From Actinomycetota bacterium (GTDB lineage: Bacteria; Actinomycetota; Acidimicrobiia; Acidimicrobiales; RAAP-2), in the NCBI GenBank assembly GCA_021324355.1, contig JAJPJD010000045.1:1-64000 (forward strand): a stretch of DNA of 64,000 bases, in the 5' to 3' direction. The notes under the pieces are model-generated. The model saw nothing but the letters and a program-made list of their open reading frames with translations. It did no database searches and was not told the DNA's origin. The number at the start of each line of letters is the position of its first letter. Positions within the stretch are counted from its first letter, which is position 1. Positions 1 through 64,000 of the stretch are shown piece after piece. A program made the position numbers and the translations under genes.

Positions 1-1
1 C

Positions 2-583
2 GCCTCGGTCTGCCCCAATCCCCCCCAGCTTTCGGGGCCGCTGCCGGCCGGGGGCAGCGTTTCAGCCCCGTCACTCGTGGCAGCCGGAATCGCCAGCCTG
101 GTGGTGGCTGACCAAACCTATGACCTCAGTGGCACGTGCGAGTACACGATCACACTGCCTAACTCGGCAATCGCATCGACGAGTGGTCCGCAGTCGGACA
201 TCAGTATCACCTACGTGGACTCGGGTTACAACATCTACTTCCTGACTGGCGTTGCTGAAGGGATCGACTTCAATTACGGCGGCCGATCGTGCGATACCAC
301 CGCTGAGATTGTCACCGCCTATGGCTTGGCTATTGCCGAGCAGACCATGAATTCAGGCAACTGCACTTCCAGCCAGTATGACGATCTCTACGGCTATGCC
401 CTGGCAGCCAACTCCAACCTGCAGTGGGGGCCATACGCTTGGGAAGAGGCCTTTCACCATCAGTACCAGAGCTACGAAGCCGGAACGATCTTCTTTGGAC
501 AATTCATGGAGTGCATGGAGTATCCGATAGGGCAGCCATCAAGTTATGTGTGCTCCTATGACAACTATGGCCCCATATTTTAG
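2..583 (+). CDS. Hypothetical secreted-type protein, 5' end outside window
   Basis: I do not recognise this protein. The frame is open from base 2 with no stop, so the gene probably begins upstream; the first in-window start is a GTG at 77, giving 168 residues. The product is rich in Ser, Thr, Asn, Tyr and Gly, has few charged residues, and carries several scattered cysteines, which suits an extracellular domain with disulfides. A short hydrophobic stretch (SLVAAGIASLVVA) is encoded around 73-112. G+C is visibly lower than in the potassium-transport genes, as in its downstream neighbour, so the two may form one secreted-protein module. Function unknown. Confidence 0.5.
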   Translation, partial: ASVCPNPPQLSGPLPAGGSVSAPSLVAAGIASLVVADQTYDLSGTCEYTITLPNSAIASTSGPQSDISITYVDSGYNIYFLTGVAEGIDFNYGGRSCDTTAEIVTAYGLAIAEQTMNSGNCTSSQYDDLYGYALAANSNLQWGPYAWEEAFHHQYQSYEAGTIFFGQFMECMEYPIGQPSSYVCSYDNYGPIF

Positions 584-688
584 ATTGATTGGGTACTCGA
601 ATCACTGTTCGCCTCTCATATTCGCACGCCCGATGTCAGTGGTTAATATGAGCTAAGTTGCGTGTCCAAGGTGGAGGAGTACGAGTAA

Positions 689-2278
689 ATGATAGAGCGA
701 TCGGAAAGCCGTACTCGCACTGAGGACCGGTCTCCTGTCAGGAAATTGAACACTATCAGAAGATGGAGCGCCCTCGCCTTGCCGCTATTGGTGGGTGCCC
801 TTATATTAGCGCTACCGCTTGCAGCGAACTCGGGAAATACGCGGAAAAGAGCGATTATGACCGAGGGGTCCATTCGCGTTACCTCAACTTCATACTCTGG
901 CACCCCCTCCGGCGTCGCGACATCGTTTGACGTCGACGGATCGGGTGATGTAGCTGCCGTTCAAGTTGGGGTTGCATCTGCCGCAAAAATAATGTCAACG
1001 ATCGAGCTCGTGGACCTAACAACATCGAAGACAACTGCACAGTTCACGCTGTCTGGCGGGGGTAATTCGTTGGGAGCGCTTCGCATTTCACCAGATGGGC
1101 GAACCATCTGGATAACCTCGCCTAATGGTGCTGTCGCTTCGATAAGTTCAGCAAATCAGGTGGTCAATCATCAATTGACTATGCCATCAGGCGTTGTTGG
1201 ACCTGGATCTACGACGGCTTTCTCGGCCCTTGTGCCGACTGCCTGGGTGAGCAATCCCTTGAGTGGAACGGTTACCAAATTCAATTCCACGACTGGTGTG
1301 ATCGAGAAGACCTATTCTATTCTTCCGCCCCCGCCACCGGGGAATTCGAACGATGGCATGGGGCTAGCTCTATCGCCAGACGGATTGACCCTGTGGATCA
1401 CTGATCTCTCTACTCGCCGGTTGGTTGGCATTGATACCTCGACCGGCAAAGAGACGCGGACGATACCTATAAGTAACCTATTGAACGAGGGTATCGCCAT
1501 GGCCGATAGCATGGCATGGGTAGTTACGCAAGCAAGCGGCAATCGATTTGAAATTGTTCCAATCAATCTCGACGCCGGAACGGTGGGTGCCCCACTCGCG
1601 ACCTTTTCAGATGGATTGATTAAACTACCCAGCCGGTTGGTTGGGAACACGTTATGGGTCCTCGACACACACCAGGGCAGCGCGGTGCCGGTGAACGTGA
1701 TGACTGGTAGTTCTGGCAGTCCCGTAGCTGTTGCAACCCCCATGGCACCTCCATCAGCGCCTCCAAACCCGTCTCCTGGTGGGGCAGCACTCGTCAATTG
1801 TGACATCTCGAATCCAAACCTTGCTCAGGCAGCTAAAGCCTTCGAGACGGCCGCTGGAACTGATGGTGAAGGCGTCGGGATCGGTGGGTGGTGTGGCCGC
1901 TATCAAGACAGTCCAACATGGATCTGGGTTGCCACTGGGAACGAGGCAACCCGGACGCCGGGGTTCATCGCAACCTATACCTGTGCCCCAGGCGATAGCG
2001 CCTGCCTCGGAATGACGGAAAGTCTCCCAGTCTCTGGGTGGGAAGTACATCCGCCTCCGCAACCCGGCACCATAAATGTCTTAGCGACACAGGCGATTCA
2101 CCAAGTAGACGGAAACCCTGTGGTATTCATTCAGTTCGGCTTCTTTTCCGCAAACCAAGCCGAACCCACGCCATATTGGTTTGACCCTCGGACGTTGAGG
2201 TTCGAAGAACCTTCAACGGGCCTTGAAATATCGCAGCCGAATACTTATCCTGCCACCGATCTTCCACAACATAGTTAG
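689..2278 (+). CDS. Membrane-anchored or secreted YVTN-type beta-propeller protein
   Basis: 529 residues from an ATG, with GGAGG about a dozen bases upstream. A positively charged start is followed by one hydrophobic segment (about residues 27-46, ending LPLAA), which fits a signal peptide or signal anchor. The body carries repeats of the YVTN/NHL type: LRISPDGRTIWI near 130 and LALSPDGLTLWITD near 225, followed by the usual 'GIDTSTGKE' turn. A Pro-rich linker near residues 345-365 precedes a C-terminal domain with four cysteines (GWCGRY, YTCAPGDSAC). Such propellers normally act as extracytoplasmic binding or scaffold domains; no catalytic motif is visible. Low G+C compared with the rest of the window suggests different ancestry. 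Confidence 0.7.
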   Translation: MIERSESRTRTEDRSPVRKLNTIRRWSALALPLLVGALILALPLAANSGNTRKRAIMTEGSIRVTSTSYSGTPSGVATSFDVDGSGDVAAVQVGVASAAKIMSTIELVDLTTSKTTAQFTLSGGGNSLGALRISPDGRTIWITSPNGAVASISSANQVVNHQLTMPSGVVGPGSTTAFSALVPTAWVSNPLSGTVTKFNSTTGVIEKTYSILPPPPPGNSNDGMGLALSPDGLTLWITDLSTRRLVGIDTSTGKETRTIPISNLLNEGIAMADSMAWVVTQASGNRFEIVPINLDAGTVGAPLATFSDGLIKLPSRLVGNTLWVLDTHQGSAVPVNVMTGSSGSPVAVATPMAPPSAPPNPSPGGAALVNCDISNPNLAQAAKAFETAAGTDGEGVGIGGWCGRYQDSPTWIWVATGNEATRTPGFIATYTCAPGDSACLGMTESLPVSGWEVHPPPQPGTINVLATQAIHQVDGNPVVFIQFGFFSANQAEPTPYWFDPRTLRFEEPSTGLEISQPNTYPATDLPQHS

Positions 2279-2594
2279 AAGGGGCACGGAACTAAAGGGG
2301 CAACAGCTAGTTTTCCCGTGTAGTTGACCCCCGCCGGTGGCCCCGGTCACGTCGTCCTTGACCGCCTCAAACGCGAGGGCGCTACCCGCTGTCAGGACTG
2401 GCACACAGGTGACCGGCGCTCCTTGTGGCCAAGAGTTCGTTGCGTGGCAACTCGACTATTCGGAAGAGGAGTACGACATCCCACTTCGTCAACGCAGCAG
2501 TACGATCAGGGCTCGATATGTCTGGCCGCGCCAACGATCAGCTCGGGCTGTGGACCAACCAGCATCCCCCCGAACAAACCCATCAGCCCGGTGG
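2279..2594. other. Convergent gap without a convincing gene
   Basis: 316 bases between the stop of the propeller gene and the stop of the kdpD-like gene. Open frames here are antisense extensions of the kdpD-like gene or lack a start site and family resemblance. No clear terminator hairpin with a T-run was found. G+C rises across this gap to the high level of the kdp operon, so it marks a compositional boundary. Confidence 0.5.
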
Positions 2595-3770
2595 CTAACC
2601 GACCTGGTTTCCGTCGCTGTGGGGTTCCCGCCGGGCGATGATGTGCACATCGATGGCGGTCCGGGCAGCCAGCCGGGAGACCTTCCGCACCACCGAGCCT
2701 CCCCCAAGGAGCTCTTGAAGTCGGTGCCGTTGGCTGGAGCCGATCACGATCTGGGTGATCTGGTGCGCCCGAGCGAAGTCGACGATCGCCCGGGCCGGAT
2801 CGTCGGCCTCCAGGTCCGTCCACTGACCACCGACATCCTCGGCCAGGTGGCGCAGCCTGGTCAGCAGCTCTTCCTCCGAACGACTGGGTTCGGCGGTACG
2901 CACGTGGACGACGTGCAGGTCGGCCTTGGTCCGAGCGGCCATTCGTGCTGCCCGGCGGAGAATGGTCTCGGTCCCGGGAGCAGCGATCAGCGCGACCAGG
3001 ATGCGCTCGCTCGTGTCCCAAACAATGTCGGTCTGATAGCTACGCAGGTGCTCCAAGAGTTCCTCGTCGGTCTCATCAGCCAGGAAGCGGAGCGCGAGCT
3101 CGCGTAGTGCGATCAGGTTGTCCGTTCGGAAGAAGTTCTCCAGTGCCTGGGGGACCTTCTCGGGTGGGTAGATGTTACCGTGCACCATGCGCCGACGGAG
3201 CTGCCACGGGGACGAATCGACCAGCTCGATCTGGTCAGCGCTCCGCACAACCCAGTCCGGCACCCGTTCGTTGACGGTCACGCCGGTGATCGCTTCGACC
3301 GCGTCGGCAAGGCTCTCGAGGTGTTGGATGTTGACGGTAGTGATCACCTCGATCCCCTCGTCGAGCAGCTCGAAGACGTCCTGCCAGCGCTTCTCGTGCG
3401 GGCCTGACCCAGGAACATTGGTGTGGGCGAGCTCGTCGACCAACGCGACCGTTGGCGCCCTGGCCACGACAGCGGCCGTATCCATCTCCGTGAACGTTGC
3501 GCCCCGGTAGTCAACAACCTTTCGGGGGACAACCTCGAGCCCCTCGATCATCGCCTCGGTCTGCGGGCGTCCATGAGCCTCGACGAAGCCGACCACGACG
3601 TCGGTGCCGCGACCAAGACGTCGGCGCCCCTCATTGAGCATGGCGTAGGTCTTGCCGACCCCGGCTGCGGCGCCCAGATAGATCCTGAAGTGCCCACGCC
3701 GTTCGCGCTCGGGTGGCGTGGGCGCGGGCTCTTGAGCGGTCCCCCCCCGGTGATTATCGCTCCCGGTCAC
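2595..3770 (-). CDS. kdpD: Stand-alone KdpD N-terminal sensor domain plus UspA domain (split KdpD)
   Basis: 391 residues from a GTG. Residues ~25-235 are the cytoplasmic KdpD domain with its Walker A (GAAAGVGKTYAML) and Walker B-like region (VALVDELAHTN); residues ~250-375 are a UspA-like domain (GSSQRHRLQELLGGGSV). The four membrane segments and kinase core that follow in E. coli KdpD are missing; they are encoded separately at 8766-10226. It is the last gene of the kdp operon, and its start lies 17 bases inside the OB-fold gene. KdpD senses potassium limitation or ionic strength and, with KdpE, switches on kdpFABC. Here the nucleotide/Usp input half probably acts in trans on the membrane kinase. 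Short KdpD proteins occur in other bacteria, so this need not be decay. Confidence 0.9.
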   Translation of the reverse strand: MTGSDNHRGGTAQEPAPTPPERERRGHFRIYLGAAAGVGKTYAMLNEGRRRLGRGTDVVVGFVEAHGRPQTEAMIEGLEVVPRKVVDYRGATFTEMDTAAVVARAPTVALVDELAHTNVPGSGPHEKRWQDVFELLDEGIEVITTVNIQHLESLADAVEAITGVTVNERVPDWVVRSADQIELVDSSPWQLRRRMVHGNIYPPEKVPQALENFFRTDNLIALRELALRFLADETDEELLEHLRSYQTDIVWDTSERILVALIAAPGTETILRRAARMAARTKADLHVVHVRTAEPSRSEEELLTRLRHLAEDVGGQWTDLEADDPARAIVDFARAHQITQIVIGSSQRHRLQELLGGGSVVRKVSRLAARTAIDVHIIARREPHSDGNQVG

Positions 3771-4077
3771 GTCGGCCCTCGATGAGCTCGTAGTTAGGGT
3801 TCCAGATCGTCAGCTGGCCCTGTTGCACCCAGGCCGTTCCCTGGATCCGGCAACGAGCACCCACCTCGATGCCCGGAACTCGCTCCCGTCCCACAAACAC
3901 CAGGACCACCCGACCGGTTCCGTCGTCCAGCATGCAGCGGAAGCCCGAGGGTCCCCGGCCACCCCAGCCAGAGCTGGTGGCAACCACCGTGCCCGTGGTC
4001 GCCACCCGCGACCGGTGAGTCGCTGCCCGCAGGCTGGTCGCCGGCCGACGTCGCGGGGGCCCCGGGGGCGAGCTCAC
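3754..4077 (-). CDS. Small OB-fold nucleic-acid-binding-type protein inside the kdp operon
   Basis: 107 residues. A basic, Arg/Pro-rich start is followed by an OB-fold pattern from about residue 27: GTVVATSSGWG, then FRCMLDDGTGRVVLVFVGRE, then GARCRIQGTAWVQQGQLTIWNPNYELI. This matches the tRNA_anti/OB-fold proteins of actinobacteria. The ATG overlaps the kdpC stop by 4 bases and the kdpD-like start lies within its end, so it is translationally coupled to both. OB-fold genes sit beside TrkA-type potassium genes in mycobacteria (family knowledge), which makes a role tied to potassium uptake plausible. Ligand unknown: RNA, DNA or a nucleotide. Confidence 0.75.
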   Translation of the reverse strand: MSSPPGPPRRRPATSLRAATHRSRVATTGTVVATSSGWGGRGPSGFRCMLDDGTGRVVLVFVGRERVPGIEVGARCRIQGTAWVQQGQLTIWNPNYELIEGRRDRER

Positions 4078-4697
4078 CGGAGCTTGGCCAGCGCCTCGTT
4101 CAGCGACAGCACGTCGATGAACGGCGAGCCGAGAAAACCGAGCGCCGGTGGCTGGGTCTCCCGGGCGATGAGGGCGCGCAACCTCGCAGGAGCGATCCCC
4201 GTCGCCCGAGCGACCATGGGGACCTGGACCAGCGCGTCGGCCGGTGTGATGTCAGGATCGAGGCCGCTGCCCGAGGTGGTCACCAGGTCGGGAGTGGGGT
4301 CGACGCCGAGGGCGTGCCAGTAGGCCACCAAGGCCCTGGTGTCCTCGAACAAGGCTCTGGACCGAGGACCGAGGTTCGTGGCACCGGACTCGCCCTTCAC
4401 CCCGTTGGCCACCAAGGGGTTGTCCCCACCGGAGGTGTGGGTCGCCGGATCGGCTGCGTATGGCCCAGTGTCATCGGGTCGCCCGTGGAACACACAGCTC
4501 CCCAGGGGGTGGCCCGGGCACCGAACGTCCGCCCAGTTCTGACCGATCAGCGTCGATCCGTCGGCAGTGAGGGACCCATCCGCCTGGTGACGGAAGAACA
4601 ATTGCGCGACCCCCGTGCCAGCGAGCATGTACACGAAACCGCACACGACGGTGAAGAGGACCACCGCGGTGAGCGAACGGCGAAGGTTGAAGAGCAC
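4074..4697 (-). CDS. kdpC: Potassium-transporting ATPase KdpC subunit
   Basis: 207 residues from a GTG at 4697, chosen because it follows the kdpB stop by 11 bases, has a GAGG upstream, and gives the expected N-terminus (VLFNLRRSL followed by one membrane helix, TAVVLFTVVCGFVYMLAG). A longer reading from 4796 would overlap kdpB by 88 bases and add a tail alien to the family. Family landmarks are the GQNW segment, the GGDNPLVANG region, SGSGLDPDITP, and the C-terminal VLSLNEALAKL. KdpC has a single membrane helix and a periplasmic or extracellular domain; it stabilises the KdpFABC complex and supports ATP binding by KdpB. It lies between kdpB and the OB-fold gene. Confidence 0.95.
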   Translation of the reverse strand: MLFNLRRSLTAVVLFTVVCGFVYMLAGTGVAQLFFRHQADGSLTADGSTLIGQNWADVRCPGHPLGSCVFHGRPDDTGPYAADPATHTSGGDNPLVANGVKGESGATNLGPRSRALFEDTRALVAYWHALGVDPTPDLVTTSGSGLDPDITPADALVQVPMVARATGIAPARLRALIARETQPPALGFLGSPFIDVLSLNEALAKLR

Positions 4698-4708
4698 GTT
4701 CTCGACCC

Positions 4709-6792
<2,084 letters not shown>

Positions 6793-6793
<1 letters not shown>

Positions 6794-8484
6794 CAGAACA
6801 ACCTGCCGTGACTCAGCTGCTCGACGATCGGTCCGAGGGCGGTGGCCGGGAAGAACGTCAGACCGCCCACGATCAGAACCACGCCGATAGTGAGACCGAC
6901 GAACATGGGGCTGTCGGTGGGGAACGTCCCTGATGAGGCAGGGGCCACACCCTTGGCAGCCAACGACCCAGCCAGCGCCAGAGCCGGTATGAGAATTGCG
7001 AAACGACCCAGCAGCATGTCCACGGCTCCGAGCACGTTGTAGAAGGCGGAGTTGGCAGCGATGCCGGCCATTGCCGACCCGTTGTTGTTGCCCTGCGAGG
7101 TGAGTGCGTAAAGGATCTCGGTGAAGCCATGGGGACCGGCGTTCAGCGCCGCGCTTCTGCCGGCGTGCAGGGACACTGCGACCGCGGTGAGCACGAGGAC
7201 CACCAGCGGCATGGCCAGGGTCCCCAAACCGGCCAGCTTCACCTCCCTGGCCTGGATCTTCTTCCCAAGGTACTCGGGGGTCCGGCCAACCATCAGTCCG
7301 CCGATGAAGACCGCGATGATCGCGTAGATGAGCAAGGTGTAGAGCCCGCTCCCGTCACCTCCCGGAGTGACTTCGCCAAGCATCATCCCGGTGAGCAGAC
7401 CGAAGCCGCCCATCGGATTGTAGGAATCCGACGCGCTGTCAACTGCACCGTCTGAGGTCTGGGTCTGCGTCACGTTGAACAGCGCACTGGTTGTATCCCC
7501 GAAGCGGACTTCCTTTCCCTCAGTGTTACCGGTCTGCTTCTGCTGGACGCCGGCGGCTGCGACAGCTGGGTTGGGCTGGTGCTCGGCGTAGGTCGTGAAC
7601 GCAACCCAGCCACCGAAGATGACCGCCATCACAACGAGCAACGCCACGCCGTGGCGCACGCTTTTCACCATCTTGCCGAACGTGTGGGTGATTGAAACTG
7701 GGATCGACAGGGTCAGCCACATGTACAAGAAGTTGGTGAGCCCGGTCGGGTTCTCAAAGGGATGTGCCAAGTCGGCATTGAAGAACCCTCCCCCGTTGGT
7801 ACCGACCTGCATGATCGATCCCATGAACCCGGCAGGACCCCGGGGGATCGTCTGCGTCACGCCGTTCAGTGGGTCATGGATGTGGACCGGTCCGGCCAGG
7901 GTCTGCACCGCCCCCTGCCCAACGAGGACGATGCCGGCAACGAAAGAAATCGGAAGAAGGATGTAGAGAACAGCCCGCAGGATGTCGACCCAGAAGTTCC
8001 CAATCGTCGCCGAATTGCCACGGGAGAAGCCTCGGACCAAGGCGATCGCGACCGCGATACCCACCGCGGCGCTCACGAACTGCTGGACGGTCAGCACTCC
8101 GATCTGCGAGAAGTACGACATCGTCGTCTCCCCGCCGTAGTTCTGCCAGTTCGTGTTGGTGACGAACGACACAATCGTGTTGAAGCCGAGCGCCGGTGGC
8201 ACGGCACCGAGGTGCTGGGGGTTGAGCGGGAGGTGCCCCTGGACTCGAAGAAGCAGATACCCCAGGCCAAGGAACGCCGCCGAGAAGACGACCAACGACT
8301 CGGCATAACGCCTCCAGCTCTGCTCCCGCTGCGGCCCGGTCTGCAGGGCCCGGTACAGCGGGCGCTCGATCCAGGCTAGGAACTGCACACGCCCTTCGAA
8401 GACCGCCGCCATGTAGGAGCCCAGCCACCGCCAGGTCAACGCCAGCACGACGACCAGGGCGGCGAGCGTCGCAGCGAAGGTCAT
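6793..8484 (-). CDS. kdpA: Potassium-transporting ATPase KdpA subunit (channel-like)
   Basis: 563 residues from the ATG at 8484; a GTG three codons upstream is possible, but ATG matches the family start and overlaps the kdpF stop by one base (TGATG). About ten membrane helices. Selectivity-filter-like segments of the four pseudo-repeats are visible, for example [16 protein letters not shown] near residue 110, [20 protein letters not shown] near 225 and [15 protein letters not shown] near 460. KdpA forms the high-affinity potassium pathway of the complex. Second subunit of the coupled kdpF-A-B-C set. Confidence 0.97.
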
Positions 8485-8573
8485 CAGAACCACTCGGGCT
8501 TGAACATGGCCACGCCCAGATAGACGACGAGGATGACCGAGACCGCCAGCAGCAGTCCCTCCACGACGGTCAC
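8484..8573 (-). CDS. kdpF: KdpF small stabilising subunit
   Basis: 29 residues, found by reading the minus strand immediately upstream of kdpA. It reads VTVVEGLLLAVSVILVVYL, then GVAMFKPEWF: one membrane helix ending in the (K/R)PE(R/W)F-type terminus typical of KdpF. The stop TGA shares its last base with the kdpA ATG. The GTG start at 8573 overlaps the stop of the next upstream micro-ORF (GTGA); a GTG at 8564 is an alternative. KdpF is a lipid-like stabiliser of the KdpABC complex. Confidence 0.88.
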   Translation of the reverse strand: MTVVEGLLLAVSVILVVYLGVAMFKPEWF

Positions 8574-8653
8574 AGCCGGTCCAGGCTCCAGATCAAACCC
8601 AGCATCGCTGCGGCGAACCCCGCCACCCCGATCACGGAGAGAACGTCAGCCAC
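8570..8653 (-). CDS. 27-residue single-helix membrane micropeptide, first gene of the kdp operon
   Basis: Reading the minus strand upstream of kdpF gives a GTG-started frame: VADVLSVIGVAGFAAAMLG, then LIWSLDRL. That is one membrane helix with a short C-terminal D-R-L tail. An AGGA lies about 7 bases before the GTG, and the stop overlaps the kdpF start by 4 bases, the same coupling seen through the operon. I recall similar short ORFs (MAD..., ending in a charged residue plus R-L) upstream of kdpF in other bacteria, but could not check this. Most likely a second tiny accessory subunit, or a leader peptide, of the Kdp complex. Confidence 0.6.
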   Translation of the reverse strand: MADVLSVIGVAGFAAAMLGLIWSLDRL

Positions 8654-8686
8654 CCCACCATCCTGGGAGCCAGGATCTTCATGTGA

Positions 8687-8715
8687 TCTGAAAAAGCTGG
8701 CGCTTGTCTGAAAAA
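8687..8715. promoter_or_regulatory. Direct repeats in the divergent kdp promoter region, candidate KdpE site
   Basis: The nine bases TCTGAAAAA occur at 8687-8695 and again at 8707-8715, 20 bases apart, in the 112-base gap between the kdp operon and the sensor kinase. OmpR-family regulators such as KdpE typically bind tandem direct repeats on one face of the helix, and 20 bases is close to two turns. Assignment to KdpE is inference from position. Confidence 0.4.
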
Positions 8716-8765
8716 TTTCTTGCTGATCGCTCCTTGAGCTGGGAGCGGTGTAGGACAATGAGGTT

Positions 8766-10226
8766 GTGGCAGTGCGGATCCTCCGGTCGTCGGTCGGAGT
8801 CCTGACCGCGCTGGCGCTCGGCGCGTGCATGCTGCCCTTCCGCGCCCACCTGAGCATCGCGACTGCCGGGTTGGTTCTGGTCGTCCCGGTCGTGGTCGGG
8901 GTGATCGCCGGCGGGTACCTGGGGGGCATTGCTGCCGTAGCCACTGGCTTCTTGGTGTACGACTTCGCCTACATACCGCCGTACAACACGCTCACGGTCG
9001 GCGCAGTTCAGAACTGGGCACCGCTCGGGGTGTACGTCGTAATCATGCTGCTCGTCGCACAGGTCGTCGCCCACCTGCGAGCGGCGAGGGCGAGCGCCCA
9101 GCGCCGGGAGATTGAAGCTCGCCGCCTCTACACACTCTCCGAGCTGACCGTCGAAGGAGGCTCTGTCGAGCAGCTCCTCGACACGGTGGTCCGAGCTATC
9201 GCCACCGTCTTCGAAGTCGAGGGGGTGGCAGTCCTGCTGCCCAACGACGACCGGCTGGAAGTCGTGGCCAGCCAAGGAAGGGCGCTTGATCAAACGGAGC
9301 TGGAGGGCCTGGCTCCCGGCCCAGGCGTACCGGTTGCAGTGGGTGCCGGTCCCGTCGGTGCCGACCTGCGGACCTTGGTCCTCTCGGCAGCCAGCGGGCC
9401 GGTGGGCATGCTCGCCCTGCGGGGATGGTCGGGTCCCCGCTCTGACGATCAGTTGCTGCAAACCTTTGCCAACCATGCCGCCTTGGCGCTCGAACGAGTC
9501 CAACTGCGGACCAAAGCCATGCGGACCGAGCTCCTCGAAGAAGTGGAGAAGGTCCGCCGGGATCTCATCGGTGCCGTCTCCCATGACCTTCGGACCCCGC
9601 TGGCAACCATGAAGGTGGCGTCTTCGACGCTGCTTGGATCACGCTCTCGGCTTTCCGAGCAGGAGCTCGACGAGCTGTACACGCTGCTCGATGTCCAGAC
9701 CGATCGGCTTTCGCGTCTGGTGACCAGCCTCCTCGATCTCAACCGGTACGAACGAGGAGTGCTCCGGGTCGAGCGTCGACCCTGTACAGTTCTCGACCTC
9801 ATCGGCGATGCTCTGGCTGGGATGCGGGCCACGCTGGGCGATCGGCAGGTCGACCTCAGAGTGCCTAACGCTCTTCCAACGGTCGACATCGACCCGATTC
9901 TCATGAGCCAGGTGGTGACGAATCTGTTGGACAATGCCGACCGCCATTCGCCGCAAGGAGAGGCAGTCGAGATCTCGGCAGAGATGCTCGATGGCCGGGT
10001 TCGCCTCTGCGTGACCGACCGCGGATGCGGCGTACCGCTAGATGAACGCGAGTCGGTTTTCCACAGCTTCGTGCGGTTCGATACCGGAGGGCGCGCCGGA
10101 CTAGGGCTGGCGATCGCCCGAGCCTTCGTCGAAGCGCACGGTGAGCGGATCTGGGTCGAGGACGCCCCTGGTAACGGCGCCCGGTTTGTGGTGACCATGA
10201 CGCCGAGTCAAGTTGCCGAGGTCTGA
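8766..10226 (+). CDS. kdpD: Membrane sensor histidine kinase, C-terminal half of a split KdpD
   Basis: 486 residues from a GTG. Residues ~7-105 hold three to four membrane segments of the DUF4118 type, the module found in the middle of KdpD. Residues ~120-250 form a GAF-like domain. The dimerisation/phosphoacceptor helix follows with SHDLRTPL (His 273), then the ATPase domain: N box NLLDNADRHSP, G1 DRGCGVP, G2 GLGLAIARAF. The KdpD N-terminal Walker/Usp region is absent and is supplied by 2595-3770. The gene diverges from kdpFABC and its stop is one base from the start of the response regulator. Together these strongly indicate the potassium-limitation two-component system. Confidence 0.92.
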   Translation: MAVRILRSSVGVLTALALGACMLPFRAHLSIATAGLVLVVPVVVGVIAGGYLGGIAAVATGFLVYDFAYIPPYNTLTVGAVQNWAPLGVYVVIMLLVAQVVAHLRAARASAQRREIEARRLYTLSELTVEGGSVEQLLDTVVRAIATVFEVEGVAVLLPNDDRLEVVASQGRALDQTELEGLAPGPGVPVAVGAGPVGADLRTLVLSAASGPVGMLALRGWSGPRSDDQLLQTFANHAALALERVQLRTKAMRTELLEEVEKVRRDLIGAVSHDLRTPLATMKVASSTLLGSRSRLSEQELDELYTLLDVQTDRLSRLVTSLLDLNRYERGVLRVERRPCTVLDLIGDALAGMRATLGDRQVDLRVPNALPTVDIDPILMSQVVTNLLDNADRHSPQGEAVEISAEMLDGRVRLCVTDRGCGVPLDERESVFHSFVRFDTGGRAGLGLAIARAFVEAHGERIWVEDAPGNGARFVVTMTPSQVAEV

Positions 10227-10227
10227 C

Positions 10228-10956
10228 GTGGCCAACATCCTGGTGATCGACGATGATCCCTCCTTACTTCGGGCTCTGCGCCTGGGCTTGCGCTCGGCCG
10301 GCTACGAGGTCACCACCGCGTTGACTGGCGCCCAGGGGATCGTGGCGGCAGCCCAGTCCACACCGGACGTCGTCATCCTCGATCTTGGGTTGCCTGACGT
10401 CGATGGCCTCGAGGTTTGTCGGAGAATTCGGCAGTGGAGCAGCGTTCCGATCGTCGTGCTCTCCGCCATTGATGCCGAGGATCGAAAGATTGCGGCGCTC
10501 GACGGCGGCGCCAATGACTACGTCACGAAGCCGTTCGGCCTCGGAGAGCTGGCCGCCAGGATCCGGGCCGCGGTTCGCGGGTCGGCAGCGCGCGATCTCC
10601 GGCGCCCACCAGCCTCGATCGTCCTGGGCGGCCTCGAACTGGACCTGGTCCGCCGGGAAGCCCGTGTCTGCGGCCGTAGCCTCGGGCTGACGGCAAGAGA
10701 AATTGACGTGCTCACCTTCCTGGCGCGCAACGCCGATCGCACCTGCACTCACGAAATGATCCTCTCGGCCGTCTGGGGGCCGGGATACGCGAAGGAGTCG
10801 CAGTACCTGCATGCATACATCCATCGCCTTCGCCAGAAACTGGACGACCGTGCTGGACAGTTCATTCGAACGGCACCAGGGATCGGCTACGTGCTCGTCT
10901 CCGATCAGTCCCCTGGAAGCCATTCCTCGGAACCTGAGTGCGGAAGTGAGCGCTAG
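10228..10956 (+). CDS. kdpE: KdpE-type OmpR/PhoB family response regulator
   Basis: 242 residues from a GTG one base after the kinase stop, with GAGG upstream; a TTG at 10213 would overlap the kinase. Receiver domain ~1-115 with acidic pair DDD near 8-10, phosphoacceptor Asp 52 (VVILDLGLPD) and KPF near 100. The C-terminal winged helix (~130-230) ends in the RxxGxGY-type turn (IRTAPGIGYVL). It would be phosphorylated by the kinase at 8766 and activate kdpFABC. The tail is Ser/Glu-rich. Its stop overlaps the stop of the convergent lipoprotein gene. Confidence 0.93.
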   Translation: MANILVIDDDPSLLRALRLGLRSAGYEVTTALTGAQGIVAAAQSTPDVVILDLGLPDVDGLEVCRRIRQWSSVPIVVLSAIDAEDRKIAALDGGANDYVTKPFGLGELAARIRAAVRGSAARDLRRPPASIVLGGLELDLVRREARVCGRSLGLTAREIDVLTFLARNADRTCTHEMILSAVWGPGYAKESQYLHAYIHRLRQKLDDRAGQFIRTAPGIGYVLVSDQSPGSHSSEPECGSER

Positions 10957-11678
10957 ACGTCGGCGGCGATAAGCGCTGCAAGGGCCTGTGCGCCTGGGCC
11001 CCCGATCGGCAGGTGAGTCCCGTCGGCATAGAACCACCCCGGGTTCTGCGAGGCCAGGCCGTTCCAGTCGGCGATCACGGCACGGGGATAGCTTGCGGCT
11101 CCGGTCTCCAACACCTGATTGACCTCGTCCTGCCAGGGCTGATCCACGTGAACGGTTACCAGCACCACTCGCGACGCTCCAGCGAGGATTGCCATCATCT
11201 GGGTGAAGTCCCCGCTCGTGATCGGCCCGTTCGTCCCCAACTCGACGACCACCACCGCACCCAGGTCGCCGGCGCTCTCGAGCTGTTGGAGCACCTGCTC
11301 ACCATCAACCCATTGGCGGCTCACCGCGGCATTCACCTGGATCCCGGGGATGTCCTGCTCCAGATCCGGCTCGGCATCGATCATGACCGAGTCCCCGACC
11401 GCGGTCACCAGGCCGGGCGTGAAGCCCGGGCCGGGAGCAGGAAGCGGTGGCGAGGTGAGCGGGCCCAGGCTCCCAAACGGTGCAACAACCGGGACCGTCG
11501 TCGTAGGTGCCGGCACCGTCGTCGTGGTCGCCGACCGTGCTGCGATCTCTGGGTGTGACCCTGCCTTGCTGGCCTGCCGCGGTCCATGTCTGGCGCAGGC
11601 AGTCGCTCCCAGGCCCAGGGCCACCGCCACCAACCCGATGATGCCGCGGCGAACCTGGGCCCGTCCGAACACCATCAT
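10953..11678 (-). CDS. SGNH/GDSL-like lipoprotein or secreted protein
   Basis: 241 residues. The N-terminus has a basic stretch, a hydrophobic segment and a lipobox-like LGATAC at about 22-27, so it is probably a lipoprotein. A Ser/Thr/Pro linker (ATTTTVPAPTTTVPV) precedes an SGNH-hydrolase core: GDSV with the nucleophile-position Ser (VTAVGDSVMIDAE), ELGTNG (block III Asn), and a terminal DGTHLP carrying the Asp-x-x-His pair. This matches the C-terminal domain of OatA-type O-acetyltransferases without the membrane acyltransferase part. Possible role: esterase or acyl transfer on cell-wall glycans. It converges on kdpE with a 4-base overlap. Confidence 0.78.
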   Translation of the reverse strand: MMVFGRAQVRRGIIGLVAVALGLGATACARHGPRQASKAGSHPEIAARSATTTTVPAPTTTVPVVAPFGSLGPLTSPPLPAPGPGFTPGLVTAVGDSVMIDAEPDLEQDIPGIQVNAAVSRQWVDGEQVLQQLESAGDLGAVVVVELGTNGPITSGDFTQMMAILAGASRVVLVTVHVDQPWQDEVNQVLETGAASYPRAVIADWNGLASQNPGWFYADGTHLPIGGPGAQALAALIAADV

Positions 11679-11741
11679 GCCAGGCTGGCACAGCGAGTGA
11701 CTGGTAGCACGTCTTGGCGCCTCCGAGCGCGATCGTGCTAC

Positions 11742-12347
11742 CTAGCCTCCTTCCTCGCATCCCGAGCGGTGCATTCCAGGCAGCATCGCGCCGCAGCCCG
11801 GACATACCAGTTGAGCCCAGCAGGCCGGGTCCCCGCCCAGGTCCTCAGGATCGCTCTCGACTTCATCCCCAATCGGCGGCTCGACACTCAGGAAGTCGAG
11901 CACGAAACGCGCGCTGCGGGTTCCTTCGACCCGGTGGTCGACGAGGGGTGCCAGCACCAGCGACGCGCCGGCCGGCAGAACCTGGGACGTGGGTGGCGTC
12001 GTCCACAGCCGCACCTCGAGCTCGCCTTCGATCACCGTGAGCAGCCCCCACGTACCGGCGGGTAGGCGGTGCCGGCGTCCGAGCCCCTCGGGCATCGAGC
12101 TCCGGTCCCAGACCGGCGACGTCCGTAGAAGGCGGACCCGATCTGGAAGCTCCGCCCGATCACACAGCCGGCAGCTCAACGCCGAGCCGAGGCGCGAGGA
12201 CCGACCCTGCTCGGTCAGGACCCAGCTGCGCAGCTGAAAGGGCGGACGGTGGTAGAGGTGTTGACGGTGCCCGCAGTCGAGGTCGGCCACCCAGTTCCCC
12301 TCGACGTCTTGGTGGAAGCCGACGATCGTTCGCTCCACGTCAGCCAT
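11742..12347 (-). CDS. DUF3565-DUF1971 two-domain protein with zinc-ribbon-like tail
   Basis: 201 residues from the ATG at 12347 (MADVERTIVGFHQD); a longer frame exists but this start gives the clean family N-terminus. Residues 5-70 match DUF3565: IVGFHQDVEGNWVADLDCGHRQH, then RPPFQLRSWVLTEQGR, then CRLC. Residues ~75-165 match the cupin-like DUF1971 domain also seen in TehB-type tellurite proteins: SPVW...MPEGLGRRHRLPAGTWG, HRVEG, RFVLDF. The tail has CPGC and a further Cys. The start overlaps the ClC stop by 8 bases, so the two are co-translated. Function is not established for either domain; DUF1971 proteins have been linked to tellurite or oxyanion response. Confidence 0.75.
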   Translation of the reverse strand: MADVERTIVGFHQDVEGNWVADLDCGHRQHLYHRPPFQLRSWVLTEQGRSSRLGSALSCRLCDRAELPDRVRLLRTSPVWDRSSMPEGLGRRHRLPAGTWGLLTVIEGELEVRLWTTPPTSQVLPAGASLVLAPLVDHRVEGTRSARFVLDFLSVEPPIGDEVESDPEDLGGDPACWAQLVCPGCGAMLPGMHRSGCEEGG

Positions 12348-14445
12348 CCGTCCCGTCGAGGTCGGCCTTCGCTTCAGCCTCGCGGTTGCGCAGAAGCCGC
12401 AGCGTGAGCACCCGTTCGGCATGGCGCTCCTCTTCTAGGAGCTTCTGCCGTGCGTCGAGCAAGTCGAACTGGGTGACGAGGCCATCCAGCCGTCGCGGCT
12501 CCCCTCGATCGACGACCGGGAGTACGCCGAGGCCGAGCGCTGCCATGCGATCGGCAACGGATCGGAGGATCTCGTCCGGGTGGGCCACAGCGGTGGGAAG
12601 CATCATCGCGTCCGCGACTGTCTTCGGTCCAGCGGTGCGACCCGAGAGCACGGCGGACCATGGCAGCACACCGACCAGCTCGCCTTCGTCGTTGAGCACC
12701 GGATACAAGCGCTGACGGCGCTCGGCAGACCCTTCGGGCAAGGCACGGTAGAGGTCATCGAGCTTGCGCGAGGGCTCCACCGTGAAGACGTCGGTGTCCA
12801 TCACCTCTCGGACGAAGGTGGCCTCCAATGGGTCCACCGCGTACTCCCTCATGACATGAAAACCCCGACGAGCGACCTTCTCGGTGAGGATCGACCGCTT
12901 CAGCGTCAGGACGCTCACCAGGTGAGCGACCGTTGCCGAGACGAGAAGCGCAAGCAAGCTGTTCTGATCATGGGTGAGCTCAAAGGAAAAAATGATCGCG
13001 GTGAATGGCGAACGGGTGACCCCGCCGAGCGAGCCAGCCATGCCAATCAGTGCGAAACTGCCGACCGAGGCACCAGGCAAGACATGTCCGAACATCCCAC
13101 CGATTGCCGCTCCCATCATGAGAATCGGGGCAAGGATCCCGCCGCTGGTCCCTCCTCCGAGGCCAGCCGCCCAGATGGTCATCTTCACTACGAACAAGAG
13201 CGCCAGGGCTCCGACTCCAACTTTCCCGAGGAGCTCCAGGTGGATCGTGTTGTAACCGACCCCGAGCGCTCTCGGGTCGATGAGTCCACCCAGGCCGATG
13301 ATGAGCCCGCCGATGAGCGGCCACCACATCCAGTGCAGATGGCCGCTGAGCTTCTTGAACAGGTCCTCGCACCCGTAGACGGCCTCGGTCATCACCCATG
13401 CTCCAAAGCCCGTCGCGATGCCGATCACAGCCGCGCCCCCGAGCGCCACACCTCCGAGTGGCCCGTGGGAGGGAACCGGGAACAACGGCTGGGGAGAGAC
13501 TAGGCCCGCGTGCGCCATGACCATCCGCAGGGCGTCTGCAGTCGCAGCCGCCAGGCCGATCAGGACCATCGAGCGGGGCTTGAGCTCGAAAACCAGAAGT
13601 TCCACCCCGAACAGAGTCGCCGCCACGGGCGTGCCGAACACTGCGCTCATGCCGGCCGCAGCACCGGCGACCAAAAGCGCTCTTCGCTGCGAGCCGGTCA
13701 GCCGGAACAGCTGACCGACGATCGATCCCACTGCTCCGCCAGTGAGGATGATTGGTCCCTCGGCTCCGAACGGGCCACCGGTCCCGATGCTGATGGCCGA
13801 TGAGATTGGCTTCAAGATCGCGAGCCGCGGCTGTACTCTCGACCCGTTGATCAAAATGTTCTCCATGGCCTCGGGGATGCCATGACCACGGATCTGCTCG
13901 GACCCGTACCGGGCCATGAGTCCAACGATCAGTCCACCACCAATGGGGATGACCAGGGTGATAGCTCCGAGTGTGCTCGCGTTCGGAGAGACCAGATGGA
14001 CACTCAGACGCTGGTAGTAGAAGACATTCGTGAAGAACCCGATCATGTCGAGCAGGGCGAGCGAGACGCCCGCACCCAGAACGCCCACCACCACGCCCAG
14101 CGGCACCAGGCGGAGCAGGGCGGGGCTCGCGGTGAAGTCGCCAAGTGCTCGCTCAGAGGTATCGCGCGGTCGGACGTCGGAGCCGAGATAGCTCTGGACA
14201 CCCGCAGGCCGATCAGCGCTCGGCACGTCCAGAAGAACGGTCTTGGCGTCAGAGGAGTCGGCGACCGGAGCCGGCGGCCCTTGCCTATCCCCGCCCTCCG
14301 GCGCTGCGTCGGCGCCCTGCGGCGCACGCTCATGCCCAGGGCATTCCGGAGCAGTCTCGCCTGTGCGGTCTCTGGGTGCTCTGGCGTCGTGGCTCACGCT
14401 GACCAACCGAACAGGCCGGCGCGACAGCCCTGGAGGGAAAGGCAA
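12340..14445 (-). CDS. ClC-family chloride channel/transporter with C-terminal CBS pair
   Basis: 701 residues. A ~90-residue hydrophilic Arg/Pro/Asp-rich N-terminus precedes about ten membrane helices. ClC signatures are visible: GHGIPEAMENI (anion-site GxGIP), GPFGAEGPII (GxEGP with the gating Glu kept), and GGGTSGGILAPILMMGA (GGxxxP). Two CBS domains follow (~560-690), suggesting nucleotide regulation. It moves chloride, either as a channel or as a Cl-/H+ exchanger; the exchanger proton Glu cannot be judged by eye. The gene diverges from marR-DUF488 across a 31-base gap holding a palindrome, so the two are probably co-regulated. A GTG a few codons inside (VSHDAR) is an alternative start. 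Confidence 0.92.
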   Translation of the reverse strand: MPFPPGLSRRPVRLVSVSHDARAPRDRTGETAPECPGHERAPQGADAAPEGGDRQGPPAPVADSSDAKTVLLDVPSADRPAGVQSYLGSDVRPRDTSERALGDFTASPALLRLVPLGVVVGVLGAGVSLALLDMIGFFTNVFYYQRLSVHLVSPNASTLGAITLVIPIGGGLIVGLMARYGSEQIRGHGIPEAMENILINGSRVQPRLAILKPISSAISIGTGGPFGAEGPIILTGGAVGSIVGQLFRLTGSQRRALLVAGAAAGMSAVFGTPVAATLFGVELLVFELKPRSMVLIGLAAATADALRMVMAHAGLVSPQPLFPVPSHGPLGGVALGGAAVIGIATGFGAWVMTEAVYGCEDLFKKLSGHLHWMWWPLIGGLIIGLGGLIDPRALGVGYNTIHLELLGKVGVGALALLFVVKMTIWAAGLGGGTSGGILAPILMMGAAIGGMFGHVLPGASVGSFALIGMAGSLGGVTRSPFTAIIFSFELTHDQNSLLALLVSATVAHLVSVLTLKRSILTEKVARRGFHVMREYAVDPLEATFVREVMDTDVFTVEPSRKLDDLYRALPEGSAERRQRLYPVLNDEGELVGVLPWSAVLSGRTAGPKTVADAMMLPTAVAHPDEILRSVADRMAALGLGVLPVVDRGEPRRLDGLVTQFDLLDARQKLLEEERHAERVLTLRLLRNREAEAKADLDGTDG

Positions 14446-14465
14446 TTCATCGTGTCCAGATGCTA

Positions 14466-14476
14466 TCGTATTACGA
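14466..14476. promoter_or_regulatory. Palindrome abutting the MarR start codon, candidate MarR operator
   Basis: TCGTA-T-TACGA, a perfect 5-1-5 inverted repeat, ends directly at the ATG of the MarR-DUF488 gene and lies inside the gap to the divergent ClC gene. MarR proteins commonly bind short palindromes overlapping their own promoter. With no ribosome-binding site before this ATG, transcription may start at or near it, so occupancy of the site could block both genes. Confidence 0.45.
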
Positions 14477-15286
14477 ATGCCGCTGCCTGATTCCGCCTAC
14501 GCTCGGCTTCTCGCCCTGAGAACCGGCCTCAGGCACTTCGAGGCTTGGAGCGCGGCGCAGGCACGCGCCGCCGGTCTCACTCCTGCGCACCATCAGCTCC
14601 TCCTGGCGATCCGCGGTCATGGCGATCCGAACGGTCCGACCATCGGCGAAGTCGCTGACTACCTGCTCCTCCGACACCACAGCGCGGTTGGGCTGATTGA
14701 CCGGGCCGAGGCCGCCGGGCTCGTGCAACGCACTCGCAGCGAGGATGACCATCGCGTCGTCCGACTGCGCCTCACCGACGAAGGCGCCGCTCGGCTCGAG
14801 GCGCTCTCCGCACTCCACCTCGAAGAGCTCGATCGGCTCGCGCTCGACATCCCCGCTGCGTGGGCAGGGTTGGCTCCGGTCCAGCGAACTCATGGGTTCC
14901 CCGGCCAGCCGGAGCGCAGCACGGGCGCGGCCATAGAGCAGATTGGGATCGCTCGCGCCTACGACGAACCGGAGCCCGGTGCACGCCACGTGCTCGTCGA
15001 CCGGCTCTGGCCACGAGGCATTGCCAAGGACAGGGCGCCATTCGACGAATGGGTCAAGGACGTTGCGCCGAGCACCGAACTGCGGAAGTGGTACGGACAC
15101 GTCCCCGCTCGGTTTGCCGAATTCGGCCGCCGCTACCGCAAGGAGCTGTCTCGCGAGCCGGCAAAGTCCGGGGTAGCCAGCCTCCGCCAACAGGCACGAG
15201 CACGTCGGCTTGTTCTGGTGACTGCAACCCGGGACGTTGAGCACTCGGCCGCTGTCGTCTTGCGTGAGGTGCTCATCGGCAGCTGA
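14477..15286 (+). CDS. MarR-family regulator fused to a DUF488 (YeaO-like) domain
   Basis: 269 residues from the ATG at 14477; upstream codons in frame are the antisense of ClC. Residues ~1-125 are a MarR winged helix (SAAQARAAGLTPAHHQLLLAI, then DYLLLRHHSAVGLIDRAEAAGLVQR, SEDDHRVVRLRLTDEG). Residues ~155-265 are DUF488: VLVDRLWPRGIAKD, KDVAPSTELRKWYGH, FGRRYRKEL, then LVLVTATRDVEHSAAVVL. DUF488 proteins are usually stand-alone and of unknown function. The fusion suggests that the DUF488 part senses or processes the signal read by the regulator. Divergent from ClC, which is its likely target. No ribosome-binding site precedes the start, so a leaderless transcript is possible. Confidence 0.85.
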   Translation: MPLPDSAYARLLALRTGLRHFEAWSAAQARAAGLTPAHHQLLLAIRGHGDPNGPTIGEVADYLLLRHHSAVGLIDRAEAAGLVQRTRSEDDHRVVRLRLTDEGAARLEALSALHLEELDRLALDIPAAWAGLAPVQRTHGFPGQPERSTGAAIEQIGIARAYDEPEPGARHVLVDRLWPRGIAKDRAPFDEWVKDVAPSTELRKWYGHVPARFAEFGRRYRKELSREPAKSGVASLRQQARARRLVLVTATRDVEHSAAVVLREVLIGS

Positions 15287-15296
15287 CCCCGGGCAG

Positions 15297-15566
15297 TCAG
15301 GCCCTGTGGAGCCGGTGGACCGAGTGAAGCGCTCGTCGCTCAAGGGTGTGCACAAAGACTCCAAGGTGCAGACGGGACTGCTCTCCGTGGCGACAGCGGC
15401 AGAGGGCAGGGTGCCGGGCAACAACGATGATGATGCGACGGCATGTGGCACAGCGCTTGATCTGCGTCGCACCAAACAGCGCCAGGAAGCCCACCACTGC
15501 CGCGTACGCCACGCTCATAGCCAGGGCCACGATGAGCACTGCCGCGATGGCCTCGAGCGCGATCAT
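15297..15566 (-). CDS. Small membrane protein with Cys motifs, hypothetical
   Basis: 89 residues. A hydrophobic helix (~7-32: AAVLIVALAMSVAYAAVVGFL) is followed by a cytoplasmic-type segment with CATC and CRC (KRCATCRRIIIV, ALCRCRHGE), which could hold a metal or form disulfides. The ATG has only a weak ribosome-binding site. It points the same way as 15607-16236 with a 40-base gap. No family recognised; the call rests on the coherent helix plus paired cysteines. Confidence 0.45.
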   Translation of the reverse strand: MIALEAIAAVLIVALAMSVAYAAVVGFLALFGATQIKRCATCRRIIIVVARHPALCRCRHGEQSRLHLGVFVHTLERRALHSVHRLHRA

Positions 15567-15606
15567 CTCAGCCGGCCCGAACAGAGGTCTCGTGCTCGCT
15601 GGCAGG

Positions 15607-16236
15607 TCACGGCCGAGCCAATCTCGATCTGCGCATCCTGGGTTCCAGTTCCGGGTAGCAGCCCAACTCCCAGGCCTGAACGAACCGCTGGAGGTGCCCA
15701 GGCAACGGGATGGTCACAGTCGGGCGCTGGCGAAGCGTCCGCACGACAGTCACTCGGTCGTGCTCGACGGCCACCGAAGCCACTGACGGGTCAGCGCTGA
15801 TGATTGCCGACAAGTACGAGCTCAATGGACTCTCCAGTGGATCGCGAGCCGAGCGCCGCAGGCCCAGCTCGGCCAGCGACTTCGCTACAGCGCTCGGCGT
15901 CGCCCCCAGCTGGCAAAGCAGCTGGTTGACGTCGCGCGCCATCTGCCGGGCCCTCGGGGTCGCGGTCCCGCGCACCGGATCCTGCCCGGCAGCGCCCGCC
16001 AGCGGGTCACCAGACGCCGCCCTGTCGAGCTCCCAGACCCATCCCACCGCGGCCCAGGACCAACAGATCCCTACCACGCGTTGTGCTACGTGCCTGGCAC
16101 GCCTCGCCCAGCCAGCAAGCACCGCCAGTGCTTTTCTGGGTGCTCGATTGTGTGCCACCGCAGGAGCGCGCTCATCCTGGACTGTGGGCGAGGCATCCGG
16201 AGAAACACGACCCTCGTGTACCGACTTTCTCCCCAT
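15607..16236 (-). CDS. Hypothetical protein with one hydrophobic segment
   Basis: 209 residues, family not recognised. A polar, Arg-rich N-terminus leads to a Trp-rich hydrophobic stretch (~55-70: VVGICWSWAAVGWVWEL). The C-terminal half looks folded: MARDVNQLLCQLGATPSAVAKSLAELG (helical), an SSYLSAIISADPSVASVAVEHDRVTV segment and PTVTIPLPGHLQRFVQAWELG. A start at the internal Met of MARDVNQLL is possible. The opposite-strand frames show no alternative family. Confidence 0.55.
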   Translation of the reverse strand: MGRKSVHEGRVSPDASPTVQDERAPAVAHNRAPRKALAVLAGWARRARHVAQRVVGICWSWAAVGWVWELDRAASGDPLAGAAGQDPVRGTATPRARQMARDVNQLLCQLGATPSAVAKSLAELGLRRSARDPLESPLSSYLSAIISADPSVASVAVEHDRVTVVRTLRQRPTVTIPLPGHLQRFVQAWELGCYPELEPRMRRSRLARP

Positions 16237-16503
16237 GTCGGTTCCCTTTCGACGTCGACCGTCTTGCCATTGCGGGGCCCCCGTTCACACAGCCCCTCCT
16301 GCTCGGGCGCCCCACGTCCCTCCAGGAGAGAACAGCCGATCGATCAGTGCCTCGCTCCTCAACCCTGCTCGGTCACGAGAGGACGACGCCGCCGATCTGC
16401 TCCTGCCGGGATGGGCGCCGGACCAGCCGCTGGGCCGGCCGGCCCCATCCCTTCCCTTGGTCATGCGCTCTGCGTAGGCCGGAGCCCGGCCAGAGCGCGC
16501 CAG

Positions 16504-16932
16504 TTAGGCCACCTGCGGCCGGTCGTAGCTCGACCGCTGGGGCGCCGCCGGCTGTGTCGACGGAAACCAGTGCAGCTGCCCGAGGCCTCGTGCTGCTCGC
16601 CACTGGGAGATCTCGTGGACGGTGAGTCCGGCCAACCCGACAGCTACCCAGCCAAGCGCAAAGGCGAAGGCCGTCCAGCGCTCGACCGAGCCCGCCGTTC
16701 CGACCCCGAAGCCCATCGCCAGGCCGCCCAGGGCGGCCATGGCAGCGTCCAGGACTCGCTGGACCACGCCACGACCCCTGTCCAGCTGGGCCAGGATCGA
16801 GACCGCCACCACGGCGATGCCGAACGCGAAGGCGAGCCAGCCGACCACCGAGGTCGAAAACGACCGGCTCGCGACCACGACGAAGCCTCCGAACAGCGCC
16901 AACAGCACGTTGGTTGCGTATCTACTGCTCAC
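16504..16932 (-). CDS. Four-helix membrane protein, hypothetical (SPW-repeat-like)
   Basis: 142 residues from a GTG at 16932, set by a strong GGAGG six bases upstream rather than an earlier in-frame start. Four hydrophobic helices are visible: TNVLLALFGGFVVVASR, VVGWLAFAFGIAVVAVSILA, AMAALGGLAMGFGVG and WTAFAFALGWVAVGLAG. Layout and Trp placement resemble small SPW-repeat membrane proteins of actinobacteria. A hydrophilic tail follows. Divergent from the peptidase gene at 17077. Confidence 0.65.
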   Translation of the reverse strand: MSSRYATNVLLALFGGFVVVASRSFSTSVVGWLAFAFGIAVVAVSILAQLDRGRGVVQRVLDAAMAALGGLAMGFGVGTAGSVERWTAFAFALGWVAVGLAGLTVHEISQWRAARGLGQLHWFPSTQPAAPQRSSYDRPQVA

Positions 16933-17076
16933 GTCGCACCTCCTTGTGAGGTTGCCAAGCAACACTCTATCGTTTCACGAGCCTATCGGCCACAGATGCA
17001 TTTCGTGCAGTTGCCGGGGCGACCGGCCAACCCGGTCGGATTCCTGTTCGTGACCGGTCTGGGTGGTTCAATCCAT

Positions 17077-19197
17077 ATGGTGGCGACGAGGTCTGGGAAC
17101 GACGGGTGGCCCCCTGGACCCTCGGTTCTTGGCCGGCAACGGACCTGCAGGGCAAGGGGCTCAGGGGAGGACCCCATCCGGGAGCGGTGGTTCCGGTGGT
17201 CGGCCGTCTGGCTCGCGTGGGTGGCACTGGGCATCGTCATGGTCCTGGTCGGCGACCCGGCAGCCAGTGCCGCAAGCCTGCCGGTCACCCGGATCTCCGG
17301 CACCGACGCCATCGGGACCTCGATCGCCGTGTCCCAGCAGGAGTTCCCGACCGACGGATCGGCCAACGCTGTGGTCCTCGCCCGCTCTGACTTCTTTGCC
17401 GATGCTCTGGCCGGAGGGCCGTTGGCCGCCAAGCTGGGAGGGCCACTGCTCATCACCCCTGGTGCCGACCAGAGCTCGACGATCGACCCCCGGGTGCTGG
17501 CCGAGATCGAGCGGGTGCTCCCGGTCGGAAAGACCGTCTACATCCTGGGCGGTGACCTGGCGCTCAGCCCCACCATCGACACCACGCTCCAGGCGCTCGG
17601 GTACCTGACCCAGCGAATCGCGGGGGCCGACGAGTTTGCCACCGCGGTCGACATCGCCGAGGCGCTCGGGAACCCCACAACGATCTTCGAGGCCACCGGC
17701 CTCAGCTTCCAGGACGCGCTGTCAGCGGTCCCGGCCGCCATCGCCGCTCACGGTGCGATCCTGCTCACCGACGGCAGCACCCAGGCGCCCGAGACCGCCG
17801 CCTACCTGACCAACCACCCAGGTGATACCCGCTACGCGATCGGCGGGCCCCTGGCCGCCTACGGCGCTGACCCAGGCGCCACCCCCGTCTACGGCCAGGA
17901 CCCCTACGGAACCTCGGCCGCGGTCGCGTCCACCTTCTTCCCGTCTGCCAGCGTCTTCGGCGCTGCCACCGGGACCAACTTCCCCGACGCGCTCTCCGGC
18001 GGAGTCTTCATGGGCGAACCCACCACAAAGGGCCCGATGCTCCTCGTCCTGCCGTCGGGACCGCTGCCAACGACAATCGCGACCTACCTCGCCTCGGTAG
18101 CCCCAACCCTCACGCAGGGGTACCTGTTCGGGGGGCCGCTCGCGGTTGACGACGCCGTCCTCGCGGAGTTGGAAGCAGCCACCGGCGGGGGCACGGCTCC
18201 GCCACCACCTCCGACACCGTCGCCACTCGGTGTGGTCACGGTCGCACTACCCCAAGGCACCGTCGGCACCGCCTACTCGGCCACCCTGTCGGCAACCGGA
18301 GGGACGCCGCCGTACTCGTGGACGATCACCTCTGGCTCCCTACCCGGCGGGCTCAGTTTGGCTTCGAGCGGGGTGATCTCTGGAACCCCGACCAGCTCGG
18401 GCACCGCGACCTTCACCGTACAGGTCGCCGACTCGACCACCCCCATACCGCAGACAGCGAGCCAAGAACTGTCGATCACGGTGACGCCGGCGCCCTTCAC
18501 CGGCGAGATGTCTCCAAACTGGTCTGGCTATGTGGTCCCATCGAGCCAGATCTTCACCGAGGTGAGCGGGATCTGGACTGTGCCGACCCTCGACTGTGCC
18601 GCCACTCCGAACGCCGGCGCTTCGATCTGGGTCGGGACCGGCGGTGAGGAGTATCCGAACGGGGGATCTTCGGGCGTCCTGCTCCAGACCGGCGTCACCA
18701 CCGACTGCGTCGACGGCATCCAGCAGGACAACGGCTGGTGGGAGGAGTTCCCGACCACGCCCGAGATCTCCTTCTCCGGCTTCCCCGTTTCCCCGGGGGA
18801 CACCATCCAGGCCACCGTCTTCGAGGGAACCACCGGGGCGTGGGAGACTCGGGTGGACGACCTTTCGACCGGCCTCTCGGGAGTCATGGTCACCGACGAG
18901 GGCTGGGGGGTGCTCACCGATGGCAGCACGACCTTCCCGGAGCAGGGGTCGACCGCCGGTCTGTCGTACTCGGGTGGCTACACCGCCGAATGGATCGTGG
19001 AAGATTACGAGGTATCGAGCGGGGAGCTCGTCGCGTTCGCCGATTACGGCACCGTCTCGTTCTCAGGGCTGACGACCAACCTTCGCTCGTCGGACCTCAC
19101 GCCGAACGATGCGGTCGAGATGGTCCAGAGTGGAGTCGTGCTCTCGACACCATCGCCACCAGCGGGTGATGGCTTCTCTCTGAGCTACACAGGCTGA
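17077..19197 (+). CDS. Cell-wall-anchored G1 (eqolisin-type) peptidase with CWB2 repeats
   Basis: 706 residues from the ATG at 17077; the true start may differ, but the signal peptide (~39-66, WSAVWLAWVALGIVMVLVGDPAASA) must be included. Three cell-wall-binding type 2 repeats follow (TRISGTDAIGTSIAV, QRIAGADEFATAVDIAEAL, PVYGQDPYGTSAAV), then a PPPPPTPSP linker, one putative Ig domain (~383-468, PQGTVGTAYSATLSATGG) and a G1 peptidase domain (~476-704). In the last, NWSGY, SIWVGTGGEE, VLLQTGV (candidate catalytic Gln) and TAEWIVE (candidate catalytic Glu) fit the Gln/Glu dyad of pepstatin-insensitive acid proteases. Likely an acid-active protease held at the cell surface. Confidence 0.88.
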   Translation: MVATRSGNDGWPPGPSVLGRQRTCRARGSGEDPIRERWFRWSAVWLAWVALGIVMVLVGDPAASAASLPVTRISGTDAIGTSIAVSQQEFPTDGSANAVVLARSDFFADALAGGPLAAKLGGPLLITPGADQSSTIDPRVLAEIERVLPVGKTVYILGGDLALSPTIDTTLQALGYLTQRIAGADEFATAVDIAEALGNPTTIFEATGLSFQDALSAVPAAIAAHGAILLTDGSTQAPETAAYLTNHPGDTRYAIGGPLAAYGADPGATPVYGQDPYGTSAAVASTFFPSASVFGAATGTNFPDALSGGVFMGEPTTKGPMLLVLPSGPLPTTIATYLASVAPTLTQGYLFGGPLAVDDAVLAELEAATGGGTAPPPPPTPSPLGVVTVALPQGTVGTAYSATLSATGGTPPYSWTITSGSLPGGLSLASSGVISGTPTSSGTATFTVQVADSTTPIPQTASQELSITVTPAPFTGEMSPNWSGYVVPSSQIFTEVSGIWTVPTLDCAATPNAGASIWVGTGGEEYPNGGSSGVLLQTGVTTDCVDGIQQDNGWWEEFPTTPEISFSGFPVSPGDTIQATVFEGTTGAWETRVDDLSTGLSGVMVTDEGWGVLTDGSTTFPEQGSTAGLSYSGGYTAEWIVEDYEVSSGELVAFADYGTVSFSGLTTNLRSSDLTPNDAVEMVQSGVVLSTPSPPAGDGFSLSYTG

Positions 19198-20089
19198 CCA
19201 CAGCAAGCCGAACAGCGAGGTCCGGGTCGCGAAGTGCCGGTCAGGAAGCAGAGACCGCACCTGGAAGTGTCGGCGGCTGTAGGGATGGTCTTGCTGTTGC
19301 CCCACATCCCGCCTCGGGCGGCGGGGGCGGCGTAGCCGATCGTCTGTCGGCCACCGACCATCAGCTACTCGTTCTCCTGAACGCCCACCGGGTGCCGAAC
19401 ACGCCGCAGCTGATCTCTTTCACCGAGCGTCCCGAGCGCCGTCGACTACCGGCTGTCCCGGCTCCGATCCGCTCGATGGCGGAACACCCGCCCGTACGCG
19501 ACGACGGCGTTCTTTTGGTGCCAACGTCGAGGCCATAGCGGTCGACGATCCGCGCCTGTGTCGACCCACGGCACGTGTGGCAGCGGCGAGCTGGTGAACG
19601 AGTGGACCCTCACCGAGGACAGGGGCACGGATCGCCGCGTCGCCGAGGCACAGGCGAGGGACGACACCTGGTCGCCTGCATCGACTACGACATCGCCCGC
19701 CACGAACGCGACAACCCCTACGGCTACCAGCGCGACAGCCGCCCGGTCTGCGGAGGTTCGCCGGTGCAGGCTGTGCAGCACGCGAGTTGCCCGCCCGCCG
19801 CCACGAGCACGCCGAGGCCGAGCGCTACAAGTTCACAGGCCTACTACGTCGAGTGCCATCGACGTCACCATGCTCGACACGATCAAGAGCGCATGGGTGC
19901 CGAGCTACTGGCCATCGAGTCCGCCAAGCCACCCTCAACGCCTGAATAGAAGTCATTAACGTCGCCATCCGGTTCTCCACCTGGTGCGCTACCTCCTAGC
20001 GACGCGACACCGACCGCACCTGCAAGCAGTTCAATACCGCCGCCCTCGACCAGGCCAGGCGCACGACGGCCACATCGTCGAATTTCGGC
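19198..20089. other. Coding-poor stretch, possible gene remnants
   Basis: About 0.9 kb between the peptidase stop and the tRNA. No frame gives a convincing protein; short fragments such as LVACIDYDIARHERDNPYGYQRD near 19670-19740 look like the ruins of a gene, with coherent pieces in different frames. A GC-rich hairpin (CCCGCC, TCG, GGCGG) near 19304-19318 could end the peptidase transcript. Confidence 0.4.
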
Positions 20090-20117
20090 CCACAAAGACA
20101 GAGCTCCTCTGCTCTGT
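20090..20117 (-). terminator. Candidate terminator after tRNA-Val
   Basis: On the minus strand a 7-bp stem (ACAGAGC/GCTCTGT, 20098-20104 with 20111-20117, six-base loop) starts 27 bases past the tRNA 3' end and is followed by CTTTGTGGG. The T-run is short, so efficiency is uncertain. Confidence 0.5.
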
Positions 20118-20143
20118 GCCGAGGTTCGAATACGACGTCGTGG

Positions 20144-20217
20144 TGGGCGCTAGAGGACTCGAACCTCCGACCTCAGCCGTGTGAAGGCTGCGCTCTAACC
20201 AGCTGAGCTAAGCGCCC
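20144..20217 (-). tRNA. tRNA-Val (anticodon CAC)
   Basis: 74 nt on the minus strand. Acceptor arms GGGCGCT/AGCGCCC pair fully, with A as discriminator. D arm GCTC...GAGC with loop AGCTGGTTA. Anticodon arm CAGCC/GGCTG with loop TTCACAC gives CAC, reading GUG codons. T arm GGAGG/CCTCT with TTCGAGT (one pair non-canonical). CCA is not encoded. GUG is a very common codon in this GC-rich genome. Confidence 0.95.
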
Positions 20218-20320
20218 GCCGCCTGCGGTGCCGACCGGCCCCACCTCGGCTCGGTCCTCCCGGCGGGAGCGCAGCTCGCCGTGGAGGGTGCCGGCCCAAG
20301 AACAGTACCCTGGGGAGCGC

Positions 20321-21076
20321 GTGAGCGAAGACATCGAAAGCCCCTCGCCCCAGAACTCCAGGTGGCATGGCGTGGCGGCTCGCGTTGTTGCGGCGTTGTC
20401 CCCCTCCCCCCGTCGCTCCGGCCAAACTGGATCGCCCAGCTCAGCAGAGCCTCCAACCTTGACCGAGGCGGGCAAGCGACAAGCCATCTTCAACCTGGAC
20501 CCCAAGGAGCGCCAATGGGGGTTCATCGGGGCAGCCCTGGCCGCGGTCATTGCCCTCGTGGAGGACATCCCGTACGTCCTCAACCCAAGCAAACCGGTCA
20601 AGTTGCCTCCCGGTTCCCATCACAGCTGCACCACCGGGTTCACCTACCACAAGGTGGGCAACGTCTGCGAAGCCATCTACGACCGTGCTCACTGGGAGTT
20701 CGAGCTTGGCTTGCTCCTGGCCTTTGCCCTGGCCATCTTCATTACCGTCCGGGTCGGCCGACGGAGCCCCGTCGGCTTCACCTTGCTCATGGCCGGGTTG
20801 GCGTTCGAAGCCGAAGTCGGCATCCTCGGGATCCCCTTCATCTTCGGCGGCGGTTGGTTGCTGGTCCGGGCGTGGCGAGTCCAGCGCTATGGCTCCCCCA
20901 CCGGGACCAAGGCCAACCCCACCGGAGAGCGCCGACCACCCCCAACCCGTCCTGAGCGGGCCACCCGGTCTAGGAAGTCCAAGGAGCCAGAGCGCAAGAC
21001 GCCAGCTGCGTCGAAGCGATACACGCCCAAGTCGTCCCGCAAGAAGCGGCCGCCGAGTCCTACTCCTCGATCCTGA
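20321..21076 (+). CDS. Membrane protein with basic Pro/Lys-rich tail, hypothetical
   Basis: 251 residues from a GTG at 20321, preceded by GGGGAG; TACCCT nine bases before the GTG could serve as a -10 element. After a ~60-residue polar N-terminus come three helices (~65-85 WGFIGAALAAVIALV, ~128-145 FELGLLLAFALAIFI, ~150-185 FTLLMAGLAFEAEVGILGIPFIFGGGWLLV). An extracellular loop with two cysteines (HHSCTTGFTYHKVGNVCEA) lies between helices 1 and 2. The last ~50 residues are Lys/Arg/Pro-rich (RSRKSKEPERK). This layout recurs in conserved actinobacterial membrane proteins without known role. Its end overlaps the convergent TetR gene by 17 bases. Confidence 0.75.
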   Translation: MSEDIESPSPQNSRWHGVAARVVAALSPSPRRSGQTGSPSSAEPPTLTEAGKRQAIFNLDPKERQWGFIGAALAAVIALVEDIPYVLNPSKPVKLPPGSHHSCTTGFTYHKVGNVCEAIYDRAHWEFELGLLLAFALAIFITVRVGRRSPVGFTLLMAGLAFEAEVGILGIPFIFGGGWLLVRAWRVQRYGSPTGTKANPTGERRPPPTRPERATRSRKSKEPERKTPAASKRYTPKSSRKKRPPSPTPRS

Positions 21077-21659
21077 GCGCTGAGCGCAGCAGTTCCAGGA
21101 CGTCGGCCCTCCGTCGGACCAGGGATCGGGCGGTGGGCTCCTCACCCAGGGCTTTCAGGACCTCTACTTCGGTCACCATCCCGATCACCGTGGAGTAGAT
21201 GGCAAGCAGAAGCAGCCTGGGGTCGTGCCTGCGCATCCGACCGGCATCCATCTCGGCTTTGAGGAAATCGCTGGCGCGCCGCATGAGCGGATCGAGCACC
21301 TCGATCATTTGCGTTGCCGGCGGCGGTCCGAGGCGGGCAACTTCTCGGACCAGGCCGAGCAACTCGGGCCGACGCGCTGCCAGGCGGAACACCGCCCGTA
21401 CCACAGCCTCGACCTTGGCCCAGCCTTCGCCGGCTCCCTCGAGCCCGGACTCGAACGCTTGGGCCAGTTCGGCCGCGCTTCGTTCGATGACTGCGCTCAG
21501 GAGCGCGTCCTTGGTCGGAAACCAGTAGAGGATGGTCTGTTTTCGGATGTCCAGCTGCTTGGCCAGGGTGTCGAGCGACGTGGCCTCGAAGCCACGCGAC
21601 CCGAACGACGTCAACGCGGCGTCGAGAATCCGGTCCGAGGTGCCACCGCCGCCGCCCAT
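21060..21659 (-). CDS. TetR-family transcriptional regulator of the adjacent lipid-type operon
   Basis: 199 residues. The N-terminal helix-turn-helix (~8-55) reads ILDAALTSFGSRGFEATSLDTLAK, then DIRKQTILYWFPTKDALL, with YWFPTK in place of the usual YYHF.K. The C-terminal domain (~60-195) is helical and would bind a ligand. Its ATG abuts the first of two identical palindromes (21660-21697), and the acyl-CoA-reductase operon starts 47 bases away on the other strand. Autoregulation and control of that operon are the natural reading, with a fatty-acyl or aldehyde-like effector as a guess. Confidence 0.92.
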   Translation of the reverse strand: MGGGGGTSDRILDAALTSFGSRGFEATSLDTLAKQLDIRKQTILYWFPTKDALLSAVIERSAAELAQAFESGLEGAGEGWAKVEAVVRAVFRLAARRPELLGLVREVARLGPPPATQMIEVLDPLMRRASDFLKAEMDAGRMRRHDPRLLLLAIYSTVIGMVTEVEVLKALGEEPTARSLVRRRADVLELLRSALRIEE

Positions 21660-21697
21660 CTACCAAATGGTAGACAACCCCGCCTACCAAATGGTAG
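21660..21697. promoter_or_regulatory. Two identical palindromic TetR operators
   Basis: CTACCAAATGGTAG occurs at 21660-21673 and again at 21684-21697. Each is a 6-2-6 inverted repeat (CTACCA/TGGTAG), and each is followed by ACAACC. Centre spacing is 24 bases, just over two helical turns. They fill nearly all of the 47 bases between the tetR ATG and the divergent GTG at 21707, so a bound repressor would cover both promoters. Confidence 0.8.
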
Positions 21698-21706
21698 ACA
21701 ACCGAG

Positions 21707-24082
21707 GTGGGCATCGCCGAGCGCCTGGCCGGGCGGCGGTTCTTCGTGACCGGCGGGACCGGGTTCCTGGGAACCGCCCTCATCGAGCGCATCCTGCGGA
21801 CGATCCCTGATGCCCCGGTGTTTGTGCTGGTCCGGCCAACTCGCCGAGCCGGTGCCCAGGCCCGAGTGGAGCGCGAGATCCTACGCAACGACTGCTTCGC
21901 CCGCCTGCGGGCCGAGCTCGGCGACCGGTTCGACGAAGAGGTCGCTCGACGGGTGACTGGCGTCGCTGGGGACGTCACCATCGACGGGCTGGGGCTCGAT
22001 GATGCTGGCGAGGAGGCGCTGGCCACTGCCGACGTGGTCATCCACTCGGCTGCCACGGTCAGCTTCGACGCCCCGTTGGACCAAGCGGTCGAGATCAACC
22101 TGCTCGGTCCGTCAAGGGTGGCACGTGCCGTTGTGCGCGCGTCGGCCGCACATGGCAGCGACCCGGCCCACCTCATCGCGGTGTCCACCGCCTACGTGGC
22201 CGGGGCTCACCAGGGGGAGACCGAGGAACGACTGCTCTCGGAAGATCGGTTCAATCTGGCCGTGGACTGGGCGGCCGAGGTGGCCAGCGCTCGCCGCCGG
22301 CGCGACGAGGTCGAGGATGCCTCGCGTCAGCCGAGCCAGCTACGGGAGTTCGCCCGACGAGCTCACGCCGAGCAGGGCGCGTCCGGCACCCACCTGCTGG
22401 CCGCTCGGGCGGAGCGGATCCGGGAGGAATGGGTCCGCAGCCAGCTCGTCGAGGCTGGATCGGCTCGGGCCAAGGCGCTGGGATGGCCCGACGTCTACGC
22501 CTTCACCAAGGCGCTGGGTGAACGGGCGCTGGTCGCCCAGCACGGCCCGGACGGCCAGGCTCCGGTCCCGCTCACGATCGTCCGGCCGTCGATCATCGAG
22601 TCGGCCTTAGCCGAGCCGCGACCTGGGTGGATCCGCGGCTTTCGCATGGCCGAGCCGATCATCCTGTCGTTCGCTCGGGGTCTGCTGCGGGAGTTCCCAG
22701 GTGTTCCCGAGGGGATCATCGATGTCATCCCAGTCGACATGGTCGTCGCCACCCTGATCGCGGTCGCATCCCAAGGACCGCAGGACGTGCCGGTCGTCTA
22801 CCACGTTGCCTCCGGGGTGCGGAACCCGCTCGCCTATGGCGAGCTGCTCCGGCTCATCCAGGAGTGGTTCGGCCGCCGACCCCTCTACGACGACCGGGGC
22901 CAGCCGATCTCGCTGCCCCAGTGGACCTTCCCGGGGCGAGGACGGGTGCAGCGCCAACTCCGCCAGGCGACCCGGCTGATGAGCCTGGCGGAGCAGGGGC
23001 TGCAGATGGTGCCGTTCCGCCGCAAGCAGGCCGAGTGGGCCGCCAAGCTCGAGGACCGCCATAGCATGGTCGAACGCGCCCGCGGCTATGCCGAGCTCTA
23101 CGGGGCCTACACCGAGACCGAGGCGCGGTACCGGATCGACCGACTGCTCGAGCTGTACGAGAGCTTGGACCCACAGGACCAGCGCACGTTCTGTTTCGAT
23201 CCGGCAGTGATCGACTGGAGCCAGTACGTCTCCGAGGTCCACCTTCCCTCGGTGGTGGAGCGGGGCCGAGTCCGGACCACGCCCGGCCGCTCGGTCGGCC
23301 CCGACCGCCAGAGCCGCCTGCGCTCAGCGGTGCTGTCGAGCGAGCGCCACCTCGCAGTGTTCGACCTCGAACACACCCTGGTGGCCTCGAACGTGGTCGA
23401 CTCCTATGCCTGGTTGGCCAGCCGGCACCTGCCCGCCAACCGCCGCGTCGCCCTCGTCGCCGACCTGCTGGCGTCGGCTCCCCGCTGGCTGAGCCTCGAC
23501 CGCCGGGACCGCGGGGACTTCCTGCGCTTCTTCTACCGCCGCTACGAGGGCGCGCCAGTCGACCAGATCGCTGAGGATGCCTGGGATCTCTTCCATCAGT
23601 ACCTCCTTGCCCGGTGCTTCCCCGCGGGGATCGCCCGGGTGCGCCACCATCGCAGGCTGGGCCACCGCACCCTGCTCATCACCGGTGCACTCGACCTGGT
23701 GGTGGCCCCGCTGCGCCCGCTCTTCGACGACGTCGTCTGCGCCCGCATGTCCGAGCGCGACGGGACCTTCACCGGGCACCTCACCGAGCTGTCCCCCACC
23801 GGCGAGGCCCGAGCCCTGCTCCTCGACCGCTCCGCGCGCCAGCATGGGTTGTCGCTCAGCGAGTCGGTCGCCTACGCCGACTCGGTCAGCGACCTGGCGA
23901 TGCTGGAGGCCGTCGGCTTCCCGGTGGCGGTCAACCCCGACTCCCGCCTGGCAGCCATCGCCCGACGACGCGGCTGGCTGGTCGAGCACTGGAGCCGAGC
24001 CGCCGGGGGCACCGACCAGCTCCTCCCCTTAGCCGGCCTCGAGCACCGGTCGATCACGACCAGGAACCGGAGTCCCCGGTGA
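21707..24082 (+). CDS. Fatty acyl-CoA reductase-type SDR fused to a HAD-like phosphatase domain
   Basis: 791 residues from a GTG. The N-terminal NAD_binding_4/extended-SDR domain shows VTGGTGFLG (~14-22), STAYVAG, and YxxxK (Tyr 264, Lys 268: VYAFTK), as in fatty acyl-CoA reductases; a FAR-like C-terminal region runs to ~480. Residues ~545-780 are a HAD-IB domain: motif I FDLEHT (Asp 553, with Glu 555 where Asp is usual), motif II LLITGA, motif IV YADSVSDLAML. First gene of a four-gene coupled operon; its TGA overlaps the next GTG. Probable chemistry is NAD(P)H reduction of an acyl thioester; the HAD part may remove phosphate or be inactive. Substrate unknown. Confidence 0.85.
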   Translation: MGIAERLAGRRFFVTGGTGFLGTALIERILRTIPDAPVFVLVRPTRRAGAQARVEREILRNDCFARLRAELGDRFDEEVARRVTGVAGDVTIDGLGLDDAGEEALATADVVIHSAATVSFDAPLDQAVEINLLGPSRVARAVVRASAAHGSDPAHLIAVSTAYVAGAHQGETEERLLSEDRFNLAVDWAAEVASARRRRDEVEDASRQPSQLREFARRAHAEQGASGTHLLAARAERIREEWVRSQLVEAGSARAKALGWPDVYAFTKALGERALVAQHGPDGQAPVPLTIVRPSIIESALAEPRPGWIRGFRMAEPIILSFARGLLREFPGVPEGIIDVIPVDMVVATLIAVASQGPQDVPVVYHVASGVRNPLAYGELLRLIQEWFGRRPLYDDRGQPISLPQWTFPGRGRVQRQLRQATRLMSLAEQGLQMVPFRRKQAEWAAKLEDRHSMVERARGYAELYGAYTETEARYRIDRLLELYESLDPQDQRTFCFDPAVIDWSQYVSEVHLPSVVERGRVRTTPGRSVGPDRQSRLRSAVLSSERHLAVFDLEHTLVASNVVDSYAWLASRHLPANRRVALVADLLASAPRWLSLDRRDRGDFLRFFYRRYEGAPVDQIAEDAWDLFHQYLLARCFPAGIARVRHHRRLGHRTLLITGALDLVVAPLRPLFDDVVCARMSERDGTFTGHLTELSPTGEARALLLDRSARQHGLSLSESVAYADSVSDLAMLEAVGFPVAVNPDSRLAAIARRRGWLVEHWSRAAGGTDQLLPLAGLEHRSITTRNRSPR

Positions 24083-25332
24083 AGGCGGTCGTCTTCGAGC
24101 GGAGCCTGCCGCGGTTCGCAGCAGCCCGCTTGGCGTCGACCCTCGGTTCAGGCCGCGGCGCCCGAGTAGCCCCACTGCGCCTGGTCGACGCCGACCCGCC
24201 AGCGCTCCCGGGGGACGGTTGGCACCATGTGAGCCCGGTGCTCGCCGGGATCTGCGGCTCGGACCTGGCGACCATCGACGGCCGCAGCTCGCGGTACTTC
24301 GAGCCGCTGGTCAGTTTCCCGTTCGTGCCGGGTCACGAGGTGGTGGGCACCATCGCGGTCGAAGCCACGGGGGCCGACCACAACCCGATCCCCGCCGGGT
24401 CCCGGGTCGTGGTCCAGCCGGTGCTGGGCTGCGCAGCCCGGGGCATGACTCGGTGGTGTCGGTCCTGTCGGGAGGGCAACCCCGGGAACTGCGAGCACAC
24501 CAGCCTGGGGCACCTGCGACCGGGGATCCAGATTGGGTACTGCACCGACACTGGCGGCGGCTGGTCCACTGCCGGCCTGGTGGCCCATGAGAGCCAGCTG
24601 TACCAAGTCGCCGAGCCGATGAGCGATGCCGGCGCGGTCACGGTCGAACCGCTGGCCTGCGCGCTGCACGCGGTGGTCGCCGCCGGCATCCGAGAGGACC
24701 AGGTCGTCGCGGTGCTGGGTGCGGGAACGCTCGGACTGGCCACCGTGGCGGCGCTCTCCCACCTCGTCGACCGGGGCGCGCTCGGCCAGCCGGGAGCAGT
24801 TGCGGTTGGGGCACGCTACGAGATCCAGCGTCGGCTGGCCGAGCGCTTCGGAGCCGACGTCGTCGTCGCACCCGACCAGCTCGGCCGGGCGATTCGCCGC
24901 CAGGCGCGCTCGATGGTGGTGGGCGGTCCCGCGGGGGCGAGGCTCACCAGCGGGGCCGACGTGGTGTTTGACTGCGTCGGCTCGTCGGAGTCGATCGCGG
25001 CCGCGCTCGAGATCGTCCGCCCGCGGGGCACCGTGGTCCTGGTGGGCATGCCCGGGCGGGTCCACCTGGACTTGGCCCCGCTCTGGCACCGCGAGGTCCA
25101 CCTCGTTGGCGCCTACGCCTACGGCACCGAGGCCCTCGGTGCCGTGACGCTCCCGACCTTTCAGCTGGCCTTGGAGGCAGCATCGGCCATGGGGACCGGC
25201 CAGCTGGTGTCGGCGACCTACCCGCTGGAACGGTTCGAGGAGGCGGTGGCCCACGCCGGTGCAGCCGGACGCCGCGGCGCCGTGAAGATCGCGTTCGACC
25301 TGCGGTCGAGCACCCGAGGAGGGAGACGATGA
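24079..25332 (+). CDS. Zinc-type medium-chain alcohol dehydrogenase
   Basis: 417 residues from the GTG overlapping the upstream stop. GroES-like N-terminal domain with the catalytic-zinc motif ICGSDL (~58) and GHEVVG (His-Glu), and a Cys-rich stretch for a structural zinc (CRSCREGNPGNCEH, atypically spaced). Rossmann motif VLGAGTLGLATVAAL (~213-227), and VFDCVGSSES typical of threonine/sorbitol-dehydrogenase-like members. It could oxidise or reduce the alcohol/aldehyde made by the upstream reductase. The zinc-binding loop carries an insertion compared with textbook members. Stop and next ATG overlap (ATGA). Confidence 0.9.
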   Translation: MKAVVFERSLPRFAAARLASTLGSGRGARVAPLRLVDADPPALPGDGWHHVSPVLAGICGSDLATIDGRSSRYFEPLVSFPFVPGHEVVGTIAVEATGADHNPIPAGSRVVVQPVLGCAARGMTRWCRSCREGNPGNCEHTSLGHLRPGIQIGYCTDTGGGWSTAGLVAHESQLYQVAEPMSDAGAVTVEPLACALHAVVAAGIREDQVVAVLGAGTLGLATVAALSHLVDRGALGQPGAVAVGARYEIQRRLAERFGADVVVAPDQLGRAIRRQARSMVVGGPAGARLTSGADVVFDCVGSSESIAAALEIVRPRGTVVLVGMPGRVHLDLAPLWHREVHLVGAYAYGTEALGAVTLPTFQLALEAASAMGTGQLVSATYPLERFEEAVAHAGAAGRRGAVKIAFDLRSSTRGGRR

Positions 25333-26918
25333 CCCCACGACCCGGCTTCGTCCTGGAGGTGGACGGCTCGACGCCCCCGACCCTGCTGTGGAACGGGGAA
25401 GGCTTCGTGCTCGAACGGCTCCCCGAGGGGACCAGGGTGATCTACCCTCCCGAGCCGCTTCCGCCCCTGGCCGACCCAGTCGCAGCCATTCGCGACGCCC
25501 TCGAGCACCCGGTCGGGGGCACCCCACCCCTTCGAGCGCTGCTACGGCCCGGCATGCGACTCACGATCTGCTTCGATGACGTGTCCCTCCCGCTGCCGCC
25601 GATGCGCGCCCCCGACGTGCGCCAGATGGTCATCGAGCAAGTGCTCGACCTGGCAGCGGCGGCCGGGGTCGACGACGTCGTCCTGATCGCGGCGCTGGCG
25701 CTGCACCGACGCATGACCGAGGCCGAGCTCCGCCACGCCCTGGGCGACCGCATCTACGAGGCCTTCGCCCCTCACGGGTTGTTGACCCAGCACGACGCCG
25801 AGGACCCCGACAACCTGATCGACTTGGGCCGCACCGCCGAGGGCGAGGAGGTGGAGATCAACCGGCGTGCGGCCGAGAGCGACTTGATCGTCTACGTCAA
25901 CATCTGCCTGGTCGCGATGGACGGTGGGCACAAGAGCGTCGCCACCGGGCTCGCCAGCTACCGGAGCCTGCGCCACCACCACAACCCCACCACCATGCGC
26001 CACTCACGCTCGTTCATGGATGCCCCCTCTTCGGAGCTGCACAGCTCGAACTGGCGCATGGGTCGTCACATTGCGGCCAGCGGCGTGAAGGTGTTCCAGA
26101 TCGAGACCACGCTCAATACCGACACCTTCCCGTCGCAGTTCGCGTTCCTGCAGCGCCGGGAGTGGGAGTGGTCCCTACGAGACCGCGCCGCGTACGCGGC
26201 CAGCGCGGCCGCGCTCGACGCTGTCCCCAAGAGGATCGCCCGCCAGATCTTCCATGCCATCGAGGCTCCGCACCAGATGACATCGGTCCAGGCTGGAGAG
26301 GTCGAAGCCGTCCACGAGCTCGCGCTCGAGCACATCTGGCGCCAGCAGGGCGTCGCAGTGGAGGGCCAGACCGACATCTTGACGATGGGGCTCCCCTACA
26401 TCTGCCCCTACAACGTGCACTCGGTGATGAACCCGATCCTGGTCGCCTGCCTCGGGCTCGGCTACTTCTTCAACCTGTACCGGGGTAAGCCCCTCGTCCG
26501 TCAGGGCGGTGTGGTGATCATGCGCCATCCCACCAGGGCGGAGTTCGACCCCGCCTACCACCCGAGCTACATCGACTTCTACGAGCAGGTGCTCACCGAG
26601 ACCACGGATCCAATCGAGATGCACAAGCTCTACGAGGAGTCCTTCGCCACCGACCCGTGGTACATCCACCTGTACCGCACCGGTCACGCCTACCACGGCG
26701 TGCATCCCTTCTACATGTGGTACTGGTGCGCGCACGCCCTCGAGCACCTCGGTCGGGTCATCGTGGTCGGGGGCGACACCAAGGCCGTCCGCCGGATGGG
26801 CTTCTCGCCGGCCTCCACCCTGGCAGACGCGCTCGAGCTGGCACGCGATGTGGTCGGCCCCTCGCCCACCATCACCCACCTGCACGTGCCGCCCCTGCTC
26901 ATGGCGGACGTGCGATGA
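25329..26918 (+). CDS. LarA-like (lactate racemase / DUF2088 family) protein
   Basis: 529 residues, longer than LarA (about 425). The N-terminal DUF2088-like domain shows ICFDDVSLPLPPM (~80-92), ALHRRMT (His 126, the place of LarA's catalytic His in THRPMT), DAEDPDNLIDLG (~156-167) and GGHKSVATGLASY (Lys 202, the Lys that in LarA carries the nickel-pincer nucleotide). LarA's second His (EPH) and the Arg of DDxxRP are not evident. The C-terminal half is Trp/Tyr/His-rich (WYIHLYRTGHAYHGVHPFYMWYW). No larB, larC or larE is in the window. Embedded in a lipid-type operon, it may epimerise or redox-shuttle an alpha-hydroxy acid intermediate; inference only. Confidence 0.75.
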   Translation: MTPRPGFVLEVDGSTPPTLLWNGEGFVLERLPEGTRVIYPPEPLPPLADPVAAIRDALEHPVGGTPPLRALLRPGMRLTICFDDVSLPLPPMRAPDVRQMVIEQVLDLAAAAGVDDVVLIAALALHRRMTEAELRHALGDRIYEAFAPHGLLTQHDAEDPDNLIDLGRTAEGEEVEINRRAAESDLIVYVNICLVAMDGGHKSVATGLASYRSLRHHHNPTTMRHSRSFMDAPSSELHSSNWRMGRHIAASGVKVFQIETTLNTDTFPSQFAFLQRREWEWSLRDRAAYAASAAALDAVPKRIARQIFHAIEAPHQMTSVQAGEVEAVHELALEHIWRQQGVAVEGQTDILTMGLPYICPYNVHSVMNPILVACLGLGYFFNLYRGKPLVRQGGVVIMRHPTRAEFDPAYHPSYIDFYEQVLTETTDPIEMHKLYEESFATDPWYIHLYRTGHAYHGVHPFYMWYWCAHALEHLGRVIVVGGDTKAVRRMGFSPASTLADALELARDVVGPSPTITHLHVPPLLMADVR

Positions 26919-27901
26919 GGTCATCGGAGGTGTGGCGCAGGCTGGCCAACCAGCAATTCCCGCTTCGCAAGCCAGACTGGCCGGCCAGCGTGGAGCGACC
27001 GGCACCGCGCCGGGGGGTGGGCCTCGACTACGACCACGAGTGGTCCCGTCGCTACCCGGCCAGGCTGCTGCGGGCGGTCCTGCTCGACACCGTGACCCGC
27101 CCCCTCGCCCGATTGGTCGCGCCCATGACCCTGCGAGGGCACGAACACCTGGCCCACTTGGAGCCGCCAGTGATCTTCGTCGCCAACCACGCCAGCCACC
27201 TCGACACCCCGCTGCTCCTCTCAGCCCTGCCGCCCCGTCTGCGCCACCGCACCGTCGTCGGGGCGGCCGCCGACTACTTCTTCGACCGCCCCTGGAAGGG
27301 GGCGCTGTGGTCGCTCACCCTCGCCGCGATCCCCATCGAACGGGCCCGGGTCAACCGTCGCTCGGCCGAGACCGCCACCCAGCTGCTCGGCGACCGCTGG
27401 AACCTGATCCTGTTTCCCGAAGGAGGCCGCTCGCCCGACGGCTGGGCCCAGGAGTTCCGTGGCGGCGCCGCCTACCTCGCGCTGCGCACCGGAGCGCCGG
27501 TGGTTCCGGTCTACCTCAAAGGAACCCGACACGTCCTGCCAAAGCGCGACCCGGGCACGCCCGGCGGTTCAGGGACCGAGAACCGGGGCCAGCCACTGCG
27601 CCGGGGTCCGGTCCTGGTCCTCTTCGGTCTGCCCCTGCGCCCCCATGAGGACGAGGACGCTCGCCGCTTCGCGACCCGAGTCGAGCACGCGGTGGCCCTG
27701 CTGGCCGCCGAAGCGGCGTCCGACTGGTGGTCGGCTCGGCGCCGAGGCGACGTGGACACCGCCCTCCATGGCCCGCAGGCATCGCCGTGGCGGCGAGCAT
27801 GGGCCGACGCTCGCCCGGCCGTGCCCGCCACCGAACGCTCGTGGCCAGGACCGCTGCGCTGGCCAGGCCGGGGGGCTCGGCGCTCCTCGGCCCCACGCTA
27901 G
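26915..27901 (+). CDS. PlsC-like 1-acyl-glycerol-3-phosphate acyltransferase
   Basis: 328 residues from the ATG overlapping the LarA-like stop. Acyltransferase blocks: NHASHLD (~86-92, the HX4D catalytic pair), a second block around IPIERARVNRRS, FPEGGRS (~168-174) and a block IV near VVPVYLKG. No strong membrane helix except a weak segment at ~45-65. The C-terminus is Arg/Trp/Pro-rich. It would transfer an acyl group from acyl-CoA or acyl-ACP onto a hydroxyl, possibly the alcohol formed by the operon's reductases. Fourth and last gene of the operon; its stop overlaps the convergent gatD stop by 4 bases. Confidence 0.9.
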   Translation: MRSSEVWRRLANQQFPLRKPDWPASVERPAPRRGVGLDYDHEWSRRYPARLLRAVLLDTVTRPLARLVAPMTLRGHEHLAHLEPPVIFVANHASHLDTPLLLSALPPRLRHRTVVGAAADYFFDRPWKGALWSLTLAAIPIERARVNRRSAETATQLLGDRWNLILFPEGGRSPDGWAQEFRGGAAYLALRTGAPVVPVYLKGTRHVLPKRDPGTPGGSGTENRGQPLRRGPVLVLFGLPLRPHEDEDARRFATRVEHAVALLAAEAASDWWSARRRGDVDTALHGPQASPWRRAWADARPAVPATERSWPGPLRWPGRGARRSSAPR

Positions 27902-28653
27902 GGGTCGACGCCGGACCCTCGGCGGCGGAGCCGGCGACCGCCCGCGCGACCGAGCACCGCCCCCAGCCGCTCGGCTCGCAACGCCTCCTCCCGGTGGTCG
28001 TCGAGCGGCGGGAGGGACTCCATGCCGGTGGCCCAGGTCAGGAGGGTGTCGGCGAGTGCCGGGTTGCGAGCCAGGACCGGACCGTGCAGGTAGGTGCCGA
28101 CGACCCGACCGCTCCATGCACCGTCGGTGCCGTCGCCGTTGCCCACGCCGTGGCGGAGCGCGCCGAGCGGTCTCACGCCGGGTCCGAGCACGCTGGTCCC
28201 AGCGTGGTTCTCGAAGCCGCTGAGCAACCCGACCCCGGGGATCGTGGCCGCCACTGCCGCCTCACCCACAGCGCGGCGCCGGCGGCCCTTGGCCGTGGCC
28301 ACCTCGAGCAGGCCCAGCCCCGGCACCGGCGCGCCGTCGGCGGCCGGGAAGGTCGTCCCCAGCACCTGGTAGCCAGCGCACACCGCTAGGACCACCGCGC
28401 CAGCGGCTACCGCCTCAGCCAGGCTGCCGTCGCGGGCCAGCAACTCGGCCGCCTGGACCTGGGGCGCGTCCTCGCCCCCGCCGAGCACATAGATGTCGCC
28501 CCGGGGCAGCGCCCGGTCACTGGTCGCCTCGACCAGCTCTGCCGCCACGCCGCGGCGGCGGGCCCGGCCGGCCAGGACGATGCCGTTCCCGCGGTCCCCG
28601 TAGGTGCCGAGGAGGTCCGGGTAGACGACAACGATCCGCAGCGCCTGGGCCAC
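27898..28653 (-). CDS. gatD: Lipid II isoglutaminyl synthase, glutaminase subunit GatD
   Basis: 251 residues. Class I glutamine-amidotransferase of the CobB/CobQ type: YPDLLGTYGDRGN near the start, GGGEDAPQ (~58), the nucleophile Cys in AVCAGYQVLG (~95), GFENHAG (~147) and TYLHGPVLARNP (~190, catalytic His). GatD releases ammonia from glutamine and passes it to MurT, which amidates the D-Glu of the lipid II stem peptide. It follows murT by 3 bases. The C-terminus is Arg/Gly-rich. Confidence 0.95.
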   Translation of the reverse strand: MAQALRIVVVYPDLLGTYGDRGNGIVLAGRARRRGVAAELVEATSDRALPRGDIYVLGGGEDAPQVQAAELLARDGSLAEAVAAGAVVLAVCAGYQVLGTTFPAADGAPVPGLGLLEVATAKGRRRRAVGEAAVAATIPGVGLLSGFENHAGTSVLGPGVRPLGALRHGVGNGDGTDGAWSGRVVGTYLHGPVLARNPALADTLLTWATGMESLPPLDDHREEALRAERLGAVLGRAGGRRLRRRGSGVDP

Positions 28654-28656
28654 TGC

Positions 28657-29955
28657 TCAGTGCGCTCCGGCTCGCAACAGGTCGTAGAAGGCGGTGTAGT
28701 TGCCGACGAACTGCACGACCTGGCCAGGGCCGAGTTCGCCAGCGCGTGCCACCGCACCGAGCGGCTCGGGCACTCGCTCGTGGGAAACTCCGGCGTAGTG
28801 CAGCCGGACCGACAGGTCGAGGCTCCGCTCACCGGTCGCGACCACCGGCCGGCCGGCCAGCCGCTCGAACGGCACGTCCCACAGCCAGGATGGGTCCCGC
28901 CCATCGGCCACCCGGGCGTTGATCGCGATCACGACCGGACCCGGCGTGACCACCTCGAGCAACTCCTCCCAGCCGGCCGGGTTCTTCGCCAGCAGCATCC
29001 GAGTCGGCACCCCGCGCACGTGGCGCAACGCGAACCGTCCGGCCACCTCCTCGACCACTCGCATCGACTCCAACGCAGCCCGCGCGGACAGGCCGAACAC
29101 CTCGGCAGCCGCCGCCGCCACGAGCGCGTTGCGCCGGTTGAAGGCGCCGGGCAGCTTGAGAGCCACCGGGACCAGGCGCCCATCGGCCAGCACGGCGGTG
29201 CGAGCCGCTGGCCCGTCGGCGAAGCCGAACTGGGGCGACGGGCGCCGGAAACCACACCGGCACGACCACGCCTCGCCGTCGTAGGCGATCCCCCCGCCAC
29301 ACGCCGGGCAGCCGGCGGCGTCGGCTCGCCAGCGGACCCCGCCGCCGACCCAGATGACCGACGCCGCGTCGCGCGCCCCGTGGACCACCAAGGGGTCGTC
29401 GGCATTGGCGATCACCGTGGCAGGGGTGCCGGCCAGGGCCCCGCGCCAGCGCTCGGCCACCATCCGGACCTCGCTGCTCCGGTCGAGCTGGTCTCGTGAC
29501 AGGTTGAGCAGCACCACCACCGCCGGAGCCAACGCTGCCAGGCTCTGGGGCAGGTACCCCTCGTCCACCTCGAGCACGGCCGGGCCGCCGGTGCGGGCGC
29601 CAGCGGCCAAGGCGGCAAAGTGCCCGGCGGGCATGTTGGACCCGGTCGAGTTGGTGACCACTGCCGAGCCATGGGACCGCAGCGCGGCCGCCAGCAGGGC
29701 GGTCGTGGTCGTCTTGCCGTTGGTCCCGCTGATGAGGGCGACCCTGCGGCCGGCGGCCAGCTCGGCCAGCCCTCCGGGCGCGATGGCCAGGCCGGCCCGG
29801 CCGCCCAAGACCGTGCCCTGCCCGGCGCCGAGGCGGCGAGAGAGTCCGTTGAGCCCGGCTGCCACCACCATGCCCAGACGAGTCCGCAGGGTGATCCGGT
29901 CGGGGACCGGGGATCCGGCCCCGTCGTGCGCGAGCTCCCCGGGGGTGGCAACCAC
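28657..29955 (-). CDS. murT: Lipid II isoglutaminyl synthase, Mur-ligase subunit MurT
   Basis: 432 residues from a GTG. Mur-ligase ATP site SGTNGKTTTT (~76-85), NLSRDQLDR (~151) and a four-Cys zinc ribbon inserted in the central domain (CPACGGG, then WSCRCGF, ~207-228), a MurT hallmark. The C-terminal DUF1727 domain ends with the VGNYTAFYDL signature. With GatD it converts D-Glu to D-iso-Gln in peptidoglycan precursors, typical of Gram-positives and actinobacteria. The GTG start is plausible, but an internal start near LRTRLGMVVAAG cannot be excluded. Confidence 0.95.
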   Translation of the reverse strand: MVATPGELAHDGAGSPVPDRITLRTRLGMVVAAGLNGLSRRLGAGQGTVLGGRAGLAIAPGGLAELAAGRRVALISGTNGKTTTTALLAAALRSHGSAVVTNSTGSNMPAGHFAALAAGARTGGPAVLEVDEGYLPQSLAALAPAVVVLLNLSRDQLDRSSEVRMVAERWRGALAGTPATVIANADDPLVVHGARDAASVIWVGGGVRWRADAAGCPACGGGIAYDGEAWSCRCGFRRPSPQFGFADGPAARTAVLADGRLVPVALKLPGAFNRRNALVAAAAAEVFGLSARAALESMRVVEEVAGRFALRHVRGVPTRMLLAKNPAGWEELLEVVTPGPVVIAINARVADGRDPSWLWDVPFERLAGRPVVATGERSLDLSVRLHYAGVSHERVPEPLGAVARAGELGPGQVVQFVGNYTAFYDLLRAGAH

Positions 29956-29996
29956 CGGCCGAAGGCTACCGGCCGAACGTCCTGGCCCCAGAACGC

Positions 29997-30035
29997 AGTG
30001 AAGGGACCGCCGGGGGGGCTGGCGATCCCTTCACT
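29997..30035. repeat. 10-bp perfect inverted repeat upstream of murT
   Basis: AGTGAAGGGA at 29997-30006 and TCCCTTCACT at 30026-30035 are exact complements around a 19-base G-rich loop. It lies between the divergent murT and lysR starts, 42 bases before the murT GTG. It could be a transcript hairpin in the murT leader or a protein-binding site. Confidence 0.45.
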
Positions 30036-30153
30036 CGTGACCTGCGTGGGAACAGAGGGGGGGGTTCCTGATCCCTGCGGTCTGGATCCATTGTTACCGA
30101 CCGGGAGCAATCTGTCAAGCAGCTACGACTGATACTTGCTATCTTTCGTAGAG

Positions 30154-31077
30154 ATGGAGCTGCGACACCTCCAAGCACTGGTCGGCGTCGCCGAGCACGG
30201 CAGTTTCTCGGCGGCTGCCGATGCCCTGGGCACCGTCCAGTCCAACGTGTCCGCCCATATCGCCCGGCTCGAGCGGGAGCTGGGGGCGCCCCTGGTCGAC
30301 CGGTCAGGTGGCCGCCTCACCGAGGAGGGCGAGGTGGTCGTCGCTCGGGCCCGCCGAATGCTGGCCGAGATGAGCGCCCTGGTGGCCGACGTGGCGGCCA
30401 TGCGACGGGAGGTGGTGGGCACGGTGCGGGCCGGCATGATCGGCACCACTGGCCGGTGGCTGGTGCCGCGGCTCTTCGCCCTGCTGCGGGTCCGCCACCC
30501 CAAGGTCCGGATCACGGTGGCCGACGGGACCAGCGCCACCTTGGAGCCGCGTCTGGCCAATGGCCAGCTGGACCTGGCCGTGGTGTCCCTGCCGGTCTCC
30601 ATCGACGACCTGACCGCCGTCCCCCTCTTCGAGGAGGACCTCATGCTGGTGGTCCCGGTCGACCACCCCTTCACCCAGCTGCCACGGCCGCTGGCGCTGG
30701 CCCGACTCAGCGAGCTCGACCTGCTGCTGCCGCTGCCCGGCACTGCGCTGCGAGACGAGATCGACCGGGCGCTGCGCCGAGCCGACGTGACGCTGCGGCC
30801 CGCCTTGGAGCTCGACGGCATCCGCATGATCGCGTCGCTCGCCTTTGACGGCTTCGGACCGGCGATCCTGCCGGCAACGGCGGTGCCGCAGCACATGCGC
30901 GAACGTTTCGAGCTGGTGCCCCTCCAGACGTTCCCCCGCCGCCGAGTCGGTGTCGCTCTGCGCCGCCGGGGGGTCCCTTCGGCTCCGACCCGTGCCGTGA
31001 TCGAGCTCCTGCACGAGGTGACCAACGACTCCCACGACCGGCCGATGGGGCTCCACCCGCCCGCCGCCTCCGGCTGA
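30154..31077 (+). CDS. LysR-family transcriptional regulator
   Basis: 307 residues from the ATG at 30154 (MELRHLQAL, the canonical LysR start). Winged helix-turn-helix at 1-60: EHGSFSAAADALGTVQSNVSAHIARLERELGAPLVDR. Substrate-binding domain ~90-295. TATCTT eight bases before the ATG and no ribosome-binding site suggest a leaderless message. The glutamate decarboxylase gene follows 36 bases downstream on the same strand, so either co-transcription or regulation of it is plausible. Confidence 0.92.
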   Translation: MELRHLQALVGVAEHGSFSAAADALGTVQSNVSAHIARLERELGAPLVDRSGGRLTEEGEVVVARARRMLAEMSALVADVAAMRREVVGTVRAGMIGTTGRWLVPRLFALLRVRHPKVRITVADGTSATLEPRLANGQLDLAVVSLPVSIDDLTAVPLFEEDLMLVVPVDHPFTQLPRPLALARLSELDLLLPLPGTALRDEIDRALRRADVTLRPALELDGIRMIASLAFDGFGPAILPATAVPQHMRERFELVPLQTFPRRRVGVALRRRGVPSAPTRAVIELLHEVTNDSHDRPMGLHPPAASG

Positions 31078-31092
31078 GGGCTACTACGGTCG

Positions 31093-31107
31093 CCTCCGAG
31101 CCGGAGG
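31093..31107 (+). promoter_or_regulatory. Hairpin containing the ribosome-binding site of the decarboxylase gene
   Basis: CCTCCG-AGC-CGGAGG is a 6-3-6 inverted repeat whose right arm holds GGAGG, six bases before the ATG at 31114. Folding would hide the ribosome-binding site, so translation may depend on melting or on upstream ribosomes. It is short enough to be coincidental in GC-rich DNA. Confidence 0.4.
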
Positions 31108-31113
31108 TCCGAC

Positions 31114-32568
31114 ATGCTGAGCACCAAGGTCCCACTCGACGAGCTCGGAGACGACCGGGCACTCGTGCCCACCTATGCCAACCGGGGGCTGGCCCAGCCG
31201 GTCGCCCGCTACGAACTCCCCGAAGAGGGCCTCGAGCCCTCTGTCGCCTACCAGCTGATCCACGACGAGCTCAGCCTGGACGGCAACCCCACCTTGAACC
31301 TGGCCTCCTTCGTCACCACCTGGATGGACGAGGAAGCCGAGCGGCTGATGGCCGAGACCATCAACAAGAACGCGATCGACTGGGACGAGTACCCCCAGAC
31401 GGTCGAGCTCCAGGACCGGTGTGTGAACATGCTGGCGCGCCTCTACGGTGCCCCCGAGGAGCGCCGCAGCGTGGGCTGCGCCACCGTCGGCTCCTCGGAG
31501 GCGATCCACCTGGCCGGCCTGGCCATGAAGTGGCGGTGGCGGTCCGCTCGCCAGGCGGCAGGGCAGACCACTGCACGGCCCAACCTGGTGATGGGCGCCA
31601 ACGTGCAGGTGTGCTGGGAGAAGTTTGCCCGCTATTTCGACGTAGAGCCGCGCTACGTCCCGCTGCGCGAGGACCGGTTCGTGATCGGCGTCGAGGAGGC
31701 GATGGAGCTGGTCGACGAGCACACCATCGGCGTGGTCGGCATCCTCGGCAGCACCTACACCGGGGAGTACGAGCCCATTGCGGAGCTGGCGGCGGCCCTC
31801 GACCGGCGCCAGGCGGACGACGGCCTCGATGTGCCCCTCCACGTCGACGCGGCGAGCGGCGGTTTCGTGGCCCCCTTCCTCCAGCCCGACCTGGTGTGGG
31901 ACTTCCGGCTCGAGCGGGTGCGCTCGATCAACGTGTCGGGCCACAAGTACGGGCTGGTCTACCCCGGAGTGGGGTGGGTGCTGTGGCGGGATCCGAGCGA
32001 CCTGCCAGACGAGCTCATCTTCGAGGTCGACTACCTGGGCGGGAGCCATGCCAACTTCAGCCTCAACTTCTCCCGCGGCGCATCGCAGATCGTCGCCCAG
32101 TACTACAACCTCCTGCGCCTCGGCCGATCCGGCTACCGCCAGATCATGGAGAGCCTGGCCGGCACCGCTCGATGGCTGGCCGATGCGCTCGCCAGCCGGC
32201 CCGAGCTGCAAGTGATCGCGGGCGGGACCGACCTGCCGGTGGTGTGCTTTGCCCTACCGGGCTTGGAGCCCGGGGCGCCCACTGCACTCTCGGCGATCCT
32301 GCGCCGGCGGGGCTGGATCGTCCCCGCCTACAAGCTGGCCCCGAAGGCCGACCACATCGAGGTGCTGCGGGTGGTGGTCCGAGAGGGTCTCAGCCGGGAC
32401 TTGGCCCGATCCCTGGTTGCCGACATCGACGCCGCCCTCCACGAGCTGGCCTCGGGAACCCCCCCGGCGCAGCAGCCCGGTCCGGGGGCGACGCCAGCAC
32501 CCCGGAGCCGCCGGCCAACGCGGCCAGCCCGCCCCCGCCCGGACCGCAAGACCCGGGCGGTGTGCTGA
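31114..32568 (+). CDS. gad: Glutamate decarboxylase (PLP-dependent)
   Basis: 484 residues. Group II PLP decarboxylase of the GadB type: NLASFVTTWMDEEAERLM (~60-77), ATVGSSEAIHLAGL (~125), HVDAASGGFVAPF (~245, Asp for the PLP nitrogen) and SGHKYG with the PLP Lys 278. The start ATG has GGAGG at proper spacing. The last ~35 residues are a disordered Pro/Arg-rich tail (PGATPAPRSRRPTRPARP) not seen in GadB. It consumes a cytosolic proton to make GABA from glutamate, the core of glutamate-dependent acid resistance. No dedicated antiporter is adjacent; the APC permease at 52427 could serve, but is distant. Confidence 0.95.
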   Translation: MLSTKVPLDELGDDRALVPTYANRGLAQPVARYELPEEGLEPSVAYQLIHDELSLDGNPTLNLASFVTTWMDEEAERLMAETINKNAIDWDEYPQTVELQDRCVNMLARLYGAPEERRSVGCATVGSSEAIHLAGLAMKWRWRSARQAAGQTTARPNLVMGANVQVCWEKFARYFDVEPRYVPLREDRFVIGVEEAMELVDEHTIGVVGILGSTYTGEYEPIAELAAALDRRQADDGLDVPLHVDAASGGFVAPFLQPDLVWDFRLERVRSINVSGHKYGLVYPGVGWVLWRDPSDLPDELIFEVDYLGGSHANFSLNFSRGASQIVAQYYNLLRLGRSGYRQIMESLAGTARWLADALASRPELQVIAGGTDLPVVCFALPGLEPGAPTALSAILRRRGWIVPAYKLAPKADHIEVLRVVVREGLSRDLARSLVADIDAALHELASGTPPAQQPGPGATPAPRSRRPTRPARPRPDRKTRAVC

Positions 32569-32574
32569 GGCGGC

Positions 32575-33759
32575 TCAGCGGGAGCTGGCCGCCCACGCTC
32601 GGGCCTCCGTCCCCACCGCCGCCACCAGGTTGCCCAACGCGACGTTGACGTCGGCCAGGTGCAGCCCCCAGCGGGGTCCCAAGACCTGGGTCAGGACCGG
32701 GCGCGGGTCGTCAGGTCTCGGGACCACCTCGAGCCAGCTGGCCCCGTTCTCGGACTGGCAACGAGCGCGGTACCGGCCCGGGAAGCTCACCCAGGCGGTG
32801 GTGGCGCTGGGCTCGGGCCCCACCTCACCGAACGCCGCTCCCGACCCCTGCGGGAACTCCGGGTCCAGCGTGGCCCAGCCGCCGCCCAAGGCCCCGGGGT
32901 CGACGCAGAGGACCTGCAGGCCCGGCCGGCCGGCAACGGCGTCGATCCCCACGCCGACCCGGCCGAACAGGGCGTCGGCCGGCGGCTGGCGCCGAAAGCT
33001 CGAGTAGGCGATGACGCAGCCGACCTGGGTTGGCGTCCGGCACGCCGGGATGTGCCGGAAGGACCCACCGACCGTCCTCCCCACCGGCACGGTCACGTTG
33101 CCCCCGAGCACGATGGCCGACACGAGCAGCCGCCGCAGCCTGGGGGACGGGTCGACCACCTGCTGGAGCAGCCTGATCAGCATCATCGCCCCCTGGGAGT
33201 GGCCAAGGAAGACGATGCCCCGCCCGTGGTTGTCGCGGGCCAGGTGCTCCTCGAAGGCACTGCGAACCGAGTCGTAGGCCAGCGCGACGTCGGCCGGCGT
33301 GACCTGGACCCCGCCCGAGATGGCAGCCAGGGTCAGCTGCCGGTACATCGGGGCCCAGACTCGGCACACCCGGGAGAACTGCGATGCCTGGGCGACTGCC
33401 ACTGCGGTCTCGGCTGGCTGGATGCTGAGGTCGGCGTTGGCGGTCTGCTCACGGCTCACGGTCGGGTAGACGTAGAAGCAGTCGACCGCCGGGTGTGGTG
33501 CCACCCGTGGGGTGCTGGTCCGGCGGCTCCCGTTCGCCGCAATCTCGGTCGTACTGAGCGGGGCCACACAGGGGTCCGGCGAGACGCCGGGCCGGCAAAG
33601 CCACACGGTCGCTGGCGGAGCAGGCTCGGCGGCACTGGCGATCGCGGGGCCGGTGGCGGCCCACAGCGAGCAGGCAACCCCGATCGCCATGGCCAGCCGC
33701 CTGAGCAGGGCAGGCCAGTCCCGTCGGCCCCATCGGGCTGTGCTGGTGATGCCGAGCAC
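32575..33759 (-). CDS. DUF3089 secreted alpha/beta-hydrolase-like protein
   Basis: 394 residues from a GTG at 33759, which avoids overlap with the divergent tldD; the start could also be the Met at 33690. A signal peptide is clear (MAIGVACSLWAATGPAIASA). The mature part has DCFYVYPTVS, VCRVWAPMYRQ and the nucleophile elbow GHSQG (VFLGHSQGAMML), as in DUF3089 proteins, which look like lipases or esterases. Paired cysteines suit an extracytoplasmic location. It converges on the decarboxylase with a 6-base gap. Substrate unknown. Confidence 0.85.
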   Translation of the reverse strand: MLGITSTARWGRRDWPALLRRLAMAIGVACSLWAATGPAIASAAEPAPPATVWLCRPGVSPDPCVAPLSTTEIAANGSRRTSTPRVAPHPAVDCFYVYPTVSREQTANADLSIQPAETAVAVAQASQFSRVCRVWAPMYRQLTLAAISGGVQVTPADVALAYDSVRSAFEEHLARDNHGRGIVFLGHSQGAMMLIRLLQQVVDPSPRLRRLLVSAIVLGGNVTVPVGRTVGGSFRHIPACRTPTQVGCVIAYSSFRRQPPADALFGRVGVGIDAVAGRPGLQVLCVDPGALGGGWATLDPEFPQGSGAAFGEVGPEPSATTAWVSFPGRYRARCQSENGASWLEVVPRPDDPRPVLTQVLGPRWGLHLADVNVALGNLVAAVGTEARAWAASSR

Positions 33760-33774
33760 CCTAGTGTCGGGGCG

Positions 33775-35271
33775 GTGCCCGGACCGACGCATCCTTTCGA
33801 GATCGGCGACGCGCTAGCCGCCGCCGTCCTCGGCCGGGCCGAGGCGGCCGGCTGCGAGCAGGCCGAGCTGCGGGTGGAACGCATCCGATCGCAGGCCCTC
33901 GCGCTGCGAGACACCGAGCTGGAGACGGCTGCCGACGACACCGAAGCGGGCGTGGGCATCCGAGTGGTGCGCGATGGGGCCATCGGTTTCGCCGCCACCG
34001 TGGCCACCGACCGCTCCTCGGTCCTCGCCCTGGTCGACCAGGCGCTCGACCTCGCGCGGGTTGCCAGCCGAGCCGCCCGGGAGCGGGTCGTGCTCGCCCC
34101 CGAACCCGGCCACGGCGACATCGAATGGACCTCTCCGCACCGGCGCGATCCGGTCACGGTGCCCCTCGCCGAGAAGCTGGCGATCTTGGGCGACTGGAGT
34201 CGCCGGGTCCTCGCCGCGCCGGGGGTCGACCACGTCTCGGCGGCCGTGCTCGCGGTCAGCGAGGACAAGTACCTGGCGACCCTGGCCGGCACCCGGGCCC
34301 GACAGCACCGGGTGCGGGTCCTCCCGCGCCTCGAAGCGGTGGCGGTCGACGAGGGTGGCGACGTCGAGACCATGCGGACGCTCGCGCCGCCGGCTGGTCG
34401 GGGTTGGGAGTACCTGGAGGGCGACGGGTGGGACTGGGAGGCCGAACTGCACCAGCTCCCTGGGTTCCTCACCGACAAGTTGGCGGCCGCTTCGGTGACG
34501 GCCGGCCGCTACGACCTGGTGATCGCACCAACCAACCTGTGGCTGACCATTCACGAGTCGATCGGCCATGCCACCGAGCTCGACCGGGCCCTCGGGTACG
34601 AGGCCGCATACGCCGGCACCTCCTTCGCCACCCCTGACAAGCTCGGGAGCCTCGCCTACGGTTCGACTGCGCTCAACGTGACCGGTGACCGGACCACCCC
34701 CCACGGCCTCGCCACCGTGGCGGTCGACGACGAGGGGGTGCCAGCGCAGCGATTCGAACTGGTTTCCCAGGGCATCCTGGTTGGCTACCAGCTCGACCGG
34801 ATCGTCGCCGGTGCCGCCGGAGCGGCGCGTTCCAACGGCTGCGCCTTCGCCGACTCGCCCCTGCACGTCCCGATCCAGCGGATGGCCAATGTGTCGCTGG
34901 CCGCCGACCCGGCCGGGCCGTCCACTGAGGAGCTGATCGCGCGGGTCGATCGCGGGATCTACATCGAGGGCGACAAGAGCTGGTCGATTGACATGCAGCG
35001 CTACAACTTCCAGTTCACCGGGCAACGCTTCTTCGCCATCCGTGGTGGCCAGCTGGCCGAGCCGCTCCGCGATGTCGCCTACCAGGCCACCACCACCGAG
35101 TTCTGGGGGGCGATGGAGGCAGTCGGAGGTCCCTCCACCTACCTGCTCGGTGGGGCGTTCAACTGTGGCAAGGGCCAGCCTGGTCAGGTCGCACCGGTGA
35201 GCCACGGCTGCCCCAGCGTCTTGGTGCGCGACGTCCGGGTCCTCAACACAAAGGAGGAGTCGGGCCGGTGA
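33775..35271 (+). CDS. tldD: TldD-family metalloprotease subunit
   Basis: 498 residues from a GTG; TAGTGT seven bases upstream would suit a leaderless start. The metal motif HESIGH (His 260, Glu 261, His 265) is the HExxxH of TldD, followed by GYEAAYAGTSFATPDKLGS. The C-terminal region carries GVPAQRFELVSQGILVGY and SNGCAFADSP. TldD pairs with TldE to trim unfolded peptides and is often used in maturing ribosomal peptides. It overlaps tldE by 4 bases (GTGA). No precursor-peptide gene was recognised nearby. Confidence 0.95.
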   Translation: MPGPTHPFEIGDALAAAVLGRAEAAGCEQAELRVERIRSQALALRDTELETAADDTEAGVGIRVVRDGAIGFAATVATDRSSVLALVDQALDLARVASRAARERVVLAPEPGHGDIEWTSPHRRDPVTVPLAEKLAILGDWSRRVLAAPGVDHVSAAVLAVSEDKYLATLAGTRARQHRVRVLPRLEAVAVDEGGDVETMRTLAPPAGRGWEYLEGDGWDWEAELHQLPGFLTDKLAAASVTAGRYDLVIAPTNLWLTIHESIGHATELDRALGYEAAYAGTSFATPDKLGSLAYGSTALNVTGDRTTPHGLATVAVDDEGVPAQRFELVSQGILVGYQLDRIVAGAAGAARSNGCAFADSPLHVPIQRMANVSLAADPAGPSTEELIARVDRGIYIEGDKSWSIDMQRYNFQFTGQRFFAIRGGQLAEPLRDVAYQATTTEFWGAMEAVGGPSTYLLGGAFNCGKGQPGQVAPVSHGCPSVLVRDVRVLNTKEESGR

Positions 35272-36650
35272 GCCTGCCCTCAGCCCACGAGGTCGTCGAG
35301 CGGGTACTCGATGCCAGTCGCGCTGAGCCGACGGTGGTGATCGTCGAGGACTCTGACCAGAGCGAAGTGCGCTTCGCCCGCAACACCACCACCACCAACG
35401 GGCGGCGCCGGGACCGGCGGGTGGTCGTGGTCCGGGTGTGCCCGGTCGACGGTGGCGTCGCTGCCGGGGTCGCCATTGGCAGCGGCGACGTCGACCCCGC
35501 CGAGATGGTGGCGGCCGCGACCGCCGACGCGCAGAGCTCGCCGCCCAGTCCCGACGCCGCCCCGCTGGTCGACGGCACCGTCGACCAGGACTTCGACGCC
35601 GAGCCGGGCCAGGCTGACCTCTCCGCCTTCGAACCGATCCTCGACCGGCTCGGCGCCGCCTTCGATGCCGCCGCGGCATCGGCCCGGGTCCTCTCCGGGT
35701 TCGTCGAGCACCAGCTGGACACCACCTACCTGGGCAGCTCGACCGGGCTTCGGCGGCGTCATGTCCAGCCCACCGCCATCGTCCAACTGGTGGCCCGCTC
35801 GGCCGATGGGACCGGCTCGGCGTGGGCGGCCGACGCCGGGGCAGACCCGGCGGCGCTCGACGTCGATGCCCTCGACGCCGCGGTGACCGCTCGGCTGGGG
35901 TGGGCACAACGACGGCTCAGCATCCCGGCCGGCCGCTACGAGGTCGTGCTGCCTCCCGACGCGGTGGCCGACTTCATGATCGAGCTGGTCAACGCCGCCA
36001 ACGGCCAGGATGCCGAAGAGGGGCGCACCGTGTTCTCGGCTCCGGGCGGCGGAACCAGGATCGGCGAACAGCTGAGCGCCCTCCCCTTCCACCTCTACAG
36101 CGACCCCGGTGCCGCCGGGCTCGAGTGCGCGCCCTTCCTGGCGGTGGCCGCATCCTCGGCCGAGGCCTCCGTCTTCGACAACGGGGTCGAGCTGGGACCA
36201 ACGGACTGGGTGGCCGACGGCCGGCTGGCCAACCTCCGGTACCACCGGGCCGGTGCCGCCCGGTCTGGCGCCCGCTTCGCCCCGCCGGTGGACAACCTGC
36301 TCCTCGAGCTCGACGGCGCCGCCGGCACCACCGACGACCTCGTGGCGCACCTCGACCGAGGCCTGCTGCTCACCTGCCTGTGGTACATCCGGGAGGTCGA
36401 CCCCAAGACCCTGCTGCTCACCGGGCTGACCCGGGACGGCGTCTACCTGGTCGAGCGGGGCGAGGTGGTCGGAGCGGTGAACAACTGCCGCTTCAACGAG
36501 AGCCCGGTTGACCTGCTCGGCCGGGTCGACGAGGTTGGCACCAGCCGGCGGGCCCTCGGACGGGAGTTCGGCGAGTGGCTGTGTCGGACCCAGATGCCGC
36601 CACTCAGAGTGCACGAGTTCAACATGAGCTCGACCAGCGAGGCCAGCTGA
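35268..36650 (+). CDS. tldE: TldE/PmbA-family partner protein
   Basis: 460 residues from the GTG overlapping the tldD stop. Same fold as TldD but lacking HExxxH, as normal for TldE. Recognisable parts: FVEHQLDTTYLGSSTGLRRRH (~143-163), RYEVVLPPDAVADFMIEL (~217), NCRFNESPVDLL near the end. It forms a heterodimer with TldD and shapes the substrate channel. The operon ends here; 198 non-coding bases follow. Confidence 0.93.
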   Translation: MSLPSAHEVVERVLDASRAEPTVVIVEDSDQSEVRFARNTTTTNGRRRDRRVVVVRVCPVDGGVAAGVAIGSGDVDPAEMVAAATADAQSSPPSPDAAPLVDGTVDQDFDAEPGQADLSAFEPILDRLGAAFDAAAASARVLSGFVEHQLDTTYLGSSTGLRRRHVQPTAIVQLVARSADGTGSAWAADAGADPAALDVDALDAAVTARLGWAQRRLSIPAGRYEVVLPPDAVADFMIELVNAANGQDAEEGRTVFSAPGGGTRIGEQLSALPFHLYSDPGAAGLECAPFLAVAASSAEASVFDNGVELGPTDWVADGRLANLRYHRAGAARSGARFAPPVDNLLLELDGAAGTTDDLVAHLDRGLLLTCLWYIREVDPKTLLLTGLTRDGVYLVERGEVVGAVNNCRFNESPVDLLGRVDEVGTSRRALGREFGEWLCRTQMPPLRVHEFNMSSTSEAS

Positions 36651-36848
36651 AGGGGACTGTTCCGGTTACCTGCGGGTCAGTGGTCCCCCATTCACCTCTC
36701 TGCGTGGCCGTAGAATTCGTTCACGGTTGCACGGCAGCACCTCCGGCCGCCCTGGCGGCGGCGGGCCGTTGGTCCGCCTCGGTCGGAGCGCCCCGATCGC
36801 TGGGGGCTCGGAACGGTCTCCGCGCCCACCCGCTGGCTGGCAATCGGC

Positions 36849-39173
36849 GTGCTCGTCCTCGGGTCGGCGGCCTCGGTGCTGGGCGCGCTCCAGTGGCGCA
36901 GCTACGTGACCGGCCAGCAGCGCCGTCAGGTCACCACCACGGTCGCGACCACCACGGCGTCGCTCACCGGCGCCGTGCAACGGGACGAGGACCTGGTGGA
37001 AGCGCTCGGTGGCCTGGTCGCGACCGGCGCTCCGGTCACCAACCCCGAGCTCCAGCAGCTGTTCGCCTCGGTGCCGGCGACCGCCGACGCCGGGGTGATC
37101 GGGATGGGCTACATCGTGCGGGTCCCGGCCGCCCAGCTGGACCAGTTCCAGTCCCAGTTGCGGGCCGACCCGCCGCTCGGGATCCGGCCACGGGTCGAGC
37201 TGGCATCGGCCGACGGCGGGCGGCCGTTCGCCTGCCTGGTGCGCGACGCGGTGGCCAGCCCGGCCGGTGCCCGGTACCTGTCCGACGCCGGCATGGCCCA
37301 GGAGCTGCAGTCGCTCGCCAGCCAGCACGACTACTGCCAGGGGTCTTCGGCGGCCATCCTGGCGCGCGCCGCCACGACCGGCCGGCTCATGGTCGCCGAC
37401 CTGCACCCCGGCCTGCAGCGGAACCTGGACCTGCCGGTGGCCAACGAGCTCTTCGACCTGGTCCTGCCGGTGTACCGCCCCGGGGTGCCCCTGCACAACG
37501 CCACCCAGCGCACGGCGGCCCTCCTCGGCTGGGTCGACGGCCTGTACTCGAGCGTCCCGATCTTGCAGCCGGTCATGGCAGGGACAACCGACCTCGCGGT
37601 CAAGCTCTCCTACGTGGAGGGGCGGCGCCCGGTCCTCGTGGCGGCGGCCGGCGGCCAGCGCAGCGGGGCCTGGACCCACACAGTCGTTCTGGTCGCAGGA
37701 GAGCCGTGGCAGGCCACGATCTCGGTGGTCCCGAGCGTCGCCTCCGCCACCGTCCAGGGGATCGGCGTCCTGGCCGACCTGTTGGCGATCGTGCTGCTGG
37801 TCGCCTTCATCATCTCGCTCTTCCGGTCGCGCCAGAAGGCGTTCGCATCCATGGAGCGGACCAACGCCGAGCTGGAGCATCGGGCCCTCCACGATCCTTT
37901 GACCGGGCTGCCAAACCGCGAGCTCATCGTGCAGCACGCTCGCAGGATGCTGGCCGATCAGAACGGCGCGGCGGCCGTGATGGTCGATCTGGACGGGTTC
38001 GCCGGAGTCAACGACACCTACGGCCACCGGGTCGGCGACGAGGTCTTGCGGGCCGTGGCCCGCCGCCTCGAGGACGAGACCGGGACCGACGGCCTGCTCG
38101 GCCGGATCGGCGGCGACGAGTTCGTCGTGCTGGACGGCAGCCGCTCGCCGGGCACGCTGGCCGAGCGGCTGCTCGATCGCCTCGCCGCTCCCTTCGAGCT
38201 GCCTGGCGTCCCGGGCGAGCTGCGACTCAGTGCCTCGGTCGGGGTGGCGACCAGCGAAGGGGGCGACGCCGAAGGCCTGCTGCGCGACGCCCACATCGCC
38301 CTGAACCAGGCCAAGCGGGCCGGCCGCCATCGCTTCGCGACCTTCGAGCCGACAATGCACGCCGCTGCCAGCGAGAAGCTGGCGATGACCAGCGAGCTCC
38401 GAGCCGCCCTCGACCACGACCAGTTCTTCCTCCTCTACCAGCCGGTCTTCCGGCTGGCCGATTCCCGGCCGATCGCGGTCGAGGCGCTGCTGCGATGGCG
38501 ACACCCGGTGCGAGGGGTGGTCCCTCCGCTCGACTTCATCCCGCTCCTGGAGGAGACCGGGCTGATCGCCGAGGTCGGTCGGGAAGTGCTCCGGCAGGCC
38601 TGCGAACAGGCGAGCGAGTGGGGGCGGCGGGGACTGCCCATCTTGGTCTCGGTCAACGTCTCGGCCATCCAGCTGGAGTCGGAGCAGTTCTGCTCGGACG
38701 TGGCCGCGATCCTGCGGCGCAGCGGCATCGACCCGTCCCGGCTGGTCATCGAGATCACCGAGTCGGCGCTCATGCGCGATGCCCCCAACGCGGTCGACCG
38801 GCTGGCCGATCTCAAGGCGCTGGGCGTCCGTCTGGCCATCGACGACTTCGGGACCGGGTACTCCTCACTCGCCTACCTGCGCCAGTTCCCGGTCGACATC
38901 GTGAAGATCGACCGCTCCTTCATCTCGGCCATGACCGGCTCGGCCACCGGGCTGGCGCTGGTCCGGGCCATGCTGGAGCTGGGCCGGGCTCTCGGTCTCC
39001 AGACGGTGGCCGAAGGGATCGAGCAGGCGGCGGAGCTCAAGGTCCTCACAGCCGAGCAGTGCCGGCTCGGCCAGGGCTACCTCCTGGCCCGGCCACTGGA
39101 GGCCAGCCAGGTCGAGCTCTTCTTCGACAACGCCACGCCGGTCTCGCTCCCCCAGGTTCTGGCCCCGTCCTGA
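36849..39173 (+). CDS. CHASE-GGDEF-EAL cyclic-di-GMP signalling protein
   Basis: 774 residues from the first in-frame start, a GTG. This start clips the first membrane helix: codons just upstream (TRWLAIG) read naturally into LVLGSAASVLGALQW, and the frame stays open to 36714 without another ATG/GTG/TTG. An extracytoplasmic CHASE-like sensor (~45-290) is followed by a helix (~298-318), a GGDEF domain with intact IGGDEF (~418) and an EAL domain with EALLRWRHP, IEITESAL, IDDFGTGYSSLAYL and KIDRSFI. Both the cyclase and phosphodiesterase signatures look complete. Possible roles: surface attachment or stress response to a small extracellular ligand. Confidence 0.92.
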   Translation: MLVLGSAASVLGALQWRSYVTGQQRRQVTTTVATTTASLTGAVQRDEDLVEALGGLVATGAPVTNPELQQLFASVPATADAGVIGMGYIVRVPAAQLDQFQSQLRADPPLGIRPRVELASADGGRPFACLVRDAVASPAGARYLSDAGMAQELQSLASQHDYCQGSSAAILARAATTGRLMVADLHPGLQRNLDLPVANELFDLVLPVYRPGVPLHNATQRTAALLGWVDGLYSSVPILQPVMAGTTDLAVKLSYVEGRRPVLVAAAGGQRSGAWTHTVVLVAGEPWQATISVVPSVASATVQGIGVLADLLAIVLLVAFIISLFRSRQKAFASMERTNAELEHRALHDPLTGLPNRELIVQHARRMLADQNGAAAVMVDLDGFAGVNDTYGHRVGDEVLRAVARRLEDETGTDGLLGRIGGDEFVVLDGSRSPGTLAERLLDRLAAPFELPGVPGELRLSASVGVATSEGGDAEGLLRDAHIALNQAKRAGRHRFATFEPTMHAAASEKLAMTSELRAALDHDQFFLLYQPVFRLADSRPIAVEALLRWRHPVRGVVPPLDFIPLLEETGLIAEVGREVLRQACEQASEWGRRGLPILVSVNVSAIQLESEQFCSDVAAILRRSGIDPSRLVIEITESALMRDAPNAVDRLADLKALGVRLAIDDFGTGYSSLAYLRQFPVDIVKIDRSFISAMTGSATGLALVRAMLELGRALGLQTVAEGIEQAAELKVLTAEQCRLGQGYLLARPLEASQVELFFDNATPVSLPQVLAPS

Positions 39174-39184
39174 GGGCCCCACCG

Positions 39185-40255
39185 ATGAGCCACAATGGCC
39201 GGGTGGCTCGCGAGCTCTCCGTGGCCGCCACCTCGCGCCGGGAACGTAGAGGACCGTGGCGACCAGGACCCTTCGACCGCTCGGTTGCCGAACTGGAGGA
39301 ACTGCTCGAGGGCGAACCCCCCTACCGCCTGACTCAGCTCCTCGACGGCCTCCGGCGCCGCTCGGCCTGGGTCACAGAGCTCACCGAGCTCCCACGGGCC
39401 CTCCGGGACCGGCTCGCCGAGCCGTGTGCGCCGGGGCTGACGCCCCTCGAGCGGCGCTCGGCCGATCGCGGCGCCACCCTCAAATGGGTCTTTGCCACCT
39501 CCGATGGAGCACGGGTGGAGACCGTCCTCATGGCCTATCCGCGGCGGACCACGGTCTGTGTCTCGACCCAGGCTGGGTGCGCCATGGGATGCCCGTTCTG
39601 CGCTACCGGCCAGGGGGGCTTCGTCCGCCACTTGACCAGCGGAGAAATCCTCGAGCAGGTGGCATGGGCCAGACGGGAGCGACCGGTGACCCACGTGGTG
39701 ATGATGGGCATGGGGGAGCCGCTCGCCAACTACGGCCGGACCGTGAGCGCCCTGCGCCGGCTCCACCAGGAACTCGGAATCTCTGCCCGCCGACTCACCG
39801 TCTCGACTGTCGGGATCGTGCCGGGCATCCGCCGCCTGGCAGCCGAAGACCTGCCGGTCAACCTGGCCGTCTCCCTGCATGCAGCCAACGACGCGCTCCG
39901 GGACCGGCTGGTGCCGATCAACCGGCGCTGGCCACTCAGCGCCCTGGCCGAAGCGTGCGCCGAGTGGACCGCCCGCACCAGGCGCCGCCTCTCCTTGGAG
40001 TGGGCGGTGATCGCGGGCGTGAACGACCGACCGTCCGACGCCCAGGAGCTGGCTCGATTCGCCCACCCGCTGCGGGCCCACGTGAACTTGATCCCGCTCA
40101 ATGAGACCCCGGGGTTCCGCCCGACCGCTCCGGGCCTCGCCGAACGGTTTGCGGCGCTGCTCGCGCCGCTCGGGGTCAACGCCACCGTCCGCGAGACCCG
40201 GGGACGGCAGATCGCCGCAGCGTGCGGGCAGCTGGCTGGCCAGCCGACTGGCTAG
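39185..40255 (+). CDS. rlmN: 23S rRNA/tRNA adenine-C2 methyltransferase RlmN
   Basis: 356 residues. Radical-SAM motif CAMGCPFC (Cys 132, 136, 139), MMGMGEPLANY, STVGIVPGI, LAVSLHAAND, WAVIAGVND, and NLIPLNET near the end are RlmN hallmarks. The N-terminal helical domain has PYRLTQLLDGL. It methylates C2 of A2503 in 23S rRNA and A37 in some tRNAs (family knowledge). The start ATG lies 11 bases after the GGDEF-EAL stop. Its stop codon overlaps the convergent dehydrogenase stop in a CTAG palindrome. Confidence 0.96.
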   Translation: MSHNGRVARELSVAATSRRERRGPWRPGPFDRSVAELEELLEGEPPYRLTQLLDGLRRRSAWVTELTELPRALRDRLAEPCAPGLTPLERRSADRGATLKWVFATSDGARVETVLMAYPRRTTVCVSTQAGCAMGCPFCATGQGGFVRHLTSGEILEQVAWARRERPVTHVVMMGMGEPLANYGRTVSALRRLHQELGISARRLTVSTVGIVPGIRRLAAEDLPVNLAVSLHAANDALRDRLVPINRRWPLSALAEACAEWTARTRRRLSLEWAVIAGVNDRPSDAQELARFAHPLRAHVNLIPLNETPGFRPTAPGLAERFAALLAPLGVNATVRETRGRQIAAACGQLAGQPTG

Positions 40256-41463
40256 CTCCGGGGCACGTCCTTCCAGGGAAGGTCCTTGTCGGCGCGGGGC
40301 TCGCCCGGCAGGCCGAGAACCCGCTCCCCGAGGATGTTCTTCATCACTTCCGAGGTGCCGCCCTCGATCGAGTTGGCCCGGGTACGCAGGAACTGTTTGT
40401 GCACGTCGGGCCCGCCCATCCCAACACCGCTCGGGCGAACCTTCGGGTAGTTGGACGAGTGCAGTATTCTCTCTGCTCCGAGCAGGTCCACCGAGAGCGA
40501 GGAGATCTGCTTGTTGAGCTCTGCGAACGCGAGCTTGCCCACCGATCCCTCCGGACCCGGGGTCCCTTTGCGGCGCAGGTCGGCGGCGCGCTGGTTGGTG
40601 AGCCGGTTCGCCTCGCTGGCCACCCACAGCTGCATGAGGCGGTCCCGTAGTGCCCGCGCGTGCGGCGAGGAGTCGCCGGCCCACCGACGCCGGTAGAGAT
40701 CGACCGCGACATCGATCGGCCCGCTGCCCCGGCGTGAGGAGACACCGCCGCCGATCGACACCCGCTCGTTCATGAGGGTGGTGATCGCGACCCGCCAGCC
40801 CTCGCCCTCGCCGCCCAGCCGATCCTTGTCGGAGACCCGGGCGTCGGCGAAGAAGACCTCGTTGAACTCTGCCTCCCCCGTCATCTGGTACAGCGGCCTG
40901 ACCTCGACACCGGGAGCATGCATGTCGATGAGGAAGCAGGTGATCCCCTGGTGCTTAGGAACCTCGGGGTTGGTCCGGGCCAGCAGCAGGCCCTTGGCGG
41001 CCAGGTGAGCGACCGTCGTCCAAACCTTCTGGCCGTTCACGACCCACTCGTCGCCGTCACGCTCGGCCCTGGTGGAGAGGCTGGCCACGTCGGAGCCCGA
41101 GCCGGGCTCGCTGAACAGCTGACACCACACCTCTTCCCCGGTGAACAACGGCCGCAGGTAGCGGCGCTTCTGCTCCTCGGTGCCATGGGTGACGATCGTC
41201 GGTGCCACCATGCCGTAGCCGATGACGTTGCGCATGGCCGCCGAGGGCGCGCCGGCCTCGGCCAGCCGACTGGTCACCCGGACCTGGAGCGCGGGCGCAA
41301 GACCGAGGCCCCCCTCGCCCTCGGGGAAGTGCACCCAGGCCAAACCCCGGTCGAACTGGGCCCCGAGGAAGGTCACCGGGTCGGTCTCTCGCGGCGGGAA
41401 GTCGGCCAGGAGTTCATCGACGAGGCTGTCAACTCGCTCGGTGTCAGTCGCCACTACGGTCAC
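40252..41463 (-). CDS. Acyl-CoA dehydrogenase (FadE type)
   Basis: 403 residues. FAD/substrate signatures: CQLFSEPGSGSDVASLST (~113-130), VNGQKVWTT (~139), the C-terminal helical domain with NILGERVLGLPGEPRADKD, and RANSIEGGTSEVMKNIL near 370. It probably oxidises an acyl-CoA at the alpha-beta bond and passes electrons to ETF. The catalytic Glu position is not certain by eye. Monocistronic here; the chain length it uses cannot be told. Confidence 0.92.
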   Translation of the reverse strand: MTVVATDTERVDSLVDELLADFPPRETDPVTFLGAQFDRGLAWVHFPEGEGGLGLAPALQVRVTSRLAEAGAPSAAMRNVIGYGMVAPTIVTHGTEEQKRRYLRPLFTGEEVWCQLFSEPGSGSDVASLSTRAERDGDEWVVNGQKVWTTVAHLAAKGLLLARTNPEVPKHQGITCFLIDMHAPGVEVRPLYQMTGEAEFNEVFFADARVSDKDRLGGEGEGWRVAITTLMNERVSIGGGVSSRRGSGPIDVAVDLYRRRWAGDSSPHARALRDRLMQLWVASEANRLTNQRAADLRRKGTPGPEGSVGKLAFAELNKQISSLSVDLLGAERILHSSNYPKVRPSGVGMGGPDVHKQFLRTRANSIEGGTSEVMKNILGERVLGLPGEPRADKDLPWKDVPRS

Positions 41464-41504
41464 GGCGTCCCCTTTCCTTCTCCCTCCTACCCTACCCTGA
41501 CGCC

Positions 41505-41942
41505 ATGAGCAGGGCGTTGGCGACGATGGCCCTGGTGGCGGCAGCGGCCACGGCCTGGTGGGAGGGCGGGCTGGGGCGCGACCAGGCCTCGGCTCACGAT
41601 AGCGTCCTCGCCGTCATCGGGCTGGGGTTCCTCGCCACAGCGCTGGCCGGGGTCGGTCGCCAAGCAGTGCCCTCGTCGCAGTGGGTCAAAGGCCCCTTCG
41701 CGCTCCGCCGCCACCTGGCCGACGCAAGGGCAAGCGCGCTCGGAGCCGCCATCTGGACGGTGCTCGTTCTCGCCGTGATCGGCTGGGACCTCAACAGTTT
41801 CGTCCACCAGGAGCACGATCTCCCCACCTTGAGCTCGATCCTCGGCCACCTCACCGCGAGCCAGCCCGGGCGGGCGGTGGTCTTCTTTGGCTGGTTGCTC
41901 CTCGGCGGGGCGATCGCCCTGGGATGGCGACGGCCGCGGTGA
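41505..41942 (+). CDS. Small membrane protein, DUF6186-like
   Basis: 145 residues with four hydrophobic segments: ALATMALVAAAATAWW, SVLAVIGLGFLATALAG, ALGAAIWTVLVLAVIGWDL and VVFFGWLLLGGAIALGW. TACCCT about six bases before the ATG suggests a leaderless promoter. The hydrophilic loop has SSQWVKGPFALRRHLADAR. It overlaps the next small membrane gene. Function unknown. Confidence 0.6.
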   Translation: MSRALATMALVAAAATAWWEGGLGRDQASAHDSVLAVIGLGFLATALAGVGRQAVPSSQWVKGPFALRRHLADARASALGAAIWTVLVLAVIGWDLNSFVHQEHDLPTLSSILGHLTASQPGRAVVFFGWLLLGGAIALGWRRPR

Positions 41943-42133
41943 GTCCGGGCGGGGTGGTCTGGATCGTGCTCGGCGCCGCCCTGGTGGGCTGGGGCACCTT
42001 CTCGGCGATGCGGCCAGGCCTGCCCGGACCCATCGCGCTCATCCGCTGGTTCACCCAGTCCTGGCTGGGCCGGGTCCTCGCCCTGTGCGCGTGGGGCGGC
42101 GCCGGCTGGCACGTGTTCTGTCAGCGGCCCTAG
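41924..42133 (+). CDS. 69-residue membrane protein, partner of the preceding gene
   Basis: From the ATG at 41924 (18 bases before the previous stop ends) or the GTG at 41939. Two hydrophobic segments: GGVVWIVLGAALVGWGTFSA and GRVLALCAWGGAGWHVF, ending FCQRP. Overlap and gene order with 41505-41942 suggest the two small membrane proteins act together. No function is known to me. Confidence 0.55.
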   Translation: MATAAVSPGGVVWIVLGAALVGWGTFSAMRPGLPGPIALIRWFTQSWLGRVLALCAWGGAGWHVFCQRP

Positions 42134-42213
42134 AGGCAAAGGCGTCGCGACCACGCCGACCGCAGGAGTGCTCGACGCGTGGCGCGGCGGCGCCAACCCT
42201 GCCGGCCAGCGAA

Positions 42214-42984
42214 TCAGTGCTCGAGCCAGGCCCGCAAGGCCGGCCGACGGGCTCGATCCCAGCGGTCCTGCCAGCCAATCCACCGCTCGGCCTCCAGCTG
42301 GCGCGCTCGCTCCAGCAGCTGGCCCGCCACCAGGTCGACTCTGCAGGCGGCGCCGTCGGCCGCGTGGCGGAGCCAACCCTGCGCGAGGGCGGCCTCTTGG
42401 AGCCCATCCAGCGCCAGCCGAAGCTTGGCCAATGCCTCGGCGAATCGACGACCGGCCGGCTCGAGCTCGGCGCCGTGCCGGGCACGGTCGATGCGGACGG
42501 CGAGCTGGCGGCGCTGCTCGTCGCCCGGCACGCAATCGATCGTTCGAACGAGCCTCCGCAATGCCCGCCACTGCTTGCCGACCCGCTCGTCGAGGTGTCG
42601 GGGCGCGAGATAGGGCCGCCGAAGGTCCTGCACCATCCGCTCGTAGCGGGCCGACTCGACCAAGGCGACGAGCCGGCGGTGGGCGCGAGCCCGCTCGGCC
42701 GCCAGCTCGGCCAACAGCTCCGCCTTGCCCGCTTCGTCCCTTTGGTCCAGCCGCTGCGCCGCGACCCAGCACCCCAGGCCGTCGGCGTCCACTACGTCGC
42801 CGATCACCTGCTCGAGGACGCGCAACTCCCGCCGGACGAGCCACACCCAGTCCCGGTCGAACCGGCCCGCAGAGAGCGCCAGGCGGGCCCGGAGCCGGCG
42901 AACCTCAAGGCGGGCGGCGCGAGCGCCAGCCGTGTCCAGTTCGTGGTGGCGATGGGCCAGACGAGTCAGCGCCGAGGACATCAT
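42214..42984 (-). CDS. CHAD-domain protein (polyphosphate-binding type)
   Basis: 256 residues from the Met-Met at 42984; longer starts would run into the upstream SDR. Helical and strongly basic. CHAD-type helices with spaced Arg/His are clear: EVRRLRARLALSAGRFDRDW, then RRELRVLEQVIGDVVDADG, and later GRRFAEALAKLRLALDGLQEAAL. CHAD domains bind inorganic polyphosphate through these basic faces. No CYTH domain, polyphosphate kinase or Nudix gene is adjacent. It follows the SDR gene on the same strand. Confidence 0.75.
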   Translation of the reverse strand: MMSSALTRLAHRHHELDTAGARAARLEVRRLRARLALSAGRFDRDWVWLVRRELRVLEQVIGDVVDADGLGCWVAAQRLDQRDEAGKAELLAELAAERARAHRRLVALVESARYERMVQDLRRPYLAPRHLDERVGKQWRALRRLVRTIDCVPGDEQRRQLAVRIDRARHGAELEPAGRRFAEALAKLRLALDGLQEAALAQGWLRHAADGAACRVDLVAGQLLERARQLEAERWIGWQDRWDRARRPALRAWLEH

Positions 42985-43057
42985 GGCGCCGACCGGCCCG
43001 GGCTCAGCCGGCTCACCGAGAGACGGAACCGCCGTGCCGACCCCCCCAGATGGCCCA

Positions 43058-43816
43058 TTAGATCGTCGAGATACCGCCGTCGACCGGGATGACTGCCCCG
43101 GTGAGGTACGAGCCGGCCCGCGACGCCAAGAAGATGGCGGTGCCAGCCATGTCATCGGGCCGGCCGATGCGCTTGAGCGGAGCCGAGGCCGCGATCTGCT
43201 CCCCAAAGTTCCGCAGGGTCTCGGCCATCATCTTGGACTCGAAAGGTCCCGGCGCGATGGCGTTCACGGTGATCTCCGGGGCCAGCTTGCCGGCCAGGTG
43301 CCTGGTCAGCATGTGCACAGCCGCCTTGGACGCCGAGTATGAGTAGGTCTCCAGCCTGGGGGCCCGCAGCCCGTCGATCGAGCCGATGTTGATCACTCGG
43401 GCCGGGTCCTCCGGCCGGGCGGCCGCCCGAAGCTTCGGCAGGAGGAACTTCGTTAGGTGGAACACCCCCTTCACGTTGACCGACAGCGCCCGCTCCCAGG
43501 CTGCCTCCCCGAACTCCTCCAGCGGCGCAGCCCACGTGGCGCCGGCGTTGTTCACCAGGATGTCCAGCCGCTCCTCCCGGGCGGCCACCTCGTCGGCCAG
43601 GGCTCGGCACCCGTCCTCGGTCGACAGGTCAGCCCGCAATGCGATGCAGGTTCCGACCTCGGCCAGCTCAGCCGCCGTCTGTTCGCTCGCCTCGTGCTTG
43701 CGGGCGGCGATGTACACCTTCGCGCCAGCGGCAACGAATCCCGCCGCGATCATCCGGCCGATCCCCCTGGACCCCCCGGTTACCAGGGCCGTCTTGTTCT
43801 CGATGGAGAAGAGCAC
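43058..43816 (-). CDS. Short-chain dehydrogenase/reductase
   Basis: 252 residues from a GTG. Classical SDR: TGGSRGIG (~14-21), NNAG (~92), catalytic Ser-Tyr-Lys (GSIDG region, then YSYSASKAAV with YxxxK), and the C-terminal VDGG. NAD(P) preference cannot be set with confidence; the Arg after the second strand (IAARKHE) favours NADP. A second SDR lies 38 bases upstream on the same strand but is clearly different in sequence. Substrate unknown. Confidence 0.9.
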   Translation of the reverse strand: MLFSIENKTALVTGGSRGIGRMIAAGFVAAGAKVYIAARKHEASEQTAAELAEVGTCIALRADLSTEDGCRALADEVAAREERLDILVNNAGATWAAPLEEFGEAAWERALSVNVKGVFHLTKFLLPKLRAAARPEDPARVINIGSIDGLRAPRLETYSYSASKAAVHMLTRHLAGKLAPEITVNAIAPGPFESKMMAETLRNFGEQIAASAPLKRIGRPDDMAGTAIFLASRAGSYLTGAVIPVDGGISTI

Positions 43817-43854
43817 GCCCTATCTTGGCAGGCCTGCCGCCGTCGGGCCCGCTG

Positions 43855-44619
43855 TCAACTGGTGAGCAGCCCTCCGTCCACCGGCAGGACGATCCCGCTC
43901 ACGTAGGAGGCAGCGTCGCTAGCCAGGAACACCACTACGGCTGCGCACTCTTCGAGCTGGCCGACCCTACCCATCGGGACGCGCCGCTCGACCATCCGCT
44001 CGAGATAGCCCGGCAAGTACTGCTCCGTCATCTCGGTCGGGAAGAACCCTGGGGCCACGGCATTCACCCGGATGCCCTTGCGCCCGGTCCACTGCTGGGC
44101 GAGGTCACGGGTCAGTCCAACGATCCCTGCCTTGGAGGCCGAGTAGGCCGCTTGGGGGAGCTCGGCCGTCGTCTCGCCCAGCACGCTGCCGATGTTGACG
44201 ATCGACGACCCCGGTTCCATGTGCGCCGCTGCTGCCTGGGCCATCCAGTAGGAGCCGAAGAGGTTCACTTCGACCACTCTGCGGAACTCCTCCGGCTGCT
44301 CGCGCGACGCCGGCACTGCCGTCCCCACTCCCGCATTGTTGACGAGCACGTCGAGCCGGCCGAATGCCTCAACTGCCCGATCGGCCAGGGCTCGGCACTG
44401 TTCGGGCACGGTGACGTCGGTCACCAAGGAGACTGCTCGACCGCCGCACTCGCGCACTACTGCCTCGGTCGCGGCCAGGCCATCGGCCCGGCGGGCCCCG
44501 AGCACCACGTCGGCCCCGGCCTCAGCCAGACCCCGGGCGAATGCGACTCCGAGCCCAGAGGACGCGCCAGTGACCACGGCGACCTTTCCATGAAGGCCGA
44601 AACGCTCGAGGATCGACAT
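43855..44619 (-). CDS. Short-chain dehydrogenase/reductase
   Basis: 254 residues. TGASSGLG (~17-24), NNAGVG (~93), IGSVLGE, YSASKAGIVGLTRDLA (catalytic YxxxK) and VDGGLL at the end. LGARRADGL after strand 2 suggests NADP(H). It lies 10 bases downstream of trpB2 and 38 bases before the other SDR, so trpB2-SDR-SDR-CHAD may be one transcript. Substrate unknown. Confidence 0.9.
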   Translation of the reverse strand: MSILERFGLHGKVAVVTGASSGLGVAFARGLAEAGADVVLGARRADGLAATEAVVRECGGRAVSLVTDVTVPEQCRALADRAVEAFGRLDVLVNNAGVGTAVPASREQPEEFRRVVEVNLFGSYWMAQAAAAHMEPGSSIVNIGSVLGETTAELPQAAYSASKAGIVGLTRDLAQQWTGRKGIRVNAVAPGFFPTEMTEQYLPGYLERMVERRVPMGRVGQLEECAAVVVFLASDAASYVSGIVLPVDGGLLTS

Positions 44620-44629
44620 CGCAACTGTT

Positions 44630-45880
44630 TCAGGCGTCGATCAGGCGCCCATGCAGGTGGTCGTCGTACGCAGAGAGGTCGAGCAGTCCATGGCCGGAGT
44701 AGTTGAACAAGATGACCTTGGGCCGCCCGTCTTCCTTGGCCGCCAGCGCCTCGTCGATCACCGCCCTGATGGCATGGCTGGTCTCGGGAGCGGGAATGGT
44801 GCCCTGGCTTCGGGCGAACTGGACCGCGGCTTCGAAGACCTTGCCCTGCGGGTAGGCAGTGGCCCGCATCCGCCCGTGCTTCACCAAGTTGCAGATGATG
44901 GGAGCGTCGCCGTGGTAGCGCAGTCCGCCGGCGTGGATGGATGGCGGGATGAAGTCGTGTCCAAGGGTGTACATCGACAGGAGGGGGGTCATTCCAGCCG
45001 TGTCCCCGAAGTCGTACTCGTAGCGGCCCTCGGTGAGCGTCGGGCAAGAAGCTGGCTCGACCGCCAGCAGCTCGACCTCCGGATCCGGGACGAAGGGCAA
45101 GGCGATCCCGCCCAGGTTGGACCCTCCCCCACAGCAACCGATCACAATGTCTGGACGTTCCTCGCCGGCCATCGCGAGCTGCTCCTTTGCCTCCAAGCCG
45201 ATCACCGTCTGGTGGAGCAGGACATGGTTCAGCACCGATCCGAGCGAGTAGTGGGTGTCTTCTCGGGTCGCAGCATCTCGTACCGCGTCAGAGATCGCCG
45301 TACCCAACGATCCAGGATGCTCGGGGTCGTCGACCGGCGAGGGGACCACCGAACCGCCCCAGGTCTCCATCATCACTCGACGGTAGGGCTTCTGGTTGTA
45401 CGAAGCTCTCACCATGTAGACCTTGCACTCCTGGCCGAAGAGTGCGGTGGCGAAGCACAGGGCGCTCCCCCACTGTCCAGCGCCGGTCTCGGTGGTCAGC
45501 CGCTCGACGCCCTCCAGCTTGTTGAAGAACGCCTGCGGCACCGCGGTGTTCGGCTTGTGCGACCCGGCGGGCGACACCGACTCGTCCTTGTAGTAGATGC
45601 GAGCAGGCGTGCCGAGCGCCTCTTCGAGCCTCGACGCCCGTACCAGTGGCGTAGGACGCCACAGCTTCAGGACGTCGAGCACCGCTCCAGGCACGTCGAT
45701 CCACGGATCCGCTGAGACCTCCTGAGCGATCAGCGCCATCGGGAACAGCGGCGCAAGATCGTCTGGGCCGACCGGCTCTCGGGTCCCGGGATGCAACGGG
45801 GGCTCGAGTGGTGCTGGCAGATGGGGCACGACGTTGAACCAAGCCTCGGGGACCCGACTGTTCGGTAGGTTCCAGCGCAT
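44630..45880 (-). CDS. TrpB2-type PLP-dependent tryptophan-synthase-beta-like enzyme
   Basis: 416 residues from the ATG at 45880, fixed by GGAGG five bases upstream; a 47-codon upstream extension is non-coding. N-terminal [26 protein letters not shown], the PLP Lys in [11 protein letters not shown], glycine-rich [10 protein letters not shown] binding the PLP phosphate, and ETSHAIRA carrying the catalytic-type Glu are TrpB marks. The longer N-terminus and the FRIPxP-like NSRVPEAW identify the TrpB2 group. No trpA is nearby. TrpB2 may use serine or phosphoserine with indole, or do other beta-replacement chemistry. Confidence 0.9.
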
Positions 45881-46032
45881 CAGTCCTCCTTCCGTGGCCG
45901 ACTGTACCGCTGCGGGCCGACGAGCGCCCGAGGCGTCCTCGGGCCACCCGAGGCGGACGATTGCCCGGCTGGCACGACCGATATGCGAAGCTGTCGACGC
46001 TGGTGCGGATCGGATGGGCACGGAGGGTTCCC

Positions 46033-46425
46033 ATGCTCAAGGGGTTTCGAAACTTCATCTTGCGGGGCAACGTGGTCGACCTGGCCATTGCGGTTGTGGT
46101 CGGCGTCGCATTCAACGCGGTCGTGCAGGCCCTGGTGCGGGACATCATCACGCCGCTGATCGCGGCGATCGCCGGCAAGCCCAACTTCAGTTCCTTGAGC
46201 TTCCGGCTCCACCACAGCCTCTTCAGTTACGGCGACTTGATCAACTACATCATCACCTTCCTGTCGGTGGCAGCGGCCGTGTACTTCCTCATCGTTGCGC
46301 CTCTGAACGCGTTCCAAGCACGGCACAAAGGTGCTGACGAGCCTGAGGTCGTCCCTGAGGACATCGCGCTGCTCCGAGAGATCCGTGACCTGTTGGCGTC
46401 GAGGCCGGCATCGGGTAACCAATGA
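46033..46425 (+). CDS. mscL: Large-conductance mechanosensitive channel MscL
   Basis: 130 residues from the ATG at 46033 with GGAGG upstream. [42 protein letters not shown] is shown here only in part: [18 protein letters not shown] is the MscL amphipathic helix plus TM1. TM2 is [17 protein letters not shown]. The C-terminal helix ([14 protein letters not shown]) matches the family bundle. It opens under membrane tension and protects from osmotic downshock. The stop overlaps the next ATG by 4 bases. Confidence 0.96.
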
Positions 46426-47231
46426 GCGCCCGATCTGATCGGAGTCCTGTCTCGTCGAACGGTAAGTCCAGCGACTACCGTCGGCAGAACGAGGACCTGG
46501 CCGCCCGGCTGGGTGTCCTCGCGCTCAGCCTCCGGGTCGTCCAGGCCGAGGACCTCACACCATCGTTCCGCCGCATCACCCTGGCCGGGGAGGAGCTCAG
46601 AGCGATGGAGCCCTTCCCAGGGCAGGACCTCATGATCGCTCTCGACGGCAACGGCGAGCGAGTACGCCGCCGCCGTTACACGATCCGGCACTTCGACCGC
46701 TGGCGTCGTCAGGTGACACTGGACGTGGCGCTGCACGGCGACGGGCCTGGTGTGCAGTGGGCCCGTTCCGTCAGACCCGGCCACGCAGTCGAGGCCGTGG
46801 GGCCGCGCGGCAAGATCGGGCTGGACCCGAACGCATCGTGGCATCTCTTCGTGGGAGACGACGCGTTCGCACCCGCAGCCTTAGCCATGGCCGAAGCCGT
46901 GCCACCGACGCGCAACGTTGTGCTCGCCATCGAGGTCGACGGTCCCGGACACGAACAGCCGGCCGATGTCCGTGCCCGGGTCTCCGGTCCACGCTGGATC
47001 CACCGCGGGGATGCGGCCCCAGGCAACCCGGCTCGCCTGCTCGAGGCAGTCGCCTCGCTGTCCTTGCCTACGGGTAGGGGGCACGCGTACGTCGGCGGCG
47101 AGCACCGGGTTGTCAACGCCCTGAGGGACGCGCTCGAAGCTCGAGGGCTCGCCTCCGAGGACCTCAGCGTCAAGTCCTACTGGCGCCTCGGGCGGCAGAA
47201 TGCCGCCAACGGAGAGCCCGAGCGCACCTGA
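46422..47231 (+). CDS. Siderophore-interacting (SIP/ViuB-like) FAD-dependent reductase
   Basis: 269 residues. FAD-binding barrel ~38-140 with RRRYTIRHFD (RxYT-type FAD motif) and GPRGKIGLDP. The C-terminal SIP domain has GDDAFAPAALAMAE, AYVGGEHRVVNALRDAL and KSYWRLGRQN, the family's closing motif. It would reduce ferric siderophores using NAD(P)H. Coupling to mscL through a 4-base overlap is unusual, since no functional link is known. Confidence 0.92.
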   Translation: MSARSDRSPVSSNGKSSDYRRQNEDLAARLGVLALSLRVVQAEDLTPSFRRITLAGEELRAMEPFPGQDLMIALDGNGERVRRRRYTIRHFDRWRRQVTLDVALHGDGPGVQWARSVRPGHAVEAVGPRGKIGLDPNASWHLFVGDDAFAPAALAMAEAVPPTRNVVLAIEVDGPGHEQPADVRARVSGPRWIHRGDAAPGNPARLLEAVASLSLPTGRGHAYVGGEHRVVNALRDALEARGLASEDLSVKSYWRLGRQNAANGEPERT

Positions 47232-47360
47232 GCGCACTGCGGTCGAGTCGGATAGGGTCGCCTCGATCACCCTGGCCCCGAGAGCCTGAAAGATCCACGT
47301 GCACACTGCGGGCATCCTGCTCAGCTCGGGCCGGTCGCGTTCCGGCCGCCCTGGTGCCCG

Positions 47361-48578
47361 GTGATTGCCGGCACCAGAGCCCACCGGCGTCGAAGGCGAG
47401 CGCTCGCCGCCACGCCTCCACCCCGAACCACCTGGCTCAGCGGGTGGGCGCTGCTCCCGCTACGGGCCTTCCTCGGCGTGACCTTCTGCGTCGCCGGCCT
47501 CCAGAAGTTCGCCGATCCGACCTTCTTCGATCGGTCCAATCCGGCCGGCATCTATGCGCAGATGGTCGGGGCCGAGCGCTCGAGCCCGCTGCACCCGCTG
47601 CTGGGTCACTTGCTGGCCGTCTCCACGCTGGTCGGCGTGCTCATCGCCCTCGGCGAGCTGGCGGTAGGGATCGGAACCCTCCTCGGCCTGTTCAGCCGGA
47701 TCGCGGCCGCCGGAGGGGCGCTCATCTCCTTGTCCCTGTTCCTCACGGTGAGTTGGTCTGCCTCCCCCTACTACACGGGCGCCGACATCGCCTTCTTTTT
47801 CGCGTGGCTTCCCCTGGTCCTTGCCGGCGCTGGAGGCGTCTGGTCCCTGGACGGGGTCATTCGGAATCGAACCCGCGCCGAGCGAGACCGACCCTCCCTC
47901 ACCCCGGTCGTCGTCCCTTTCGGTCTGGTCCAACGGATCTGCGGCAATTACGAAGCCGGACGCTGTGCCGCCAGGCGTGGTGCTCCGTGCAGTCCTGGGC
48001 CGTGCCCGTTCCTGCACCAGAACTCGTCCCCGCCGTCCGTCGACGGCGAGCTCACCCGGCGCCAGCTGGTCCGAAGCAGTGCCGCGGCCCTGGGAGCCGC
48101 CATGGCGGGCATGATCGCTGCGGGGGCGGCAGCGGGGATTGGCCGGGTGCTCGGCAGGGCTGCACCGTCGACGCCCGGGGCCACCCTGCCCCCGGTCACC
48201 CGGTCGACGGGCCGCTCGGCAACCACAACCAGCACCACGCCCCGCGACGCCGGAGGAACCACTCCCCCCGGGTCGGCGATCGGGCCGGCCACCGAGGTAC
48301 CCCTGGGTTCCTGGGCAGCGTTCACCGATCCCACCAGCGGGGACCCGTCGCTGGTCATCCACCTCAGCGATGGCCGGTTCGTCGCCTACGACGCGGTTTG
48401 CCCCCATGCCGGTTGCACGGTCGGCTACAGCCCCTCTGAGCGGCTCATCGTCTGCCCTTGCCACGGGTCGGAGTTCGACCCGAGCAGCGGGGCCGTGGTC
48501 CAGGGGCCAGCGACCCGAGGACTGCGCCGCTTCCAGGTGACCGAAGGCACCAACGGCCAGCTCTACGTCGAGGAGTGA
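47361..48578 (+). CDS. DoxX-like membrane domain fused to a Rieske [2Fe-2S] domain
   Basis: 405 residues from a GTG. Residues ~30-165 are DoxX-like with four helices (LRAFLGVTFCVAGLQKFADP, then HLLAVSTLVGVLIALGELAVG). A Cys-rich linker (ICGNYEAGRCAARRGAPC, ~192-215) precedes RRQLVRSSAAALGAAMAG, an anchor resembling the membrane segment of Rieske subunits, then a Ser/Thr/Pro linker. The Rieske domain has CPHAGC (Cys 347, His 349, Cys 352) and CPCHGS (Cys 365, Cys 367, His 368), so both cluster ligands and the disulfide are present. It probably moves electrons between a quinone pool and a periplasmic or extracellular donor; thiosulfate oxidation is one option by analogy with DoxDA. Confidence 0.88.
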   Translation: MIAGTRAHRRRRRALAATPPPRTTWLSGWALLPLRAFLGVTFCVAGLQKFADPTFFDRSNPAGIYAQMVGAERSSPLHPLLGHLLAVSTLVGVLIALGELAVGIGTLLGLFSRIAAAGGALISLSLFLTVSWSASPYYTGADIAFFFAWLPLVLAGAGGVWSLDGVIRNRTRAERDRPSLTPVVVPFGLVQRICGNYEAGRCAARRGAPCSPGPCPFLHQNSSPPSVDGELTRRQLVRSSAAALGAAMAGMIAAGAAAGIGRVLGRAAPSTPGATLPPVTRSTGRSATTTSTTPRDAGGTTPPGSAIGPATEVPLGSWAAFTDPTSGDPSLVIHLSDGRFVAYDAVCPHAGCTVGYSPSERLIVCPCHGSEFDPSSGAVVQGPATRGLRRFQVTEGTNGQLYVEE

Positions 48579-48583
48579 ACGGC

Positions 48584-49405
48584 TCAGACACCTGCCTCGG
48601 CGAGCGCCCGGCGAGTGAGCACACGAGCCAGGTGGCGGCGGAACTCGGCAGTCGCGTTGTTGTCGCTGGGCGGCTCGAGCCCCTCGGCAGCCCGCTCGGC
48701 AGCCTCGGCTGCCGACGCGCCCTCGGCGAGCGCCTGCTCGACCGCGAGCGCACGCAAGGGGGTCGGACCCATGTTCACCAGGGCCACCCCGACCCGGTCA
48801 CCCACACGAGCCACGACCGATCCTACGATCGCCCAGTCTTGGGCCCGCCGCACGAACTTCTGGTACGCGTGTCCCCCGACTGCTTTCGGTACCCGGATCT
48901 CGGTCAGCACCTCGTCGGGTGCAAGAGCGCTCTCCAAGAACCCGGAGAAGAATGCATCAGCTGGGATCTGCCGCTCTCCAGCAGGACCCCGTGCCACCAG
49001 GGTTCCGCCCAGCGCCAGCACCGCTGCCGGAAGGTCAGAAGCAGGGTCGGCATGGGTCAGAGAGCCACCGATCGTTCCGCGGTGCCGAACCTGCGGATCA
49101 CCGATCTTGCCTGCCACCATCGACAACAGCGGCACCTGGCTCACTGCCACCGGGTCATGGTGGAGATCGTGATGTCTGGTCAGCGCGCCGATCGCGACGT
49201 GGTCACCGGCGTCGACCACATAGGACAGCTCTCGCACGGGACCGATATCGATGAGCACGCTCGGTGTCGCCAGGCGGAGCTTCATAAGCGGGAGCAGAGA
49301 GTGCCCTCCAGCCAAGAGCTTGGCATCCTCGCCGTGCTCGACGAGCGCAGAAATGGCCTCGTCGAGCGAGCCCACGCGTACGTAGTCGAACGGTGCGGGA
49401 ATCAC
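48584..49405 (-). CDS. coxM: FAD-binding medium subunit of a CODH/xanthine-dehydrogenase-type enzyme
   Basis: 273 residues from a GTG at 49405, preceded by GGGAGGGAG; the longer frame reads through coxS. FAD motifs AGGHSLLP (~32-39) and [16 protein letters not shown] (~110-125), as in CoxM/CutM. It passes electrons from the iron-sulfur subunit to FAD and on to quinones or other carriers. Last of three genes, overlapping coxS by 4 bases. Confidence 0.93.
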
Positions 49406-49875
49406 CAGGCTCCCTCCCGGCTCGATCGAGCGGCATCGAGGACCGCCTGCACAATGTTGTGGTACCCGGTGCACCGGCAAAGGTTTCCTTCGAGGCCCTC
49501 TCGGACGGCAGCCTCATCGAGATCAGGGTTCTCTTTGACGAGCGAGACAGCAGCCATGACCATGCCGGGGGTGCAGTAACCGCACTGCAGCCCGTGGTGT
49601 TCGCGGAACGCTTGCTGCATCGGATGGAGCTCGTCGCCGCTGGCCAGCCCCTCGATAGTGGTGATCGAGTGGCCGTCGGCCTGCGCGGCCAGCACCGTGC
49701 AGCTCTTCACTGACTCCCCATCGAGCAGGACCGTGCACGCACCGCAGCTCGTCGTGTCACACCCGACATTGGTGCCCGTCAGGCCCAGCTCTTCACGGAG
49801 GAAGTAGACGAGGAGCGTTCGCGGCTCGACGTCGCGCTCATGGGCTTCCCCGTTCACCTCCAGCTTCACCTTCAT
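49402..49875 (-). CDS. coxS: [2Fe-2S] small subunit of a CODH/xanthine-dehydrogenase-type enzyme
   Basis: 157 residues from the ATG at 49875. Plant-type cluster ligands [16 protein letters not shown] plus CTVLAAQ, and the second cluster [11 protein letters not shown] with [11 protein letters not shown]. Two [2Fe-2S] clusters carry electrons from the molybdenum site to FAD. ATG/TGA overlap with coxL upstream and GTG/TGA overlap with coxM downstream. Confidence 0.95.
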
Positions 49876-52172
49876 GACTTCCCCTTCGCTTGTTCGATCG
49901 CTTTCCACACTCGCAATGGTGACGTTGGCATGTCTACATGTCGGACGCCAAGATGTCTCAGGGCGTCACAGACAGCGTTCTGGACCGCCGGGGTCGATCC
50001 GATCGTGCCAGACTCTCCGATCCCCTTGGCTCCCAGTGGGTTGATGGGCGTCGGTGTCTCCATCGAATAGGTCTCGAAACTGGGTAGCTCGGCCGCCGAG
50101 ACGAACTCGTAGTCGGCAAGGTTCGCGGTGATCGGATTGCCCTGCTCGTCGTAGCACATCTCCTCCATCAGGGCCTGCGCCACACCCTGAGCCAAGCCGC
50201 CGTGAATCTGACCCTCGGCGATCAACGGGTTGACCAATCGACCAGCGTCGTCGACCGCCACGATCCGCTTGAGCGTCACGCCTCCGGTCTCGGTGTCTAC
50301 TTCGGCAACCACCAGGTGGGCTCCGAACGGGAAAGTGGCGCCTGACGCGGCAAAGTCGACCTCAGCCGAAAGACCTCCATCGCCGCTCGCTCGCGCTAGC
50401 TCCGCCCACGTCTTCGACGCGCTGGGCGTCCCAGCCACCTGAAATCGGCCGCTCTGCTTGTCAAGCTCGATGTCGTTCGGGTTCGCCTCGAGCAGCTCAG
50501 CAGCAAGCTTCCTCGCCTTGTCAACTACCTGTTCGGCGGCTTGGAACACCGCCACTCCGCCGGACTGCAACGACTTGGATCCGAAGGTGCCGACCCCTCG
50601 GGGAACGAGGTCGGTGTCGCCGTGGATGACTTCGACATCTTCGATCGCGATCCCGAGCTGGTCAGCAACGAGCTGGGACCACGAGGTCACGTGACCCTGG
50701 CCGTGGGGCGATGTGCCGGTCCGGACCCGGGCCCGGCCATCGGCAAGCACTTCCACCGACCCGAACTCGCTACCCGGGATGCCGTTGGTTATCTCAACGT
50801 AGGTCGATAGCCCGATCCCCAGCTGCTTGGCTTCGCCGGCTTCCCGGCGTCGCTGCTGCTCGGCTCGAAGCTCCGAATAGCCCGCAGCCTCCAGCACCCT
50901 GTCGAGGGCGGCCTCGTAATCACCGACGTCATAGGTGGTCCCGGTTGGCGTCGTGAATGGGAAGCGATCCCGTCCAACTAAGTTCTTCCGCCGCACCTCG
51001 GCGGGGTCCATGCCGATCTCGGCCGCAAAGATGTCCACCATTCGCTCAATCGCCGCTGTGGCTTCCGGTCGACCGGCGCCCCGGTAGGCCACTGTCGGGT
51101 TGGTATTGGTCGCGACCGAGGTATCGGCGAAGTACACCCTCTCGATGTCGTAGACACCGGTCAGCATCGTTCTCGTCATCAGGGGGAGAAAGGCCCCGAA
51201 AGCCGGATAAGCGCCGGCATCTTGGATCACCGAGAGCTTGTACGCGAGCAGGCGGCCGTCCCGGGTGCCTCCCAGCTCTGCCAGCTGGACCTGAGCGCGC
51301 CCATGGCCGAGTGAGAGCATCGACTCACTGCGGGTCTCCACCCATCGAGCGGGCCGGCCGATCTTCCGCGCGATCCAGGCAACAAACAGCTCCTCAGGGT
51401 AGGCGCCGATCTTGGCGCCGAAACCACCACCAACGTCGGGCGCGACCGCCCGGACCTGATCGTCCGCCAAACCAAAGATCTGAGCCAGGCTCGCCTTCAC
51501 CCCATGCGGTGCCTGGGTGGTGGTCCACTGGGTCAGATGACCGTCGTCCCACCTCGACGCGGCCGCTCGAACCTCGAGTGGGCAGGGCGCCACCCTCTGG
51601 TTGACGATGCGCTGGCGAACGACGACCTCGCAGCCTGCGAACATCTCGGGCGGCTCGGTGGCGGCCTCCGGCGGAACCATGCCGACGCTCACCAGGTCCT
51701 CCGGCATCCGCAACACCACGTTGGTGCCGGCCGCCTCGTGCACGAGGATGTCGCTGCCAGCGGCAGCTTCAGGATCGATGACTACCGGAAACGGCTCGTA
51801 GTCGACCAGTACGAGCTCGGCAGCGTCCATCGCCTGCTCCCGAGTCTCGGCCACCACCGCCGCGACGAGGTCTCCAACAAACCGGACAACCCCGTCGGCC
51901 AACCAGGGGCGGACCATCGCTGGGTTGGCGAAAGGGGCGCCCGGCGGCATCGGTGGCAGGTCGACCTCGGCGGCCGTGAAGACTGCAACGACGCCTGGCG
52001 AGCGCAGCGCCTCTGTGCTGTCGATTGAGTGGATCCTCGCGTGCGCCATCGGGGACCGCACGTAGACGATGTGGACGGCGCCTTCCAGCGGCAGGTCGTC
52101 GACGTAGGTCCCGCCGGTCGTGAGGAACTTCGGGTCCTCCCGGCGCAAGACGCGGTTGCCAAGGATGCTCAT
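49872..52172 (-). CDS. coxL: Molybdopterin large subunit, form II CoxL-like
   Basis: 766 residues. The active-site loop reads AYRGAGR (Tyr 363), the form II signature, rather than AYxCSFR of genuine aerobic CO dehydrogenase. Cofactor contacts: GGGFGAK (~245), HGQGH (~480) and GIGESG with the catalytic Glu (~730). It is the first gene of coxL-coxS-coxM. The assembly genes coxD-G are not in the window. Form II enzymes have been linked to weak CO oxidation but more likely act on aldehydes, purines or other hydroxylatable substrates, so the substrate is open. Confidence 0.93.
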
Positions 52173-52374
52173 CCGCCCTCCCCATCTCGTGCCATCGTGG
52201 CGACCCTAGCCTGAGCGGTCGCCACCGGGCCCACGATGGCCCGCACCCTCCGGAGCCGGCGCCCCCTAGTGTTCGACCAGCGCACCCGAAACGAGGCGCC
52301 GCCTTCTGGCCGGTACGAAGGCAGGCGCGGACGCTGATGTCCCGGACCTCCCCCCGTCAGCCCCGGCGCTGCCC

Positions 52375-52411
52375 ATGGCACGCTCCGGGCGGGCGCACCG
52401 GAGCGTGCCAT
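52375..52411 (-). terminator. Strong hairpin, probable terminator of the APC permease gene
   Basis: A perfect 14-bp stem (ATGGCACGCTCCGG at 52375-52388 with its complement at 52398-52411) and a 9-base loop GCGGGCGCA lies 16 bases past the permease stop. No T-run follows, which is common for actinobacterial terminators. Confidence 0.6.
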
Positions 52412-52426
52412 CGAGCGAATCGCGCC

Positions 52427-54373
52427 CTACCCGGCTGCGTGCTCCGGACGACCCTCCGAGCTCAGCGTGGGTCCGGTCCCAGGTACAGCCTCCATCCGGC
52501 TCGACTCGATCGCCCGACGCATCTCCCGGAGCTCTTCGGTCTCATAGCCGCTGTGAACGGACCACAAGAAAGCGATAAGTCCGATCCCTGCCGCGATCAG
52601 GTCGCTGTAGGGGAAGGCCACCGTCGGGTGCGTGGAGTTGAACCCGTACTCCCCGTAGTAGGAGAGCAGGAGCAGCGACAGGATTAGGAAGATCAGCCAC
52701 CACGCTCGGTCGATCTGCTTCCGACCTTCTTCATTGGACAGCAGCCAGGTCGCCGCCGAGACCAGGACAACTGCGGCGGCGAAGGCCACGTAGTAGGTGC
52801 CCTCGGTCCATGAGCCGTGCACCGGCAACGTGCCAGTGCGCAGGACCCAACCACCTTTGGCCGCGATGTAGAGCCACACTCCGAGGAAGGCGAACCCGAG
52901 GGTCACTCCTTGTCCTTGAGTCATGTACCCGCGCGATGGCGCGTAGTACCAAAGGTAGATGACGAATGCAAAGAATGCAGCCGTCATCACCGTGATCAGT
53001 GTCGAGAACCCACTCCAGTAGACAACCTCGGTCGCTGCGATGAAGCCCAAGGCCGAGAGCACCCACATAGCTGGCAATCGCACCGGACGATGCCAGTCCG
53101 GTGCGATGCGGCGCAGCACCGCGACCCCCGATCCGCCCATGATGTAGGTGAGCACCGTGGTCGAGGTGATGAACCCCACAATCCCATACCAGCTGGGCTG
53201 GCGGATGAAGAACAGCCCGCCGACGAAGAACGATGCGATCAGGGCCGCCCAGGGAATGCCGAAGCGGTTCATCACCTGCAGTCCCGGCGGGAAGAGGCGC
53301 TGGACCGACATGCCGTAGAAGGTCCGCGTGGACGTGCCGGTGTAGACCCAGCCGGTGCCAGCTGGCGAGATCACCGCGTCCCAGATCAGTAGAGCGGCGA
53401 AGCCGGCTAGGGCACCGATGCCTGCCGCGTGCAGCTCCCGATAGAACGGGCCGGTGGCCCAGGCCGATGTACTCAGCGCCTTCCAGTCACCAATCTTGAC
53501 GCCGAGGCTCCCCCACCGGATTCCACCGGTGAAGGCCACTTGGAGCAGCACGTACAGGACAATTGCGATTAGTACCGACAGGATGGTCGCCCGGGGAACG
53601 TCACGCTGGGGCCGTCGAGCCTCCCCTGCGTACTCGAGCGCCTGGCGGAACCCGAGATAGGCAAAGACGATCCCGGTGGTCGACACCGCCTCGAAGATCG
53701 GCGCCTTGCCGAGCGGCGCGAACCCCCCGACGCTCGACCCGTAGTTCGAGCCCCTGAACGCAGCGAACACGAAGCAGAAGGTGAGGGTCGGGATAATCAG
53801 CTTCCACGCCACCACCCACCGGTTGACCTCGGAGAGCAGCCGGATGCCGAAGAAGTTCAGGAAGAAGAACAGGAGCAGGAAGCCAAAGGCCAGCATCACT
53901 CCCTTCGGCCACGCCAGGATCGTGCTCTTGGGTGGGATCAGACCGATGTTCGGGAACTTCGACGACAGATAGGTGACCGACGCCTCCGCCTCGATGGCCG
54001 GAACTGACACCGCCGACAGCAAATATGCCCACCCGAGCAACATCCCGGCATACCCACCATGGGTGAGTTGCGGGTACCGGGCAAGAGCCCCGGTTCGGGG
54101 CAGCATGCCCGCAATCTCCATGTAAGTCAGCGCGATGAAGAGCACGCAGATGCCGCCGATGATCCACGACACCATGGACGCCGGACCGGCGGTGGCGTCG
54201 GCCGAGAGCACCGCGAACAGCCAGCCCGAGCCAATGATCGCCCCCAAGGAGAGCGCGGTCAGTTGGGTCAGACCCATTGTGCGACGGAGCTTGCGGTCCG
54301 ACTGCTCGAACCCAGCGAGACCGGTCCCCGAGGCAGGCTCTACAACGGTCGGACGTTCCTGCGCGAGTGCCAT
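52427..54373 (-). CDS. APC-family amino acid/polyamine permease
   Basis: 648 residues with about 12-14 helices. The APC start motif is clear (LTQLTALSLGAIIGSGWLFA, ~35-54), with YMEIAGMLPRTGALARYP (~103-120) and GFRQALEYAGEARRPQRDVPRATI (~240-263). The ~130-residue C-terminal extension with two extra helices is longer than usual. A secondary transporter for an amino acid, probably with protons; glutamate/GABA exchange cannot be excluded but is not shown. A hairpin follows its stop. Confidence 0.92.
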   Translation of the reverse strand: MALAQERPTVVEPASGTGLAGFEQSDRKLRRTMGLTQLTALSLGAIIGSGWLFAVLSADATAGPASMVSWIIGGICVLFIALTYMEIAGMLPRTGALARYPQLTHGGYAGMLLGWAYLLSAVSVPAIEAEASVTYLSSKFPNIGLIPPKSTILAWPKGVMLAFGFLLLFFFLNFFGIRLLSEVNRWVVAWKLIIPTLTFCFVFAAFRGSNYGSSVGGFAPLGKAPIFEAVSTTGIVFAYLGFRQALEYAGEARRPQRDVPRATILSVLIAIVLYVLLQVAFTGGIRWGSLGVKIGDWKALSTSAWATGPFYRELHAAGIGALAGFAALLIWDAVISPAGTGWVYTGTSTRTFYGMSVQRLFPPGLQVMNRFGIPWAALIASFFVGGLFFIRQPSWYGIVGFITSTTVLTYIMGGSGVAVLRRIAPDWHRPVRLPAMWVLSALGFIAATEVVYWSGFSTLITVMTAAFFAFVIYLWYYAPSRGYMTQGQGVTLGFAFLGVWLYIAAKGGWVLRTGTLPVHGSWTEGTYYVAFAAAVVLVSAATWLLSNEEGRKQIDRAWWLIFLILSLLLLSYYGEYGFNSTHPTVAFPYSDLIAAGIGLIAFLWSVHSGYETEELREMRRAIESSRMEAVPGTGPTLSSEGRPEHAAG

Positions 54374-54512
54374 CTATCCCCCCTCACAGCCCGTAGAACT
54401 GCGAACAGACAACCTCCGGACAAAGTCTCCCAGAGCTGACCAGGTACTTCAAGTGATTCGCGTGAGGGTAGGAAAGGGAAGGCCGCGATGGCACGGGCCG
54501 TGCAACTCCACA

Positions 54513-54548
54513 CCTCCGCCCAAAGATAATCGATCGTTCGGGCGGAGG
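54513..54548. repeat. 9-bp inverted repeat in the divergent gap
   Basis: CCTCCGCCC at 54513-54521 and GGGCGGAGG at 54540-54548 pair perfectly around an 18-base AT-richer loop (with ATCGAT at its centre). It sits between the APC permease start (54373) and the EamA start (54629). It may be a regulator site or part of a 5' leader. GCACGGGCCGTGC at 54491-54503 is a further palindrome next to it. Confidence 0.4.
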
Positions 54549-54628
54549 CCCGTTTGGTGCGCCTTGTTACTCCCAAAATGCTTTAGCGATAAGGATGCAT
54601 ACTGGGATTGGTTCTATCCTGCACCTCG

Positions 54629-55660
54629 GTGACCAAACGTGGCTGGCTCCTGTTCGCCACCATGGGTGTCATCTGGGGCATTCCCTACCTGCTCATTCGT
54701 ATCGCAGTCCGCGATATCGCGCCGCCGACCTTGGTCTTCTTCCGCACTGCCGGAGCCGGCCTGGCGTTTCTGCCGTTGCTCGGGCGGCCGTCCAACACTG
54801 TGCTGCTTCTCCGCCACTGGCGTCCGGTCGCCGTCTACACGGTCATCGAGGTGGCCGTACCGTGGTTGCTGCTGTCGCGGGCCGAGCAGCACCTGGCCAG
54901 CTCTCTGTCCGGCCTCCTCGTGGCCACTGTCCCCCTGATCGCCGTGATCATTTCCTGGGTGACCCGCCACGAACCCGCGCCAGGGTGGCGGCGACTGGGC
55001 GGCTTGGCTCTCGGCTTCGGCGGGGTCGCGATCATCGTCGGCATCGATCTGCGCGGGCCCGACCTCATCGCGGTCCTGGAGGTCCTGGGGGTCGCGCTCT
55101 GCTACGCGGTCGGACCGTTCGTCGTCGTGCTGCGCCTCCAAGCCGTGCCGACCAACCTGGTGGTCGGAGCCTCGCTAGTCCTGACCGGTGCCGGGTACGC
55201 CCCCTATGGACTCACACACCTCCCTCATCATCTCTCACCCGAAGAAGTCGTCTCGGTCATTCTCCTTGTCGTCGTCTGCACCGCGGTCGCCTTCCTCACC
55301 TACTTCCAGTTGATCGCCGAGGTGGGCCCAGCCCGATCCACGGTGATCACCTACATCAACCCAGCAGTGGCAGTCGTGCTCGGCATCGTGCTCCTGCACG
55401 AGACCGTTTCGCGTGGCTTAGCAGCCGGGATCCCACTGGTGTTCTTAGGGTCCATCCTCGGGACGATCCGCCATCGAGAAAGGGGCGAGAATCGCTCGGT
55501 ACCTGGTGACGTGGCAGGGAAACCGACGCGGCTCAACGAAACCCGCGACCTGCCAACAACGTTCGTCAGACCACGAACAGATATGGTCGGTCTGTGGTCG
55601 AGATCGCCTCGTTCAACATCAGCGACCCAAAGGAGCTCTGGGAAGAGCTCGGCTTCGTGA
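54629..55660 (+). CDS. EamA/DMT-family transporter
   Basis: 343 residues from a GTG; a TTG seven codons upstream is possible. Ten helices in two EamA repeats, starting GWLLFATMGVIWGIPYLLIRIAV and, in the second half, VEVLGVALCYAVGPFVVVL...ARSTVITYINPAVAVVLGIVLLHE. DMT proteins export metabolites or amino acids. The frame runs on ~65 residues after the last helix (RHRERGENRSVPG onward) into Arg/Ser/Thr-rich sequence that overlaps the next gene by 67 bases; that tail is probably poorly conserved, or reflects a lost stop or frameshift. Confidence 0.88.
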   Translation: MTKRGWLLFATMGVIWGIPYLLIRIAVRDIAPPTLVFFRTAGAGLAFLPLLGRPSNTVLLLRHWRPVAVYTVIEVAVPWLLLSRAEQHLASSLSGLLVATVPLIAVIISWVTRHEPAPGWRRLGGLALGFGGVAIIVGIDLRGPDLIAVLEVLGVALCYAVGPFVVVLRLQAVPTNLVVGASLVLTGAGYAPYGLTHLPHHLSPEEVVSVILLVVVCTAVAFLTYFQLIAEVGPARSTVITYINPAVAVVLGIVLLHETVSRGLAAGIPLVFLGSILGTIRHRERGENRSVPGDVAGKPTRLNETRDLPTTFVRPRTDMVGLWSRSPRSTSATQRSSGKSSAS

Positions 55661-56211
55661 TCGAGGACGGGGCAACCTGGATCAGCGGCATCTGCCATCG
55701 GCTCGATGCCGAGGGACGAGGGATCGTCTCGTGGAGCCTCCGCGGGGCTGGAGGACCAGGAGAGCTCCCCTGCCACGACGGCGAGCCCGATCCGAGGCCC
55801 ACCCCATTGCATCCAAACGGTGTGGTGGCCGTCGACCACCTCGTCATCGCCACCCCCGACCTCAGGCGGACGGTGGCTGCCTTCGAGCGTGCGGGCATAG
55901 CGCTGCGACGGACCAGGAACGCCGGGACCCCAGAGCGCCCGACGATGCAAGCATTCTTCCGGCTCGGCCAGGTCATCGTCGAGGTGGTCGGTGACCCTCG
56001 CCGGACAGATTCGGGCCAGGCTCGGTTCTACGGGCTCGCGTTCACGGTCACCGACATCGAAGCGACCGCCGCCTACCTCGGACCCAGGCTGCGCCCGACC
56101 AAGCCCGCGGTCCAACCGGGCCGGCTGATTGCCACCCTTGACTGGTCCGTTGGTTCCCAGCTTCCGATGGCATTCATGTCGCGGCCAACGCGGACACCGG
56201 CTGGCCCGTGA
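55594..56211 (+). CDS. VOC-superfamily (glyoxalase-like) protein
   Basis: 205 residues from a GTG inside the EamA tail. Two VOC-like halves: VAVDHLVIATPDLRRTVAAFERAGIALRRT (~89-118, with the His that begins a metal site) and FYGLAFTVTDIEATAAYLG (~150-168), each followed by RLGQVIVEVVG-type strands. VOC enzymes are metal-dependent isomerases, lyases or dioxygenases; which applies cannot be told. The C-terminus is short and runs out in Pro/Arg. Confidence 0.75.
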   Translation: MVEIASFNISDPKELWEELGFVIEDGATWISGICHRLDAEGRGIVSWSLRGAGGPGELPCHDGEPDPRPTPLHPNGVVAVDHLVIATPDLRRTVAAFERAGIALRRTRNAGTPERPTMQAFFRLGQVIVEVVGDPRRTDSGQARFYGLAFTVTDIEATAAYLGPRLRPTKPAVQPGRLIATLDWSVGSQLPMAFMSRPTRTPAGP

Positions 56212-56344
56212 TCACTCCCCGTTGCCCAAGAAGCCGGCTCGGATGGCCGCTATACTGCGGCTTGGTTTTCGGGTGTCGCTCACAGCGGATCACTCGGCAC
56301 GGTTGTACGCCAGTGTTTGCCAACACGAGTTGTAAGGGGGGCGG

Positions 56345-56971
56345 ATGACTGACGTCACCCATGTTTTGGAGAGCACCGGAGCCCGGGCCGAGGTGGCGCC
56401 GGAAGCCGCCGTCCACCGGCCGTCATTTCAGATCGTCCCAGTTCGGGGGCTCCCTATCGTCGCCGTCGTCCTCGCCTGCCTGGTAGTGGCCATCGCGACC
56501 AACCGACTGTGGGCGATCGACTTCTTCCACGTCGTGAGCGGGGGCATCTGGACCGCGCTGGATTTGTTCTTGGGGTTCGTGATCGGCCCGATCCTCGGTC
56601 GACTTTCCATTCCGGCCCGGATCGAATTCACGACCCGCTTCATGCCGAAGATGGTGCTCATCATGCCAACATTGGTGACCTGCACCCTGGCTGCCGGCTG
56701 GCAGCTGGCCAGGCATGAGGGGTATCTCACCTCGTCATACTCGCATCACGGTTGGATCGTGGCTTCCTTCATCGTGGTTGCCGTCATGGCCATCATCGCC
56801 CTGGGTCTTCTCGAGCCAGCGAACATCGCTGTGCTATTCGAGTTGAAGAAGCCAGAACCAGATGGCGAGATCATCGGCAGGTTGATGCGGCGCTTCATCA
56901 TGACCGCCGGGATCACGGGAGCGATGCAAGTCGCGACCCTGGTCATCATGACCCGGATCGCCACAACGTGA
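56345..56971 (+). CDS. Five-helix integral membrane protein, hypothetical
   Basis: 208 residues; AAGGGGGG precedes the ATG, and TATACT at 56251-56256 could be its -10 box. Helices at about 35-52, 56-80 (FFHVVSGGIWTALDLFLGFVIG), 97-117, 135-160 and 185-205. The His and Trp in FFHVVSGGIW resemble heme- or copper-linked CopD/DUF2269-like membrane proteins, but that is only a resemblance. It overlaps the next gene by 4 bases, so the pair is coupled. Confidence 0.7.
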   Translation: MTDVTHVLESTGARAEVAPEAAVHRPSFQIVPVRGLPIVAVVLACLVVAIATNRLWAIDFFHVVSGGIWTALDLFLGFVIGPILGRLSIPARIEFTTRFMPKMVLIMPTLVTCTLAAGWQLARHEGYLTSSYSHHGWIVASFIVVAVMAIIALGLLEPANIAVLFELKKPEPDGEIIGRLMRRFIMTAGITGAMQVATLVIMTRIATT

Positions 56972-57384
56972 GCACAACTCAAGGACTCCAACACCCGGCG
57001 CAAAGGCGCCTGCCTCCGGTTGCAGAGTTGACCGTCGGGTCGGTGGCACTCATGCTGTCCGGGGGCGTCTACCTCGCTTCGTACCTTCCGAAGCGCCCTC
57101 CACTGGGACCGGCATTGGGCCTGCTGATCGCCGGAGGAGTGCTGACGCTGGCCGCTCTCGTTCTGCTGGTGCGGATCCGCGACTTCGCCTGGGGGAGCTT
57201 CTTCCTCGTCGCTCGATGGGCATTGTTGGCGTACATGGTCATCGCGGCGATCCTGGCGTTCGTCTTCATCTATGACCATACGAGAGGGGCCACGCTTGGG
57301 ATCCTGATTGCCACCCTTGCCGTCTTCGCGATCGACGTGCCAGTGGTGATCGCGTACACTGTCGCTCGATACCAGCGGAATTGA
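56968..57384 (+). CDS. Four-helix membrane protein, partner of the preceding gene
   Basis: 138 residues from the GTG overlapping the upstream stop. Helices ~20-40 (TVGSVALMLSGGVYLASYL), 46-68 (LGLLIAGGVLTLAALVLLV), 78-103 (FFLVARWALLAYMVIAAILAFVFIY) and 108-130. Few charged residues. Gene order and overlap point to a two-subunit membrane complex of unknown role, followed by the kinase-like gene after 27 bases. Confidence 0.65.
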   Translation: MSTTQGLQHPAQRRLPPVAELTVGSVALMLSGGVYLASYLPKRPPLGPALGLLIAGGVLTLAALVLLVRIRDFAWGSFFLVARWALLAYMVIAAILAFVFIYDHTRGATLGILIATLAVFAIDVPVVIAYTVARYQRN

Positions 57385-57411
57385 TCTGGTCACGGCGGCC
57401 CTAGAGGAATC

Positions 57412-58527
57412 GTGGTATCAATACCCAGGACCACCGAAGCCATCACTGGTGAATGGCTGACGGAGATCTTCCGATCCTCAGGAATCATCGGTGCCGACAC
57501 CACCATCACCGCAGTCGTGCACCAACCCATCGGTGTCGGAGTCGGCATTGTCGGCCAGCTTGCACGGCTGAGCCTCCGCTGCGAGGGCGATCCAAGGGGT
57601 GTGCCTGAAAGCGTCGTCGTCAAGCTTCCGTCGCACCTCCCAGAGAACCGAATGATTGGCGACCACTTCAACTTTTACGAGCGTGAGGGTCGCTTCTACC
57701 TCGAGATCGCCGACCGGGTCCCGGTGCGAGTGCCTCGATGCTTTTGGAATCACCTGGACCCGGAAGGAAACACCTTTGCCCTGATCCTCGAGGACCTGAG
57801 TGGCCGGACCTGCTTCAGCCAGATCGATGGAGCCGACCCTTCCCGGGCAAGCCAGGCCCTAAAGGCGCTCGCCGGACTCCATGCCACCTGGTGGTCCGCT
57901 CCTGCCCTGGAGAGCCTCACATGGATGCCCAACCTCGACGATCCGATCAACCTCTCGGCCGGGGAACAGTACCGGCAGGCATGGCCAACCTTCGTTCGCC
58001 TCTTCGGAGGTGACCTACCCGAGGGGAGTATCCCACTGGCTGAACGGATCCAGCAGCAGTTCGAGGACCTCGTCAAGGCAGGGATCGCAGAGGCGCCACG
58101 GACCGTCTGTCACGGGGACTTCCGGCTCGACAACCTACTCTTCGACGATCAAGGTCCGGACCCGGTGGTCGTGCTCGATTGGCAGATCTCCTACCGCGGC
58201 CCGGCGATATCTGATGTCGCCTACTTCCTCTGTCAATCGCTCGACACGACCACTCGCCAGAGCAACGAAAGGGAGCTCGTCTCCTGTTGGTACGAGACCG
58301 TGGCACGCCACCTCACTGGCGACCACGGATCTCACCTCTACGACTACCCGCTGGAGCTGGCCTGGGACCACTACCGCCGCAGTGCCCTGGCGACGACGGT
58401 CTACCCGGTAACCGCGGGCGGCGCCATGGATCCTGCCAATGACCGCGGGCGTGAGCTGATCGCGGCGATGGCTCACCGAGTGTTCTCGGCAGTCCTCCAA
58501 CTGGGTTCGGCGGAACTGCTCCCCTGA
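57412..58527 (+). CDS. Aminoglycoside-phosphotransferase/EcKinase-like protein
   Basis: 371 residues from a GTG. APH-type kinase core: VVVKLPSHLP (~64, ATP-binding Lys), ALILEDLSG (~122), the catalytic loop CHGDFRLDNLLF (His 234, Asp 236) and VLDWQ (metal Asp). The pattern is nearer to the ecdysteroid-kinase-like/acyl-CoA-dehydrogenase-linked group than to drug-resistance enzymes, and many such proteins phosphorylate small alcohols. It sits between the membrane pair and the orphan CoxL gene. Confidence 0.82.
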   Translation: MVSIPRTTEAITGEWLTEIFRSSGIIGADTTITAVVHQPIGVGVGIVGQLARLSLRCEGDPRGVPESVVVKLPSHLPENRMIGDHFNFYEREGRFYLEIADRVPVRVPRCFWNHLDPEGNTFALILEDLSGRTCFSQIDGADPSRASQALKALAGLHATWWSAPALESLTWMPNLDDPINLSAGEQYRQAWPTFVRLFGGDLPEGSIPLAERIQQQFEDLVKAGIAEAPRTVCHGDFRLDNLLFDDQGPDPVVVLDWQISYRGPAISDVAYFLCQSLDTTTRQSNERELVSCWYETVARHLTGDHGSHLYDYPLELAWDHYRRSALATTVYPVTAGGAMDPANDRGRELIAAMAHRVFSAVLQLGSAELLP

Positions 58528-58540
58528 AGTCGATCGTGTG

Positions 58541-58648
58541 GGCAGACGACAACTGCCACCGAGGAGGACCGACCGGTACCTCTGGCTCCGGAAGCGTCCA
58601 AACGAATCAATAGTCTTGTCGGCAGACGAGCCGTCAGCCTCGTCTGCC
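58541..58648. promoter_or_regulatory. Repeated GGCAGACGA elements upstream of the orphan CoxL gene
   Basis: GGCAGACGA appears at 58541-58549 and 58621-58629; the second begins an 11-bp perfect inverted repeat (CGGCAGACGAG at 58620-58630, complement at 58639-58649, 8-base loop). TAGGGT at 58656-58661 could be a -10 box for a near-leaderless start at 58672. The hairpin would sit just upstream of it. An operator is likely; the binding protein is unknown. Confidence 0.45.
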
Positions 58649-58671
58649 GGGTCCGATAGGGTCCTCACCCG

Positions 58672-61050
58672 ATGCCTGGATCGATCTTGGGAACCCGCGT
58701 CCTTCGGATAGAGGACCCGGAACTGCTCACTGGCCACGGCACGTTCGTCGGGAACCTCCGTGTCCCCGGCATGGCCTACGCCACGTTCGTGCGTTCGCCG
58801 CTGGCTCATGCCCTGGTCAACTCGGTCGACATCTCACGAGCCTCCAGGGCTCCGGGGGTCCTGGGAGCCTGGACCGCTGCGGACCTGCAGCTCGAGCCCT
58901 ACCACGGCTTTATGGTCTTGAACCCAGCGTGCGGGCGGCCCCCCTTGGCCACTGGCAAGGTCCGTTTTGTCGGGGAACCGGTCGCAGTGATCGTCGCCGA
59001 GACGGCAGCGGCGGCTGCGGACGCGGCCGAGAGTGTCGAAGTCGACTACACGCCCCTTCCTGCCGTGGTGGACCCAGAAGAAGCGCTTGTCGCTGGCGCG
59101 CCACTGCAGTTCGAAGAACTGGGGAGCAACATCGCCGCCGGCTTTCGGGATCGCGAGGATGTTGATCCTTTTGCTCGAGCTAGCCGGGTGGTCCGGCTCA
59201 GAATCGCGAACCAGCGGGTTGCGGTCGTGCCGCTAGAGGGGAATGCGATCGCCGTCGTTCCCGGAGACGATGGCGCGGGTCACCTGCTCACGGTCTACGT
59301 GTCGACGCAGATGCCTCACGGCTTCCGGGACAATCTCTGCCGCCTCCTGAACCTCGACCGGGATGCGGTTCGGGTCATCACACCTCACGTTGGGGGTGGT
59401 TTCGGTGCAAAGGCAGGAGTCATGGCCGAGCACCTGGTTGTCACGACCGTTGCCAACCGCCTGGGGCGACCCGTCATGTGGGTCGAGACCCGTTCGGAGA
59501 ACATGGTCGCGATGCCCCACGGCCGCGGCCAGATCGACTATGTCGAGCTTGGATTCGATGAGCAGGCCAAGATCACTGGCATGCGAGTACGAGTCGTCTC
59601 CGACGCCGGAGCCTATGCGGGCTTCGGAGGCGCACTGGCAATCGGCCCAACCAGGCTGATGGCCCAGGGTGTCTATCGGATTCCGACGATTCGTTACGAC
59701 GTTGCGGCCGTACTTACCAACACGACGCCGATGGGAGCATTCCGAGGTGCGGGACGCCCAGAAGCCGCTGAATTCCTCGAGCGGACAATGGACCTCGCAG
59801 CTGACGAGCTGGGGATCGATCCGGTCGAGTTGCGTAGACGAAATCTGATCGCTCCCGATGAGTTTCCCTTTACGACCCTGATGGGGGCACGGTATGACAG
59901 CGGCGATTATGAGAGGGCTCTCGACAAAGCATTGCAGATCGCCGATTACGATGCTCTGCGGCGCGAGCAGGAACGCCGGCGACGGAACGGGGACCGGGTA
60001 GCCCTCGGAATCGGCGTCGCGGTGTACGTCGAAGTCACCGCAGGCGGCGGGGCTAAGGAGTTCGGTCGAGTAGATGTCCACGAGGACGGCTCGGCCACAA
60101 TCAGGGTCGGTACATCGGCTCACGGACAAGGGCATGCCACATCGTTCGCGATGATCGTGGCCGACCGCCTCGGGATCCCTCTCAACGCCATCCGTTTCAT
60201 CCAATCCGACACAGCCGAGGTGCCACGGGGCGGAGGCACCGGGGGTTCGAGAAGCCTCCAGGTCGGAGGCAATGCAGTCCGCCAAGCCGCCGAGGAGGTC
60301 TTGGCCCGCGCCAAGGAGCTCGCGGCTGAGGAGCTCGAGGCGAGCACAGCCGACATCACCGTGACTGAGGACGGGCGAGTCGGGGTGGCGGGCGTCCCCT
60401 CCAGAGCGATTAGCTGGGCCAGGCTGGCCCAGCTAGCAGCGTCCTCGGGCAACCCTCTCGCCGCCTCGGTTGACTTCAGCCAGGAGGGTCCGACATTCCC
60501 CTTTGGTGCTCATCTATCAGTTGTCGAGGTCGACCTGGACACCGGCGCAGTTCGACCCTTGCGGCACGTCGCTGTCGACGACTGCGGACGTGTCTTGAAT
60601 CCAATGGTCGTGACGGGACAACAACATGGCGGAATCGCGCAGGGGATGTCCCAAGCGCTGTGGGAGCACATGGTGTACGACGAAAGCGGGAACCCGCTCA
60701 CGTCGAACCTGGCGGATTACCCGATGCCGTCGGCTGCTGAGCTGTGCTCGCTCGAGGCTTCGAACACAGAGACCCCAAGTCCCCTCAATCCGCTCGGGGC
60801 GAAGGGCATTGGAGAGTCCGGAACTATTGGGTCCACTCCAGCAGTGCACAACGCCGTGATCGACGCCCTAAGCCACCTCGGGATCCGGCACCTCGACATG
60901 CCGTGCACGCCACTCAAAATCTTTGAGGCGGTAAGGGCAGCAGAGGCCGGATCGCTACCTTCCGTGTGGAGAGAGCCACCAGCCGCGCTGTCTCAGCTCC
61001 CCCTTCGCGGCGAACGGCCGCGGCCGGAGGCAGCTGACGCTGACATCTGA
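58672..61050 (+). CDS. Orphan CoxL-like molybdopterin large subunit
   Basis: 792 residues, full length. Same family as 49872-52172 with long shared stretches (for example [20 protein letters not shown] near the C-terminus, catalytic Glu kept), but the active-site loop reads AFRGAGR with Phe 357 in place of Tyr. GGGFGAK and HGQGH are present. No small or medium subunit gene is adjacent; it may share coxS and coxM with the operon at 48.6-52 kb, or use subunits elsewhere. An extra ~30-residue Pro/Arg tail follows the usual end. The substrate probably differs from that of the first CoxL. Confidence 0.9.
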   Translation: MPGSILGTRVLRIEDPELLTGHGTFVGNLRVPGMAYATFVRSPLAHALVNSVDISRASRAPGVLGAWTAADLQLEPYHGFMVLNPACGRPPLATGKVRFVGEPVAVIVAETAAAAADAAESVEVDYTPLPAVVDPEEALVAGAPLQFEELGSNIAAGFRDREDVDPFARASRVVRLRIANQRVAVVPLEGNAIAVVPGDDGAGHLLTVYVSTQMPHGFRDNLCRLLNLDRDAVRVITPHVGGGFGAKAGVMAEHLVVTTVANRLGRPVMWVETRSENMVAMPHGRGQIDYVELGFDEQAKITGMRVRVVSDAGAYAGFGGALAIGPTRLMAQGVYRIPTIRYDVAAVLTNTTPMGAFRGAGRPEAAEFLERTMDLAADELGIDPVELRRRNLIAPDEFPFTTLMGARYDSGDYERALDKALQIADYDALRREQERRRRNGDRVALGIGVAVYVEVTAGGGAKEFGRVDVHEDGSATIRVGTSAHGQGHATSFAMIVADRLGIPLNAIRFIQSDTAEVPRGGGTGGSRSLQVGGNAVRQAAEEVLARAKELAAEELEASTADITVTEDGRVGVAGVPSRAISWARLAQLAASSGNPLAASVDFSQEGPTFPFGAHLSVVEVDLDTGAVRPLRHVAVDDCGRVLNPMVVTGQQHGGIAQGMSQALWEHMVYDESGNPLTSNLADYPMPSAAELCSLEASNTETPSPLNPLGAKGIGESGTIGSTPAVHNAVIDALSHLGIRHLDMPCTPLKIFEAVRAAEAGSLPSVWREPPAALSQLPLRGERPRPEAADADI

Positions 61051-61082
61051 TTCGGCTGCTGCTGTCGTGCCGGAACTGCTTT

Positions 61083-62321
61083 TCAGTCGACCCCGGACAT
61101 GGGTGCCGGAGGCCCTGTCCGTCGTGGCGGTTCCGGCGTTGATCGGCGTGCCAGATCTCCAAGCCAGTGTGCGCTCGGTTTTGGATGACGGACAAAGGTT
61201 GTGCGGTCGACGGCTACGAGGCCGAACGTCGGCCGGTACGAGCCCCACTCGTAGTTGTCGAGAAGGCTCCAGTGAAGGTAGCCGAGCACGGAGATACCCT
61301 CGTCAATCGCCGACCTCATGGAGCGAAGAGCTTCAGTGGTGTACCAGATCCGCAGCTCATCGTCATCGGTCGCGATGCCGTTCTCCGTCACAAGCAGGGG
61401 CACGCCTCTGGCCACTTGCCAGGCCCGCCGAAGGCCCATGCCCAATGCCTCCGGCCGTATGGGCCATCCGGTCAGCGTCGTCGGCTCTCCGTCGGGGACG
61501 GGCTCCGGCCCCTCCGGCCCGATGACCCGACTGGTGTACGCCTGCACCCCGAGAAAGTCATCCGAAGCGGCTGGTTCGAGGAACTGATCCTCCCAAAGTC
61601 GGTTCCATTCCTCGAGCACACGCTCCGACCCAGGGCGGCATACGAAAGCCTGAGTGGCCACAGACCAGCCAACGTTGGCCCTGACGCGCTGCTTCAGAAT
61701 CTGGCGGGCTCGATCATGGGCCGCCACCATGGTTTCCGCCGTTTGCTCATCGGGGGTAACCCGGGCGAGATCGGATACACCCCCAAGCTCTCGGTTCGCA
61801 GGAACAGCCCGAACGAGCGCGGCCACGACATTCGGCTCATTGATGGTGACCACCCATCCGACGTCCCCGAGGATAGATGTGGTCGCTTCGATGTAACGAC
61901 CAAAGACATCAACAGCGCCATCTTGGGCCCAGCCCCCCGCCCGTCTAAACCAGCGCGGACAGGAGAAATGGTGGAGTGTGACGACCGGCTCGATCTCACG
62001 CTCCAGACACCCATCGATCATTCGTCGGTAGTGGTCGAGCTCTGCTCGAGATACCCAACCCTCTTCTGGCTCGATTCGAGCCCACTCGATGCTAAACCGA
62101 TAAGCGTTGAGGCCCAGGTCTCGGACCAGGTCGAGGTCTTGCGGCCACCGGTGATAGCTGTCGCAGGCGTCTCGGCTCGGCTCAGGAAACAGGCCACGAC
62201 GCTCAAGCTCCCAGAGATCGCTAGAAACGTTGTTTCCCTCAATCTGGTGAGCGGCCGTGGCCGCCCCCCAGAGAAACCCTGGTAACAGACCGAGCTCCAG
62301 ATGACCAAGCTGCCAACTCAC
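61083..62321 (-). CDS. Family 1 glycoside hydrolase (beta-glucosidase type)
   Basis: 412 residues from a GTG at 62321; a longer frame overlaps the ArsR gene and adds 58 basic residues unlike GH1. FLWGAATAAHQIEG near the start, INEPN with acid/base Glu 162 and VTENG with nucleophile Glu 313. LHWSLLDNYEWGSYRPTFGL closes the barrel. Slightly short for GH1, with a divergent N-terminal cap and LHHFSCPRWF in place of the common LYHWDLP. A cytosolic beta-glycosidase of unknown sugar. Confidence 0.9.
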   Translation of the reverse strand: MSWQLGHLELGLLPGFLWGAATAAHQIEGNNVSSDLWELERRGLFPEPSRDACDSYHRWPQDLDLVRDLGLNAYRFSIEWARIEPEEGWVSRAELDHYRRMIDGCLEREIEPVVTLHHFSCPRWFRRAGGWAQDGAVDVFGRYIEATTSILGDVGWVVTINEPNVVAALVRAVPANRELGGVSDLARVTPDEQTAETMVAAHDRARQILKQRVRANVGWSVATQAFVCRPGSERVLEEWNRLWEDQFLEPAASDDFLGVQAYTSRVIGPEGPEPVPDGEPTTLTGWPIRPEALGMGLRRAWQVARGVPLLVTENGIATDDDELRIWYTTEALRSMRSAIDEGISVLGYLHWSLLDNYEWGSYRPTFGLVAVDRTTFVRHPKPSAHWLGDLARRSTPEPPRRTGPPAPMSGVD

Positions 62322-62454
62322 CCGACAATCTTCGCAAACGGTGCCGTCCGGCCGCCATCCGTTCAGCTGGATCACATCTCGCGGCCTGCCGGGCGCTCGA
62401 TGGCTACATCCGCGAGCAGGAGGTGCTTCCTTGCGACGTCGAGATCTTCGGCTA

Positions 62455-62814
62455 TCAGCTGGCCGTCTGGGAATCTGCTCGAAGCAGTTCGGCAATCGCT
62501 TCGTCTACGAGGCGATACCGCACAACTCTACCCTCTCGCTCCGCTTCGACCGCGTGCCATGCTCGGAGATAGCGGAGTGTCTGCGAAACTGTCGCATCGG
62601 CGATGCCGGTCGCAGCAGCAAGGTCCGAGACGCTGATCGGACCAGCAGCCTGGATGCAAGTGAGCAGGGACAGGCGCGTCGGATCAGCCAGCATCGCGAA
62701 CTGCCGAGCTCGCTCCCGAGTCCTTGCCGGCTCGTCCAGAGCGGCAACCGCTCGGCACACGCGTTCACCATCGATTACTCGGTGATGCGATCGCTCCTTT
62801 GGCAGCAGGTGCAT
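62455..62814 (-). CDS. ArsR/SmtB-family regulator, possible metal sensor
   Basis: 119 residues. Winged helix ~40-105: FAMLADPTRLSLLTCIQAAGPISVSDLAAATGIADATVSQTLRYLRAWHAV. The N-terminal arm is His-rich (MHLLPKERSHHR) and has Cys 20 (ERVCRAV), which could coordinate a metal, as in NmtR/KmtR-type nickel/cobalt sensors; no classic CxC motif is present. It diverges from the cobalamin-riboswitch/NiCoT unit, with a palindrome between them. Metal sensing is inference. Confidence 0.85.
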   Translation of the reverse strand: MHLLPKERSHHRVIDGERVCRAVAALDEPARTRERARQFAMLADPTRLSLLTCIQAAGPISVSDLAAATGIADATVSQTLRYLRAWHAVEAEREGRVVRYRLVDEAIAELLRADSQTAS

Positions 62815-62846
62815 CCAACCATCATGGCACGCTGGTACCCGGACAA

Positions 62847-62864
62847 TCTGATCATCTAATCAGA
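62847..62864. promoter_or_regulatory. Palindrome between ArsR gene and transporter promoter
   Basis: TCTGAT-CATCTA-ATCAGA is a 6-6-6 inverted repeat, 33 bases upstream of the ArsR start and directly before the -35 box at 62866. AT-rich imperfect palindromes of this size are typical ArsR sites, so the regulator may control both directions. Confidence 0.5.
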
Positions 62865-62865
62865 C

Positions 62866-62894
62866 TTGACTCCTTGGCGCGCCTTGCCTAGGTT
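62866..62894 (+). promoter_or_regulatory. Promoter of the riboswitch/NiCoT transcript
   Basis: TTGACT (62866-62871), a 17-base spacer, then TAGGTT (62889-62894): close to the housekeeping sigma consensus with ideal spacing. Transcription would begin near 62901, at the 5' edge of the cobalamin aptamer. Confidence 0.65.
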
Positions 62895-62897
62895 GGT

Positions 62898-63020
62898 CAC
62901 AGCCCGACCTTCACACTCGGGTGGCAGCCAACCCGGCGAAGTCCGGTGAGAATCCGGCGCTGTCCCGCAACGGTGGTCCTCCAGCGGAGGCGAGCCCGGT
63001 CGACCGGGTTGGCCGCCAAA
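62898..63020 (+). promoter_or_regulatory. Cobalamin riboswitch aptamer
   Basis: The conserved core is unmistakable: CCGGTGAGAATCCGG followed by CGCTGTCCCGCAACGG at about 62943-62974, and a B12-box-like GAGCCCGGTCGACC at 62992-63005. Edges are approximate. It sits between a good promoter and a nickel/cobalt transporter gene, so B12 binding should lower cobalt uptake. Confidence 0.9.
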
Positions 63021-63089
63021 ACGACGCCCGTCCTCGGATGAAGGGCGGCTCGTGCGGAGCCGGTTCGGGCCCCGCAAGGGCTCTCTTCG

Positions 63090-63106
63090 TCCTCCAGCTG
63101 GGAGGA
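63090..63106 (+). promoter_or_regulatory. Ribosome-binding-site hairpin of the riboswitch
   Basis: TCCTCC (63090-63095), a five-base loop, then GGAGGA (63101-63106). The right arm is the ribosome-binding site for the GTG at 63116, so folding would hide it. This fits a translational on/off platform for the upstream aptamer. Confidence 0.6.
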
Positions 63107-63115
63107 TGAACTGCA

Positions 63116-64000
63116 GTGCCACGGAGGCTCACCAAACACCCAGTCCGGACGATCTCGATGGTCTACCGCTCCCTGACGGGAAGGGAGTGGGGACGGTTGT
63201 GCCTCATGTTTGGCGTGATCCTCGCAGTGAACGCCGCCGGCTGGTTGATCTATGCCGTGGTTGTCATGCCGCACCATGTCCACTACCGGGGGTATGGCGG
63301 CACCAAGGGTCTTGGCGCCGGACTTGGTGTCGCATTAACGGCGTGGTTCCTCGGCTTTCGCCATGCGTTCGATGCTGACCACATCTCGTGCATTGACAAC
63401 ACCACACGCAAGTTGATGGCCGACGGCAAGCGACCGCTCGGATCTGGCTTCTTCTTCTCGTTCGGCCACTCGACCGTCATCGTGGCAGTTGGAATTGGTA
63501 TTACCTTTGCAGCCCGAGCTGTCTTCGGGGCGGTCGTCAATCCATCGTCGACTTATGAGACCGCAGGTGGAGCTGCGGGAACAATGATCTCGGCGGGGTT
63601 CCTCTACTTGATCGCGATCCTCAACCTCATTGTGCTCTCGGGAATCTTCAAGGTATTCCGGGAGATGCGCCAAGGAACCTACGACGAACAAGAGCTCGAA
63701 AGGCAGCTTCAGGCTCGTGGGTTGATGTACAGGTTTTTCGGACGTTTCATGAAATCCATAAACCACGCGTGGCAGCTCTACTTCGTAGGTATGGTCTTCG
63801 GGATTGGATTCGACACCGCTACAGAGGTGGTCATCCTGGCAGCAACGGCCTATGCAGCAATCCAAGGCCTTCCGTACTACGCCGTTCTTGCGCTGCCAGC
63901 CCTCTTCTCGGGCGGCATGATGCTCTTCGATACCATTGATGGTTGTTTCATGAACTTTGCTTACGGCTGGGCCTTCGCCAAACCAGTTCGCAAGGTCTAC
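63116..64000 (+). CDS. NiCoT-family nickel/cobalt transporter, 3' end outside window
   Basis: 295 residues are visible from a GTG with GGAGG ten bases upstream; the frame runs off the window. The family signature RHAFDADHI in helix 2 (about residue 82) is intact, followed by GFFFSFGHSTVI (helix 3) and LGIGFDTATEV-like MVFGIGFDTATEV and FSGGMMLFDTIDG. These identify a HoxN/NixA-type permease. Control by a cobalamin riboswitch argues for cobalt as the main cargo, though nickel cannot be excluded. The divergent ArsR-family regulator may add metal control. Confidence 0.93.
   Translation, partial: MPRRLTKHPVRTISMVYRSLTGREWGRLCLMFGVILAVNAAGWLIYAVVVMPHHVHYRGYGGTKGLGAGLGVALTAWFLGFRHAFDADHISCIDNTTRKLMADGKRPLGSGFFFSFGHSTVIVAVGIGITFAARAVFGAVVNPSSTYETAGGAAGTMISAGFLYLIAILNLIVLSGIFKVFREMRQGTYDEQELERQLQARGLMYRFFGRFMKSINHAWQLYFVGMVFGIGFDTATEVVILAATAYAAIQGLPYYAVLALPALFSGGMMLFDTIDGCFMNFAYGWAFAKPVRKVY

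Follow-up and report, generated by a model that had tools for sequence, protein, structure and literature searches.

A predicted wall-tethered G1 peptidase whose gene appears to join a reusable CWB2 carrier to a catalytic domain of another subfamily

What is the role of a G1 peptidase domain on a chain that also carries cell-wall-binding repeats, and do the two parts of such a gene share one history? The question is raised by a gene in a 64,000-nucleotide stretch of contig JAJPJD010000045.1 (assembly GCA_021324355.1, an uncultured, soil-type Actinomycetota bacterium of the order Acidimicrobiales), referred to as the window in the following. A preliminary description had placed three CWB2 repeats, an Ig domain and an eqolisin-type catalytic domain in one chain, and translation and Pfam searches bear out its coordinates and these domains (Table 1). 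Our reading, to which we assign a probability of roughly 0.7, is that the gene encodes an exported, wall-held G1 endopeptidase, that it is a chimera, and that its carrier is one of a set displaying different enzymes.

Table 1. Layout of the gene and its predicted product in the window
Feature	Position	Strand	Basis
Whole gene, pre-protein of 706 aa	17077..19197	+	translates without stop
Probable signal peptide, residues about 37-66	17185..17274	+	read from sequence
CWB2 repeat 1	17290..17577	+	
CWB2 repeat 2	17614..17850	+	
CWB2 repeat 3	17890..18159	+	
Pro-rich linker, residues 371-386	18187..18234	+	
He_PIG Ig-like domain, residues 387-470	18235..18486	+	Pfam
Inferred recombination junction	18476..18513	+	from the end of nucleotide similarity to the start of the G1 match at 18514
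G1 (eqolisin, Peptidase_A4) catalytic domain	18514..19155	+	Pfam and fold match
Catalytic Gln Q537 (SGP Gln53)	18685..18687	+	alignment
Insertion of about 23 aa, residues about 600-622	18874..18942	+	alignment
E638, Glu of TAEW, non-catalytic	18988..18990	+	alignment
Catalytic Glu E642 (SGP Glu136)	19000..19002	+	alignment

The three tandem CWB2 (PF04122) repeats were matched by the Pfam-A model CW_binding_2 with an E value of 1.4e-39 for the whole protein, the Ig-like domain by He_PIG (6.1e-13), and residues 480-693 by Peptidase_A4 (3.2e-28), all far above the Pfam gathering scores. In phmmer searches, the N-terminal half matched CWB2 proteins of C. difficile and the C-terminal half aspergillopepsin II. 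The best NCBIfam match, the SlpA S-layer model, was rejected because it reached 54 bits against a cut-off of 650. According to PMC4973711, three CWB2 repeats are required in C. difficile, where the ligand is PSII, and a conserved Ile-Leu-Leu motif is required in each repeat; in the window protein, this motif reads PLL, ILL and MLL in repeats 1, 2 and 3 and is thus exact in repeat 2 only.

The start codon is uncertain, as an in-frame ATG at 17077 is followed by an in-frame GTG at 17080; these are the only in-frame starts ahead of the hydrophobic stretch within the stretch examined, and starts at 17221 or 17239 would truncate it. The putative signal peptide, as read from the sequence, has a basic start, a hydrophobic core and an AASAAS end and lies ahead of repeat 1, and the N-terminal layout of a relative (L047) is similar. 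Given these features and their counterpart in L047, export of the protein is likely.

The catalytic dyad of G1 peptidases is Gln53/Glu136 in SGP and Gln133/Glu219 in AGP (PMC3009609 and PMC6154417). Residues of the window protein were assigned by counting along printed profile alignments to the PDB sequences 1s2b and 1y43_B; searched against PDB sequences, a profile of 69 G1 domains matched aspergillopepsin II and scytalidopepsin B. In 1s2b numbering, SGP Glu136 is the Glu that ends A-E-F-I-I-E; in 1y43_B, the Glu that matches AGP E219 likewise ends A-E-W-I-V-E (offset verified on Q133). Q537 aligns with SGP Gln53 and E642 with SGP Glu136, both being invariant in 69 of 69 aligned G1 domains, and by alignment the catalytic dyad is Q537/E642. 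The Gln of LLQTG that had been named as catalytic is this Q537. The Glu of TAEW, which had been proposed as its partner, was wrong by four residues; this position, E638, lies in a column that is only nearly invariant among the 69 aligned domains and holds Asp in L040 and L045. A loss of the Gln/Glu pair in alignment with known G1 enzymes, which would have spoken against the proposed family, was not seen, and the pair is intact. The hallmark glycines 8, 41, 44 and 55, the importance of which is discussed in PMC6154417, are kept as G484, G520, G523 and G539. A Cys pair (C507, C544) is common to the G1 subfamily of the window protein, and the insertion of about 23 residues ahead of the catalytic strand is common to the subfamily of L062-L065 and absent from the relatives that share the whole domain order (see below).

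The modelled G1 domain (pLDDT 74.5, pTM 0.80) has the beta-sandwich fold of SGP and AGP. Its best match was 2ifw (SGP with inhibitor), both with Foldseek (E 2.5e-12, TM 0.69/0.78) and with VIA-align (Z 23.5, rmsd 2.9, 194 residues aligned), while pLDDT fell under 50 for residues 607-629, in or adjoining the insertion. A full-length model from three sequences was discarded (pTM 0.28). Sequence and model together give good support to a G1 peptidase with a wall tether.

Two known systems invite comparison. Members of MEROPS G1/PF01828 (2ifw, 1y43 and pepG1 of Alicyclobacillus) resemble the window protein in fold, Q/E dyad and the hallmark Gly and Trp, whereas the window protein adds a wall anchor, the insertion before the catalytic strand and the Cys pair, and has its catalytic domain at the C-terminus with no propeptide recognised. 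The cysteine proteases Cwp84 and Cwp13 of C. difficile likewise combine a protease with a tandem CWB2 trio (PMC4973711), but the window protein is a predicted glutamic peptidase of an actinobacterium, and PSII is a polymer of C. difficile.

How widespread is this combination? G1 domains were present in 23 of 61 genomes in a sample of the same genus, family and order and in 14 of 396 sampled across the phylum (own genome counted in both), but in none of 14 control genomes, and the genus mates G001, G002 and G005 had no G1 match. The full order CWB2-He_PIG-G1 was found in 3 of 172 family genomes, namely the own genome, G006 (two genes) and G018. In a fourth genome, G003, the CWB2 part of such a gene (L035/L059/L069) lies in another frame, which is either a genuine frameshift or an assembly error. 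The scaffold mates are L034 and L047 of G006, L046 of G018 and the frameshifted L035 of G003; the He_PIG domain of L047 was not scored by Pfam at E 0.01, but the region is still 63% identical to that of the window protein. Long partial matches without a G1 domain are also present, for example in G002, G003 and G005. The architecture, which the preliminary description had called unusual, is indeed rare, but it is not unique, since it recurs in three other family genomes. With E 1e-15 as the limit, the G1 subfamily of the window protein occurred in 6 of 395 genomes of the class; a profile at E 1e-30 detected it in 12 of 397 genomes of the order (own genome counted in both).

Other arrangements of G1 domains were also encountered. 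In L040:1048-3315 (G028), the order is reversed, with the G1 domain followed by three C-terminal CWB2 repeats. In L025, L026, L028, L029, L036, L044 and L197, the G1 domain is fused to repeats of type GYWLVASDGGIFSFG, which had no Pfam match over the cut-off in the four proteins scanned (L025, L029, L036 and L197). The own genome has a second G1 gene (L002; G000 contig C59, 61033-61254 and beyond), in which the domain is split by a fibronectin-III-like insert; this fn3 is under the cut-off, and the Q and E motifs are retained on either side. A MAG of Candidatus Dormiibacterota (L091) contains two adjacent G1 genes of the scaffold mates' G1 subfamily, at least one of them with He_PIG.

The two halves of the window protein appear to have different histories. 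Compared with L034, L046 and L047, identity is 78-80% in the CWB2 part and 61-70% in He_PIG, but only 34-35% in the G1 domain, while the mates are 51-58% identical among themselves in this domain. The nucleotide similarity of the gene to all four mates stops at 18476-18484, shortly before the G1 domain. In a tree of 35 CWB2 modules (each spanning 270 or more of 304 residues, with modules contained in another one left out), the window protein falls into a clade with three mates of the same genus (support 100/98). In a tree of 74 G1 domains (at least 150 aa, not contained in another row), it stands apart from the mates, beside L062 (G360), a member of another family of the order with 69% identity; L197 (G1105), L063, L064 and G1 domains from another genus of the own family are further neighbours, and the closest fork holding the window protein has an SH-aLRT of 90 and is not starred. 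Forcing the G1 domains of all five proteins with this domain order into one clade was 199 log-likelihood units worse (AU p 6.5e-5), for a group chosen after the pairwise identity table had been seen. The scaffold mates thus share the domain order of the window protein with a G1 domain of another subfamily, whereas L062 and L197 share its G1 subfamily, the insertion being present in L062-L065 and visible in L197 as well; no CWB2 was seen in L062, the locus of which is cut by a contig end, nor in L197, which has GYW-type repeats and He_PIG instead. Judged from these comparisons, the gene appears to be a chimera of a lineage-specific CWB2-He_PIG carrier and a G1 domain of another subfamily.

It should be noted that L197 joins He_PIG to the G1 subfamily of the window protein, and therefore the exchange may have included He_PIG. 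The He_PIG domain of the window protein is nearest to those of L035 and L034 of the same genus (73%). A He_PIG tree for placing the junction (60 of 109 rows used) had too few columns and gave no resolution. By eye, the catalytic stretch is similar to aspergillopepsin, which might suggest a transfer from fungi; among the genomes compared, however, its closest relatives belong to the same order.

Might the G1 domain never have been exchanged, being instead the ancestral partner that diverged fast in this lineage, or an old paralogue? In favour of this, a single MAG carries the exact chimera, the two genes of G006 show that paralogues of the architecture occur, and no mate shows synteny with the surroundings of the window gene. 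In fact, the window gene has no common nucleotide flanks with L056-L059, nor do these among themselves beyond the gene, and for this reason replacement in place cannot be demonstrated. However, fast divergence does not yield 69% identity to the G1 domain of another family together with a common insertion and Cys pair, the clade with the scaffold mates is rejected by the AU test, and an old CWB2-He_PIG-G1 paralogue would still require one past exchange, so that a history free of exchange is decidedly improbable. A single sighting in a draft MAG of 64 contigs (96% complete) could also reflect a faulty assembly. Nevertheless, the junction is in frame and lies within an inter-domain linker, the contig carrying it is 66.5 kb long, and exact identity with the relatives tested extends over no more than 9-12 nt near the junction, which is shorter than usual assembly overlaps and makes an artefact very unlikely. 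An exchange of the catalytic domain is thus the preferred history.

The carrier is not confined to this peptidase. The own genome encodes four more proteins with CWB2 modules 67-70% identical to that of the window protein. One of them (L054:1-3228; G000 contig C20) consists of Pro-kuma_activ, TIG and a C-terminal CWB2 trio with 70% identity, and its head is a sedolisin (S53; match to PDB sedolisin, E 4e-16); no other Pro-kuma_activ gene was found in the own genome, and among the 14 controls the family occurred in Sulfolobus acidocaldarius only. The module on C15 is combined with a choice-of-anchor Q domain, those on C45 and C61 with heads without an assigned family, and C21 has a more divergent CWB2 triple. 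In relatives, modules of this type carry GH3 (L076), GH43 (L078) and a second sedolisin (L070). Among the 35 distinct modules, the trio is C-terminal in 28 and N-terminal in 7. In L192:1396-3246 (G018), an N-terminal CWB2 trio is followed by a stretch that resembles an HNH-type nuclease by eye and has no Pfam match. Because the same module carries a sedolisin and other cargo within one genome, CWB2 would act as a general-purpose socket at the wall, into which one surface enzyme or another can be fitted.

Our working model is as follows. The protein would be exported, and its triple CWB2 anchor, by analogy with C. difficile, would bind a wall polymer non-covalently, with the Ig domain serving as a spacer between anchor and catalytic domain. 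The Q537/E642 dyad would cut nearby proteins at acid pH, either feeding peptides to the cell or trimming other surface proteins. The gene would have arisen when a G1 domain of another subfamily, with its own insertion, was attached to a CWB2-He_PIG carrier at the boundary between He_PIG and G1, and the carrier module would be one of a set that shows different enzymes, the sedolisin included, in the same genome. In this model, the domains, catalytic residues, fold, domain swap and common anchor are computational results; export, wall binding, activity, acid optimum and role are inferred.

Both the activity and the role assumed here have competitors. Replacement of SGP D43 by Gly and the insertion ahead of the catalytic strand might indicate a proteolytically dead domain that now acts as a binding or structural module; yet the catalytic pair and the hallmark glycines are intact, and Gly at position 43 is deemed acceptable in PMC6154417, which renders loss of activity quite unlikely. 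More weight, though still clearly less than even, is given to the possibility that the main job is not feeding but the processing of other wall or surface-layer proteins, as by Cwp84. The same type of anchor bears a protease in C. difficile (PMC4973711), and the several CWB2 proteins of the genome are possible substrates; however, another acid protease is displayed by this genome, and the genus mates devoid of G1 matches indicate that the envelope of the genus can do without the enzyme. An active peptidase, whether it supplies peptides or trims surface proteins, is our favoured reading.

Clostridium kluyveri, Renibacterium and Burkholderia are not known as acidophiles. All three are listed with G1 homologues in PMC3009609, and therefore a G1 domain alone does not imply an acid habitat. 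The acidic habitat that the preliminary description had hinted at is nevertheless plausible, given the sedolisin on the same anchor and the peat and soil relatives: relatives of the CWB2 module come from Acidimicrobiaceae and other actinobacterial MAGs, several of them titled palsa, bog (peat) or Centralia, and a second acid peptidase (S53) on the same anchor fits a proteolytic coat for an acid habitat.

Elsewhere in the window, a ClC chloride channel with CBS domains (12340-14445, minus strand), a pyridoxal-dependent decarboxylase (31114-32568, plus strand) and an amino acid permease (52427-54373, minus strand) could belong to acid tolerance. The window also encodes Kdp potassium transport (2595-10226: KdpD/Usp sensor, P-type ATPase and KdpA and, encoded in the opposite direction, a histidine kinase) and two molybdopterin-binding large subunits of the xanthine dehydrogenase type (49872-52172, minus strand; 58672-61050, plus strand).

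We found no literature uniting the glutamic peptidases or peptidase A4 with CWB2 or cell wall binding. The catalytic domain and the anchor are each known, but we met no earlier account, as far as the literature was searched, of the two in one chain, of such chains recurring within an actinobacterial family or of a catalytic head being replaced on a conserved anchor. CWB2 proteins of C. difficile are removed from the wall by low-pH glycine (PMC4973711), and the bacterial G1 enzyme pepG1 is active at pH 2-5 and pepstatin-insensitive (PMC3009609). On these grounds, acidification might activate the protease and free it from the wall at once, so that the wall would hold a store of enzyme under mild conditions and give it up in acid; this is a long shot. 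The protein also poses a testable contradiction, as an enzyme presumed to work in acid sits on a type of anchor that is stripped with acid in C. difficile. If the idea of acid release were true, the chimera would mean that such carriers take new catalytic heads by recombination. The related MAGs, with G1, S53, GH3 and GH43 heads on one CWB2 socket, would offer a natural example of plug-in surface enzymes.

Follow-up and report, generated by a model that had tools for sequence, protein, structure and literature searches.

A conserved TetR-linked operon of Actinomycetota that joins a LarA-like protein to lipid-type enzymes, with ether-type glycerolipids as a possible product

Gene layout and operators

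The window, meaning the whole stretch of DNA analysed here, covers 64,000 nucleotides of contig JAJPJD010000045.1 from a member of the Acidimicrobiia (assembly GCA_021324355.1). It contains a regulator gene, two operators and four consecutive genes, with family assignments backed by Pfam and NCBIfam.

21060..21659, minus strand: TetR-family regulator, 199 aa (TetR_N 1e-11), divergent from the operon
21660..21673: operator 1, CTACCAAATGGTAG, directly adjoining the start codon of TetR
21684..21697: operator 2, a 14-mer identical to operator 1, ending 9 bases before the FAR-HAD start
21707..24082, plus strand: acyl-CoA reductase/HAD fusion (FAR-HAD), 791 aa, GTG start; NAD_binding_4 and a partial Sterile match, with a C-terminal HAD-IB hydrolase
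24079..25332, plus strand: Zn-dependent MDR alcohol dehydrogenase (ADH), polyol/ketose-reductase-like, 417 aa
25329..26918, plus strand: LarA-like protein (P0004) of the LarAH14/15/16 group (NF052592), 529 aa
26915..27901, plus strand: PlsC-like acyltransferase, 328 aa (Acyltransferase 4.7e-21; HX4D and PEGxR motifs)

All three junctions between successive genes are 4-base start/stop overlaps. The operators stand 24 bp apart, and each consists of perfect 6-bp arms on either side of an AA centre. The initial annotation had described four genes with 4-base overlaps under two identical palindromic operators, and we confirmed its coordinates, junctions and 14-mers; the TetR gene sits just outside the interval that it covered (21660-27901).

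Operator-like matches with at most two mismatches numbered four when counted strand-wise, against 0.09 expected from shuffled sequence. The divergent TetR gene is kept in many relatives, and the motif TACC-N4-GGTA lies next to FAR-HAD in 33 of the 37 loci with this gene versus 3 of the 27 without it (the motif occurs 72 times in total in 1.84 Mb of loci). Since the motif tracks the divergent TetR gene and the operator matches exceed chance, these data support TetR autoregulation and control of the operon.

Several neighbouring genes were also recorded. A GatD/MurT pair (GATase_3, MurT_C; 27898-29955, minus strand) converges on the operon and is again its neighbour in roughly 25 relatives; a peptidoglycan role is known for GatD/MurT, and we treat the pair as a neighbour, not as part of the operon. 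On the plus strand, 16081-19197 encodes a large protein that combines CWB2 cell-wall-binding repeats with one Ig-like and one peptidase A4 domain, while 31114-36650 holds a pyridoxal-dependent decarboxylase gene followed by two PmbA/TldD-like genes.

Conservation, cofactor genes and the Rubrobacter variant

The four genes have stayed linked in much of the Actinomycetota. Near relatives were represented by 80 loci, mostly from Acidimicrobiia, whose LarA-like proteins are 68-90% identical to ours; in 80 of 80 the order is FAR-HAD, ADH, LarA, acyltransferase wherever the contig is long enough, and apart from this core GatD/MurT and a few others are the only recurrent genes. The same order is present in other families of the phylum. 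Pairwise distances among 76 loci are correlated between LarA and FAR (r 0.94), ADH (0.80) and the acyltransferase (0.90), so the proteins of the operon travel as a unit. The initial annotation had made its pathway idea depend on whether the four families are adjacent elsewhere, and their adjacency across the phylum leaves that idea unrefuted; its claim of an operon is likewise supported.

At the level of the class, we surveyed 47 near-complete genomes, 27 with a Lar_N protein and 20 without. FAR-HAD was found in 27/27 of the former and 0/20 of the latter (Fisher p 1e-13, shared ancestry ignored). LarC showed nearly the same pattern, with 25/27 versus 0/20 (Fisher p 2e-11, again ignoring shared ancestry), a LarC match being absent from two of the 27 LarA-bearing genomes. 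The genome that carries the window has larB, larC and larE, all above their NCBIfam cut-offs, and a single Lar_N protein, which is the one in the operon. It thus keeps the NPN pathway, and no candidate client other than the LarA-like protein was found.

Rubrobacter radiotolerans and its relatives carry a variant with the order PlsY-FAR-HAD-ADH-LarA. Among the Rubrobacteraceae that have the operon are R. radiotolerans and R. indicoceani, assigned through plasmid contigs that are 100% identical. In 18 of the 18 Rubrobacteraceae loci where the contig reaches that far, the gene immediately upstream of FAR-HAD encodes PlsY, a glycerol-3-phosphate acyltransferase, and the loci of this family showed no PlsC gene next to the operon. 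In some of them (L176, L177 and L134) other sequence separates LarA from ADH, the distance being about 2 to 6 kb. The genes after LarA in Rubrobacter-type loci, together with two conserved solute-binding genes, were considered as further members and look unrelated.

Sinninghe Damste and co-workers reportedly pointed in 2023 to a putative 1-O-alkyl glycerol phosphate operon in Rubrobacterales, and the PlsY-FAR-HAD-ADH-LarA set is possibly that same operon. Mixed ether/ester lipids are reported to be the dominant lipids of Rubrobacterales (Sinninghe Damste et al. 2023, 10.1016/j.syapm.2023.126404).

Active site of the LarA-like protein and features of its partners

P0004 is a full-length member of the LarAH14/15/16 family, which belongs to the nickel-dependent LarA superfamily, matching NF052592 over profile positions 1-520 of 520 with 896 bits against a cut-off of 740; to our knowledge no member of this group has an assigned reaction, and what is added here is the operon context. 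LarA relatives act on alpha-hydroxy acids, and the initial annotation had proposed such a substrate for this protein. We compared active sites in an alignment of 101 LarA-like orthologues, with LarA residue numbering as reference. Asp72, His108, Lys184 and His200 of LarA, which comprise the NPN site and the catalytic His108, correspond to D84, H126, K202 and H218 and are invariant in 101/101. The residues that mark a 2-hydroxyacid racemase or epimerase (LarA sensu stricto), namely His174, Lys298 and Arg75, were found in none of the 101: Arg75 is replaced by Leu, Ile or Cys at position 87 (Leu87 in P0004), Lys298 by Asn368, and no equivalent of His174 is aligned, its column being a gap because the loop is shortened. 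Position 193, beside this loop, is Asn in 97 orthologues and Cys in 4, including P0004, in which the Cys193 codon occupies 25905-25907 of the window.

Judged by these residues, P0004 is a putative NPN enzyme that has lost the inversion residues, and its active site cannot operate as that of a racemase. Groups 14 and 15 had already been noted to be without the second catalytic histidine (PMC12611868). A Frankia LarAH14 member was inactive in all seven reactions assayed, and it has been suggested that groups without H174 and K298 may not invert a stereocentre and might perform another hydride-mediated reaction (PMC7583248). Given this inactivity and the altered residues, the alpha-hydroxy acid step that had been proposed is unsupported.

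The fold predicted for P0004 (pLDDT 85, pTM 0.88) is closest to the single-histidine enzymes LarA_Sp and LarA_Bw (PDB 9q3k/9q2u and 9q3j; PMC12611868), at Z 38.9 (9q3k, the best match) and 35.1, compared with Z 29-32 for classical LarA. They share the single catalytic His with P0004 and are 28% and 25% identical to it over the aligned residues, but their Asn185 and Lys76 (PMC12611868) are matched in P0004 by Cys193, in a shortened loop, and by Leu87. Their gene context suggested carbohydrate metabolism (PMC12611868), whereas that of P0004 is a lipid-type operon.

FAR-HAD matches NAD_binding_4 (4e-54) and HAD (2e-25), and its nearest solved protein is a fatty acyl-CoA reductase (PDB 7eoz, 1.7e-64). 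Its Rossmann motif (TGxxGFxG, here TGxTGFxG) and YxxxK are intact across relatives. In the HAD domain the nucleophile Asp553 is near-invariant and a DSxSD motif is conserved; the second Asp of motif I (DxDxT) is replaced by Glu in this protein (DxE) and in the other Acidimicrobiia compared, and is Asp in the Rubrobacteraceae compared. The acyltransferase keeps HX4D and PEGxR across relatives and matches a 1-acyl-G3P acyltransferase (PDB 5kym).

In the ADH, catalytic C59/H86/E87 and structural C118/C127/C130/C138 are conserved. The best NCBIfam matches of this protein are scyllo-inosose and L-idonate dehydrogenases, both below cut-off, and its PDB matches include a ketose reductase. It had been proposed to interconvert alcohol and aldehyde, a role that is unproven, since the protein resembles the polyol/ketose (secondary-alcohol) dehydrogenases.

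The elbA-E ether-lipid operon of Myxococcus xanthus (PMC9131029) has FAR, HAD and PlsC-type domains in common with this one. However, ElbD is a FAR-ACS-ACP-AT fusion, whereas here FAR is fused to HAD and the acyltransferase is a separate gene, and Pfam and NCBIfam searches found no ACS or ACP domain in either protein. The elb genes as listed (PMC9131029) are without ADH or LarA, both of which are present here.

Proposed pathway, alternatives and significance

A small lipid or acyl-alcohol pathway, as initially annotated, is the best reading of four families that stay adjacent across the phylum, and we consider a lipid operon well supported. No named pathway was found for this conserved multi-enzyme, lipid-like operon, in agreement with the initial annotation, and a literature search for LarA/DUF2088 together with acyl-CoA reductase or ether lipids found no paper on the combination. 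For the product we infer an ether lipid, in view of the lipids reported for Rubrobacterales, the PlsY gene beside FAR-HAD in Rubrobacteraceae and the domains shared with the elb operon: our leading explanation, to which we give a probability of about one half, is that the TetR-controlled operon makes 1-O-alkyl (ether-type) glycerolipids, with the NPN protein performing non-inverting hydride chemistry at glycerol C2.

In this scheme FAR would reduce acyl-CoA to fatty aldehyde or alcohol, the fused HAD domain would probably act on a phosphate ester, and PlsC (PlsY in Rubrobacter) would acylate the glycerol-phosphate backbone. The polyol-type Zn-ADH would handle the C2 ketone or alcohol of a dihydroxyacetone or glycerol derivative. 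At the same type of C2 centre, the LarA-like protein would hold NPN and move a hydride without inversion, which would explain why a single catalytic histidine is retained. TetR would repress the operon through the twin operators and would probably be released by acyl-CoA or lipid. Points that count against the explanation are the DxE form of the HAD motif in this genome and the two LarA-bearing genomes that gave no LarC match.

The exact LarA step is a proposal only. In one version, which we rate as quite improbable, the enzyme would transiently oxidize the C2 hydroxyl of 1-acyl-glycerol-phosphate, the fatty alcohol from FAR would replace the C1 acyl group, and return of the hydride to the same face would give 1-O-alkyl glycerol phosphate without AGPS. 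If true, the protein would form ethers in a redox-neutral reaction, and NPN catalysis would reach beyond alpha-hydroxy acids.

Among the alternatives, an operon for fatty alcohols or wax esters survives best, though we hold it to be unlikely. FAR would supply fatty alcohol, the acyltransferase would esterify it, ADH would recycle aldehyde and LarA would serve an unrelated side step. Both FAR and the acyltransferase are intact, a FAR plus PlsC would fit, and FARs commonly feed wax esters (PMC11948995). One locus (L052) also has, about 4 kb upstream of the operon, a gene that by eye resembles WS/DGAT (wax ester synthase; 705-2111, minus strand), beside an AGPS-like gene. The acyltransferase, however, is of PlsC type and is replaced in Rubrobacteraceae by PlsY, an enzyme of glycerol-3-phosphate, and this scheme gives NPN no role despite the co-occurrence of LarA with LarC.

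A classical AGPS route in Acidimicrobiia seems highly doubtful to us. It would combine fatty alcohol from FAR, acyl-DHAP from the acyltransferase, a separate AGPS-like ether step and reduction of alkyl-DHAP by ADH, with LarA as an accessory. The resemblance of the ADH to ketose reductase suits it, as does an AGPS-like FAD protein in the same genome (P0006; L172 7597-9222, minus strand, contig C59), whose best PDB match is alkyl-DHAP synthase (2.5e-58); by eye, no lipid genes were recognised near P0006. Four loci, L042, L050, L052 and L139, also have AGPS-like genes near the operon. Against this route, there is no AGPS (FAD_oxidase_C) gene inside the operon, and AGPS was rejected as a fixed part of it, since few of the searched loci have it nearby. 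Nor was an AGPS-like protein found in operon-bearing R. radiotolerans, whose two PF02913 proteins are GlcD-like and YdiJ-like.

With P0006 elsewhere in the genome, LarA need not take part in making ethers there, and in Acidimicrobiia an AGPS may form the ether bond with LarA acting before or after it. One genome without this LarA (locus L137) has FAR-HAD near a divergent set of SDR, PlsC and FAD_oxidase genes, which are parts of the classical AGPS route; at 7990-15124 of that locus FAR-HAD is flanked by two proteins related to each other, of which one weakly matches rubrerythrin and fatty-acid desaturase and the other has no match. The PlsA/Ger route to ether lipids was excluded for 25 operon genomes, as none of the 25 has a protein of the PlsA/Ger family (PF09989). 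Together with the result for AGPS-like proteins in R. radiotolerans, this means that neither the AGPS nor the PlsA/Ger route is evident there.

Least probable is a hydroxy-acid pathway in which LarA would racemise a long-chain 2-hydroxy acid that FAR would convert to a 1,2-diol for acylation: LarA relatives do use alpha-hydroxy acids and FAR plus the acyltransferase could give an acylated diol, but the replaced Arg75 and Lys298, the unaligned His174 and the inactive Frankia protein argue against it. A related idea of long-chain diols, for which the literature on Acidimicrobiia and Thermoleophilum gave nothing, was abandoned in view of the LarA active site.

Most likely, the operon makes such ether-type lipids through a chemistry so far undescribed for the nickel cofactor NPN. 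LarAH14/15/16 proteins are widespread in the phylum, and their fixed gene context reduces the candidate substrates to a short list. If the ether-lipid reading is true, the operon would encode an aerobic route to bacterial ether lipids that uses neither AGPS nor PlsA/Ger, which would bear on the 'lipid divide', and nickel-pincer chemistry would be extended to lipids.
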